A DNA stretch of 64,000 nt from NCBI GenBank assembly GCA_963680875.1, contig OY804577.1, positions 146,834,196 through 146,898,195 of the forward strand, written 5' to 3'. How positions within the stretch are numbered: the stretch's first letter is position 1; every line of letters starts with the position of its first letter. A program made the position numbers and the translations under genes. The notes under the pieces are model-generated. The model did not search any database, was not told where the DNA came from, and saw nothing but the letters and a program-made list of their open reading frames with translations. The stretch comes from Bathymodiolus brooksi (taxonomy: Eukaryota > Mollusca > Bivalvia > Mytilida > Modiolidae). Below are positions 1 through 64,000 of the stretch, piece after piece.

Positions 1-1009
1 GTTTCCTTTTGCAAGTCGCTCCGTTCTTGCAAATAATCTGCGTTTTAAGGTAAAGGTGATTGACAAAGCAATTGTAATCAATGTTAAAATACATAAGAAT
101 GAGAGAAAAAGGCTTTATTCAAGCAATAAAGAAAATTTAACTTGCTTAGAAAAAAGTATCACGACAAAATTGTATCCAGATGAAAATTCAATCCCAAATC
201 TAAAAATAATCAAACAGACGCGTCCTGTACCAAATGTGTTGTTGGATTGTGTTATATTATTTTATTATTTAACACAACTTGAGTTATTTGTAGCTTTTTC
301 AAAGGTAAACAATAAAATTGTCAAAATTTAAACATGGCGGCATTATAATAGAAACAAGGGGAGGGAACTCTAATTTTGATGTAATATTATAGATTTCAAT
401 GCGAAACAAATAAAATCTAAAATAAATAAATATAAGATCAACAACAATAATACAAGTACGAAACATGAATTAAAGGTTAAATATGAAGGATATTAACAAG
501 ATATTAGCAAAGGCACACTTCAAATAAATATTTTTTTAAATGATGTGAAGAAACAATACATTTTTGCAGAAACATGTCTCTATGAAGCTGTTGGAAGTCT
601 CCCTGTCATGCCTTCACTTCTCCCTCATGTTCTCTGAGGGAGAAGTCAAGTCTCCCTGTTTTTCGCAAGTGTGGTGAGCCCTGGTATGCCCTTTGAAAAA
701 TGGGTAGACCGTTTACTGATTATGTTATGCTTTGTAATCTTGTTCAGTCCAAGGGGCTTGACATAGAGACGCAATACAGAACTGATCAGAAAGCTGCAGA
801 GTTTGCCAATCACATAGCTCCAGCAGATCAGATAAAATAAGACACTCAATTTCTACATCTAAATTCCTGCTATATCAAATGGATCAACAGATTCAACTTT
901 TCAAGAAAGTGATGAAGTTTTCGGGAGACACTGTTACAAGAGGAATATAACCGGTAAAAAATATCAGGAACTGCATAAAAATAATAATGTTATATTACTC
1001 CATACATAC
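1..1009. other. Intron / non-coding, no gene seen
   Basis: AT-rich sequence downstream of the STT3A exon, expected to be its next intron. Open frames here (for example 56-331 plus and 646-849 minus) have low-complexity composition and no recognisable family. A short hairpin built on gggagaag / cttctccc lies near 620-650. I found no STT3A exon, RNA gene or complete transposon. Confidence 0.5.
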
Positions 1010-1155
1010 CTTAAGTTCTTTAGTAAACTGGTAAGTCACAAGTGTAGTCAGGCTAGAAAATAATGGTGCCAGGAAAACGCAAACATTCCTGATGTCAATG
1101 GTGATGTGGAAAAACCACATAGCATGATAGAGGACTGCAGACGTTATCATCAATC
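1010..1155 (-). CDS. STT3A: STT3A exon for membrane helix 2 and the following segment
   Basis: 146 bp from the body-proximal acceptor ttttatcttttag (before 1,155) to the donor AAG|gtatgt (after 1,010). It reads (G)[34 protein letters not shown] and [14 protein letters not shown], matching animal STT3A right after IIGGTIYPG. Phases agree with the 20,214 exon at the start, and the exon ends in phase 0. The first 44 exon bases and their acceptor are repeated nine more times directly upstream, so the exon has ten alternative in-frame starts at 1,155, 1,209 and so on every 54 bases to 1,641. I annotate the proximal acceptor because it gives the normal protein; which one is used cannot be read from DNA alone. 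Confidence 0.95.
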
Positions 1156-1650
1156 CTAAAAGATAAAACCACATAGCATGATAGAGGACTGCAGACGCTA
1201 TCATCAATCCTAAAAGATAAAACCACATGGCATGATAGAGGACTGCAGACATTATCATCAATCCTAAAAGATAAGACCACATGGCATGATAGAGGACTGC
1301 AGACATTATCATCAATCCTAAAAGATAAAACCACATGGCATGATAGAGGACTGCAGACATTATCATCAATCCTAAAAGATAAAACCACATGGCATGATAG
1401 AGGACTGCAGACATTATCATCAATCCTAAAAGATAAAACCACATGGCATGATAGAGGACTGCAGACATTATCATCAATCCTAAAAGATAAGACCACATGG
1501 CATGATAGAGGACTGCAGACATTATCATCAATCCTAAAAGATAAAACCACATGGCATGATAGAGGACTGCAGACATTATCATCAATCCTAAAAGATAAAA
1601 CCACATGGCATGATAGAGGACTGCAGACGCTATCATCAATCCTAAAAGAT
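1111..1650 (-). repeat. Ten tandem 54-bp copies of STT3A acceptor plus exon start
   Basis: Exactly ten units of 54 bp, differing at a few positions. On the minus strand each unit is ttttatcttttag followed by 41 bases beginning GATTGATGATA and ending at the codons for ALYHAMW-like residues. The last copy (1,111-1,164) is part of the real exon. Because 54 is a multiple of three and no copy has a stop, using an acceptor n units upstream would insert n x 18 residues of the form [18 protein letters not shown], extra copies of membrane helix 2. Each unit also has an internal tctgcag that could serve as an AG. Variation is mostly T/M/A after LMI and F/S after MW. Confidence 0.95.
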
Positions 1651-1760
1651 AAAAACATTATACATTTATCTGTATAACAATTCCTAATGTCAAGATAATT
1701 TCCCAGTAAAGATAAAAACATTATACATTTATCTATATAACAATTCCTAATGTCAAGGTA
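1651..1760 (-). repeat. Two copies of the 63-bp acceptor-derived repeat
   Basis: Just under two units of the same 63-bp sequence that forms the array at 10,437-12,705, in the same orientation. On the minus strand the sequence leads straight into the outermost 54-bp unit as tgtataatgtttttatctt followed by ttag, so this is the native 3' end of the intron. The array breaks off at aaggTA, exactly where the 8.7-kb insertion begins. Confidence 0.85.
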
Positions 1761-1846
1761 CAGTACACTCCAAGTGTATCAACGATCATACTCTCAGGTC
1801 CGACATATTCCTCCCAAAATGTCTGACAAATGTCCGACAAATTTGA

Positions 1847-3405
1847 GAGTCAACACTCTCTAAGTCCGACTATTTGGTCAGACATTTTGGTCAGACGTGA
1901 GAGTGGATATTAAAAGATTTTTTTTTACATTTCTCGAGGTGAATATGTGAAACATTTTGTGATCGATGCGTATTTGTAAGCGTACTTTCTTTCCGGTGTG
2001 TGGAATGTGCGGGTATGTAAATACCCTAGTGTATTTTTACCTTGCACCATATTCGCGCCAGGAAAGGTAGCTCCTAGGTCATTATTTGTCACGCTCGGGC
2101 ACAACAGTCGTTCGATGCATAGGAGCACCCCATAATCAAAGAATTGTACAATAATTTCGAGTTACACCGTTTGTGTTTCTTTAATCTGTTTAATTTTAAT
2201 AGATCTTTCTAGTACATTTAAATTTTTACGATTACAATCGGAATGCTAGAAATATCGTAACTTTTCCGAAATCTAAACTTTAAAATCATATACGCCGAGT
2301 CCAGCCCTGGCTTGGATTTCTGGAAAAAAGTTTTCTTAACAAACCAAATTAAATTTGAGTAAAAACTCGACTTAAGTTTGCGTTTTGACTTTGTTTGTTT
2401 GGAGAAATCACTGACGATTTAAAAAAAAAAATCTGTTGTCACTTAAAACAGAGTCAGTGAGGCCGGTACGGCTATGTACCTGAATGAATAAGAGATAATT
2501 CTTTCGGAGTGTGATATCCATATAAAGGTGAAATAACGGATGCAAAAATCACCGGCTATTAAAGTTACACAATAATTATATTCCGTTTACAAATATTTCA
2601 AGTCCCTATACTTGTTCATCTGTGACGGCAATATGTGTATTGGACTAGGTATTACAGCCAGCTTGATATGAATTAATTAGCTCAGGTTACAGGTATCAAT
2701 AATGGAAGGAACATCTTGTTGACACAAATTTCCAGGTGCCAGGGGAGAACAATTATTTTTATTACTACATGTATTTGTTTGTAGGTACATTTGCAATCAT
2801 TGAAGTAATTTTAATTTCTGTAACACACACATATGTATACTGAACAAAAAGTTACACACATTGTAGTGCATTTTACTATTGCTTTTAATAATAGAATCTT
2901 TATGAAATCGTTAATACTTAACAGATATTGTTGCAAATAAAACTGACCACATTTCTCACCAAACCAATCGATTTCTGCAGGGGGGGGATTTTTCAGTTTG
3001 CGAGAGTTACTAAAGCCTGATGGTTGACAAATTTTTCTTTGGTATTTCAGTAAAATAGGAAATAAACTCGATATGCGTAACTTTTGTTTACTGCAAGATG
3101 TATTGCAACCGCCATTTTTTACTACAATCACGTGCGCATGAATTCTGGAATATTGTTGATCAAATGTTCGACAACACTCTCTAAGTCCGACTATTTGGTC
3201 GGACATCGTGGTCGGACGCGAGAGTGGATATTTAAAGATTTTTTTTTACATTTCTCGAGGTGAACATGTCAAACATTTATTAATCGATGCATATTTGTAA
3301 GTGTACTTTCTTTCCGGTATGTAGAATGTCCGGTTACGTAAATACTCTAGTGTATTTCTACCTTGCATCATATTCTCGCCAGGAAAGGTAGCTCAAAGGT
3401 CAATA
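1847..3405. repeat. Direct duplication of a ~235-bp subterminal segment
   Basis: The segment at about 1,847-2,080, starting gtcaacactctctaagtccg and ending ccaggaaaggtagctc, recurs at about 3,171-3,405 with scattered changes. Both contain a dyad of gtccgac / gtcggac-type words and the stretch acatttctcgaggtgaa. A further ~48-bp direct repeat (gatgtattgcaaccnccatt and onward) is at about 3,097-3,140 and 3,553-3,600. The space between holds no gene that I recognise. Confidence 0.8.
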
Positions 3406-3444
3406 TATAACTGAAATATTGTTGAAAAGTGACGTTTAAACACC
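3403..3444 (+). mobile_element. SINE tail fragment
   Basis: The words atataactgaaatattgttg and gacgtttaaacacc match the 3' end of the full SINE at 17,407-17,628 (gatatagctgaaatattatt, ggcgttaaaacacc). It abuts the end of the second copy of the 235-bp duplication, and no head is present. Confidence 0.7.
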
Positions 3445-3974
3445 CATAGCCTCATATAAATTATTGCAATAAAATATCGATTAAGTAACGAAATTGATAT
3501 AAATTATTTTCCAGTATATTTAGTATAAAAAGCTTGTTCTACACGTTCTCTGCGAGATGTATTGCAACCACCATTTTTTACTACAATCACGTGCGCATGC
3601 TCGTGTTTGATGGAAAGCTATAGCTATATTTAGATATTTTGTGATAATAATTTTATATTGTAAATCGATCCACCCTGTGATTTTTTTCCAACAAGATACA
3701 TTTTTTTATAGTATATATTTTATTATAAAATACAATATTGAACTGATTTTCGATAACACTTCAATCATTGAATATTGATTTTTTCGGATGTTGAATATTT
3801 TATCCCCAGAATTGCACCCCGTTAGTATACTTTTATTGCTTTATTTAAAAAAAAAAATAACACCAAGAACATCGATGATACGAGTCTTCTTATTCAGAAA
3901 TAAACCTACAGCAAAATAAAGGTATACATTTTTTGTACTGTAAACAAAATCGTTATCTTTATCTAGATTTATCA

Positions 3975-4331
3975 TTCGAAAAATACGGTACTCCTCTACT
4001 ATACTAATTTGGATTAGGTGATGGGAATTAGGTGCCATCATCAAAATAAAGATTAAAAAAATGTATTTCATGATAATGATGGCCGATTAAAATTGTTTGT
4101 CATGCATTAGCTGTCAGTTGTAATATACAGTATGTAACCAATATACAGGAAGAGCTCCTACTGTGAAGCCATCTATTTTGAGATGCCATTCAATGAAAAT
4201 AACAACCTGACCATATTGTTAAATAAGAATAAGAATTAGATAAGAAATTAAAATTTATAGAAGGCAAGGATTTATATAATTAACACATTAAGTCACATTT
4301 CATTTATTTAGCTTGGGTCAGTTATCAATTA
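3975..4331 (+). repeat. Dispersed repeat, copy 1, interrupted by a hairpin-ended element
   Basis: Matches 24,597-24,910 closely: both have gaagccatctattttgagat, caatgaaaataa and acattaagtcacatttcatt in order. The match stops at cagttatcaatta (4,331) and resumes at about 5,816 with aaaaagacaaaa, so the intervening sequence is an insertion. The uninterrupted copy at 24,597-24,975 is the empty site. No coding potential is seen. Confidence 0.85.
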
Positions 4332-5815
4332 CTAGAGGCTCCCAGGAGCCTGTAATCGCTCACCTGGTTTTCAATTTGACATCTAAAGTTGATAGAAAAT
4401 GGGGGTGTTACACATAATTTTGAAAGTGGGCCACCCAAAGATCATTTCAACTCAAATTTCTGAGCAAAAGATTTTGATGTGATTTTTATCTCATAATATT
4501 CCTAAACGGAATAAACTGGCTGAAAAAATCTCACAGAAAAACCCAGAATATATGTTAAACTACTCATTGCCATATAGCTGCAGTTAAAATTTGAGTTCAT
4601 TTTGATTTGTAATAAAGCGGAAATTGACAACTAAAGAAATTTCTATTTTTAGTAACAGCAGCCATTTTGAATGGAGGGCGGGGCTGTCGGACACAATATT
4701 GAAAGGGGACCACCCAAGGACCATCCCAGCCAAATTTGCTTTAATTTGGTTCAGCGGTTTCATCAGAGAAGATTTAAATGTGATCTTTTATCAAAATATG
4801 TCTAATTTGTATAATCAGTATAAATCGGTTGAAAGAAAAAATTCACAGAAAAACCCAGAATAGATGTTAATCTACTCATTGTCATGTAGCTGCAGTTAAA
4901 ATTTGAGCTCATTTTGATTTATAATAAAGCAGCAATAGACAATTGAAGAAATTTCTATTTTTAGTAACAGCAGCCATCTTGAATGGAGGGTGGAGCTGTC
5001 GGACACAATTTTGAAATGGGACTACCCAAGGACTATCCCTGCCAGGTTTGGTTTAATTTGGTTCAGCGGTTTCAGAGGAAAAGATTTAAATGTGATCTTT
5101 TATCAAAATATGCCTAATCGGTATAAATCGGCTGAAAGAAAAATTTCACAGAAAATCTCGGAATATATGTTAAACTACTCCTTGCCATGTAGATGCAGTT
5201 AAAATTTGAGCTCATTTGGACTTGTACTAAAGCAGCAATGGACAATTGAAGAAATTTCTATTTTTAGTAACAGCAGCCATCTTGAATGGAGGGCGGAGCT
5301 GTCGGACACCATTTTGAAAGGGACCCACCCAGGGACCATCCCTGCCAGGTTTGGTTTAATTTGGTTCAGCGGTTTCATCAGAGAAGATTTAAATGTGATC
5401 TTTTATCAAAATATGCCTAATTTGCATAATCAGTATATATCGGCTGAAAGAAAAATTTCACAGAAAAACCCGGAATATATGTTAAACTACTTCTTGCCAT
5501 GTAACAGCAGTTAAAATTTGAGCTCATTTTGACTTACACTAAAGCAGCAATGGACAATTAAAATTTCATCCCCCCTTTTTTCTATTTTGAGCTTGGCGGT
5601 CATCTTGGTTGGAAGTCGGGATCACCAGACACAATTTTGGAAGGGGGCCATCCAAGGACCATTCCACCAAAGTTTGGTTCAAATTGGCCCAGTGGCTTCA
5701 GAGGAGTTGATTAAAATGTGAAAAGTTAACGGACGGACGACGACGACAGACGACGGACGCTCAGTGGTGACAATAGCTCACATGACCCTTTGGGTCAGGT
5801 GAGTTAAAAAAGACA
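4332..5815 (+). mobile_element. Hairpin-ended dispersed element with ~305-bp internal tandem units
   Basis: Begins gaggctcccaggagcctg with gctcacctgg just inside and ends with a hairpin around agctca...tgagtt (gacccttt / gggtc) preceded by a cggacgacgacgacag purine-rich stretch. The inner words gctcacctgg and ggtcaggtgag are inverted copies. The core has about three units of 303-312 bp, each starting ttctatttttagtaacagca and containing cagccatcttgaatgg. The borders are fixed by the empty copy at 24,900. No enzyme is encoded; the frames in it are shared repeat frames. I recall very similar sequences as abundant in bivalve genomes, but cannot name the family. Confidence 0.8.
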
Positions 5816-6649
5816 AAAATAGTTTAAAAAAAATCTGTCTAATAAGTATTTACCTAAATAACGATATCATGACATATAATAATTTCTCACCGTAAATGTA
5901 TTTATTTTATTAAGATATTTATACACATATATAAGAAAAAAGATATAAATTTATTTTTTAAGTACAAAAAAATTGGAAGACGGCTTGAAAATCGAAAACG
6001 CAGAATAGTTATCTGTTTATAAGTCTTAGTAAAAAGAGTCTTGAGCAACGTTTTTTCACACCTGGAATAGGTGTATTTGTATATTATGAATGCACGATGC
6101 GACAACATGCTGAGATGGGTGATGTTTTGACAGGTAAACTGTAAAAAAAAAAAAAACGTAGAATACACTAATAAAATAATATGGAGTAGGCATTGCCTAG
6201 ATGCGAGTACAGCATTTCTGTCTGGCCAGTGTGTATATATTTGAGTGAAAGTTGATTATCACAACATAATATGAGTAGGCATGGCCTATAGAGAGGACAT
6301 TAGTATTTGAAATTAAATGATATCCCCTATGACATCCAATGGAAAGTTAAATGAAGTAGAATAGAAAAGTATGAGAAAAAAGTATGGAATCTTTTATTGT
6401 TGGACTAGGGACAGTGCAAACATTGAAGACTAACTAGTACTAGTACGCGGGTGGTATCAACCATTATAAAGCCTAAAGGGGGGTAGTAGATGCCGGTGTC
6501 TGTAAAATGAAAGTATGATCTTTTAAGTCACAAGAAGAGAGTTTTATTACGAAAATATCAATTAATGCAACCAACATACATAAGCAATATTGGCCTATAC
6601 CATGTTATGTACAGCCGATATATATTCATGAAGTGTAAATGATGAATGA
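5816..6649. other. No gene seen
   Basis: Continuation of the 3,975 dispersed repeat to about 5,875 (ataagtatttacctaaataacgat also at 24,945), then AT-rich sequence with a 14-bp A-run near 6,140. Nothing coding or structured was found. Confidence 0.5.
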
Positions 6650-6657
6650 CGTACGGT

Positions 6658-6916
6658 CAGGGCCGTCTTGTCAGCAATATAGGCCCCGGTCAAAGCAGTG
6701 CACTAAGGCCCATATCTATACAAACACTCACAGAAATAAAATTATATATGGTCGATAAAATTAAACATATATTTCTTGTATTGATACTTCCAACAAAATC
6801 AGTGTTTTAAAATTAAAAATTATGCCGTATACAACATACATAGATTAGCATGGGGTTCATTTGCTTTTGGGACCACCGGGCAACTGTCCATTGTGCCCAT
6901 ACATAAGACCGCACTG
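6658..6916. mobile_element. hAT-type MITE, 259 bp
   Basis: Flanked by a perfect 8-bp duplication cgtacggt (6,650-6,657 and 6,917-6,924). Ends are CAGGGCCGTC and, reverse complemented, CAGTGCGGTC, with a weaker inner inverted match around ggccccggtc / gcccggtgg. An 8-bp duplication with CAG..G ends is typical of hAT elements. There is no coding capacity, so it would depend on an enzyme from elsewhere. Confidence 0.8.
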
Positions 6917-6924
6917 CGTACGGT

Positions 6925-9473
6925 TACTTTAATACTGATAATGTTCATTTCGACATTTTAAAGTATGTGTATTTGGGCCAATATTATGCTATCTCCAAGT
7001 GAACAATATAGTTAATTTGAAAAGAATTATATAGGTACCGCTTTCATCAGACATATCTCTGCTTTCACATACAAAATATTTATCAATATTCAATATTTTT
7101 TTATTGGAAAAAGCACAGTAGAGGCGTGATATATATATATGAAGGCAATATTCAGTATCGAAATCATACTCTTTAAAATTATCTGTGACAAGATTATACA
7201 GACATATATTCCTTCTTGTGTAATGTTATTACCTTTTAATGTTTCAACAACAAGCTGGTTAATAATTTTATAGCATTTATTTTGGAAAGACTGAATAATA
7301 ACAGATATACATATAGTATGAACGGCATAATTAATAGTTAAATAAATAAAATTCATTGTGTCTTACTATTCTAAACCATTGTCAGCAGATGTTGGTAGTA
7401 TTCAAATATTTTGTAGGATCAGACTGACGGAAAATTTAAGATGAATAAACAAATGGGTACTGATAGAAATAATTAACACTAACAGAAATAAGGAAAAAGT
7501 CATGGTTAGAAAATGTTTGTTACTTAGCCAAAGAAATAATAAATGCAAAAATTGTATGAAAATGAAAAATGTTAATGTTCACCACAAAATGAAAAATGTT
7601 AATGTTCACCACTATCTTTTCTTATCAGAGACATATGAGCCGGTGGCAAGGGGCACATGCCCTCCCCCCCCCCCCCCCTTTGGCAAAATTTTAAAAAGCT
7701 GGATTTTTAGTATACTTTAGGATTTTTGTGATATTTATTTGGAATTACCATTATTCAACACAACTAAACCGTACGAAAGGTAGGAATTAAGTATTAATAT
7801 GAACAGGTGTCATCCCTTGGGATATTTCAGTACCGCACATTGATAGTTGGGTTAAAATTATTGATAACGAAAGGCCGGGAGCAGGTCCCTGTGATCTCCT
7901 AGTTATTCACTTATTGTACGTGTACTATAGATGCGTATTAAAAAATATTGATGACATTGTCATCTTTGCGTGTCAGTTGTGACCCAAATACGATTTCAAT
8001 GCTGACCTTTACTTGTTGCAATGTAAAATATGACGTGATAAAAAAAATATTAACATGACGATGAATGGTGGCCAGATTCGTTTTTATTTACGCATTTTTG
8101 TAGAACTTTAGGAATATTGTGGTACATGTACAAATAATCTTGGAGACAGGAATTGTGTTTGGATTCCTTTTAAACTGGTAAGTCATATATACAGTAACGA
8201 AATGTCAATATAAATCTGGAGTTCGACAGTGCAATGCAGTTGCCGAGTTGGGCGTGACATCAAATGTCCATACGTCAAAAAATGACCAGATTCGTGTTGT
8301 CTTAAGAGTCATTCACAGTGATAAAAAAATTAACAGTTGTTGTCCTTAACCTGATGGTCCATGTTAACATAAAGTCCTTTCAGTACGCCAGTGTTGTATT
8401 AATCAAAGTTTTGATTGATCCGAGTAAATATTTAGACCACCCGCGTAGATTCTGCAAAAAATAAAACAAAACTAAAACACACCAAGGCGAGTTTTTCTAC
8501 ATCGGCTGCAAATGGTCCAAAAAATAAATTTGATATTTTCTGAAAATATTGTAGTTCAAAATTAAGTCAAATTTACTCTATAATTATCTTTTATTAATCC
8601 GTAACTAGAAAGGTTTTTATCTAATAATCTGGACACGCTTGAAAAAAGTGCTGTGTTTGTTTACATGTCGTCACGATTTACGGAATTGACGCAGTTGCAA
8701 ATGAAATAGATGACGTTTTGAAATTTTTTGACTCGGGAATGAAAATACAAAATTTTAATTAAAATTCCGCGAAATGTTGTTGACGACTTTGGCCTATGTC
8801 TATGAATAACATGACGTCATGACTTTGATAGCGAGATGTCATTCTGATTAATTTAACAATGTAAGCACCTTTTATTGTCTTTTGTTACTTAAATAGCATT
8901 TTTTAGAAGTTCATGATATCATTTTAGTTTTAAAATCATTTATTGGAGACTTTTTTTTTTATTTTTGGCATTCTCTCCGGGGCTGCCAATTTTTTTTATC
9001 AATTTCCGGACGAAAGGATTTCAATCTCATCATAAGGAAGATTGTGTATTCAATGCGCATGCCCATGTTGCTGTAGAGCTCTCTGTGCTCGCTATTATTT
9101 CACCGATGTCAGGACTCTGCAGACTGCCAATTTTCAAGAAAAAAAAACCCGGGATTTACGAATTTATGACCCATTCGCCATGAGCAAAATAAAACTTAAA
9201 TTTTACTAAATAATTTTAATCCAAATTTGCCTTTAAAGAAATAAATGTATAAATCAGAATTATTTACCCGAGTTCGTTCGCCCTACATTTGGCAAACATG
9301 TAAAAGAGCAAACGCACCCGATATCGTAAACCGACAACTGTCTGCAGCAAGCGAAAGGGCCTTGGCATCGATTGTCGCGAGTACATAGGGACATATTAAT
9401 ATTCATTTCTAGTGCACTTAAAACATGGGTACTGCATGTTAATACATTTTATTCATGGATATTATTGTATATA
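6925..9473. other. No gene seen; simple-sequence patches
   Basis: AT-rich sequence inside the 8.7-kb insertion. Contains a poly-C run of about 16 at 7,662-7,678 and a 27-bp direct duplication aaaatgaaaaatgttaatgt at 7,559-7,610. Open frames such as 7,502-7,720 and 8,965-9,183 have composition expected by chance. Confidence 0.5.
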
Positions 9474-10145
9474 CAGGGGTTAAAAAATCTTGGACCACCT
9501 CACTAGCCCAGGGCTAGCATACTCCCAAATATTACTAGCCCGAATATATGAACCACTAGTCCTGGTCAATACCGTGATTTCATGAATCCGACTTGCAGAC
9601 TTGAACCCTTGTACAACATGTACAATGTATATTAGTTTAACTATCTTTCTTTTCAGATCTGGTATTGCGTTTTATTTTCACTTTTTTTCCACAGTTCAGG
9701 TCACTGTAAGGCCCAAAAAAAAATATGTGTGTTCATGGTCACATGTAAAAAAAATCTAGGATCGGTCGGCATTAAAAAAATTTTTTTTGACTATCGGCAA
9801 AACCGGAAATAGTTGTTCCCGGGTCCGGAATCCTATTCCGGTATTTCATTTTCGCAATTTCCGGTAAGCCGTCATTTGTTGAAGCTGTTTTATGACGAGA
9901 ATACGCAGTTTTTCTACCTTTTTTGCTCTCAATTTCGACAAAAAGCTAGCGGTTGAATAAATAAAACATTGCTGCTGATTATATAACATATATGAATATA
10001 AGTAGATACACGAATATTGACAAGTTTGTCAATATCCGATATATATTTTTACTAGCCCGTCGGGCATACAGCTGATTATTTCAGCTAGCCCAAAAGTGGA
10101 AATTACTAGCCCCGGGCGTCGGGCTAGGGGATTTATTAACCCCTG
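9474..10145. mobile_element. TIR element built of ctagccc motifs, 672 bp
   Basis: Left end caggggttaaaaaatc and right end gatttattaacccctg form a terminal inverted repeat. Both subterminal regions are rich in ctagccc / gggctag words (9,505-9,560 and 10,050-10,130). The flanks share only atata, so the target duplication is uncertain. A cggtcggcattaaaaaaa stretch and accggaaatag words lie in the centre; no transposase is seen. hAT affiliation is possible from the CAGGGG end. Confidence 0.6.
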
Positions 10146-10436
10146 ATATATCGCCTGTGACAGCCGTTAACATATCTATACTTTCCGTACCACTGTATAT
10201 CACTCATTTACTTCAGCTTTACTAAGATACGCATGTTTCTTTATGCACCAATTTATTGGTTAGCAGAATTTGGGGACGTTTCCTGTTTACAGTTTAACTA
10301 TCTGAGAGTGGAGACTCTCACTCCGACCTGGGAGGATTTTGTTGGACAATTTGGTCGGACAATTTTAAGAGTGAAGTCTGACAAAACTCTGTGTCCGACC
10401 TGAGAGTTTGATCGTTGATACACTTGGAGGGATCTG

Positions 10437-12705
10437 TAACATCCTGTAAAGATAAAAACATTATACATTTATCTATATAACAATTTCTAATGTCAAGGTA
10501 ACTTCCCTGTAAAGATAAAAACATTATACATTTATCTGTATAACAATTCCTAATGTCAAGGTAACTTCCCTGTAAAGATAAAAACATTATACATTTATCT
10601 GTATAACAATTCCTAATGTCAAGGTAACATCCCTGTAAAGATAAAAACATTATACATTTATCTGTATAACAATTCCTAATGTCAAGGTAACTTCCCTGTA
10701 AGGAGAAAAACATTATACATTTATCTATATAACAATTTCTAATGTCAAGGTAACTTCCCTGTAAAGATAAAAACATTAATATTTATCTGTATAACAATTC
10801 CTAATGTCAAGGTAACATCCCTGTAAGGATAAAAACATTATACATTTATCTGTATAACAATTCCTAATGTCAAGGTAACATCCCTGTAAAGATAAAAACA
10901 TTGTACATTTATCTATATAACAATTTCTAATGTCAAGGTAACTTCCCTGTAAAGATAAAAACATTAATATTTATCTGTATAACAATTCCTAATGTCAAGG
11001 TAACATCCCTGTAAGGATAAAAACATTATATATTTATCTGTATAACAATTCCTAATGTCAAGGTAACATCCCTGTAAAGATAAAAACATATATTTATCTG
11101 TATAACAATTCCTAATGTCAAGGTAACATCCCTGTAAGGATAAAAACATTATGCATTTATCTGTATAACAATTCCTAATGTCAAGGTAACATCCCTGTAA
11201 AGATAAAAACATATATTTATCTGTATAACAATTCCTAATGTCAAGGTAACATCCCTGTAAGGATAAAAACATTATGCATTTATCTGTATAACAATTCCTA
11301 ATGTCAAGGTAACATCCCTGTAAAGATAAAAACATTGTACATTTATCTGTATAACAATTCCTAATGTCAAGGTAACTTCCCTGTAAAGATAAAAACATTA
11401 ATATTTATCTGTATAACAATTCCTAATGTCAAGGTAACTTCCCTGTAAGGAGAAAAACATTATACATTTATCTATATAACAATTTCTAATGTCAAGGTAA
11501 CTTCCCTGTAAAGATAAAAACATTAATATTTATCTGTATAACAATTCCTAATGTCAAGGTAACATCCCTGTAAGGATAAAAACATTATACATTTATCTGT
11601 ATAACAATTCCTAATGTCAAGGTAACATCCCTGTAAAGATAAAAACATTGTACATTTATCTGTATAACAATTCCTAATGTCAAGGTAACTTCCCTGTAAA
11701 GATAAAAACATTATACATTTATCTGTATAACAATTCCTAATGTCAAGGTAACATCCCTGTAAAGATAAAAACATTATACATTTATCTGTATAACAATTCC
11801 TAATGTCAAGGTAACTTCCCTGTAAGGAGAAAAACATTATACATTTATCTATATAACAATTTCTAATGTCAAGGTAACTTCCCTGTAAAGATAAAAACAT
11901 TAATATTTATCTGTATAACAATTCCTAATGTCAAGGTAACATCCCTGTAAGGATAAAAACATTATATATTTATCTGTATAACAATTCCTAATGTCAAGGT
12001 AACATCCCTGTAAAGATAAAAACATATATTTATCTGTATAACAATTCCTAATGTCAAGGTAACATCCCTGTAAGGATAAAAACATTATGCATTTATCTGT
12101 ATAACAATTCCTAATGTCAAGGTAACATCCCTGTAAAGATAAAAACATATATTTATCTGAATAACAATTCCTAATGTCAAGGTAACATCCCTGTAAGGAT
12201 AAAAACATTATGCATTTATCTGTATAACAATTCCTAATGTCAAGGTAACATCCCTGTAAAGATAAAAACATTATATATTTATCTGTATAACAATTCCTAA
12301 TGTCAAGGTAACATCCCTGTAAAGATAAAAACATTATATATTTATCTGTATAACAATTCCTAATGTCAAGGTAACATCCCTGTAAAGATAAAAACATTAT
12401 ATATGTATCTGTATAACAATTCCTAATGTCAAGGTAACATCCCTGTAAAGATAAAAACATTGTACATTTATCTGTATAACAATTCCTAATGTCAAGGTAA
12501 CATCCCTGTAAGGAGAAAAACATTATACATTTATCTGTATAACAATTCCTAATGTCAAGGTAACATCCCTGTAAAGATAAAAACATTATATATTTATCTG
12601 TATAACAATTCCTAATGTCAAGGTAACATCCCTGTAAAGATAAAAACATTATATATTTATCTGTATAACAATTCCTAATGTCAAGGTAACATCCCTGTAA
12701 GGAGA
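10437..12705 (-). repeat. 63-bp satellite (~36 copies) derived from the STT3A intron 3' splice site
   Basis: Unit of 63 bp with variants lacking 2-5 bp. On the minus strand it reads tataatgtttttatctttac AG, then GGATGTTACCTTGACATTAG, then gaattgttatacagataaatg. The part before AG equals the native intron end seen at 1,651-1,690; the part after it resembles internal exon codons (LDIRN here, IDIRN in the exon). Blocks recur in order (for example near 10,700, 11,440 and 11,825), showing higher-order duplication. Frames such as 11,900-12,733 are repeat frames, not a gene. Confidence 0.88.
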
Positions 12706-13289
12706 AAAAAATTCTTAAAAATCCAGTTTTCAAATCAACAATTTTTTCTCTAGATCATAGATGTTTATTAATATATGATATATACAAACTCTGATAATTA
12801 ATTTCAAAATTGTTGGTCCATTATTAAAAAAGTTACCCATTGGGTCTCTATGTTAATTATATTTTCTAAAGTGTAAAAATCTGGATGGAGTGAGTACAAA
12901 TAGTGTAATAGCCAAGTCATGAAAATAAAATAATAGAAATGTGCTTTCAATGTATATTTCATTGCACCATGTGACATATTACATTTAAATATCAAAAGGC
13001 TACTCATTAACTGACCATGTCAATTGTTATGTACTTTAATATTTAAATGTGCTATGTCACATGGTAGTCTGTTATTTGTACTCACTCCATCCAGATTTTT
13101 ACACTTTAGTAAATATAATTAACGTAGAGACCTAACTTTTTTAATAATGGACCAAACATTTTGAAATTAATTGTCAGAGTTTGTATATATATATCACATA
13201 TTAATATACATCTAGAAAAAAAATTGTTGATTTGAAAACTAGATTTTTAAGAATTTTTTTATGAAGATTATTAGAAGTCAAACGGACTA
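12706..13289. mobile_element. Foldback element A (left-truncated), ~584 bp imperfect palindrome
   Basis: The left arm from 12,708 (aattcttaaaaatccagttt) returns inverted at the right arm ending near 13,260, with arms of about 200 bp and words such as ggatggagtgagtacaaata shared. The right end gtcaaacggacta is followed by TA at 13,290-13,291 and then the donor-derived array. The left arm lacks that terminus and joins the 63-bp array directly. Arm sequence is related to element B at 16,799-18,162 (cacatg..., agnttttacantta, ttttttattc-type words in the same order). Confidence 0.7.
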
Positions 13290-16200
13290 TACCAGGTTAT
13301 ATGGTTATTTTACAACTTTGTACATGGTTATTTTACAACTTTGTACCTGGTTATATGGTTATTTCACAACTTTGTACCTGGTTATATGGTTATTTTACAA
13401 CTTTGTACCTGGTTATATGGTTATTTTACAACTTTGTACCGGGTTATATGGTTATTTTACAACTTTGTACCTGTTTATATGGTTATTTTACGGCTTGGTA
13501 CCTTGTGATATGGTTATTTTACGGTTTGGTACCTTGTGATATGGTTATTTTACAACTTTGTACCTGGTTATATGGTTATTTTACATCTTTGTACCAGGTT
13601 ATATGGTTATTTTACAGCTATATACCTGGCTATATGGTTATTCTATATCTTTGTACCTGGTTATAGGGTTATTTTACAGCTATATACCTGGCTATATGGT
13701 TATTTTACATCTTTGTACCTGGTTATATGGTTATTTTACAACTTTGTACCTGGTTATATGGTTATTTTATAGCTTTATACCTTATTTTACAACTTTGTAC
13801 CTGGTTATATGGTTATTTTGTACAACTTTGTATGTAGTTATATGGTTATTTTACAGCTTTGTACCTTATTTTACAACTTTGTACCTGGTTATATGGTTAT
13901 TTTACAGCTTTGTACCTTATTTTACAACTTTGTACCTGGTTATATGGTTATTTTGTACAACTTTGTATGTAGTTATATGGTTATTATACAGCTTTGTACC
14001 TTATTTTACAACTTTGTACTTGGTTATATGGTTATTTTACAGCTTTGTACCTTATTTTACAACTTTGTACCTGGTGATATGGTTATTTTGTACAACTTTG
14101 TATGTAGTTATATGGTTATTTTACAGCTTTGTACCTTATTTTACAACTTTGTACTTGGTTATATGGTTATTTTGTACAACTTTATATGTAGTTATATGGT
14201 TATTTTACAGCTTTGTACCTTATTTTACAACTTTGTACTTGGTTATATGGTTATTTTGTACAACTTTGCATGTAGTTATATGGTTATTATACAGCTTTGT
14301 ACCTTATTTTACAACTTTATACTTGGTTATATGGTTATTTTGTACAACTTTGTACCTGGTTATATGGCAATTTTACAACTGTGTACCTTATTTTACAACT
14401 TTGTACTTGGTTATATGGTTATTTTGTACAACTTTGTATGTAGTTATATAGTTATTTTACAGCTTTATACCTTATTTTACAACTTTGTACCTGGTTATAT
14501 GGTTATTTTACAGCTTCGTACCTTATTTTACAACTTTGCACCTGGTTATATGGTTATTTTACAGCTTTATGCCTTATTTTACAACTTTGTACTTGGTTAT
14601 ATGGTTATTTTGTACAACTTTGTATGTAGTTATATGGTTATTATACAGCTTTGTACCTTATTTTACAACTTTATACTTGGTTATATGGTTATTTTGTACA
14701 ACTTTGTACCTGGTTATATGGCAATTTTACAGCTTTGTACCTTATTTTACAACTTTGTACTTGGTTATATGGTTATTTTGTACAACTTTGTATGTAGTTA
14801 TATGGTTATTTTACAGCTTTGTACCTTATTTTACAACTTTGTACTTGGTTATATGGTTATTTTGTACAACTTTGTATGTAGTTATATGGTTATTATACAG
14901 CTTTGTACCTTATTTTACAACTTTATACTTGGTTATATGGTTATTTTGTACAACTTTGTACCTGGTTATATGGCTATTTTACAGCTTTGTACCTTATTTT
15001 ACAACTTTGTACTTGGTTATATGGTTATTTTGTACAACTTTGTATGTAGTTATATGGTTATTTTACAGCTTTATACCTTATTTTACAACTTTGTACTTGG
15101 TTATATGGTTATTTTACAGCTTTATACCTTATTTTACAACTTTGCACCTGGTTATATGGTTATTTTACAGCTTTATACCTTATTTTACAACTTCGTACTT
15201 GGTTATATGGTTATTTTACAGCTTTATACTTGGTTATACAGTTATTTTGTACAACTTTGTATGTAGTTATATGGTTATTTTACAGCTTTATACCTTTTTT
15301 TACAACTTTGTATGTAGTTATATGGTTATTTTACAGCTTTATACCTTATTTTACAACTTTGTACTTGGTTATACGGTTATTTTGTACAACTTTGTATGTA
15401 GTTATATGGTTATTTTACAGCTGTATACCTAATTTTACAACTTTGCACCTGGTTATTTTACAGCTTTGTACTTGGTTATATGGCCATTTTGTACAGCTTT
15501 GTATGTAGTTATATGGTTATTCTGTACAACTTTGTATGTAGTTATATGGTTATTTTACAGCTTTATACCTTATTTTACAACTTTGTACTTGGTTATATGG
15601 TTATTTTACAGCTTTATACCTTATTTTACAACTTTGCACCTGGTTATATGGTTATTTTACAGCTTTATACTTGGTTATATGGTTATTCTGTACAACTTTG
15701 TATGTAGTTATATGGTTATTCTGTACAACTTTGTATGTAGTTATATGGTTATTTTACAGCTTTATACCTTATTTTACAACTTTGTACTTGGTTATATGGT
15801 TATTTTACAGCTTTATACCTTATTTTACAACTTTATACTTGGTTATATGGTTATTTTGTACAACTTTGTACCTGGTTATATGGCTATTTTACAGCTTTGT
15901 ACCTTATTTTACAACTTTGTACTTTGTTATATGGTTATTTTGTACAACTTTGTATGTAGTTATATGGTTATTTTACAGCTTTATACCTTATTTTACAACT
16001 TTGTACTTGGTTATATGGTTATTTTACAGCTTTATACCTTATTTTACAACTTTGCACCTGGTTATATGGTTATTTTACAGCTTTATACCTTATTTTACAA
16101 CTTCGTACTTGGTTATATGGTTATTTTACAGCTTTATACTTGGTTATACAGTTATTTTGTACAACTTTGTATGTAGTTATATGGTTATTTTACAGCTTTA

Positions 16201-16798
16201 TACCTTTTTTTACAACTTTGTATGTAGTTATATGGTTATTTTACAGCTTTATACCTTATTTTACAACTTTGTACTTGGTTATACGGTTATTTTGTACAAC
16301 TTTGTATGTAGTTATATGGTTATTTTACAGCTGTATACCTAATTTTACAACTTTGCACCTGGTTATTTTACAGCTTTGTACTTGGCTATATGGCCATTTT
16401 GTACAGCTTTGTATGTAGTTATATGGTTATTCTGTACAACTTTGTATGTAGTTATATGGTTATTTTACAGCTTTATACCTTATTTTACAACTTTGTACTT
16501 GGTTATATGGTTATTTTACAGCTTTATACCTTATTTTACAACTTTGCACCTGGTTATATGGTTATTTTACAGCTTTATACTTGGTTATATGGTTATTCTG
16601 TACAACTTTGTATGTAGTTATATGGTTATTCTGTACAACTTTGTATGTAGTTATATGGTTATTTTACAGCTTTATACCTTATTTTACAACTTTGTACTTG
16701 GTTATATGGTTATTTTACAGCTTTATACCTTATTTTACAACTTTGCACCTGGTTATATGGTTATTTTACAGCTTTATACCTTATTTTACAACTTAGTA
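13290..16798 (-). repeat. Donor-derived 31/51-bp satellite, distal block
   Basis: Basic 31-bp unit on the plus strand is ggttatatggttattttaca followed by actttgtacct; compound 51-bp units add tattttacaactttgtactt, and others contain ttttgtacaactttgtatgt. On the minus strand units read ATATAACCAG|gtacaaagttgtaaaataac or taAG|gtataaagctgtaaaa, which copy the end of the STT3A exon at 20,214 and its donor. Long open frames on the plus strand (up to 485 residues) arise only because the unit has no stop. A 910-bp segment is duplicated inside (about 14,905-15,815 and 15,815-16,725). Confidence 0.9.
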
Positions 16799-18162
16799 TA
16801 GTCTGTTTGGCGACTATGAAAATAGGGAAAACAATTATTTAAAAATCAGGGATTTGCTTTCTATTGCTCTTTTTAACATTTTAGGCACACATTATTTAAT
16901 ACATATCTGAGAAAAAATTGTCAAAGAAATAATTCAAATAATAAAAAAAATCTCCATAGGGCCCAATACTAATTTTATCAGATTGTAAGTAAAGGAGGCT
17001 GCCATTATAATGAACAGCATTACCTGTTCTTTCCTGTCTGTTGTTATGTCACATGGGAATGTCATATTAGGTTAAAGATTCAAGATGTTTTGAATAATTG
17101 ATAAACAATTTGACCATATGATATTTGTTTGTAAACAATTAATAACTGCTGGTCACATGAGACCCTTATATGGAAATGTCCCTTGTTATTCACTCATGCT
17201 GATTTATAACAAATTTTAAATTAACACTTAAAAAAAATGATACCAAAATAAAATAAATGCTAATTTCGTGAAAATATATTTTTTATAAATATATAAATTA
17301 AATAATATTCTTATTTGATACTTGTTTTCTTCCAAAAATTAAACAATTCATATACAACGTTAATTTCTTATAGGCAAATTAGATAAACATTTTTTTCATG
17401 ACAGTGGGGGCCCCGGATGGCTCAATGGTTTTTTAAATTTGTAAATTACAAAAAGGGTGCACTCGACTCGCAACTGCAAGTGATAAAGTTTACCAGTTGC
17501 TTGCCCATGGTCGGTGGTTCTCTCCGGGTACTCCGGCTTCCTCCACCACTAAAACTGGTCGCCATGATATAGCTGAAATATTATTGAAAGTGGCGTTAAA
17601 ACACCAAAAATCAAATATCAAAATCAAATCATGACAGTGAGGTTGAAACTACTGATATGTACTGGTCAGAATATACAACGTTTTCAGGTAATTTTGTTCT
17701 CTTTTATTAACCTCTATTCACATAAAGGGAATGGGTAGTTTGCATGTATTTTAAATGCTCCACAATCAGTTATATAATAATGTATCATCATTATTGATTT
17801 TTACCTGAACAGGTGTGAATCTAATTTGAATATTGTCCATATTTGGTATGGTCAGTATGTCAACATCTGATATAACATGCTAATGATGAAATCAGCTGAC
17901 TTGCTGTTTGTCAATACTGACCACATGTTGCTGTTCATTTCAGTAGTACTTACTCCCATGTTTGTTACATGACAAAATGACAGAATTTTACAATTAAGTC
18001 CTATGGCAAACTTTTTTTATTCTTTAATGAATTTTTTTGAAAAATTCACCTATAATATGTATTAATCAGTCCTTAATATAAATATAATTAAAAAATAAAT
18101 CTGATAACCCATTGATTTTGTAGGAATTGTTTTCCCTATTTTCAGAGTCACCAAACAGACTA
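16799..18162. mobile_element. TIR element B inserted in the donor array, with a SINE inside
   Basis: Ends tagtctgtttggcgac and gtcaccaaacagacta, each bordered by TA (16,797-16,798 and 18,163-18,164). Removing it and one TA restores the array word actttgTActtggtt with one substitution. Terminal similarity extends over about 250 bp in imperfect inverted form. No transposase frame is seen. Without the SINE and its duplication it is about 1.13 kb. TA duplication fits a Tc1/mariner-type non-autonomous element. Confidence 0.75.
17407..17628 (+). mobile_element. tRNA-derived SINE with 11-bp target duplication
   Basis: Flanked by tcatgacagtg at 17,396-17,406 and 17,629-17,639. The head ggatggctcaatggtt resembles a tRNA box A; the body has gtcggtggttctctccgggt and tccggcttcctccaccacta; the tail is gatatagctgaaatattatt then ggcgttaaaacacc and a caaatatcaaaatc 3' end. 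The central domain is of a kind I recall from molluscan SINEs. It depends on a partner LINE for movement. Confidence 0.85.
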
Positions 18163-20213
18163 TACTTGGTTATATGGTTATTTTGTACAACTTTGTATGT
18201 AGTTATATGGATATTTTACAGCTTTATACCTTATTTTACAACTTTGCACCTGGTTATATGGTTATTTTACAACTTTGCACCTGGTTATATGGTTATTTTA
18301 CAGCTTTATACCTTATTTTACAACTTTGTACTTGGTTATATGGTTATTTTACAGTTTTATACCTTATTTTACAACTTTGCACCTGGTTATATGGTTATTT
18401 TACAGCTTTGTACCTTATTTTACAACTTTGTACTTGGTTATATGGTTATTTTGTACAACTTTGTATGTAGTTATATGGTTATTTTACAGCTTTATACCTT
18501 ATTTTACAACTTTGTACTTGGTTATATGGTTATTTTACAGCTTTATACCTTATTTTACAAATTTGCACCTGGTTATATGGTTATTTTACAGCTTTATACC
18601 TTATTTTACAACTTTGTACTTGGTTATATGGTTATTTTACAGCTTTATACCTTATTTTACAACTTTGCACCTGGTTATATGGTTATTTTACAGCTTTATA
18701 CCTTATTTTACAACTTTGTACTTGGTTATATGGTTATTTTACAGCTTTATATCTTATTTTACAACTTTGCACCTGGTTATATAGTTATTTTACAGCTTTA
18801 TACCTTATTTTACAACTTTGTACTTGTGTTATATGGTTATTCTGTACAACTTTGTATGTAGTTATATGGTTATTTTACAGCTTTGTACCTTATTTTACAG
18901 CTTTATACCTTATTTTACAACTTTGCACCTGGTTATATGGTTATTTTACAGCTTTATACCTTATTTTACAACTTTGTACTTGGTTATATGGTTATTCTGT
19001 ACAACTTTGTATGTAGTTATATAGTTATTTTACAGCTTTGTACCTTATTTTACAACTTTGTACTTGGCTATATGGTTATTTTACAGCTTTATACCTTATT
19101 TTACAACTTTGCACCTGGTTATATGGTTATTTTACAGCTTTATACCTTATTTTACAACTTTGCACCTGGTTATATCATTATTTTACAGCTTTATACCTTA
19201 TTTTACAACTTTGTACCTGGTCATATGGTTATTTTACAGCTTTACACCTTATTTTACAACTTTGCACCTGGTAATATGGTTATTTTGTACAACTTTGTAC
19301 CTTATTTTACAACTGTGTACTTGGTTATATGGTTATTTTACAACTTTGTACTTGGTTATATGGTTATTTTACAGTTTTATACCTTATTTTACAACTTTGC
19401 ACCTGGTTATATGATTATTTTGTACAACTTTGTACCTTATTTTACAACTGTGTACTTGGTTATATGGTTATTTTTACAGCTTTATACCTTATTTTACAAC
19501 TTTGTACCTGGTTATATGGTTATTTTGTACAACTTTGTACCTTATTTTACAACTTTGTACCTGGTTATATGGTTATTTTACAACTTTGTACTTGGTTATA
19601 TGGTTATTTTGTACAACTTTGTATGTAGTTATATGGTTATTTTACAGCTTTGTACCTTATTTTACAACTTTGTACCTGGTTATATGGTTATTTTACAACT
19701 TTGTACTTGGTTATATGGTTATTTTGTACAACTTTGTATGTAGTTATATGGTTATTATACAGCTTTGTACCTGGTTATATGGTTATTTTGTACAACTTTG
19801 TACCTGGTTATATGGTTATTTTACAGCTTTGTACCTTATTTTACAACTTTGCACCTGGTTATAGGGTTATTTTGTACAACTTTGTATGTAGTTATATGGT
19901 TATTTTACAGCTTTATACCTTATTTTACAACTTTGCACCTGGTTATATGGTTATTTTACAACTTTGTACTTGGTTATATGGTTATTTTGTACAACTTTGT
20001 ATGTAGTTATATGGTTATTTTACAGCTTTGTACCTTATTTTACAACTTTGTACCTGGTTATATGGTTATTTTGTACAACTTTGTACTTGGTTATATGGTT
20101 ATTTTACAGCTTTGTACCTTATTTTACAACTTTGCACCTGGTTATATGGTTATTTTGTACAACTTTGTATGTGGTTATTTGTACACGGAAACAGTTAATT
20201 TACAGCTTTATAC
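18163..20213 (-). repeat. Donor-derived satellite, block adjoining the STT3A donor
   Basis: Same 31/51-bp family as 13,290-16,798 and continuous with it before element B landed. Its proximal end is the functional donor itself: exon end ATATACCCAG, then gtataaagctgtaaattaac, a 26-of-30 match to the array unit. Potential donors with CAG|GTA, CAG|GTG or AAG|GTA context occur about every 31-51 bases over the block. Confidence 0.9.
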
Positions 20214-20396
20214 CTGGGTATATTGTTCCTCCTATAATTCTTCCAAGAGGATACCATGCTCTGTCATCAAACCAGTTGTGAAATTTATAGAATCCTTCTT
20301 CAGTTAAAAACCTAGTGGTTCTGTAGTTAAAGTAGGGATCAAACTCATGAATAACACTCTCAAATCTCAATACAGAAAACAGTCTGGTTGAAAAGG
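20214..20396 (-). CDS. STT3A: STT3A exon with the catalytic EFDPYFNYR loop
   Basis: 183 bp from the acceptor ctatttcag (before 20,396) to the donor CCAG|gtataaag (after 20,214). It completes Ser37, then reads [44 protein letters not shown] and IIGGTIYP, nearly identical to animal STT3A. Asp56 in EFDPYFN is the conserved first-loop acidic residue that binds the catalytic metal and the acceptor Asn in this family; [12 protein letters not shown] is the invariant stretch leading into membrane helix 2. The split Gly98 codon (G|GA) matches the next exon. The donor lies directly on the edge of a 31/51-bp satellite whose units copy this junction. A second AG inside the exon (before 20,383) gives a shorter version but would drop SFSTR, so the outer acceptor is chosen. 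Confidence 0.96.
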
Positions 20397-20490
20397 CTGA
20401 AATAGAAAATAGCTAATTATTGTAATTATTGAAAATCTGAGAAAACGTACAGTTCAGTTGAAAGGCTGAAAAGAACAATACTGATTTTTA
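20397..20490 (-). repeat. Decayed second copy of the STT3A exon-2 acceptor
   Basis: On the minus strand tgttcttttcag|CCTTTCAA at 20,465 repeats, 69 bases upstream, the real acceptor ctatttcag|CCTTTTCAACC at 20,396. The copy keeps a good pyrimidine tract and AG but breaks the SFSTR reading (CTGAACTG instead of CCAGACTG), so it looks like an old, single duplication of the splice site. Confidence 0.6.
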
Positions 20491-21449
20491 CATATAATCA
20501 CAATATCATTAAACTTACTGGAAAGAAAGAAAAAATACACTGTCAATTTTATATATAGTCAAAACTGTATAAAAAGGCCACTCAAGTGAACCTGAAAATG
20601 TGGCCTTTATGAGCAGTTGCCCTTTATATACATGTTAACATTCTATACACTATTTATTAATGGGAAAAATGAGACTGCCCTTCATAGACAGTGATTTGTT
20701 ACATAGAGGTGTTCATTAAGGCAGGTTTGACTCACTGTATATACAGTACAGCTAGAATGGATTACGCCAAGTCTGCACGGTCTCGGGGACGATCGTGGCG
20801 CGGAAATTTAATAATTGGTATCGGGAAGTCTGTGCTCTTCTCGCGGCCAAATTGTCCATCAGGTATTCGCGGACAACACGTTATTAGCGCGGCAAGCGAG
20901 GAAAGAAACCACATAAAAATAGTTTTGTTGCCGTCATGCGGAAACGATCTTTGTTTATTATTATTATTTACTTTTTTTTTCCCTTCATTTTTTTTAGAAT
21001 TTTACTTGTTTATTTGTATGACAATTAAATTCTCTTTTTCGTGACCAAAACAATAAATATATTCTCTGTTTTATGAATTCTACAACTCTCTGATCACCTT
21101 GTCAATCGTGTGTTAATTTCCCCTTTTTTTTATGTATAATTGACGTTTAATGTCGGTTTTAAAAGCACATTATGTTATTGTTGTACTCATGTACCGACTT
21201 TTAAAATAAATATTACTTGACTTGAGAATTAAAGAGTACAAATCTGTTCACGTAAAAGTCGTACACTTTATTTTGTTCAGTCAATCCCATTTAACTTTTG
21301 CATTTGAGTCGCAAAATATGAAATTACTGAAAATGATTTATTGAAATAATTTCATGTGATTACAAATCATTGACACTCCTTCAACCTGTACCTGAAATAT
21401 CGGGACCATCAATCCTCAAATTTACGGCAACGTAAATATTTACTTATAC
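20491..21449. other. Intron sequence; GC-richer patch at 20,755-20,960
   Basis: Within the STT3A intron. A local stretch starting atggattacgccaagtctgc and rich in CpG (gcggaaattt, gcgcggcaagcgag) stands out from AT-rich surroundings, with a small plus-strand frame of 20-25 basic residues before a possible donor. It could be a captured exon or a transposon end; I cannot identify it. The rest shows nothing. Confidence 0.3.
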
Positions 21450-24093
21450 CAGTGTCTGAAATGAGGCCTTTGGCTGGCCCGAAAATCTTTTTTTGGGCCA
21501 TTAAAAAATTAGAGTCACTGGTCCAAATGGCATAATGGTGGCCCAAACATTTTGTGACATTTTTTTTATGAAAAAAAGACATCAGATATCAATATATAAA
21601 CAGTTTTCAGATTAATTGTTTTTTATCAATAACATTAAAATTCATTCTTTCACTAGTCTCACGGGGGTTGGGGGGCTCTTCAATGTAATTTTGGTAGGTA
21701 CAGGTGTGCAGCTGAAATTGCGAAAACACCCCAATGCATATATTGCTATCAAATGAAACCTAAATTTACTTGTTATAACCTTTTTGACAACCTTGACGCC
21801 ATTGGCTAGGGTGGTCTTAAGAAACGATGCTAGTCCATCGGTTTGGGGACAATAAAAGGCTGGTTTGTGCAAGGGGAGATCAATGCCATGATCACATTAA
21901 AGACATCCGGAAAAGAGTAGACTAATGCCACTACAAGGACCGCTCTTGACCTCCCCAGAGTGAAGAGTGACATCACTTGTTTCAATCCACTATGAAGAAG
22001 TGATTTTAAAGTAAAATAACCTCTCAGTTCGGGGTAATGTCAGTTGGTTATTCATTCCAAACAAGTATCTCGCTTTGTTGAAATAACAAACAGTGCTTTC
22101 ATTTTCTGTTATATAAACAACTGTTAACTTTTCCTGTTATTTCTTAAATTTGTAAACAAAAGTTTTGGTTCCAAAAAAGAAAACCACTCCCAATTGTCAT
22201 TAAAATGTAGCCATGTACATGAACTATGAAAAGCTTAAAAGAAGTGACAGGCCAGATCGTTTCCGTAGTTTGACATTACTGTCAACGATTTTCTCTCCGT
22301 TGTTGGGGAAAAGTTTTTCAATGATTACCTAAGGATTGACACAAAAAGGTTTCCGATTTCTGTAAAATGAAATTCGTACATGTACATTTTGCAGCAGATT
22401 GAATGAATAAATTTCCGAACTGTGGAAGATACCAGATCGCAAACATTATAAGTTGACAGAATTCTCTTTATTGTTCACAACTTTCCACTTCGTCCGTGAT
22501 TTTTAACAATTTTAATAATTAAATCATAAAGAAACAAAAAAAACACATTTCTTTTCTAATATTTAGTGAATACTTGTGTAGTACATGAAAACGTGTAGGA
22601 AACGTGTATTGATTGGCTCGATAAAAATACATAATTGGGGAGAACAATAAATTACATTAGCTGTGTATTCATTGGCTACAAAAATGTATTTGGACCAATC
22701 GCTGTGCTCGTAACAAACCGTTTTCGACTAGAACAGAAGAGTTATCTACCGTTGAAGTTACAGTTTACATGTAGCATCGTGTTATCGGTTTTCGTGCTAT
22801 TATCGATTTTCAGATATAGCGATTAACAGTGGGTTTTTTGGTTTTTTTTTAAGTAGTCTGATATTTTTATTGAAATCTGTACATTTGTTAGTTGAATACA
22901 TAAAGTACCGGTACCTTATCCCGGCCTCGTTAACATTAGTAAAGCACATAACATATAAAGATGTTAGTATTTGTTAGTAATTTACATACAGAATGGCATA
23001 CCATTTCTATTAGAATAACATGACAGAAAATACCAAATAATGTGATTCCACATAAAGATGAGTTTTTCAATCTTAATAAACCAAATTAACAAATATACAG
23101 ATAATCAAAAAATAGGGTTTTAAGTAGTTATAGAAGTAAAAGAAAAAATGGAAAAAGTGTTAACCCTTCATTCATATGACGATTGGAATTTTCAAAGAAT
23201 GGCTAGTTAAATATTTCTTTGTACATAAGATTGTTTTTAAAGCCATTCTTGTATTTTAATATACTCTCGATTATCTGGCAACTTTTGTTGTCAGTAAAAT
23301 GGCGTCATCTGTTTTCGTGTGAAGTAAAAACAAGGCCGATATACGGGATGGAAACGTATATATAATTCGGAAATGGCTGGTTTTAAAATTTCATGGTTCT
23401 GGCCATCTACCAAATCATACTACATCTAAATAAAATAACAGAATGTTTGAAAATTACCTCTTTCAAAATTGTGTTTACTTTTGATGTTTTTTTAAGTGCT
23501 GAAACCACAATGCACTGCAAAGTGACATGTATTTTATATAAGAAACAGGCACATTTCAGTCAGCTCTTTTGTTTACAAGTACGATCAGTGACCCCATGAC
23601 AGTTACATGACAGGAAGAGCTGGTGTCTGAGAGGCAGATGACATAGTTAAATTTTATATAGCCCTTCTGGATTTTTTCCAGCTACTTTATAAATGAAGTA
23701 AAATTTTAGCATTACAAAAAGTATGGTTCAGTAGGTAGGTTCACTGTTCTTGGTACTTACGTCTTTAAAAGCAAACTTTAACATCTTTTACAGATGTCAC
23801 GCTGTAGTCTTGTTTATGTTCCATAAATAGAAACCGGAAGACATGTCAAAAATAATGTGTGCGCTGTGGAAATCAAAATAAAATGGATAAAACGAAAACA
23901 GATGACGCACGAAAACAAATACCGTGACGATATGTCCAGTTTCGGTAAAACAACAATTTTTAACGGTCTTTTAGGCAATCGCCCAAACGTTTTTTGTAGG
24001 GCCAGTGACTACCTAATTTGGAGCAGCTTTTGGTCGCCCGAATAAGATATTAGTCGCATTTGGTGACTGGGCGACCGTCCATTTCAGACACTG
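21450..24093. mobile_element. 2.6-kb TIR element, hAT-like ends, no transposase visible
   Basis: Ends cagtgtctgaaatg and (reverse complement of the right end) cagtgtctgaaatg match over 14 bases; further in, agtcactggtcc and agtcactggccc also pair. The flanks share ttatac directly next to the ends (21,444-21,449 and 24,094-24,099). Superfamily is uncertain because hAT elements usually duplicate 8 bp. Contains the segment shared with 40,806-41,622. Confidence 0.6.
22773..23935 (+). repeat. Dispersed repeat shared with 40,806-41,622; has an extra ~327-bp insert
   Basis: The words tcgtgttatcggttttcgtg, catatgacgattggaatttt, tggttctggccatctaccaa and gaccccatgacagttacatg occur in the same order in both copies. 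In this copy about 327 bp (22,831-23,157, beginning ggttttttgg with a T-run) separate acagtg from gttaaccc; the other copy reads acagtgttaaccc without it. The insert may be a minus-strand retroelement end, judging by the T-run. Confidence 0.8.
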
Positions 24094-24202
24094 TTATACA
24101 TGTATATATTTTTTGCATATTTCATATACCCCGGTACCGGTACTAGACGGAACGAGCATTAGATTTACTGAAACTATCAACCTTTTCCGACAAACATTCA
24201 TG

Positions 24203-24287
24203 CAAATGTTCTGTTAAAGATATCAAATGTTCTGTTAAAGATATCAAATGTGTTGTTAAAGATATCAAATGTTCTGTTAAAGATATC
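24203..24287. repeat. 21-bp minisatellite, four copies
   Basis: Unit aaatgttctgttaaagatatc repeated four times with one or two substitutions (tgtgttg in the third). No coding meaning is inferred. Confidence 0.9.
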
Positions 24288-24596
24288 AGTGGTGGTGTTC
24301 AAAAGATTTGTTTTTTGTTTGTATTTGGCATGTATATAGATATATATATAATATATAAAATCACGGTTGAAATCAAAGTAAATATTGCAAACAACAGCGA
24401 CTTTTTTTAAATTGTTGATAAATTCTGAAAATATCCATAACAATATTCTGAACAAATCAAAATAATGTTTTTCAGAAGCCAGTTGATAAAATAAAACAAT
24501 GTAACAAAATAAATAATCATTTATTCGTTTTCTAGTGTTCCTTTGAAAAAGTTTGAATTGACTTCACTCTTATAATGATTTTTTAATTTCATTTAA

Positions 24597-24975
24597 AATA
24601 AAGATTAAAAAATGTATTTTATGATGATGATGGCTGATTAAAATTGTTTGTCATGTAGTAAATCTGTCAGTTGTAATATGTAGGATGTAACCAATTACTG
24701 ATTATACAGGAAGAGCACCTACTGTGAAGCCATCTATTTTGAGATGCCATTCAATGAAAATAATAACCTGACCATATTGTTACATAATAAGATAAGAATT
24801 AGATAAGAAATTAAATTTTATAAGTCATGTATATGTTTTTTATTGAAAATTAATTAACACATTAAGTCACATTTCATTTATTTAGCATAACTTGGACAGT
24901 TATCAATTAAAAAGACAAAAAAGTTTTAAAAAAATCTGTCCAATAAGTATTTACCTAAATAACGATATTGTGATT
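24597..24975 (+). repeat. Dispersed repeat, copy 2 (uninterrupted)
   Basis: Uninterrupted counterpart of 3,975-5,875. The join cagttatcaattaaaaagac at 24,897 is the empty site that defines the insertion of the hairpin-ended element in copy 1. It is non-coding. Confidence 0.85.
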
Positions 24976-27310
24976 GGTATTTCTTAATAAATTGTATTAA
25001 AAATCATTTTAATTTATGAATTAATCAACTTTCTGTTATTATTTCATCCCATTTTCCTTAATTTAACTTCTGCATATCCATATTTATACAATCTTATGCT
25101 GCTAACAGCAAGTTACATGTGTCAACCCTATACATTTTTGTACAAAGCCATAAATGATCATAAATACGTAGATGGTCTACAATATACAGATATGACATGG
25201 CATCTATTAATTTGGAGGAGTGGGTGTTTCATTGAATTAGTACCAGATTGCCGAGTCCATTTTGCCGAATCCCATATTGCCGACTTTTGTTAAAAATGAC
25301 AAAGTTTCGTAATATTATTTTTTATTTAAAAAAAAATATTGATGATGTGTACATATTTTATTGAAAGCAGTAATTTTTCGCGCAATTTTAATTAGAAAAA
25401 CCATAATCAAATGCACTGATGAATAGGAGATGCCGATCCTCATTACTCAAATAATTGAAGAACAATAGAAATAAACTACAAATAAGTAAATGTTTATTTA
25501 GAGTTTTACTAAGTCTCGCTCAAATGCAAATGTGGGACCTATTTACAAAACAAAAAATGTGTATTCTCTCATGTTTATGCTAGTTATTATTCACAGAGCA
25601 TATGTTTTGAAATTATTTCTTGGCATCCTTCATCTTGACAGAAATCATGGTTGTCTGCAGGACTAATCCTTCATAAATTAGAAGCATTATTCTACTTGCA
25701 ATAACACTATTTTTCATATGTCGGCAATTTGGGAATCGGCTAATTGGACTCGGCAAACTGGAAATCGGCAATTTGGGATGCTACCTCTCCATTACCTTAG
25801 GCAATAAATGACAACTGTTATTTTTTTTATTTTGCATGTTGAATTAAAATTAATAAGCGTCTTTTAATGGTAGTATATTGCAAAGTAAAAGACATGGTTT
25901 AAAATATTCAAAATATTTTTTTTCCGTTATTTTCTTTCTACCTAAATGTACGTACTAGTTCAATAAGTTAAGGCATTAAGTAGTACTAGCGACCATTAAT
26001 CCCACATATTATTTGCACCACTTCCTGATTCATTTTATTATTATTATTATTATTATTTGTTTGGCGACGAATTTCATTTCGACTTGTTAGCAAATACCAA
26101 CAGTGCAAATTTATACGTTGAATATGTAGTTTTGAAAAGTGAACGGCTTCCAACATGTTCATGATCTGTAATATTTGCAGAATAAATCTTACCACTTTTA
26201 TATTTATTACATTCTTTTATGATCTTTTATAATATTTCGGCAGATACATGCGAGTGAGTGATTAATAGAAAAAGAAATGGTAGAATTTTGGGATTGTTTG
26301 AATCGAGGACGATCCTATCCCTTCTCTTTCATTTAACTGTATACAAAATACAAAGTATATTATTATGAAACCATATGGGGCATCTTGGAATTCACATTTC
26401 ACATGTCAAGTCCTTTCACATGATTTATTGTGCTTTCGGCCAATGGCCGCTCTGCTTACATTTGGGGAACACAGCTTCGTTAAGACTATGATGTTCACAG
26501 TTACAGCTCCCATAATCTATTTTTTTTTTTTTTTTTTTTTTTATAAAAACGATTTCAACATTAAACATAAACGAAACAATATTGATAATTTTCCAATCCT
26601 TTAAATATTGTTTGACAAGCAGTGTATTATGACTGAGAAAACGTTTTAAGTTCATCATAAATTCCAACAACAGGTGTTGTCTTCTCTCCTGGGAATACCA
26701 TTCTGGCTTGTAAATAGCGATGTTGATTTCGGTCTTTGATCTATGGATATTGATTGACAGGTGCAATCTTTGTGTACTGACAGTTCATTGCGGAGGCACC
26801 AGCAGGTACAATACGTGTAAAAATCATTTAAATACAGGAAGTCCCTGTGCTATCACTTTTAAAAGAAAACCCACTACTATGTCATGAAACAGATGTTGCT
26901 TTAAAAAAAATCACGTAAGTTATGTATTACAAATAAATACAAATATAAAATTCACGATAAAATATACCCCATTCAGCACTCAGCACGTTCTGATAACTAG
27001 GTGGGAAAGGGTACAACTAGATGCATTGAGGAAACAAACGGAGACGAATATAACTACACGTAATTGTTGTCCATCATGGACATCGCAGCTGTCCATCATG
27101 AACATCGTGGCTTCTACGATGACACTACAAACCAACTGCCGCGATCAGACTTTTATATCCATCGGGACTTTCCACGAATTACAATCGGTGTCCATGATGG
27201 AAGCGCGGAAATGGCGTAATCCATCCTGTCTGGACTGTACATTTTTATTTAAATGTTAATGTTACATATGTCCTTATTTAACAAGATATGATTATAATCT
27301 AACGATTATG
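24976..27310. other. Intron sequence, no gene seen; microsatellites
   Basis: Contains an inverted pair of ttgccgantccnnnttgccga-type words (25,248-25,288 and 25,719-25,780), a trinucleotide ATT run at 26,031-26,057 and a T-run of about 23 at 26,520. Around 27,060-27,120 short repeats of gtccatcatg occur. No frame here looks like a protein family that I know. Confidence 0.45.
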
Positions 27311-27838
27311 AAGTCTCCCAAACCGACCACTGACACTATCTACCTACATATCAAATTTTGATGATATCGGACAATGTTGAATTTTTACCCCCCATTTTTA
27401 TGCCGTGTTTTGGCAGCCATTTTGAAAATGGCAGACATCTTGAAAATTTTGAAAATGCAGAATTGCTCCTCTAATGGTGACCTATCACTATGTCAAAATT
27501 TATGTCTCTATCATTATCCAGTTAGAAGTTATCAACATTAATGTACGAAATTTCAAGTTTCCCATAGGATTCTATAGTAACCCCCACCCGCTTTGAACCC
27601 CCCAAAATATGGCTTTGACCCCCTTTACCACAAATCTGAAAACTTTAGGATCAACTAGAAACATATATCTATAACTCCACCAAGTTTCATGAAATTCTGT
27701 CCTGTAGTTCCTGAGATCTGCCGTGGACAAGTTCATGGTGCATGGAAAGAAAGGAGAATAACAAGAACAAGAACAATAATAATAATAATAAGAAACGGAG
27801 CAAAAACAATAAGTCTCCAAACGTTGTTTGGGAGACTT
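27311..27838. mobile_element. Hairpin-ended dispersed element with AAT run, 528 bp
   Basis: Left end aagtctcccaaac pairs with right end gtttgggagactt; the right end itself forms a hairpin (aagtctccaaacgttgtttg, ggagactt). A purine-rich (aat)n stretch at 27,775-27,792 precedes the hairpin. The architecture is like that of 4,332-5,815: inverted end, non-coding body with ttttgaaaatggcagacatc-type words, purine microsatellite, closing hairpin. Confidence 0.65.
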
Positions 27839-28715
27839 AATTACACTGTGTGCCTACTAATACAATCATTTACAACTTTTTTAACATAATGTTGTAACAG
27901 TGCAAAATCTTTCTCTATACTTTGGAATTAATGATCTAATTTGTGACGCTACATTGCAATTTTAAATAGTTGCTCTATGTCTCTCAAGTATTTTTGCAAC
28001 CTGTCACGTAAGAAAATGACAAGATTTTGTTTATTGAAATACCTTTGATTCACTATGCACTTTGATGGTGACTTTCTTTAAAGTAAGTAGATTTGGGTTC
28101 AGAGAAATTTTTATTTGTTCAATAAAAAACAAAAATGGTGCCATATCGGAAGGGGATGCAATCATGCATGGTGCTATGGGAAATGTTGACTGAAGCTACT
28201 TTTAGTCAAATGAAATCTCCCTGTGAGCTCTCTAAAAGAGAAGTCACTTCTCCCCCCTAATTTGAAAGTAGTGAGAGTCCTGATAGAGATCGTAGTCAAG
28301 AATCGAATATAAATGACATTTTTCACATACTTGAAGTATCTCATTTGTTGAAGTTTTTGTGTTCCAAACACTACTAATAAAAACTTCAGTTACCAATGAG
28401 AGCTCCCCAGGTGAAATGGTGACATATAATAATTATAAAGCTTCAGCTACCAATCCATCCTATGTTCAATAGTGATCTATTGATTTTACAAGTCAACACA
28501 ATTTAGGATGAACCTTCATATAAAGCCTCAGCTTCCTATCCAGTTTGTTATATGAACAATCCAGTCATTCCAAAGGTACCTTGGACTTCACTGGACAGTA
28601 AGTCCAGTAAAGGTAGAACTTTTACCGGACCAAATCACTTTTTACTGAACCAAAAAAAATTAATACAATTTAAGTCCAATATTTTATTCTCTTGTATATT
28701 CATATACGTAAGCAC

Positions 28716-28913
28716 AGTTTTGCATGTCATGATGTCGTTGCTCTCATCGTAGTCCAGCCATTCACGATTGGTCAACCACTTCACGTTAAATTTACGTGCC
28801 TTTCTATTTTCCTCATACTTCTTCGTTTTCTCCCGCTTGTCGTCACTTTCCGTGGTTTTCCTTTTCAGACTCTTTCCAGGAATAGCACCGGCTACATATC
28901 GGCGCCCCAACAT
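28716..28913 (-). CDS. TTF-type zinc-finger-like N-terminal exon (ZNF862/C17orf113-like), partial
   Basis: Starts MLGRRYVAGAIPGKSLKRKT and continues into a basic stretch, then RKFNVKWLTNREWLDYD and ESNDIMTCKT. The pattern RKFxxxWLxxxxWLxYDxxxxxMxC is that of the first part of TTF-type zinc-finger / hAT-derived proteins. The codons look used (CpG-rich, no low complexity), and the frame runs 26 residues past MTCKT into unrelated sequence, so an intron probably begins there. It lies inside the STT3A intron on the same strand with no continuation found, so it may be a captured or decayed fragment. Confidence 0.45.
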
Positions 28914-29408
28914 TTTGATTTCAACAAAAGATCAGTCACAAATTATTGCTTGAAATTTAGCCATGTGCTATTCGTTATTTAAAGCGTAGTAAAGATAAGA
29001 ATTTAAAATGCTCTTTCGACAATTACTGAAGTCCCCATATCAATATTTTAAAAATAGAAATGGGATTTTCCGCGAACTCAAGCTGAACTTACGAAGAGAG
29101 CAATGATCAAATATTTTGATTTGACAATTGTTTGAAAATTTGCCAAAAATAAAATACTTCCTGGCATATGTTTACCGGTCAATTGGTCCAACGATTAAGA
29201 TTATTTTATCGGTCAAAGACAATTTTTGTCGGACTTTTGCCACTGTCAGACGAACCTTCGGAATGACTGACAATCATCTTTTATAAGATGGTCAGGGATG
29301 TCTTTAGAAGCCGTCAACTGACAATATTCGCAGTCTATTTTGATTGTGGTTAACAGTTACTCTACTGTTAAAAAAATTAACCACAGTGTGATGTTTCAGG
29401 GTACTTAC

Positions 29409-29521
29409 ACAGTATGGCTGCTATAGTAAGAACCACCATCTTTAACATGGTGTCTTGTTTTTCTGACGACATCCTGCATAACCAACTTAGACCCCATGGT
29501 ATCTGTGATGTCTTCATTTTC
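29409..29521 (-). CDS. STT3A: STT3A N-terminal coding exon
   Basis: STT3A is the catalytic subunit of the translocon-associated oligosaccharyltransferase; it transfers the dolichol-linked glycan to Asn in N-X-S/T sequons in the ER lumen. This exon has an acceptor (ttttaatttcag) just before 29,521, the ATG at 29,517 and a consensus donor gtaagt from 29,408. It encodes 36 residues plus one base (phase 1). The end of the reading, SSEKQDTMLKMVVLTIAAIL, matches the animal STT3A segment that enters the first membrane helix, where metazoan homologues read EKQ(D/E)xLLK followed by a hydrophobic run and LSFSTR. The second ATG (CRM-SSEKQ) is an alternative start giving a length nearer to vertebrate STT3A. 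A second open frame (ENEDITDTMGSK...) exists but does not join the next exon as STT3A. Confidence 0.93.
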
Positions 29522-29605
29522 CTGAAATTAAAATCGATAAGCTACTGACATATTTTCTGATAAGAAATTTACCCTGTTACAATGTAACTGAAATCTTAAA
29601 GTGCC

Positions 29606-31690
29606 TTGGTAACATACTGACAGCGATGGCATTGCACAACACAGTCAGATACTGGTAAACAATGATGTCATTATACAACACAGTCAGATACTGGTAAACA
29701 GTGATGTCATTATACAACACAGTCAGATACTGGTAAACAGTGATGTCATTATACAACACAGTCAGATACTGGTAAACAGTGATGTCATTATACAACACAG
29801 TCAGATACTGGTAAATAGTGATGTCATTATACAACACAGTCAGATACTGGTAAACAATGATGTCATTATACAACACAGTCAGATACTGGTAAACAGTGAT
29901 GTCATTATACAACACAGTCAGATACTGGTAAACAGTGATGTCATTATACAACACAGTCAGATACTGGTAAACAGTGATGTCATTATACAACACAGTCAGA
30001 TACTGGTAAACAGTGATGTCATTATACAACACAGTCAGATACTGGTAAACAGTGATGTCATTATACAACACAGTCAGATACTGGTAAACAGTGATGTCAT
30101 TATACAACACAGTCAGATACTGGTAAACAATGATGTCATTATACAACACAGTCAGATACTGGTAAACAGTGATGTCATTATACAACACAGTCAGATACTG
30201 GTAAACAGTGATGTCATTATACAACACAGTCAGATACTGGTAAACAGTGATGTCATTATACAACACAGTCAGATACTGGTAAACAGTGATGTCATTATAC
30301 AACACAGTCAGATACTGGTAAACAGTGATGTCATTATACAACACAGTCAGATACTGGTAAACAGTGATGTCATTATACAACACAGTCAGATACTGGTAAA
30401 CAATGATGTCATTATACAACACAGTCAGATACTGGTAAACAGTGATGTCATTATACAACACAGTCAGATACTGGTAAACAGTGATGTCATTATACAACAC
30501 AGTCAGATACTGGTAAACAGTGATGTCATTATACAACACAGTCAGATACTGGTAAACAGTGATGTCATTATACAACACAGTCAGATACTGGTAAACAGTG
30601 ATGTCATTATACAACACAGTCAGATACTGGTAAACAGTGATGTCATTATACAACACAGTCAGATACTGGTAAACAGTGATGTCATTATACAACACAGTCA
30701 GATACTGGTAAACAATGATGTCATTATACAACACAGTCAGATACTGGTAAACAGTGATGTCATTATACAACACAGTCAGATACTGGTAAACAGTGATGTC
30801 ATTATACAACACAGTCAGATACTGGTAAACAGTGATGTCATTATACAACACAGTCAGATACTGGTAAACAGTGATGTCATTATACAACACAGTCAGATAC
30901 TGGTAAACAGTGATGTCATTATACAACACAGTCAGATACTGGTAAACAGTGATGTCATTATACAACACAGTCAGATACTGGTAAACAATGATGTCATTAT
31001 ACAACACAGTCAGATACTGGTAAACAGTGATGTCATTATACAACACAGTCAGATACTGGTAAACAGTGATGTCATTATACAACACAGTCAGATACTGGTA
31101 AACAGTGATGTCATTATACAACACAGTCAGATACTGGTAAACAGTGATGTCATTATACAACACAGTCAGATACTGGTAAACAGTGATGTCATTATACAAC
31201 ACAGTCAGATACTGGTAAACAGTGATGTCATTATACAACACAGTCAGATACTGGTAAACAATGATGTCATTATACAACACAGTCAGATACTGGTAAACAG
31301 TGATGTCATTATACAACACAGTCAGATACTGGTAAACAGTGATGTCATTATACAACACAGTCAGATACTGGTAAACAGTGATGTCATTATACAACACAGT
31401 CAGATACTGGTAAACAGTGATGTCATTATACAACACAGTCAGATACTGGTAAACAGTGATGTCATTATACAACACAGTCAGATACTGGTAAACAATGATG
31501 TCATTATACAACACAGTCAGATACTGGTAAACAGTGATGTCATTATACAACACAGTCAGATACTGGTAAACAGTGATGTCATTATACAACACAGTCAGAT
31601 ACTGGTAAACAGTGATGTCATTATACAACACAGTCAGATACTGGTAAACAGTGATGTCATTATACAACACAGTCAGATACTGGTAAACAA
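29606..31690 (-). repeat. 39-bp satellite, ~53 copies, with 273-bp higher-order period
   Basis: Plus-strand unit acacagtcagatactggtaa followed by acagtgatgtcattatac-a-. The variant aacaatgatg recurs at spacings of 5, 7, 7, 8, 7, 7, 6 and 5 units, i.e. mostly 273 bp. The 39-bp length keeps one frame open for 697 residues (YNDITVYQYLTVL repeated), but there is no other protein feature. The array lies upstream of the STT3A start exon, in its 5' intron or promoter-side DNA. Confidence 0.92.
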
Positions 31691-32075
31691 TGTGGAATGC
31701 TGTAGTCGCCAGGTTTTGAAAATACTAATCACTTATATGCTATAGCCTAACCAAGTCATTTTTTAGGTCACCTGGTGGCTCTTTGAATATAAGCATACTA
31801 AACTGAGAGATGCTAAATACAACTACTATACGGCCCCTAAATTAATGTGGAAATAGATCATGTGTTGATAACTATTGAGACAGAGCTCCAGATAATTTTC
31901 AAGTCCAAAGGGTAATTACCCCCTACTTTTGAAAATGATGGGTATTTGCATATTTCCTTTGCACTGTTGTACGCTATACTTCAGAAAAGATTGCTTACAT
32001 GTACACTTTTAAAATTATGTTTGACACAAGTGTTATACAATAAACGAAGGATGCAAGTGAAATGTATATCTCTGT

Positions 32076-32321
32076 TTAATTTGACACGATTGAGTCATGT
32101 TTATTAATAAAATGTTGTAAATATTTTGTTTTTTGCTCGTCGACTTCGGCAGTTTTCACAGCCGTGTTGACAATGTCATCAATGATTCCTTTAACTATAC
32201 TGTCACTAGACACAGATGAAACTGTCAGGAACTTAAGTATATAATTTTCCATAGCACTCTTGCACTTAGTAGCACGCTTATTCATGTTCTTGCTCATTTT
32301 CAACGAACAACGTGTTCCCAA
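32076..32321 (-). CDS. Small unidentified protein, 81 residues
   Basis: Reads MGTRCSLKMSKNMNKRATKC, then KSAMENYILKFLTVSSVSSD and SIVKGIIDDIVNTAVKTAEV, ending KHDSIVSN. Composition is balanced and unlike the AT-driven frames around it; the middle could form amphipathic helices. A CCAAT-type motif lies 65-70 bases upstream. It could be a small gene, or a first exon or upstream ORF of a transcript leading into STT3A. I do not recognise a family. Confidence 0.4.
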   Translation of the reverse strand: MGTRCSLKMSKNMNKRATKCKSAMENYILKFLTVSSVSSDSIVKGIIDDIVNTAVKTAEVDEQKTKYLQHFINKHDSIVSN

Positions 32322-32385
32322 AATTACTTTCGTTTTAGTTCTTACTTATTTCGTAAAACCGCATTTATTTGTAATATTGACCGTG

Positions 32386-32413
32386 ATTGGATGATTTATC
32401 GTAAACATCCAAT
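32386..32413. promoter_or_regulatory. Divergent CCAAT pair
   Basis: attgg at 32,386-32,390 and ccaat at 32,409-32,413 form an inverted pair 18 bases apart. On the minus strand the first is a CCAAT box about 65 bases before the ATG at 32,321. No clear TATA box is seen. This is a candidate promoter only. Confidence 0.3.
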
Positions 32414-33263
32414 CAGATCTCTTTTGACATTGATGCTTAGAAAGGCAAGCTTTCGGTACCCCTCGAATGTATAAGCTCTCTCCTTCGAAAAGGATAGAGG
32501 GAAGTAATTACGGGGAATTTCTCAAAGACAAAAATGTATTGTTATGTACACGACTATACAAGTATGTTCCGAATTTGGAAAGTTTGCTTACACAGCAATA
32601 TGTATGCGTAATGAGTACATTCTGATCTGATAATACATGTGTTTTTACTCGTTTTCATAGCGTAAAAAACACAAATACGCAGCTCAGCTGGAGCTCTGTT
32701 GAGAAATATATCGCTATCAACAGATTTTTTGGATGATCTAGAGTTCCATAAAGGAAGTGTTAATGATGAAGTCTATTTTCATTGTTCAGGTACAATGCTG
32801 TCGGTCTTTTAGATGCACATAAGGATTCTTTCATTGATGGTGGCATTATGTGTAAACATATATGTTTCATATTTTGCATGGTGAAAGTGTATTACCAGTG
32901 TTAATTCTATTCAAATCGATCTGCATTCAGGTGCATTTTGGATCATTGAATAGACCTACCTCCCATTTTTAATAACAGAAATTGTGTCTGCCTTTTAGAA
33001 GCACAGATGATAAAGGTCAACAAGGCCATGGAAAATTGATTGTTGGTTTCCCCTAACATGGGAAAATTTTCATAACCCGGCAGGCAGGCTTTTTATTTTA
33101 TTTTTTTTATATTTGTATTTCTTTAGTAGAATAATACATGTATGCTCCTAATAATCATACTTGTTCTGCTATTCCTCTTTGGAGGGGAAATAACTCAGTT
33201 TTATTCTTGTATCCATGGAAAAAAGGAGAAAAAAAAAAAAAATTCTAATTCGTGTTGAAACCC

Positions 33264-36173
33264 GAGGCTCCCAGGAGCCTGTAATCGCTCACCTGGATCA
33301 AAGCTGCTTTCAATAACAACGCAACTGCACTGTGGCAGCCATCTTGGCGGGAGAGCGCGACTGCCGGACACAATTTTGGAAGAGGACCATCCAATGACTA
33401 TTCCATCCAAGTTTGGTTCTAATTGAGCTACTGGTTCCAGACAAGATGGTTTTTATGTGAATTTCCCATAGGGTCCTATGTTAAACTAAGTTCAGCTGTG
33501 CAGCCATTTTGGTCAGAGGGCAGGACCACCAGACACAATTTTGGAAGAGGACCATCCAATGATTATTTTATCAAAGTTTGGTTCCAATTGAGCAACTGGT
33601 TCCAGACAAGAAGATTTTTATGTGAATTTCCCATAGGTTCCTATGTTAAACTAAGTTCGGCTGTGGGGGCCATCTTGGTCGAAGGGCCGAACCGCCTGAC
33701 ATATTTTTGGAAAAGAACCATCCAATGACTATTTCATCAACATTTAGTTCTTATTGAGCAAATGGTTTCAAACAAGAAGATTTTTATGGGAATTTCCCAT
33801 AGGGTCCTATGTTAAATTAAGTTCGGCTGTGGTGGCCATCTTGGTCGAAGATCTGAAATGCCAGACATAATTTTGGAAGGGGACCACCCAAGGATCATTT
33901 CAGCAAAGTTTGGTTGAGATTGGCTCAGTAGTTTCAGAGGAAAAGATTTTTTTTAAATTTCATCCCCCCTTTTTTCTAATTTGCATAATCGGTCAAAATC
34001 AGCAAAGTTCAAAGTTCATAAAAAATCCAGTAATATATGTTAAAAAGCTCATCATTATGCTTATACAGTTCAAATTTGGGCACATTCTGGCTTAAAATAG
34101 AGCAGTTTTGGCCATTTGAAGAAATTTCTATTTTTAGTAATGGCAGCCATCTTGGATACAGGACGGCGCTGACGGACACAATTTTGAAAGGGACCCACAC
34201 AGGGACCATCCCTGCCAGGTTTGGTTTAATTTGGTTCAGCGGTTTCAGAGGAGAAGATTTAAATGTGATCTTTTATCAAAATATGCCTAATTTGCATAAT
34301 CGGTATAAATCGGCTGAAAAAAAAATTTCAAACAAAAACCCTGAACATATGCTAAACTACTCCTTTCCATGTAGCTGTAGTTAAAATTTGAGCTCATTTT
34401 GACTTATACTAAAGCAGCAATGGACAATTGAAGAAATTTCTATTTTTAGTAACAGCAGCCATCTTGAATGGAGGGCGGGGCTGTCGGACACAATTTTGAA
34501 AGGGACCCATCCAGGGACCATCCCTGCCAGGTTTGGTTTAATTTGGTTCAGCGGTTTCAGAGGAGAAGATTTAAATGTGATCTTTTATCAAAATATGCCT
34601 AATTTGCATAATCGGTATACAGTAGAGTTCGTTTATAACGAAATCAGGCTTATAGCGAAATAAAGATAAATCCCAGATCCCATCGCTATTTAAACAATGT
34701 ATTTGTGAAGGCCTATTACAAATTTTTTATAACGAAATCAGGCTTATAACGAAGAGAATTTTAAACCCAAACAACGTTTTTATTACTCAAAATTTACATG
34801 ATATAACAAAGAAAATTGCTGAACAAACAAATCGTTTACTTGTCTTCCGTTACGTACGGACGATCACATATTAAAATGGTCAAGTGCACTTGACACTTCC
34901 GTTGTTGATAATTGAAAAATCAATAATCCAACCTTTGATGTTGTTAATGATGTCATTCAAGACTTTTCTTTAAAATATTCAAACCATAAAATGGGTATTA
35001 AATGATGTGATTAACAAGTTGTCAATTAATAACACACACACTAATTTATTGCATTAAAAATTAATAAAACGTAATCTAAATTTTAATGAATGGATGCACA
35101 AGCTAAAGAAATTAAAAACAAAGTTATTTGTGAGATTAATTCATTCACTATTGTTTATTTTTTCTTTGATGATAGACTCTTTAATTAAACAACAAACATG
35201 TGTGGTCTCAAGGTTCATCTAAATACCAAAAACAAAAGAAATGTACTCGTTATGAAATTTCGATTAACCTGAGTTTTTATGTGTATATAATACCAAAAAG
35301 AAACAATTATTCTTCAAATTCAAATAAAAAAAAGGAAAATGGTCACAATCTTAAAATTGGCCATTAAAAATATATATCAGAATTATCAGCATTATACCGA
35401 AATCGATCCAAGTGTTAATACCCGACCTCATATTTCCTGTTTATAAAATAGATCGTGAACAAAGTCGAAAAAACGTTTCTAAGAAACATTTGAAGATACC
35501 AAAGAGGTATTTAGAAGCCGTAGTCTTTGAGAACTGTCTAAAGGATTAAACAAAAATTTACGATAAAGGCTCACTTTACTGTGCATCAGTTATCATAGCG
35601 TAATGAAACTGCCCGGGTCAGAACCAGATTTTTTTCTCTCTTAAAATTACGCGACCTCGGTGGCTCGAACTACCGATAGCTAGAACAGATTTTGACAGTC
35701 CCTTCGAGTTCTAGCCAGCGAAGTTCTACTGTCCGATTTTCAAAAGGGGAGGTAATTCTACATTGTTTCTCTTATAACGAACGATGCCTATAATGAACTA
35801 AGATCAAGAGTCCCCTGGACTTCATTATAAACTCTACTGTATATCGGCTGAAAGAAAAATTTCACAAAAAAAAACGGAATATATGTTAAACTACTCCTTG
35901 CCATGTAGCTGCAGCAAAAATTTTAGTAGCAGTGGACAATTAAAATTTCATCCCCCCTTTTTCCTATTTTTAGCTTGGTGGCCATCTTGGTTGGAAGTCG
36001 TGATCACCATACACAAATTGGAAGGGGGCCATCCACAAACCATTCCACCAAAGTTTGGTTGCAATTGGCCCAGTGGTTTCTGAGGAGAAGATTAAAATGT
36101 GAAATGTTGACGGACGGACGACAGACGAAAAGTGATGACAATAGCTCACTTGGCCTAAAGGCCAGGTGAGCTA
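33264..36173 (+). mobile_element. Hairpin-ended dispersed element, second copy, with a pogo-like insertion
   Basis: Begins gaggctcccaggagcctgta and gctcacctgg exactly as at 4,334, and ends ggcctaaaggccaggtgagc after a gacggacggacgacag stretch. The first part has ~155-bp units with catagggtcctatgttaaa; the second has the ~312-bp units ttctatttttagtaacagca. About 1.2 kb (34,620-35,839) is a later insertion. No enzyme is encoded. Confidence 0.8.
34620..35839. mobile_element. pogo/Tigger-like non-autonomous element, 1.22 kb
   Basis: Ends cagtagagttcgtttataac and (reverse complement of right end) cagtagagtttataatgaag, bordered by TA at 34,618-34,619 and 35,840-35,841. Removing it restores ggtatatatcggctgaaag, as in the copy at 5,433. 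TA duplication with CAGTAGAG ends is the pogo/Tigger signature. A second terminus of similar type (cagtagaacttcgctggcta on the minus strand, near 35,730) lies inside, suggesting nested or recombined ends. No transposase frame is seen. Confidence 0.75.
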
Positions 36174-36960
36174 AAAAGTGACATGGCTGGCTTCAAAAAT
36201 ATTGTTTTCTACTAAAAATGACAATAAAATTAATTGACCAGGCAGAATAAAACTGACCCGGCAGGGTTAGGGGAAACCAACAATCTTTTTTCTTTGGCCT
36301 AAAGATCATTTCTGGTTTCCTGCAAATCAGCTAAAAAATTATAGATTATGCATATTTGTTATTGACCCAAATCATTACCAAGTATAGTTCATTTCAATAT
36401 AAAGTATTTTGATATATGTGCATCATTATTGTAGATATACATTTTTTTCTTAGGTTTTTGGTGTGATAAGTTTCTAAATTGAATGCATCTAAAATCCAGA
36501 AATCGTGTGCGTCCAAAAGCCAGACATAGCTGTGTGTTGCATATGATCCATCTGTTGCTTTGCGTGTCCTTACGGATAATCACCGAAACAACAAAAGTGC
36601 AAATCAATAATGTTGTGAAGGTAAAAATGGTACGACAGTAGCACAGATTAGATGATCATTGACTACGGCATTGTTAGTTTGGAGCCACTGGGATAATCTC
36701 GAAAAATATCAGCCCTTACTTCTACTTTATACAAACAAATAACTTCTCAAAATAAAATCTGAACAAGGTTACAACTAATACAATGACATACTTTTTTTTT
36801 TAGTAATCTGACTTAATTTGACCAATAAGTTGCTATATTCAGAAGATAACTTTCCAAGTACAATAAAACCAAATGAGATTTTATGTGAGTTTTGGTTTTC
36901 GAAAATGTCAGTGCATGGATAGTAACACATAGCTATAGCCATAGGGCATTGTTGACCATT

Positions 36961-37943
36961 ATTTATCACAGGCATTTGTTTCTGGTAAAAAAAATATACC
37001 TAGATACTATATATACCACAAGGTACGTAACCGTTCATTTGTAAAAAATCTAGATCATCACGATTTTCACGTTTTTTCAACTCGACGGACACCAGCATGG
37101 AGAAATGGCCTACATCATCTGAAACTATAATTTATCTACAAAATGATGTATAAAGCACATACCTTTACTGAACCTCAACAATACAACAGACCTTTTTCCA
37201 CGGGTCAGTTATCAGCTTTCATCATTCAGACGGGAAACTGGGATGTTGCGACCCGCAGTGAAAGAAAAAATAAGAAAAGTTGTAATAAAAATGCTATAAA
37301 AATTACTGAGATGTTAGAAAAATATATATATTGCATTCCAATCAAAAAAATAATAAAAGTGTAGTTTGAATGCAAATCTGTTGCTACTTTTAGAATTTTT
37401 CTAGCTTTTCCCAGGTTTTAATTTTCCCACCCATAAGACTTTGTCCTGTTGGTATACTTCAGGGAAAACTCCCGAGGTTGTATAGAAAGTTCACAAATTT
37501 TGAATTCTATAAATAGCAACAGATTTGCATTCAAACTACACTTTTATTATTTTTTTGATTGGAATGCAATATATATATTTTTCTAACATCTCAGTATTTT
37601 TCATAGCATTTTTATTACAACTTTTCTTATTTTTTCTTTCACTGCGGGTCACAACATCCCAGTTTCCCGTCTGCATGATGAAAGCTGATAACTGACCAGT
37701 GGAAAAAGGTCTGTTGTATTGTTGAAGTTCAGCAAAGGTATGTGTTTTATGCATCATTTTGTAGATAATTTATCGTAGTTTCAGATGATGTAGGCCATTC
37801 CTCCATGCTGGCGTCCATCGAGTTGACAAGATGCGAAAATCACGATGACCTAGATTTTTACAAATGAACGGTTATGTACCTTGTGGTATATATAGTATCT
37901 AGGTATATTTTTTTTTTACCAGAAACAAGTGTCTGTTATTTAT
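36961..37943. repeat. Large imperfect palindrome, ~420-bp arms, ~100-bp loop
   Basis: The left arm (36,961-37,400) returns inverted at 37,502-37,943: ataccacaaggtacgtaacc, caatacaacagaccttttt, gggaaactgggatgttg and tgaatgcaaatctgttgct all have inverted partners. Two 73-residue frames on opposite strands (37,143-37,364 plus, 37,536-37,757 minus) are the same sequence in the two arms; their differences mostly change residues, so I see no sign of protein selection. Ends and target duplication are not clear. Confidence 0.85.
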
Positions 37944-38569
37944 CCACACATGTGGAAAATACTAATACTATAGTCAACAAGGCCCAATGGCAATGAATGC
38001 ACATATTTTGAGTATCTGGAGCTAGCTGTAGAATGGAAAGAATATTTGTAACAATTATGCACAGAAAAAATACTCGATATTGTGGCAGTACAAACACGTT
38101 TTATAGGCCCTGTGTTCAAAACATGATCAGACATTACTGCCACATCACCAAACGAGACCAATCTGTATAGTCTATTTTTATGATGACAATACATAAATTT
38201 TATCGAACCGATTGAAAAATTGAAGAATCGTGTTCAGATAAATCACATAGATATATTTCATTTTCTAAAATAATCGAATGTACGCTGAATACATTACTTT
38301 TGAAATATCACACACCTTTCGCAAACCGGCTGATGAATTCAACTTCCGGTAGAAATCATCTAAACGTTTGTTATTTTTATTGGATAATGTGTAGATGTTA
38401 CAAAGGCGATAATTGGTTGATTTTAATGTTCCATTTCGGCCTCCTTAAAATATTGGAGCACTCTATTTGGATAATTAAGATATCCTCCAAAAAACCTTAT
38501 AAAGGGTTAAAATAATATCAATTTTTTATGTTCCTATGGAAACGTTACATTTATTTAACAATCGACACA

Positions 38570-39179
38570 TGTACATCTGGCAAACCAGAAGACTGGGCAA
38601 AATTTAAAGCTACAAGGAAGACCATCAAAAAGACGATCGAATGTGAACACAACAAATACATAGCAGATATCCTTAACATCGTAGATGACATCACAGAGGA
38701 TCAGCAGACAAGAACTAGTATTAGAAAGAAATTTTGGAGATACATTAAATCTAAGAAACAGGAAAGTAGTGATGTAGCCACCTTGGAAGTAGATGGATGC
38801 TACATGGAGGATATAGCAAATCTAAGGCGGAAGCACTAAACAAACAATTCCAATCAGTTTTTACTGACGAAGACATGTCAACTTTACCTCAAATGGGAAC
38901 AAGCAAGACACAGGACATCTCAAGTATCCAGATAGAGCCTGGAAAAGGGAATAGCTAAATTACTATACAAGCTAAACATCAACAAAGCTAGTGGTTCAGA
39001 TACAATCTCGTGTAGAATACTCCGGGAAGCCGCAGATGAAATTGCACCATACCTAAAATTTATTTTTGAAAAATCATTGGAATTGAAAAATGTACCATAT
39101 GACTGGAGAACAGCCAACATCACTGCTCTATTCAAAAACGGAGATCGATCAAAACCTGTCAACTATAGACCAGTCTCTT
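38570..39179 (+). pseudogene. LINE reverse transcriptase, 5' half (Jockey/CR1-like), broken
   Basis: Encodes the end of the endonuclease-RT linker and the start of the RT domain: KPEDWAKFKATRKTIKKT, KKFWRYIKSKKQESSDVATL, then after a frameshift near 38,830 NKQFQSVFTDEDMSTLPQMG, after another near 38,950 LNINKASGSDTISCRIL and YDWRTANITALFKNGDRSKP, ending VNYRPVS. The endonuclease domain is missing. It stops at 39,179, where a transposon was inserted; the rest of the RT is at 47,847. Inactive by frameshifts. Confidence 0.88.
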
Positions 39180-39189
39180 CCCAGCTAGC

Positions 39190-39790
39190 ACACTACGTAT
39201 TCACAACGTTGCAGTTTGGTTGCTGTTTGGTCAGGTCCCTTTCTTACGTGAAAATTACGTTGCCACAACGTATTTTAGATACGTGATATGCAAGTCGTTG
39301 TGACAACGTATGTTCCAACGTTTGTGTTACGTACGGATATGGTCTTGATGCTAACGTAAAAGCTCAAACGTAATGTGTACGTCCTGGTAACGTATTCAGA
39401 ATACGTTATATCCAAGACGTTGTGACAACGTACTTTCCAACGTCTTTGTTACGTACAGATATGGCCTTGATGCTAACGTAAAAACTCAAACGTAATTATT
39501 ACGTCCTGGTAACGTATTCAGAATACGTTATATGCAAGTCGTTGTGACACTGTAGTTTGAACGTTTTTGTTACGTACGGATATGGTCTTGATGTTAACGT
39601 AAAAGCTCAAACGTAATGTGTACGTCCTGGTAACGTATTCAGAATACGTTATATCCAAGACGTTGTGACAACGTACTTTCCAACGTCTTTGTTACGTACG
39701 GATATGGCCTTGATGCTAACGTAAAAACTCAAACGTAATTATTACGTCCTGGTAACGTATTTCAGAATACGCTATATGCAAGTTGTTGTC
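39190..39790. repeat. 121-bp tandem repeat, five copies, dimeric
   Basis: The start word aacgtatt(c/t) recurs at 39,268, 39,389, 39,511, 39,632 and 39,753. Copies alternate between atatgcaagtcg and atatccaagacg types, a 242-bp dimer period. Each unit has about ten acgt words, a high CpG density in this AT-rich setting, as expected of subterminal transposase-binding repeats (inference). Confidence 0.85.
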
Positions 39791-40805
39791 AAACAACCGT
39801 ACGTACTTATCACCAATCATTAAGGTATTTCCCTGGAAAAGGGAAAGGATCTTAATTAAAAAGTGAATTTTTCAAATTGGAAAGTATTCTCTAGACATGA
39901 CATTGAATTTGATAGTAGTTGATCTCCTGATTCTAAAAATGCATGGTTGATAAGAACTTTTTGCATTTCCAGGTTCATCAGTAAAAAATGTGACTAAGTT
40001 GTGTTGTTATTTGGCTATATTTTTGCGTTAAGATGATACAACTGGCTATAGTTGTATATCAATAGCAATAATAAAAAAAACATAATAAAAACGCCATGTA
40101 CGAGGATCGTATCGGTGGCCTCTTGATCGTTAATCGTTCTTCTTTCCACTGAACTTATTAGAACGTGATGAAGAAGGCAATATACAAATGTATCTCCAAG
40201 ATTTAATTACTTGCAATAAAATTACCATTATCCAAAAATTAGAAGTACTTTTCCTCATAAATATTCGTCATATTTGAATTAGATTTTGATCACTGCAGTT
40301 TCAAGCTGAGTGGATCGTTTATTAGATTTGTCAAATAATAGCATACAATGCGGAAATTCAGTGTGTCCGTCAACGATTCGATAATAAAAAGTTATTTCTA
40401 TTTCCGGAGTTTGAATTCCTACCAAAATTCAAATCATTTTGGTGTTTTGTGACAATTTTAACAATTTCTTTGATGTCCCGAACATACAAAAACCTCGAGT
40501 TTAGAAGGTAGAAATATACAGTAAGGTTAGTCAATATAATTACATCTATGAATGAGCAATCCAAATTGATTTAAGAAAATACTGTGAGTGTGGCGCCAAA
40601 TGTCATTCATTGTTAAATTTTGTGTCAAAAACAAACAAACAAACAAATACTTTATTGTCAATCAAGACGCCCCGAAGAACAGAAAAATCATCATTAATTT
40701 GTTACAATGATTAGCGTGATTTAAGTGATTTTCAAACATTGAAATAAAATAAAATAACACAATAAAGGTTTACACTAATTTACAGCAAAAGTTTATAATC
40801 ATACC
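39791..40805. other. No gene seen
   Basis: AT-rich. A short (aaac)n run at 40,630-40,650 followed by tactttattgtcaatcaaga resembles the 3' end of a retroelement, but no body is recognisable. Confidence 0.4.
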
Positions 40806-41622
40806 ATCGTGTTATCGGTTTTCGTGCTATTATCGATTTTCAGATATAGCGATTAACAGTGTTAACCCTCCATTCATATGACGATTGGAATTTTCAAATA
40901 ATGGCTAGTTAAATATTTCATTGTGCATAAGATTGTTTTTAAAGCCATTCTTGTATTTTAATATACTCTCGATTACTTGGCAACTTTTGTTGTCAGTAAA
41001 ATGGCGTCATCTGTTTCCGTGGCAAATAAAAACTAGGCCGATATACGGGATGGAAACGAATATAAAATCCGGAAATGGCTGGTTTTAAAATTTCATGGTT
41101 CTGGCCATCTACCAAATCATACTACATCTAAATAAAATAACAGAATGTTTGAAAATGACCACTTTTAAAATTGTGTTTACTTTTGATGTTTTTTTTAGTG
41201 CTGAAACCACAATGCACTGCAAAGTGACATGTATTTTATATAAGAAACAGGCACATTTCAGTCAGCTCTTTTGTTTACAAGTACGATCAGTGACCCCATG
41301 ACAGTTACATGACAGGAAGAGCAGGTGTCTGAGAGGCAGACGACAAAGTTAAATTTTATATAGCCCTTCTGGATTTTTTTCCAGCTACTTTATAAATGAA
41401 GTACATTTTTGGCATTACAAAAAGTATGGTTCAGTAGGTAGGTTCACTGTTTTTGGTACTTACGTCTTTAAAAGTAAACTTTATCATTTTTTTACAGATG
41501 TCAGCTTTCGTATTGTTTATGTTCCATAAACAGAAACCGGAAGACACGTCAAAAATAATGCGTGCACTGTGGAAATCAAAATAAAATGGATACCACGAAA
41601 ACACATACCGTGACGATACATA
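40806..41622 (+). repeat. Dispersed repeat, second copy of 22,773-23,935
   Basis: Same order of words as the first copy, without its ~327-bp insert. Both copies share a 68-residue frame beginning MVLAIYQIILHLNKITECLK, with no family recognised; I treat it as repeat sequence. The cagtgtctgaaatg ends of the first host element are not present here. Confidence 0.8.
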
Positions 41623-41674
41623 CCTTGTACATGTACAAAAATGTAGTTATGTCAGTAACCAAAGCAATGAGGTA

Positions 41675-42152
41675 CAGAGACGTGCCAAAAGTATTCGGTC
41701 ACTGTGATTTTTTACTATATATTTCATGTAAAACCACATTTTTTAAAAACATTGTTCGATTTTGATGAAATTTTTACCAACAGAACGTCAGAAGCGAGAA
41801 CGTATGTAATTTTCTGTGATTATTTTTAAATATTTTTTGGAAGCACAGATTTTAAATATTCATGATTTAAATGCAAACTTAAATTATTTGTCTTCAAATG
41901 TACTATCATTGTATTGTATTTTTGACGTTCAAAATTTTGTTTTGTGTTTAAATTGTGAACTCATAAAAATTATAGATTATAAAATTATGCTAAAATCACT
42001 TTGTAAAACTACATTTAATTCTGTTTTTGTTGGTAAAAAATCATCAAAATCGAACAAGAGTCGACTTTGGAATAATGTATTTAAAAAATGTGGTTTTATA
42101 TGAAATATATAGTAAAACATCACAGTGACCGAATACTTTTTGCACGTCTCTG
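41675..42152. mobile_element. Tc1/mariner-type MITE, 478 bp
   Basis: TA at 41,673-41,674 and 42,153-42,154. Ends cagagacgtgccaaaagtat and (reverse complement of right) cagagacgtgcaaaaagtat continue as a ~76-bp inverted repeat with few mismatches through tcggtcactgtga and aaccacattttttaaa. The internal 95-residue frame (41,816-42,103) is AT-rich and is not a transposase. Confidence 0.88.
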
Positions 42153-43741
42153 TATTACAGACATTTTTACATAGACTCTTAAGATCAGATAAAGGTTAGA
42201 TGCATCCGATTTTCATTTTGTCCAGGAACCTCGAACATTTAATTGTTATTTCATTTATTATTTAGCTTGATTTTAGCCAAAGCCAAGGTATATAATTTTC
42301 AAGTTCAGAAAATAACATGCATGCAATTAGAAATTATATCTTTAATGTAGATCATATGAAAATTGCAGACTTCCCCATGATGTCCCCATCTTAGATATGC
42401 AAATTATCAAATGGTACCTCATTTCTGGCTACATGTATATACTTAGGAGGCAGGGGGAAGTAGCCTCTTTTTTTTTATCGTTAAGACAGTATGATCATAA
42501 ATTCATTGATGATACCTGTACATTGTGTATATAAATGAGACTATGAATAAAATAGTTTAAATTTCTTCATTATAATTTCAGAGCTGGTTCATTTCTGTAA
42601 AAGTGGTAAACAAGTACAGTTGGATTTGGGGTTATAGCTGTTATAGGCACATAGCTGACCTTGTAACTTTTCAACATATGGCAAACCAGTCGAAATAATT
42701 CCTGGCCCCATGTAATATTGGAAGCCACAGATGTCACCTGCTTCATGTCCTGTAATGTCAGACCGATCAACACATAGCTATAGCTAGACAACAGCAAATT
42801 TCACCATCATCTAATCAGAGGTATTCAATTTCATGTTCTTCTAGCTATAGGCCAGACAAGTCAACAACATTATATTTTACATTTTACTATCAACTAATCT
42901 AGTCCTGAGGCAATTTTATAGGGATTAAACTCAGATCACGAAAGCTACCATGATGATTTATTGATGAACCAGAAATTAGACTTCATTCACAAAGCCTACA
43001 AAATAAATGTATAATGATACATGCATACACTTATACATGTAAGTTATACCAATAGAGCTCCTCCCATATTTATAGTGTGTGGCTATCACAGAAACAAAGG
43101 GTTCTTTAGATGAACTTGTTACATTTAATTACATGTATGCAATCTACTTCAAATACAGAACATTTCTTAAAAAGAGATTTATGTTAAATATCATCAGTTA
43201 CAGTTGACGATAAAATGAAAATAAACACATTTTGAAAAGATCAACCTATCTGATAGAGATCCAATCCCAAAGACAAATTAACTGTACCTGTAATGAAATT
43301 TTGAGAAATCAATTAATAAGGAATATAGTTATGTAAAAAAAACTGCAGAAAAAAATGCCTAAAATTCCCAAGAGTAAATAATTATAATATGATCCTTTGT
43401 CAGAGCTTTGTAACATGGACTTAATTTTTTGGTTCATTTCTACATTTCTTTTTAAAGTTTTCTATATTAAGTGTAGAAATAATAAAAGTGTAATAAATGA
43501 AGATAATATTGGTCAGTAGAGAAGTACTGGGCATGGGTAATTATGCTATTTAATTAGGTCACACCACTGATTGATCGATATTTATCTCCTCCCCACTGAT
43601 TGTTTATATGTGCTTTGTGATTTTCATAATTTCTCATTAATGAAATGAGATCATGGAAAATATTTTACGGGATATGTTTATATCAACAACAAATATCAAA
43701 AACTGCAAGATAAGTGCTGTCTTAAATCAATTTTTAATCTA
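42153..43741. other. No gene seen
   Basis: AT-rich sequence within the 8.7-kb insertion. No repeat, RNA or family-like frame was found on reading; the minus-strand frame at 42,570-42,797 is not recognised. Confidence 0.4.
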
Positions 43742-43751
43742 GAGATATAAG

Positions 43752-44206
43752 CAGTCTGATTAAATCATACCCCAGACTCAATTTTCATATCGTCGGGGTC
43801 TGACAGGTATGGCTTACAGGTCATCTTCTCGTGACCTTATTAATTTGCATATTGAAACAAAGTATTGACTAATGAGATTCGACATAGCAAAAGCCTTCTC
43901 GGTTGTCTGTTCAAAATGGCGACGATTGACACAGCCATCGCTCTAGCTCTCCAACAATTCAAAGTTGATCGTTTGAAAGCAGAACAAAAAAGTAATTTTA
44001 CAAGCTCTTCTGTCAGGCGAGGATTGTGTAGCTGTGCTACCGACAGGATATGGGAAACCGGAGTTATCTATCCTGAACTTCCCAGTTCGTGGAAGTGGTG
44101 ATTTGATTAGACAATTGAAAGGTCACGAGAAGATGACCTGTAAGCCATACCTGTCAGACCCCGACGATATGAAAATTGAGTCTGGGGTATGATTTTAATT
44201 AGACTG
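43752..44206. mobile_element. Pack-type TIR element (MULE-like), 455 bp, carrying a helicase gene fragment
   Basis: Flanked by a perfect 10-bp duplication gagatataag (43,742-43,751 and 44,207-44,216). Terminal inverted repeats of 87-88 bp (43,752-43,838; 44,119-44,206) start cagtctgattaaa / cagtctaattaaaa and differ by about one substitution and one indel. Long TIRs with a 9-11-bp duplication are the pattern of Mutator-like elements. The centre holds the 5' leader and first codons of a RecQ-like helicase gene instead of a transposase. The near-identical ends suggest recent movement. Confidence 0.85.
43916..44102 (+). pseudogene. RecQ-like DEXH helicase, captured N-terminal fragment
   Basis: Starts MATIDTAIALALQQFKVDRL then KAEQK, followed after a one-base shift by VILQALLSGEDCVAVLPTGY-GK, the Walker A region of RecQ-family helicases; a second shift restores GVIYPELPSSW, like the residues after motif I. 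Two frameshifts and the end of the fragment in the right TIR mean no working helicase. The start codon and about 40 bases of leader were captured with it. Confidence 0.75.
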
Positions 44207-45037
44207 GAGATATAAGTTTCTTACATATTAAGTGTAAGTTGCTCTCCGAGTCTAATGTTCTACATACTGCAAATGCTTCTTCTAAAATTAAGTATTAATT
44301 TTGATAATATTGTAGTCTTGCAATAGATCTAAATGTTTGAACTGCACTTTTTTTGTACCATATCTCTTCTAATTCTCTTCTGTTCTCATGTTTTTTTTTT
44401 ACATAAATGGAGATGTATCTTTTCTAGATTTGTCCTATCAATAAAATTTAACGTATAAGTTTGGTCACTGTTTTTGGATTTCTTTCTTTAGCTCTGTAAT
44501 ATATATCCATGCAATATATTTCCGAGTTATAATCAATTAATTATAGGTTTTACAATGTGTCTTCACTTACAGTCGCAAATATCTGTTTACCTAGCTACGA
44601 TATGCGTCGCTAGGTAAACTCATTTTGCAACCGTAAAACCGACGATTTACATCCGCAAAGCTTAAAATACAATACAGTTATCTCCTAAATATAATAATTT
44701 CAAGCTTCTGATCATGATCAAAATAGTTACTAAAAATATTTTCACCCCTAAAGTTGTTCCATTTAGCTGAAAATATTAATATCATATTATTTTTTTCAGA
44801 ATCAATCCACCAATGAAGGGAGCTTTCCAGATGCTTGATGGAGAAAAAAAACTTTATAGTTGAAGGAAACCTTTCATTGTTCATTTAACTTTGTTGTTTT
44901 TTATATCTTTCATTTTTTTGTTGACCAAATGTTAGAATTTGTATGTGGTTTTTTTTGTATGCAAGTTTTGTGATTTATATATATCAGAATCAGTATGGTT
45001 GAGATAATGTGGGTTTGAGTTAATTATAAGGTTATGA
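44207..45037. other. No gene seen
   Basis: AT-rich. A small inverted pair tttacctagcta / cgctaggtaaact lies at 44,586-44,620; otherwise nothing is recognisable. Confidence 0.4.
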
Positions 45038-45106
45038 GTGTTTAACACCACTTTCAACAATATTGCAGTTTATAAAGGTAGAAGAAACCGGAGTACCCAG
45101 GATAGT
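45038..45106 (-). mobile_element. SINE fragment
   Basis: On the minus strand ctgggtactccggtttctt, gcaatattgttgaaagtgg and gttaaacactcat match the 3' half of the SINE at 17,407-17,628. Confidence 0.75.
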
Positions 45107-45186
45107 ATTATATAATATAATGTTGAATGAAAGTTGATTGGTTGAATGAGAATCATGATTTGTATGCCAGTATTTTGAATTCTAAT

Positions 45187-45324
45187 ATGACATGCTGTTT
45201 TGGCCTTGTAAACAAAAGGGTATAAAAATCGCCGGTTTATTATGACTTACACACGCTAATGATCATGACGTATTTGGCTGTTTTATTATACCCTTTTGTT
45301 TACAACGCCAAAACAGCACGTCAT
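45187..45324. mobile_element. Short TIR element, 138 bp
   Basis: A 38-bp inverted repeat (atgacatgctgttttggcct, tgtaaacaaaagggtata) closes at 45,287-45,324 with two mismatches, around a ~60-bp centre. Near-perfect arms in AT-rich DNA indicate a MITE or snap-back sequence. No clear target duplication. Confidence 0.7.
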
Positions 45325-47286
45325 AGAAATAATTTATGGAAGGGGTAAGTTTGTTGGAGATTTTAATATGGGTACACTATTAAGGAATATGGATTAAATA
45401 TTTACCGTATATGTCCTATTAGAATAGAAATAATTTTTGGAGATTTTAATATGGGTAACATTATCTGTGCAAATTTTATACCTCGCAACGCACAACATTA
45501 GTGGTGATGTGCATTGATTGCATAGGTAGTTATAAATCCAACTACCATACGATCATGACTGTCCCCATATTTAATAATATATATATATTTTCTTTAAGAA
45601 AGAAAGAAAAATTAGGGTTATATTTTTTCTCTGTAAGGGGATGTGATATATTGGTTTTGATATTTTTATTTTGAATTGCTAAGCTTAAAATATTATTGTC
45701 CTTTGTTATATTTTTATATACATTAACAAGAATATTTTGGGGTTACAGCTTTCTCAGGATTGGGATGTGTACACTGGTACATTTGTAGATCTTACTATGA
45801 AACTAACGAAGCTTACGCTTCAGGCCTGGGGCCCCTTATATCCCGGAAACAACTTTTTTAATGAACTAACTTTTCAACAAAATTAATGGAGTTTTTTTTT
45901 AATGTCTTTGTTATTAGAATAAGGCTATTTTAGTAATAGAATCATATGTCAATGGCTTAAAGTACTTAATATTGACCTTAGAATATGCTCCAATTCCAAT
46001 TTCATATGGCCTCAAAATGTCCCTGCAATTAGTAAAATTTCCAAATTTGCACCTGAATCCCAAGCTGTATGGGCTCCTTGACTTAGCCAGAATCTATTCA
46101 TAGCCTACATTTTGGCAGTTGGATCCTCGAATCCTTTGTTGGTGCACAGCTTAATAGTTTGACAGCTCAGTCCTTATGTTAGAACCAATCGGAACCACAA
46201 ACAGACATATGAATTCTTAATTCAGGCTTGTGCATTCAAACACCAAAAATCAAGACTATCACCTGTTTATCCTAATGATCCCTCTCTAGTAATTTAAAGA
46301 ATGAAAAAAAAAAAAATTCTGTGCATTGATGATCCTACAAATTTTTCTTCGTTTTTTGGTACTTTTCGATTATATATTTTTTAGTGTTTAATTTTAAACT
46401 AAAGAATAGATTTATAGGTCAAGTTGTTCTTATAAGTTTGGTCCATTGTTAGCAGGGTGATATTTTTATATGTATACATGTATTTCTGCTGTTTCCTTAG
46501 CCAGCAACTAGTGTTTCAGTTCCCATATTTATTGAGATATTTCTGTTTTCTAGCATAAAATGCTTATAACCCAGTACAGCAATTTTAATAAAAAATCTGA
46601 GATATAGTGGTTAAATTAAAAACAAACAATTATCAGAATCTCCCATGGAACAACACCATTGAAGGAGATACCATCCGTTACTCAGACCTCTTTGCTGGTG
46701 GGAAAGGGATCAATGTTTGGCCCATTGTCAAGGACTCCACCCCAACACCCTGTTCATGGCCCTTTTGACCTTGTTGGTTATTCTTGTTGGCTGCAAAGGG
46801 GCCCACATAATAGTTCAGGGGCCTTAAAATGTAGGTCCTCCACTGGATGTATACCTATTCATTACTTCTATAGATGTTATCTATATACATTTGTACATCT
46901 TTAATTTAGTCAAATGCAACTTTCACAAGATAAAGATTTTTAGTACATTTATTTTACATGTTTTTTAATCTGATATATTTATTATTACATGTACCTGACA
47001 TATTTGTATAATAATTACATCTAAACATTTTGGCATCTTTAAAATAGATTATGATGGGATGAGTCTGAGAGTAGAAAGAGTGTTTCATCATCTGTAAAAC
47101 TTGCAATAATTTGGATTAATAAATGTTTAGAATTTTATATTTTATTAGTTAACTTAAAAAAATTAAGAACATGGGATGGAAATAAGAACATCACAAAAGG
47201 TCCTTAAATACACAAAAAATTATGTACATTTTTGTAGTTGGTACCGGTAGTTGCATGGTGTAACGGTCTTAATGTGATTATAGTTG
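45325..47286. other. No gene confirmed
   Basis: AT-rich sequence with scattered short gene-like words near 46,650-46,850 (for example a plus-strand frame MKEIPSVTQTSLLVGKG), but no family or splice pattern that I can support. Confidence 0.35.
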
Positions 47287-47295
47287 CCCTACTAT

Positions 47296-47335
47296 CCAAA
47301 TTACGTTGTCACAATGCTTTGACAACGTAATTTGG
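47296..47335. repeat. 40-bp palindrome with acgttgtc arms
   Basis: ccaaattacgttgtca and tgacaacgtaatttgg pair perfectly around a short centre. The same arm with ccctacta in front also forms the right terminus at 47,800-47,846 in opposite orientation, so this may be an inner copy of the insertion's end. Confidence 0.8.
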
Positions 47336-47394
47336 CTATACAAGTCCTTTTAGGGTTGAACATTTTTTGTAGTTGTATATAACTATATAGAGAT

Positions 47395-47730
47395 GGTTGT
47401 AGTTGGGTCGTTTATAGGTCTTTAGGTGGTCGTAGTTACATTGTATAAAGGTCCCTAGGTGGTCGTAGTTACGTTGTGTAAAGGTCCCTAGGTGGTTGTA
47501 GTTACGTTGTCTAAAGGACCATATGTGGTTGTAATTACGTCATGTAAAGGTCCTTTGGTGGTTGTAATTACGTCGTATAAAGGTCCTATGATGGTTGGTA
47601 GTTACGTTGTGTAAACGTCCTTAATTAGTTGTATTTACCTCGTATTAAGGTCCTGTGATGGTTGGTGGTTACGTTGTGTAAACGTCCTTACATGGTCATG
47701 GTTGTCGTTTGGTTGTAGAAAGGTCTTTTA
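47395..47730. repeat. 33-bp degenerate tandem repeat, ~10 copies
   Basis: Units like aaaggtccctaggtggtcgt followed by agttacgttgtgt, at 47,447, 47,480, 47,513 and onward, with growing divergence. As at the left end of the insertion, every unit contains a tacgt word. Confidence 0.8.
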
Positions 47731-47846
47731 CTACGTAGTACCACAACGTAGTAGTTACGCTTAGGGGAGTCTACAAATCGGCGTAGTTAAAACGTAAAAT
47801 TCTTACGTTGTCACTACGTTTTGACAACGTAATTTGGCTAGTAGGG

Positions 47847-49094
47847 TTGGACATCGGTGCCATGCAAGATAATGGAGCATATTATTTTTAAGCATATCAT
47901 GGAACATCTGGAAACTCACAATATATTAGCCGATTTCCAACATGGCTTTCGTGAAAAAAGATCTTTGCCAAACACAGTTAATAATCACAGTCGAAGAAAT
48001 CAGCAGATACTTGGATAACAAGCAACAGATGGATCAAGGCTTTTGACACTGTGCCTCACACCAGACTCCTCCGGAAATTATACCACTGCGGAGTGAGAGG
48101 TAATATGCATGGGTGGCTGGAATCTTGGTTAGCAACAAGAGAACAAAAAGTCTTGGTGGATGGAGAGGAGTCAAGATCAGTCAAAGTTAAATCTGGAGTA
48201 CCACAGGGGACGGTATTGGAACCATTAATGTTCTTATTATATATTAACGACATCGGAGAAAATATAGGATCATCAGTAAGACTATTCGCTGATGACAGCC
48301 TCATTTACATGGCAGTATCATCTAGGAACGATTGTCAACGACTCCAAGACTATCTCACCATCATGGTCAACTGGAGAAAGAAATGGCAGATGATCTTCAA
48401 TCCATCGAAATGTTACACCCAATAACTAAAGGGAAGCAACCAGTCATATACCCGTACCACATGGAAGGACAAGTGCTTGAATCAGTAAAACAACAACCCT
48501 TATCTTGATGTTGAACTGTCCAGCACTCTATCATGGGATACTCATATTGGCACTATCCTCACAAAGGCCAACATATCTTTGGGATTTATACGGCGAACTT
48601 TAGGCAGATGTCTCACAAATATCAAGCGACAAGCCTACCTCAGCCTTGTAAGACCGCACCTTGAGTACGCCAGTAGTGTATGGGATCCGCGCCTACAAAA
48701 ATACATATACCAAATAGAAATGGTACAAAGAAGGGCAGCGCGGTTTATCAAGCACGAATATTCAAGAGATCCTGGGATAGTAACATAAATCCTGCAAGAA
48801 CTGGAACTTCAAGCACTCCAAGAAAGGCGCAAAACATCACGCCTGCTAGTCTTCCACACAATAATCCACCAGAAGGTAGCCATACCATTACCACCATATT
48901 TACAAAAACCTACTAGAACGACTCGACAATACCATCCAAGAATATTCGTAAGGATAGGATCAACTGGCGATCAGCGGAAGCACAGCTTCTTTGTAATAAC
49001 CATCAAAGACTGGAATGATCTTCCACCGGACATTCTAGGAATTGATGACTATGAGGCATTCAAGACCAGCCTCATAGTCCACAGAAGCCAGTAA
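47847..49094 (+). pseudogene. LINE reverse transcriptase, 3' half, broken
   Basis: Continues the RT from 39,179: TSVPCKIMEHIIFKHIMEHL, NILADFQHGFRE, KAFDTVPHTRLLRKL, GVPQGTVLEPLMFLLYINDI and FADDSLIYM (catalytic Asp pair present), then ISLGFIRRTLGRCLTNIKRQ, LVRPHLEYASSVWDP and the C-terminal DWNDLPPDILGIDDYEAFKT, stopping near 49,094. Frameshifts at about 47,965, 48,035, 48,420 and 48,780 and a short deletion before KAFD disable it. Motifs fit the Jockey/CR1 group of non-LTR retrotransposons. Confidence 0.92.
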
Positions 49095-49377
49095 AATCTC
49101 TCGAATGATTTTAAACTGCACATGTACATATGTTTTTAATGAGCACATGATGGATGACGTCCAGTATTATACATTTGTGTGATGAGTCAGACGACTCTTT
49201 ACGAATTACCAGTGTAGAAGTAGAAGTACATGTAATTACATGTATAAAGAATATCCGAATATCCGTAAAAGTTACACAAAAAGAGTTTGAAGATACCAAA
49301 GGGGCAATCAGAATCCGTATATCGAAGAAGAACAGACAACACAATGGTCAAAAGAAAAAGTACAAAAGGACACAACT

Positions 49378-49510
49378 CGTTTTCTCCGGTTTCTCCCACC
49401 AATAAAAATGACCGCCACGATATAACCAAGGATTTATAGTCCTACTATATAAATCCTTGATATAACTGAAATATTGTTGAAAATGGCGATTAACACCATA
49501 AACCAACCAA
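49378..49510 (+). mobile_element. SINE fragment interrupted by a 32-bp palindromic insertion
   Basis: ttttctccggtttctcccac, aaaatgaccgccacgata and, after the interruption, ataactgaaatattgttgaa and aaaccaaccaaccaac match the SINE 3' half. The interruption is a 32-bp near-palindrome with an 8-bp direct duplication. Confidence 0.85.
49427..49458. mobile_element. Minimal 32-bp TIR insertion with 8-bp duplication
   Basis: caaggatttata and tataaatcctt form the ends, with only gtcctacta-type bases between. gatataac stands on both sides (49,419-49,426 and 49,459-49,466). Excision of 40 bases restores the SINE word gatataactgaaatattg. An 8-bp duplication suggests hAT mobilisation (inference). Confidence 0.75.
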
Positions 49511-50043
49511 CCAACAATTAACAAGAATGGCGAAAATATTTTTTTGGTGAAGCCAAGCAAGCATATGTCGATCAAAAACTCACTATAGAGCTTGTGTTGT
49601 GAATGTGTTGTTTTGACATGCCAACTTAGGGACCGACCATTTAACTTGCAGGGAGGGTTAGGGTTTTATTGTTTCGTTCAGAAAATTTTTTTCGGACAAC
49701 ACGAGAGTTAGAATATTTTTTTTGGCCGCGCAAAGCGCGATTTTTTTTCCAAAATTCAACATTACGTTATATGACAAACACTCTGAATCAGATTATTTTT
49801 TTTTTCCTCCACCAAAATCAGAATTATTTTTTCAGCAACATTGGGAATCAGAATATTTTTTTAGAAAAAACCCAACAGGGTCAGAAACAACTTGCCTACC
49901 GACTTAGAGATAGCATAAAAAATCCCTAACTCAATACTTTTGTCCACGTGCACCTTGGCTGCGGTTAAAGCTCCAGCCTAGAGGCTGTTAAAGCTCCAGT
50001 CTACAGGCTGGACTGGCTAAAAAGCTTAGGTTAGTTGACTCTT
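49511..50043. other. No gene seen
   Basis: Contains T-runs and words gaaaattttttt / gaatattttttt repeated between 49,680 and 49,870 and a duplicated ttaaagctccag (49,965-49,998). It might be a transposon remnant, but ends are not clear. Confidence 0.35.
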
Positions 50044-50138
50044 GTTGACTGATTTTGTCTGTTTATATAATTATGAGTTTTGACTTTCCCTTTGTAAGAT
50101 TGTTCGGAGTTCGGTAATTTTGTTATTACTCTTATTTA
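50044..50138 (+). repeat. Macro-satellite spacer, truncated copy
   Basis: Last ~95 bases of the 345-bp spacer, from ttgactgattttgtctg to ttattactcttattta. The left part is missing, so the macro-satellite starts inside a spacer here. Confidence 0.85.
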
Positions 50139-51510
50139 GTATATAAGGCTTGGTAGAATGTGAAGTGTTATGACTGTAACAGTTTTAATCCGTCTGTTTT
50201 ACCGGGTTTGGGTTAGTATAGGGCTCTGTAGAATGTGAAGTATTAGGACTGTAACAGTTTTAATTCGTCTGTTTTACCGGGTTAGGGTTAGCATAGGGCT
50301 CTGGAGAATGTGAAGTATTATGACTGTAACAGTTTTAATCCGTCTGTTTTACCGGGTTAGGGTTAGTATAGGGCTCTGGATAATGTGAAGTATTAGGACT
50401 GTAACAGTTTTAATCCGTCTGTTTTACCGGGTTAGAGATAGAATATAAGGTTCTGTAGAATGTGAAGTATTAGGACGGTAACAGTTTTAATCCGTCTGTT
50501 TTACCAGGTTAGGGTTAGTATATAAGGCTCTGTAGAATGTGAAGTATTAGGACTGTAACAGTTTTAATCCGTCTGTTTTACCAGGTTAGGGTTAGTATAT
50601 AAGACTATGTAGAATGTGAAGTATTAGGACTGTAACAGTTTTAATCCGTCTGTTTTACCGGGTTAGAGTTAGTATATAAGGCTCTGTAGAATGTGAAGTA
50701 TTAGGACTGTAACAGTTTTAATCCGTGTGTTTTACCAGGTTAGGGTTAGTATATAAGGCTCTGTAGAATGTGAAGTATTAGGACTGTATCAGTTTTAATC
50801 CGTCTGTTTTACCAGGTTAGGGTTAGTGTATAAGGCTCTGGAGAATGTGAAGTATTAGGACTGTATCAGTTTTAATCCGGCTGTTTTACCGGGTTAGAGA
50901 TAGAATATAAGGTTCTGTAGAATGTGAAGTATTAGGACGGTAACAGTTTTAATCCGTCTGTTTTACCAGGTTAGGGTTAGTATATAAGGCTCTGTAGAAT
51001 GTGAAGTATTAGGACTGTAACAGTTTTAATCCGTCTGTTTTACCAGGTTAGGGTTAATATATAAGACTATGTAGAATGTGAAGTATTAGGACTGTAACAG
51101 TTTTAATCCGTCTGTTTTACCGGGTTAGAGTTAGTATATAAGGCTCTGTAGAATGTGAAGTATTAGGACTGTAACAGTTTTAATCCGTCTGTTTTACCAG
51201 GTTAGGGTTAGTATATAAAGCTCTGTAGAATGTGAAGTATTAGGACTGTATCAGTTTTAATCCGTCTGTTTTACCAGGTTAGGGTTAGTGTATAAGGCTC
51301 TGGAGAATGTGAAGTATTAGGACTGTATCAGTTTTAATCCGTCTGTTTTACCAGGTTAGGGTTAGTATAAGGCTCTGTAGAATGTGAAGTATTAGGACTG
51401 TATCAGTTTTAATCCGTCTGTTTTACCAGGTTAGGGTTAGTATATAAGGCTCTGGAGAATGTGAAGTATTAGGACTGTAACAGTTTTAATTCGTCTGTTT
51501 TACTAGGTTA
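50139..51510 (+). repeat. 77-bp satellite, block 1 (~18 copies)
   Basis: Unit gtatataaggctctgtagaa, tgtgaagtattaggactgta, acagttttaatccgtctgtt, ttaccaggttagggtta, 75-77 bp. A six-monomer segment (462 bp) marked by gttagagatagaatataagg is duplicated at 50,431 and 50,893. Many units contain gggttagggttag, two telomere-like hexamers. Confidence 0.92.
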
Positions 51511-51857
51511 GTATTTATTTTTATCAATGTGTGACGTAAAAGTGTCTTTGACATTTACTTCACTGAAGTTGGTACTGCTTTGACAACTATTTTACTTATT
51601 TTGTTCCAGTATTGTTATAAATACTGTTATAGTGACAGCCGGAACCTTTGAGCCGTAATGAAAGCGGGAGGTTTGCCGCTTTAAAATCTGATTCAACCCA
51701 CAATTTCTTTAGAAATGCCTGTACCAAGTCAGGGTCATTACGGTTTTCACAGTTTTCCGGTTGTTGACTGATTTTGTCTGTTTATATAATTATGAGTTTT
51801 GACTTTCCCTTTGTAAGATTGTTCGGAGTTCGGTAATTTTGTTATTACTCTTATTTA
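51511..51857 (+). repeat. Macro-satellite spacer, full copy 1 (347 bp)
   Basis: Non-repetitive block with tgtgacgtaaaagtgtcttt, cagccggaacctttgagccg, gaaagcgggaggtttgccgc, atgcctgtaccaagtcaggg and gttcggagttcggtaatttt. I recall similar words (atgcctgtaccaagtcagg preceded by ttgccgct) from abundant bivalve repeats, but cannot verify. Stops occur in all frames. Confidence 0.85.
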
Positions 51858-53964
51858 GTATATAAGGCTTGGTAGAATGTGAAGTGTTATGACTGTAACA
51901 GTTTTAATCCGTCTGTTTTACCGGGTTTGGGTTAGAATAGGGCTCTGTAGAATGTGAAGTATTAGGACTGTAGCAGTTTCAATTCGTCTGTTTTACCGGG
52001 TTAGGGTTAGAATAAGGCTCTGTAGAATATGAAGTATTAGGACTGTAACAGTTTTAATCCGTCTGTTTTACCGGGTTAGGGTTAGTATATAAGGCTCTGT
52101 AGAATGTGAAGTGTTATGACTGTAACAGTTTTAATCCGTCTGTTTTTCCGGGATAGGGTTAGTATAGGACTCTGGAGAAAGTGAAGTATTATGACTGTAA
52201 CAGTTTTAATCCGTCTGTTCTACCGGGTTAGGGTTAGTATAAGGCTCTGTAGAATATGAAGTATTAGAACTGTAACAGTTTTAATCCGTCTGTTTTACCG
52301 GGTTAGGGTTGGTATAGGGCTCTGGTAATGTGAAGTATTAGGACTGTAACAGTTTTAATCCGTCTGTTTTACCGGGTTAGGGTTAGTATATAAGGCTCTG
52401 TAGAATGTGAAGTATTAGGATTGTAGCAGTTTTAATCCGTCTGTTTTACCGGGTTAGAGTTAGTATAAGGCTCTGTAGAATATGAAGAATTAGGACTGTA
52501 ACAGTTTTAATCCGTCTGTTTTACTAGGTTAGAGTTAGTATAAGGCTCTGTAGAATGTGAAGTATTAGGACTGTAACAGTTTTAATCCGTCTGTTTTACC
52601 GGGTTAGGGTTAGTATATAAGACTATGTAGAATGTGAAGTATTAGGACTGTAGCAGTTTTAATCCGTCTGTTTTACCGGGTTAGAGTTAGTATAAGGCTC
52701 TGTAGAATATGAAGTATTAGGACTGTAACAGTTTTAATTCGTCTGATTTTCCAGGTTAGGGTTAGTATAAGGTTCTGTAGAATGTGAAGTATTAGGACTG
52801 TAACAGTTTTAATTCGTCTGTTTTACTAGGTTAGAGTTAGTATAAGGCTCTGTAGAATATGAAGTATTAGGACTGTAACAGTTTTAATCCGTCTGTTTTA
52901 CCAGGTTAGGGTTAATATAAGGCTCTGTAGAATGTGAAGTATTATGACTGTAACAGTTTTAATCCGTCTGTTTTACCGGGTTAGGGTTAGTATAAGGCTC
53001 TGTAGAATTGGAAGTATTAGGACTGTAACAGTTTTAATCCGTGTGTTTTACCAGGTTAGGGTTAGTATATAAGGCTCTGGAGAATGTGAAGTATTGTGAC
53101 TGTAAAAGTTTTAATCCGTCTCTTTTACCGGGTTAGGATTAGTATAGGGATCTGTAGAATGTGAAGTATTATGACTGTAACAGTTTTAATCCGTCTCTTT
53201 TACCGGGTTAGGATTAGTATAGGGATCTGTAGAATGTGAAGTATTAGGACTGTAACAGTTTTAATCCGTCTGTTTTACCAGGTTAGGGTTAGTATATAAG
53301 GTTCTGTAGAATGTGAAGTATTAGGACTATAAAAGTTTTATTTCGTCTGTTTTACCAGGTTAGGGTTAGTATATAAGGCTCTGTAGAATGTGAAGTATCA
53401 GGACTGTAACAGTTTTAATTCGTCTGTTTTACCAGGTTAGGGTTGGTATAAGGCTCTAGAATGTGAAGTATTAGGACTGTAACAGTTTTAGTCCGTCTGT
53501 TTTACCAGATTAGGTTTAGTATATAAGGCTCTGTAGAATGTGAAGTATTAGGACTGTAACAGTTTCAATCCGTCTGTTTTACCAGGTTAGGGTTAGTATA
53601 AGGCTCTGTAGAATGTGAAGTATTAGGACTGTAACAGTTTTAATACGTCTGTTTTACTAAGTTAGAGTTAGTATAAGGCTCTGTAGAATGTGAAGTATTA
53701 GGACTGTAACAGTTTTAATTCGTCTGTTTTACCAGGTTAGGGTTAGTATATAAGGCTCTGGAGAATGTGAAGTATTAGGACTGTATCAGTTTTAATTCGT
53801 CTGTTTTACCGGGTTAGGGTTAGTATAAGGCTCTGTAGAATATGAAGTATTAGGACTGTATCAGTTTTAATTCGTCTGTTTTACCAGGTTAGGGTTAGTA
53901 TATAAGGCTCTGGTGAAAGTGAAGTATTAGGACTAACAGTTTTAATCCGTCTGTTTTAGGGTTA
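51858..53964 (+). repeat. 77-bp satellite, block 2 (~28 copies)
   Basis: Same monomer as block 1, starting with the same first unit gtatataaggcttggtagaa and tgtgaagtgttatgactgta that opens every block. Shorter monomers (gtataagg for gtatataagg) are common. Confidence 0.9.
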
Positions 53965-54310
53965 GTATTTTTTTTTATCAATGTGTGACGTAAAAGTGTC
54001 TTTGACATTTACTTCACTGGAGTTGGTACTGCTTTGACAACTAATTCCCTTATTTTGTTCCAGTATTGTTTTAAATACTGTTATAGTGACAGCCGGAACC
54101 TTTGAGCCGTAATGAAAGCGGGAGGTTTGCCGCTTTGAAATCTGATTCAACCCACAATTTCTTTAGAAATGCCTGTACCAAGTCAGGGTCATTACGGTTT
54201 TCATAGTTTTCCGGTTGATGACTGATTTTGTCTTTTATATAATTATGAGTTTTGACTTTCCCTTTGTAAGATTGTTCGGAGTTCGGTAATTTTGTTATTA
54301 CTCTTATTTA
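53965..54310 (+). repeat. Macro-satellite spacer, full copy 2 (346 bp)
   Basis: Near-identical to 51,511-51,857 with scattered substitutions and a short deletion in gattttgtct(gt)ttatata. Confidence 0.88.
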
Positions 54311-57167
54311 GTATATAAGGCTTGGTAGAATGTGAAGTGTTATGACTGTAACAGTTTTAATTCGTCTGTTTTACCGGGTTTGGGTTAGTATAGGGCTCTG
54401 TAGAATGTGAAGTATTAGGACTGTAGCAGTTTCAATCCATCTGTTTTACCGGGTTAGGGTTAGAATAAGGCTCTGTAGAATATGAAGTATTAGGACTGTA
54501 ACAGTTTTAATCCGTCTGTTTTACCGGGTTAGGGTTAGTATATAAGGCTCTGTAGAATGTGAAGTGTTATGACTGTAACAGTTTTAATCCGTCTGTTTTA
54601 CCGGGTTAGGGTTAGAATAAGGCTCTGTAGAATATGAAGTATTAGGACTGGAACAGTTTTAATCCGTCTGTTTTACCGGGTTAGGGTTAGTATAAGGCTA
54701 TGTAGAATGTGAAGTATTAGGACTGTAACAGTTTTAATCCATCAGTTTTACCGGGTTAGGGTTAGTATAAGGCTCTTTAGTACATGAAGTATTAGGACTG
54801 TAACAGTTTTAATCCGTCTGTTTACCGGGTTAGGGTTAGCATAAGACTCTGTAGAATGTGAAGTATTAGGACTGTAGCAGTTTTAATCCATCTGTTTTAC
54901 CGTGTTAGTGTTAGGATAAGGCTCTATAGAATGTGAAGTATTAGGACTGTAACAGTTTTAATCCGTCTGCTTTACCCGGTTAGGGTTAGTATAAGGCTCT
55001 GTAGAATGTGAAGTATTAGGATTGTAACAGTTTTAATCCGTCTGTTTTACCGGGTTAGGGTTAGTATAAGGCTCTGTAGAACGTGAAGTATTAGGACTGT
55101 AACAGTTTTAATCCGTCTGTTTTACCGGGTTAGGGTTAGGATAAGACTATGTAGAATGTGAAGTATTACGACTGTAGCAGTTTTAATCCGTCTGTTTTAC
55201 CGGGTTAGAGTTAGGATAAGACTATGTAGAATGTGAAGTATTAGGCCTGCAACAGTTTTAATCAGTCTGTTTTACCGGATTAGGGTTAGGATAAGGCTCT
55301 ATAGAATGTGAAGTATTAGTACTGTAACAGTTTTAATCTGTCTGTTTTATCGGGTGTGGATTAGTATAAGGCTCTGTAGAATGTGAAGTATTAGGACTGT
55401 AACAGTTTTAATCCGTCTGCTTTACCCGGTTAGGGTTAGTATAAGGCTCTGTAGAATGTGAAGTATTAGGATTGTAACAGTTTTAATCCGTCTGTTTTAC
55501 CGGGTTAGGGTTAGGATAAGGCTCTGTAGAATGTGAAGTATTAGGACTGTAACAGTTTTAATCCGTCTGTTTTACCAGATTAGGGATGTTATACGACTCT
55601 GAAGAATGTGGAATATTAGGACTGTAACTGTTTTAATCCGTCTGTTTTATCGAGTTAGGGTTAGGATAAGGCTCTGTAGAATGTGAAGTATTACGACTGT
55701 AACAGTTTTAATCTGTCTGTTTTACCGGGTTAGGGTTAGGATAAGACTATGTAGAATGTGAAGTATTACGACTGTAGCAGTTTTAATCCGTCTGTTTTAC
55801 CGGGTTAGAGTTAGGATAAGACTATGTAGAATGTGAAGTATTAGGCCTGCAACAGTTTTAATCAGTCTGTTTTACCGGATTAGGGTTAGGATAAGGCTCT
55901 ATAGAATGTGAAGTATTAGTACTGTAAAAGTTTTAATCTGTCTGTTTTATCGGGTGTGGATTAGTATAAGGCTCTGTAGAATGTGAAGTATTAGGACTGT
56001 AACAGTTTTAATCCGTCTGCTTTACCCGGTTAGGGTTAGTATAAGGCTCTGTAGAATGTGAAGTATTAGGATTGTAACAGTTTTAATCCGTCTGTTTTAC
56101 CGGGTTAGGGTTAGGATAAGGCTCTGTAGAATGTGAAGTATTAGGACTGTAACAGTTTTAATCCGTCTGTTTTACCAGATTAGGGATGTTATACGACTCT
56201 GAAGAATGTGGAATATTAGGACTGTAACTGTTTTAATCCGTCTGTTTTATCGAGTTAGGGTTAGGATAAGGCTCTGTAGAATGTGAAGTATTACGACTGT
56301 AACAGTTTTAATCTGTCTCTTTTACCAGGTTAGTGTTAGTATATAAGGCTCTGTAGAATGTGAAGTATCAGGACTGTAACAGTTTTAATCCGTCTGTTTT
56401 ATCAGGTTAGGGTTGGCATAAGGCTCTGTAGAATGTGAAGTATTAGGACTGTAATAGTTTTAGTCCGTCTGTTTTACCAGATTAGGGTTAGTATATAAGG
56501 CCCTGTAATATGTGAAGTATTAGGACTGTAACAGTTTCAATCCGTCTGTTTTACCAGGTTAGGGTTAGTATGAGGGTCTGTAGAATGTGAAGTATCAGTA
56601 CTGTAACAGTTTTAATCCGTCTGTTTTACCGTGTTAGGGTTAGTATATAAGGCTCTGGAGAATGTGAAGTATTAGGACTGTAACAGTTTTAATCCGTCGG
56701 TTTTACTAGGTTAGAGTTAGTATAAGGCTCTGTAGAATGTGAAGTATTAGGACTGTAATAGTTTTAATTCGTCTGTTTTACCAGGTTAGGGTTAGTTTAT
56801 AAGACTATGTAGAATGTGAAGTATTAGGACTGTAACAGTTTTAATCCGTTTGTTTTACTAGGTTAGAGTTAGTATAAGGCTCTGTAGAATGTGAAGTATT
56901 AGGACTGTAACAGTTTTAATACGTCTGTTTTACTAGGTTAGAGTTAGTATAAGGCTCTGTAGAATGTGAAGTATTAGGACTATAACAGTTTTAATTCGTC
57001 TGTTTTACCAGGTTAGGGTTAGTTTTTAAGGCTCTGGAGAATGTGAAGTATTAGGACTGTATCAGTTTTAATCCGTCTGTTTTACCAGGTTAGGGTTAGT
57101 ATATAAGGCTCTGGTGAATGTGAAGTATTATGACTGTAACAGTTTTAATCCGTCTGTTTGAGGGTTA
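54311..57167 (+). repeat. 77-bp satellite, block 3 (~38 copies) with a 600-bp duplication
   Basis: Same monomer. The stretch from about 55,130 to 55,729 is repeated at 55,730-56,329 at a shift of exactly 600 bases with only a few differences (for example gtaacag to gtaaaag near 55,926), a recent eight-monomer duplication. Confidence 0.9.
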
Positions 57168-57511
57168 GTATTTTTTTTATCAATGTGTGACCTAAAAGTG
57201 TCTTTGACATTTACTTCACTGAAGTTGGTACTGCTTTGACAACTATTTCACTTATTTTGTTCCAGTATTGTTTTAAATACTGTTATAGTGACAGCCGGAA
57301 CTTTGAGCCGTAATGAAAGCGGGAGGTTTGGCGCTTTAAAATATGATTCAACCCACCATTTCTTTAAAAATGCCTGTACCAAGTCAGGGTCATTACGGTT
57401 TTCATAGTTTTCCGGTTGTTGACTGATTTTGTCTTTTATATAATTATGAGTTTTGACTTTCCCTTTGTAAGATTGTTCGGAGTTCGGTAATTTTGTTATT
57501 ACTCTTATTTA
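57168..57511 (+). repeat. Macro-satellite spacer, full copy 3 (344 bp)
   Basis: Third complete spacer; shares the short ttttgtcttttatata form with copy 2, so these two are closest. Confidence 0.88.
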
Positions 57512-57922
57512 GTATATAAGGCTTGGTAGAATGTGAAGTGTTATGACTGTAACAGTTTTAATCCGTCTGATTTACCGGGTTAGGGTTAGTATAAGGCTTG
57601 GTAGAATGTGAAGTGTTATGACTGTAACAGTTTTAATCCGTCTGTTTTACCGGGTTTGGGTTAGTATAGGCCTCTGTAGAATGTGAAGTATTAGGACTGT
57701 AACAGTTTCAATCCGTCTGTTTTACCGGGTTAGGGTTAGAATAAGGCTCTGTAGAATGTGAAGTATTAGGACTGTAACAGTTTTAATCCGTCTGTTTTAC
57801 CGGGTTAGGGTTAGTATAAGGCTCTTTAGTATATGAAGTATTGGGACTGTAACAGTTTTAATCCGTCTGTTTACCGGGTTAGGGTTAGCATAAGACTCTG
57901 TAGAATGTGAATTATTAGGACT
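57512..57922 (+). repeat. 77-bp satellite, block 4 (truncated)
   Basis: Five to six monomers, ending within a monomer at aattattaggactgttt, where the 74-bp satellite begins without a transition. Confidence 0.88.
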
Positions 57923-60900
57923 GTTTCTGACTACTGGGCGGATGATACCCTCGGGGACTAATAGTCAACCAACAGAGGTATCGACCCAGTGATAGAAATA
58001 CTGACTACTGGGCGAATGATACCCTCGGAGACTAATAGTCAACCAGCAGAGGTATCGACCCAGTGATAGAAATACTGACTACTGGGCGGATGATACCCTC
58101 GGGGACTAATGGTCAACTAGCAGAGGTATCGACTCAGTGATAGAAATACTGACTACTGGGCGGATGATACCCTCCGGAACTAATAGTCAACCAGCAGAGG
58201 TATCGACCCAGTGATAGAAATACTGACTACTGGGCGGATGATACTCTCGGGGACTAATAGTCAACCAGCAAAGGTATCGACCCAGTGATAGAAATACTGA
58301 CTACTGGGCGGATGATACCATCGGGGATTAATAGTCAACTAGCAGAGGTATCGACCCAGTGATAGAAATACTGACTACTGGGCGGATGATACCCTCGAGG
58401 ACTAATAGTCAACTAGCAGAGGTATGGACCCAGTGATAGAAATACTGACTACTGGGCGGATGATACCCTCGGGGACTAATAGTCAACTAGCAGAGGTATC
58501 GAATCAGTGATAGAAATACTGACTACTGGGCGGATGATACCCTCGGGGACTAATAGTCAACCAGCAGAGGTATCAACCCAGTGATAGAAATACTGACTAC
58601 TGGGCGGATGATACCCTCGGGGACTAATAGTCAACTAGCAGAGGTATCGACCCAGTGATAGAAATACTGACTACTGGGCGGATGATACCCTCGGGGACTA
58701 ATAGTCAACCAGCAGAGGTATCAACCCAGTGATAGAAATACTGACTACTGGGCGGATGATACCCTCGGGGACTAATAGTCAACTAGCAGAGGTATCGACC
58801 CAGTGATAGCAATACTGACTACTGGGCGGATGATACCCTCGGGAACTAATAGTCAACCAGCAGAGGTATCGACCCAGTGATAGAAATACTGACTACTGGG
58901 CGGATGATACCCTCGGAGACTAATAGTCAACCAACAGAGGTATCGACCCAGTGATAGAAATACTGACTACTGGGCGAATGATACCCTCGGAGACTAGTAG
59001 TCAACCAGCAGAGGTATCGACCCAGTGATAGAAATACTGACTACTGGGCGGATGATACCCTCGGGGACTAATAGTCAACTAGCAGAGGTATCGACCCAGT
59101 GATAGAAATACTGACTACTGGGCGGATGATACTCTCGGGGACTAATATTCAACCACCAGAGGTATCGACCCAGTGATAGAAATACTGACTACTGGGTGGA
59201 TGATACATTCGGGGACTAATAGTCAACTAGCAGAGGTATCCACCCAGTGATAGAAATACTGACTACTGGGCGGATGATACCCTCGAGGACTAATAGTCAA
59301 CCAGCAGAGGTATCGACCCAGTGATAGAAATACTGACTACTGGGCGGGTGATACCATCGGGGATTAATAGTCAACTAGCAGAGGTATCGACCCAGTGATA
59401 GAAATACTGACTACTGGGCGGGTGATACCCTCGGGGACTAATAGTCAACCAGCAGAGGTATCGACCCAGTGATAGAAATACTGACTACTAGGCGGATGAT
59501 ACCCTCGGGGACTAATAGTCAACTAGCAGAGGTATCGACCCAGTGATAGAAATACTGACTACTGGGCGGATGATACCCTCGTGGACTAATAGTCAACCAG
59601 CAGAGGTATCGACCCAGTGATAGAAATACTGACTACTGGGCGGATGATACCCTCGGGGACTAATAGTCAACCAGCAGAGGTATCGACCCAGTGATAGAAA
59701 TACTGACTACTGGGCGGATGATACCCTCGGGGACTAATAGTCAACCAGCAGAGGTATCGACCCAGTGATAGCAATACTGACTACTGGGCGGATGATACCC
59801 TCGGGAACTAATAGTCAACCAGCAGAGGTATCGACCCAGTGATAGAAATACTGACTACTGGGCGGATGATACCCTCGGAGACTAATAGTCAACCAACAGA
59901 GGTATCGACCCAGTGATAGAAATACTGACTACTGGGCGAATGATACCCTCGGAGACTAATAGTCAACCAGCAGAGGTATCGACCCAGTGATAGAAATACT
60001 GACTACTGGGCGGATGATACCCTCGGGGACTAATAGTCAACTAGCAGAGGTATCGACCCTGTGATAGAAATACTGACTACTGGGCGGATGATACTCTCGG
60101 GGACTAATATTCAACCACCAGAGGTATCGACCCAGTGATAGAAATACTGACTACTGGGTGGATGATACATTCGGGGACTAATAGTCAACTAGCAGAGGTA
60201 TCGACCCAGTGATAGAAATACTGACTACTGGGCGGGTGATACCCTCGGGGACTAATAGTCAACCAGCAGAGGTATCGACCCAGTGATAGAAATACTGACT
60301 ACTGGGCGGGTGATACCCTCGGGGACTAATAGTCAACCAGCAGAGGTATCGACCCAGTGATAGAAATACTGACTACTGGGCGGATGATACCCTCGGGGAC
60401 TAATAGTCAACTAGCAGAGGTATCGACCCAGTGATAGAAATACTGACTACTGGGCGGATGATACCCTCGGGGACTAATAGTCAACCAGCAGAGGTATCGA
60501 CCCAGTGATAGAAATACTGACTACTGGGCGGATGATACCCTCGGGGACTAATAGTCAACCAGCAGAGGTATCGACCCAGTGATAGAAATACTGACTACTG
60601 GGCGGATGATACCCTCGGGGACTAATAGTCAACTAGCAGAGGTATCGACTCAGTGATAGAAATACTGACTACTGGGCGGATGATACCCTCCGGAACTAAT
60701 AGTCAACCAGCAGAGGTATCGACCCAGTGATAGAAATACTGACTACTGGGCGGATGATACCCTCGGGGACTAATAGTCAACCAACAGAGGTATCGACCCA
60801 GTGATAGAAATACTGACTACTGGGCGAATGATACACTCGGAGACTAATAGTCAACCAGCAGAGGTATCGACCCAGTGATAGAAATACTGACTACTGGGCG

Positions 60901-63900
60901 GATGATACCCTCGGGGACTAATAGTCAAGTAGCAGAGGTATCGACCCAGTGATAGAAATACTGACTACTGGGCGGATGATACCCTCGGGGACTAATAGTC
61001 AACCAGCAAAGGTATCGACCCAGTGATAGAAATACTGACTACTGGGCGGATGATACCATCGGGGATTAATAGTCAACTAGCAGAGGTATCGACCCAGTGA
61101 TAGAAATACTGACTACTGGGCGGATGATACCCTCGAGGAATAATAGTCAACTAGCAGAGGTATGGACCCAGTGATAGAAATACTGACTACTGGGCGGATG
61201 ATACCCTCGGGGACTAATATTCAACTAGCAGAGGTATCGAATCAGTGATAGAAATACTGACTACTGGGCGGATGATACCCTCGGGGACTAATAGTCATCC
61301 AGCAGAGGTATCGACCCAGTGATAGAAATACTGACTACTGGGCGGATGATACCCTCGGGGACTAATAGTCAACCAGCAGAGGTATCAACCCAGTGATAGA
61401 AATACTGACTACTGGGTGGATGATACCCTCGGGGACTAATAGTCAACCAGCAGAGGTATCGACCCAGTGATAGCAATACTGACTACTGGGCGGATGATAC
61501 CCTCGGGAACTAATAGTCAACCAGCAGAGGTATCGACCCAGTGATAGAAATACTGACTACTGGGCGGATGATACCCTCGGAGACTAATAGTCAACCAACA
61601 GAGGTATCGACCCAGTGATAGAAATACTGACTACTGGGCGAATGATACCCTCGGAGACTAATAGTCAACCAGCAGAGGTATCGACCCAGTGATAGAAATA
61701 CTGACTACTGGGCGGATGATACCCTCGGGGACTAATAGTCAACTAGCAGAGGTATCGACCCAGTGATAGAAATACTGACTACTGGGCGGATGATACTCTC
61801 GGGGACTAATATTCAACCACCAGAGGTATCGACCCAGTGATAGAAATACTGACTACTGGGTGGATGATACATTCGGGGACTAATAGTCAACTAGCAGAGG
61901 TATCGACCCAGTGATAGAAATACTGACTACTGGGCGGGTGATACCCTCGGGGACTAATAGTCAACTAGCAGAGGTATCGACCCAGTGATAGAAATACTGA
62001 CTACTGGGCGGATGATACCCTCGGGGACTAATAGTCAACCAGCAGAGGTATCGACCCAGTGATAGAAATACTGACTACTGGGCGGATGATACCATCGGGG
62101 ATTAATAGTCAACTAGCAGAGGTATCGACCCAGTGATAGAAATACTGACTACTGGGCGGATGATACCCTCGAGGACTAATAGTCAACTAGCAGAGGTATG
62201 GACCCAGTGATAGAAATACTGACTACTGGGCGGATGATATCCTCGGAGACTAATAGTCAACTAGCAGAGGTATCGAATCAGTGATAGAAATACTGACTAC
62301 TGGGCGGATGATACCCTCGGGGACTAATAGTCATCCAGCAGAGGTATCGACCCAGTGATAGAAATACTGACTACTGGGCGGATGATACCCTCGGGGACTA
62401 ATAGTCAACCAGCAGAGGTATCAACCCAGTGATAGAAATACTGACTACTGGGCGGATGATACCCTCGGGGACTAATAGTCAACCAGCAGAGGTATCGACC
62501 CAGTGATAGCAATACTGACTACTGGGCGGATGATACCCTCGGGAACTAATAGTCAACCAGCAGAGGTATCGACCCAGTGATAGAAATACTGACTACTGGG
62601 CGGATGATACCCTCGGAGACTAATAGTCAACCAACAGAGGTATCGACCCAGTGATAGAAATACTGACTACTGGGCGAATGATACCCTCGGAGACTAATAG
62701 TCAACCAGCAGAGGTATCGACCCAGTGATAGAAATACTGACTACTGGGCGGATGATACCCTCGGGGACTAATAGTCAACTAGCAGAGGTATCGACCCAGT
62801 GATAGAAATACTGACTACTGGGCGGATGATACTCTCGGGGACTAATATTCAACCACCAGAGGTATCGACCCAGTGATAGAAATACTGACTACTGGGTGGA
62901 TGATACATTCGGGGACTAATAGTCAACTAGCAGAGGTATCGACCCAGTGATAGAAATACTGACTACTGGGCGGATGATACCCTCGAGGACTAATAGTCAA
63001 CTAGCAGAGGTATCGACCCAGTGATAGAAATACTGACTACTGGGCGGGTGATACCCTCGGGGACTAATAGTCAACCAGCAGAGGTATCGACCCAGTGATA
63101 GAAATACTGACTACTGGGCGGATGATACCCTCGGGGACTAATAGTCAACTAGCAGAGGTATCGACCCAGTGATAGAAATACTGACTACTGGGCGGATGAT
63201 ACCCTCGGGGACTAATAGTCAACCAGCAGAGGTATCGACCCAGTGATAGAAATACTGACTACTGGGCGGATGATACCCTCGGGGACTAATAGTCAACCAG
63301 CAGAGGTATCGACCCAGTGATAGAAATACTGACTACTGGGCGGATGATACCCTCGGGGACTAATAGTCAACCAGCAGAGGTATCGACCCAGTGATAGCAA
63401 TACTGACTACTGGGCGGATGATACCCTCGGGAACTAATAGTCAACCAGCAGAGGTATCGACCCAGTGATAGAAATACTGACTACTGGGCGGATGATACCC
63501 TCGGAGACTAATAGTCAACCAACAGAGGTATCGACCCAGTGATAGAAATACTGACTACTGGGCGAATGATACCCTCGGAGACTAATAGTCAACCAACAGA
63601 GGTATCGACCCAGTGATAGAAATACTGACTACTGGGCGGATGATACCCTCGGGGACTAATATTCAACTAGCAGAGGTATCGACCCAGTGATAGAAATACT
63701 GACTACTGGGCGGATGATACTCTCGGGGACTAATATTCAACCACCAGAGGTATCGACCCAGTGATAGAAATACTGACTACTGGGTGGATGATACATTCGG
63801 GGACTAATAGTCAACTAGCAGAGGTATCGACCCAGTGATAGAAATACTGACTACTGGGCGGATGATACCCTCGAGGACTAATAGTCAACCAGCAGAGGTA

Positions 63901-64000
63901 TCGACCCAGTGATAGAAATACTGACTACTGGGCGGGTGATACCCTCGGGGACTAATAGTCAACCAGCAGAGGTATCGACTCAGTGATAGAAATACTGACT
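57923..64000 (+). repeat. 74-bp satellite, ~82 copies, continues beyond the window
   Basis: Unit ctgactactgggcggatgat, accctcggggactaatagtc, aaccagcagaggtatcgacc, cagtgatagaaata: exactly 74 bp. The variant gatagcaat recurs at 58,805, 59,767, 61,469, 62,505 and 63,393, i.e. 13, 23, 14 and 12 monomers apart, with an ordered set of neighbouring variants (cgggaac, then cggagac, then aaccaacag, then gcgaatgat). Inside each unit actggg..gatacc and ggtatc..cccagt can pair as a stem, and gactaatagtc is a near-palindrome. GC content is higher than in the rest of the window. Confidence 0.95.

Follow-up and report, generated by a model that had tools for sequence, protein, structure and literature searches.

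Tandem arrays of exon-intron boundaries are already known, as 'mirages' (PMC3087553, PMC3902484) and as 'exon stuttering' (PMC12954441), which sets aside the earlier note's view that nothing comparable to the present locus had been described. As set out in the excerpts of these papers drawn on here, amphioxus mirages are exon-intron boundaries that have been duplicated in tandem, in the manner of a minisatellite, and are found in Adh3, the globins BflGb6 and BflGb9, TnC and PGBD5 (PMC3087553, PMC3902484). RT-PCR showed normal splicing (PMC3087553), and the BflGb6 mirage comprises 6 and 3 units in two haplotypes (PMC3087553, PMC3902484). On avian dot chromosomes, 'sequence stuttering' or 'exon stuttering' denotes the tandem copying of an exon edge, together with its donor or acceptor, through the adjoining intron; in chicken this involves 1–44 copies that span 112–23,555 bp with an exon part of 20–187 bp, and the authors tie the phenomenon to GC-rich dot chromosomes (PMC12954441). 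In human segmental duplications, internal tandem repeats have been described where exons and introns meet (PMC2812944).

Here, we describe an intron of a mollusc STT3A gene, lying within the 64,000-nucleotide stretch of DNA that was analysed (the window); it adds an unusually complete example to a kind of system that is already known. Judged by the same excerpts, it shares with amphioxus mirages boundary-spanning units that carry splice signals and are located in the intron next to an intact exon. Duplication of donor as well as acceptor boundaries is known in amphioxus and is likely, for the donor, at STT3A. The amphioxus cases described there, however, have few units and involve one boundary each, whereas the STT3A intron combines, in a mollusc, both junctions, donor units numbering approximately 180 and arrays into which transposons have inserted. 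With avian stuttering as excerpted it has in common the local copying of an exon edge with its splice site while the exon stays intact; compared with the chicken cases, the donor unit includes less exon sequence (11–14 bp) and the units are more numerous, and the GC content is 0.27–0.28 for the donor array and the 63-bp array, with 0.38 for the 54-bp array. The intron works like stuttering but lies outside the GC-rich bird dot-chromosome setting, and we do not assign it to the avian set. Minisatellite growth at boundaries alters gene structure in the human repeats as well, although the excerpted human cases concern new introns in young paralogues (PMC2812944), while at STT3A the gene is conserved and the intron that lengthened was already there. 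Both junctions of a single intron as arrays did not occur in the mirage and stuttering literature as excerpted, and boundary-seeded arrays in molluscs were absent from the titles and abstracts listed from the open-licence literature, a search of which little was mollusc-specific. The mollusc host, the AT-rich donor and 63-bp arrays and the involvement of both ends of one intron appear to be new.

The identity of the gene is supported by both exons that flank the intron, which are closer to solved STT3A than to STT3B. Exon A, upstream of the intron (positions 20214–20396, minus strand), matches human STT3A with an E-value of 2.1e-36, and exon B, downstream of it (1010–1155, minus strand), matches STT3A at 2.6e-19 and was further checked by frame. 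Exon 1 with the start codon was located by tblastn (29409–29521, minus strand), intron 1 separating it from exon A, and the three exons join into one open frame of 438 bases encoding 146 amino acids, with mollusc STT3A as the best protein likeness. The residues at the exon junction, GGTIYPG-LM, are present in 120/120 relatives among the matches listed (candidates more than 1.75 times the query length were left out), and the STT3A exon is therefore older than the arrays. By partition of the sequence, the intron between these two exons (1156–20213, minus strand) measures 19,058 bp and consists of array or mobile-element sequence except for 35–64 bp; the array copies sit in it beside exons A and B, which are themselves intact, open and conserved.

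At the acceptor end, the 54-bp array (1111–1654, minus strand; TRF 10.1 copies, 97%) is built of units that join nine intron bases to 45 exon bases, the first 45 of exon B, across the acceptor junction 1156|1155. The junction motif occurs ten times, the exon's own copy included, and the nine extra copies are identical to the exon copy at 51–53 of 54 positions. A T run stands before ATCTTTTAG in the intron and again after GTGG in the exon, which is the joining point of the copies. The array is a tandem unit spanning an exon-intron boundary, as in mirages, and an exon edge copied with its splice site locally into the adjoining intron, as in stuttering; that the acceptor junction at 1,155 seeded it, as earlier proposed, is beyond reasonable doubt.

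All ten 54-bp acceptors preserve the STT3A frame, which is open across every copy (995–1657). The array might accordingly be read as wholly or partly exonic, with upstream acceptors in use and the protein gaining up to nine 18-residue hydrophobic segments, a reading in line with the identical acceptor in each copy and with the outermost one (1642) alone keeping the original intron upstream of it. However, a stop-free 54-bp unit stays open by chance alone, 3/4 variable sites among the copies change the residue, the enzyme would hardly be expected to survive nine additional membrane segments, and an insert here is lacking in 120/120 listed STT3A proteins (under the length limit on candidates given above), leaving this reading very improbable. 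As a rule, the 3' splice site is the AG that comes first downstream of the branch point; if this holds here, the outermost 54-bp acceptor might be preferred over the exon-proximal one, which counts against the explanation that we favour below. We also consider it improbable that the ten in-frame acceptors are in use and yield a ladder of STT3A transcripts with 0–9 extra 18-residue membrane-like segments, or that individuals differ in such a ladder through array length; were it true, a satellite grown from a splice site would have produced a polymorphism in protein length.

Adjoining the outermost 54-bp acceptor (1642) are approximately 1.7 copies of a 63-bp array (1647–1759, minus strand), separated from its main part (10438–12704, minus strand; TRF 36.4 copies, 94%) by transposable element 1 (1760–10437; TA target, inverted ends at 1759–1805 and 10392–10438). 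Removal of this element by script restored a 63-bp unit at 45/46 aligned positions with one gap, and the 63-bp array therefore once reached the acceptor. Its main part holds 37 copies of the acceptor-like TTACAGG, and all 37 matches of the 63-bp pattern in the window fall within the intron. Exon bases in the 63-bp unit were tested for and are not supported, since an equal match was found in 66/665 controls starting with TAG and 19/107 starting with TAGG. Of the earlier note's claim that the acceptor junction seeded this array too, the contact with the outermost acceptor stands and the exon share is unsupported, so that the claim holds only as amplification of the intron's end. Separately, a 20-base acceptor pattern hit two prokaryote-titled contigs in a set of genome contigs holding no mollusc genomes, which we take as chance.

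At the other end of the intron, the 31/51-bp donor array comprises part I (13290–16797, minus strand), which includes a recent 910-bp duplication, and part II (18167–20178, minus strand), together approximately 5.5 kb after leaving out an internal 1.37-kb transposon. Between part II and exon A lie the first 35 bases of the intron (20179–20213, minus strand), the first 20 of which belong to a founder-like 31-mer whose exon share is the last ~11–14 bases of exon A. These 31 bases across the donor junction 20214|20213 match array units at up to 27/31, whereas none of 61,138 background windows exceeds 19/31. With up to three mismatches, the donor pattern has 154 matches in the window, of which 153 fall within the arrays and the other lies at the junction, and the monomers are confined, within the 64,000 nucleotides, to the STT3A intron and its junction.

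The 27/31 match consists mostly of intron sequence, and its exon part alone is weaker: 9/13 bases before CAG agree, equalled by 8/673 control 13-mers before CAG, and with 8-mers 11/675 controls do as well (p about 0.012–0.016). Together with a simple 31-bp stretch at the far end of the array (13.3–13.8 kb), this leaves room for a reading in which only the 54-bp array truly stems from a junction. The donor array would then have arisen within the intron or elsewhere and spread to the splice site, with the exon match due to chance. Yet the two AAC triplets flanking the donor junction are 31 bases apart, a distance that is also the most frequent one between array units (66 cases), the exon-side homology continues past the CAG of a normal donor, and the monomer occurs nowhere else in the window; we regard the alternative as unlikely. 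The earlier proposal that the donor junction (20,214) seeded the array is thus favoured by the full 31-mer and tempered by an exon share that is short and only moderately significant. Donor seeding is likely, and the view that both splice junctions of the intron seeded arrays is supported. Windows of the 910-bp duplication are 197–200/200 identical, as expected of unequal exchange, and hint at length instability of the array between alleles.

Transposable element 3 (16798–18166; inverted ends, TA target) lies within the donor array, and joining its flanks gives an array match of 47/50 at the TA join and up to 49/50 nearby. Element 2 is a long imperfect palindrome, MITE-like, with inverted arms at 95–96% (12705–13260); the 29 bp that follow it (13261–13289) are similar to the right end of element 3 (0/1000 shuffles align as well). 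Pfam analysis of five open reading frames returned STT3 for the array frame, with its exon part as the best stretch, reverse transcriptase for one and nothing for three. Scans of viral contigs, in a collection without mollusc genomes, yielded no relative of the window's reverse transcriptase and no match to the donor pattern, outcomes that carry little weight. Long, near-identical arrays are hard to assemble, and array lengths or their double occurrence could be unreal; the graded divergence among units, the two transposons inside arrays with restorable empty sites and the intact exons on both sides make such an artefact scarcely credible.

The claim of more than a hundred donor-like sites is borne out, 144/180 donor unit cores retaining GT. 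Scored with a simple U1 consensus, 116 sites within 5,520 bp do as well as the true donor, a density ~2.5 times that of the rest of the window, and with the 37 acceptor-like sites of the main 63-bp array they could suggest that selection maintains the extra sites, either as decoys or for buffering or controlling the splicing of STT3A, with nonsense-mediated decay of mis-spliced forms. However, GT is lost in 36/180 donor units, the site density is what copying of the donor would yield, and variation among the 63-bp units is too low to reveal constraint. Read-through of the donor meets an early stop, and the extra donors and 36/37 acceptors of the 63-bp array likewise lead to early stops; decoys, stepwise removal and robustness are alike unsupported. 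A selected splicing role is accordingly most improbable. Recursive (ratchet) splicing sites were considered and rejected: the acceptor AG is followed by GATTG in the 54-bp units and by GGATG or GGAAG in the 63-bp units, that is by GA or GG and not directly by GT.

The arrays are probably boundary-seeded intron arrays of the mirage or exon-stuttering kind, primed by microhomology and needing no selected function. We infer an order of events in which a tandem duplication would have arisen across each splice junction, with short direct repeats as putative primers (TTTT in the 54-bp unit and AAC in the 31-bp unit), followed by growth by unequal exchange or slippage and TA-targeting transposons landing afterwards in the arrays. 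Duplication of a whole splice junction may be nearly harmless, as an intact junction would be left at the exon and the extra copies would turn into intron, which could thus lengthen at either end, the normal mRNA presumably being joined at the two exon-proximal sites.

With this locus, boundary-seeded arrays are no longer confined to lancelets and birds but include a mollusc and DNA that is AT-rich and carries transposons, so that GC-richness, proposed to drive the process in birds, would be dispensable. The locus also illustrates the extent that such amplification can reach, with so few base pairs of intron left outside arrays and mobile elements. The ladder of ten equal in-frame 54-bp acceptors is a natural test of spliceosome choice among identical 3' splice sites. 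If both ends of an intron can amplify harmlessly, junction-spanning duplication would be a splice-neutral route to long introns, which can be screened for in any genome.

Three STT3A exons lie on the minus strand: the start-codon exon (29409–29521), exon A upstream of the intron under study (20214–20396; E 2.1e-36 against solved STT3A, 2.1e-28 against STT3B) and exon B downstream of it (1010–1155; 2.6e-19 and 8.2e-8). The first joins the other two in a single frame of 438 bases (146 residues), for which the best six rows among the 120 relatives listed are molluscs by name: Biomphalaria, two Haliotis, Sinanodonta (two entries) and Solemya. The DNA is therefore probably from a mollusc. A 39-bp tandem array of ~53 copies (29620–31689) stands 98 bp upstream of the start-codon exon, its unit ending in acceptor-like TTTACCAG with the exon edge not included. 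The intron (1156–20213, 19,058 bp) was partitioned by hand from repeat and inverted-end searches, with boundaries accurate to a few bases, into a 54-bp array (491 bp), a 63-bp array (113 + 2,267 bp), a donor-type 31/51-bp array (3,508 + 2,012 bp, matching the about 5.5 kb first reported), mobile elements 1, 2 and 3 (8,678, 556 and 1,369 bp), a 29-bp stretch like the end of element 3 (0/1000 shuffles align as well) and 35 bp adjoining the donor.

At the acceptor, the earlier note's proposal that the junction (1156/1155) seeded the 54-bp array (1111–1654) was confirmed: each unit is made up of ATCTTTTAG followed by the 45 bases that open exon B, and the junction motif occurs ten times, the nine extra copies differing from the exon copy at 1–3 positions each. 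A T run precedes ATCTTTTAG in the intron and another follows GTGG in the exon; copies meet inside such a run, as expected if a TTTT-primed tandem duplication across the junction gave rise to the array.

Directly upstream of the outermost 54-bp acceptor lies a partial 63-bp unit, and the 63-bp array (1647–1759 and 10438–12704) resumes past element 1 (1760–10437), which is 8.7 kb long, has inverted ends and sits at a TA target. Joining the element's flanks at TA restores a 63-bp unit (45/46 aligned positions, one gap), showing that the array reached the acceptor before element 1 split it. Its unit carries acceptor-like TTTTTATCTTTACAG followed by G; the exon bases also claimed for it were not borne out, the rest of the unit matching exon no better than controls (66/665 and 19/107 score as well), so that we count it as an amplification of the intron end, not a junction array. 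No long coding frame was seen in element 1, which holds a 312-bp tandem repeat (4522–5559) with an ORF resembling one at 34034–34384. Elements 2 and 3 occupy 12705–13260 and 16798–18166.

Other repeats in the window include a tandem repeat of 122/243 bp with many AACGT-like words (39267–39789), a 75-bp satellite (50142–57924) whose consensus ends in GGGTTAGGGTTAG, with two telomere-like hexamers per unit, and a 74-bp satellite (57927–64000; at least 82 copies, GC 0.48) that continues past the window end and may be Mytilus-like. An ORF at 47985–48425 encodes a reverse transcriptase domain (Pfam RVT_1); its neighbours at 38516–39286 and 48789–49094 gave no Pfam match.

For the donor junction (20214/20213) the seeding claim is likely to hold. 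The 31 bases across it, AATATACCCAG in the exon and GTATAAAGCTGTAAATTAAC in the intron, are matched at up to 27/31 in the array (13290–16797 and 18167–20178), against a background maximum of 19/31 (61,138 windows, both strands, 1–1000 and 20401–50000); this match consists mostly of intron sequence, and its exon part alone is equalled by 8/673 control 13-mers and 11/675 control 8-mers (before CAG). One AAC triplet stands before the stretch in the exon and a second forms its end in the intron; the two lie 31 bases from each other, and 31 is also the commonest unit spacing (66 cases; 20 in 55, 33 in 39), adding weight to a donor origin. So does GGTIYPG, partly encoded by these exon bases: because it is present in 120/120 relatives listed, they are not derivable from the array. 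Origin of the array from the donor junction is thus likely, though not certain. The array also contains a 910-bp duplication (14891–16751), with 200-bp windows from 14891 to 15641 identical at 197–200/200 positions at that offset.

GT is kept in 144/180 donor cores, in agreement with the more than a hundred donor-like sites of the earlier note, and lost in 36/180, which speaks against constraint. By a simple U1 consensus, 116 sites in the 5,520-bp array score at least as high as the true donor; a further 27,730 bp of the window holds 232 such sites on one strand and 241 on the other, which makes the array ~2.5-fold enriched. Donor read-through is predicted to give PGIKL-stop. Among TTACAG acceptors of the 63-bp array, 36/37 would run into a stop at codon five and the remaining one into a later stop; 26/35 units have the complete length and show no variation at the majority of columns, which is uninformative on constraint either way. 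All ten 54-bp acceptors would keep the frame without a stop. As a rule, the AG that first follows the branch point serves as 3' splice site; if this applies here, splicing might favour the outermost 54-bp acceptor over the exon-proximal one, which would make the array partly or wholly exonic. This is the strongest objection to the simple reading that the extra copies are neutral.

Tandem arrays of exon-intron boundaries, termed mirages, are described in amphioxus, where RT-PCR suggests regular splicing and copy number is unstable (PMC3087553, PMC3902484; portions compared). The portion of the chicken study compared describes exon stuttering of 1–44 copies in 236 introns of 115 genes, 190 of these introns on dot chromosomes, tied by its authors to GC-rich sequence (PMC12954441); in contrast, GC here is 0.27–0.28 in the donor and 63-bp arrays and 0.38 in the 54-bp array. 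No account of arrays at both junctions of one intron was found in the portions compared of these three papers. The structure is real and striking; its most probable reading is a mirage that has progressed far at either end of a single intron in a mollusc-like gene, and a putative function is not needed to explain the arrays.
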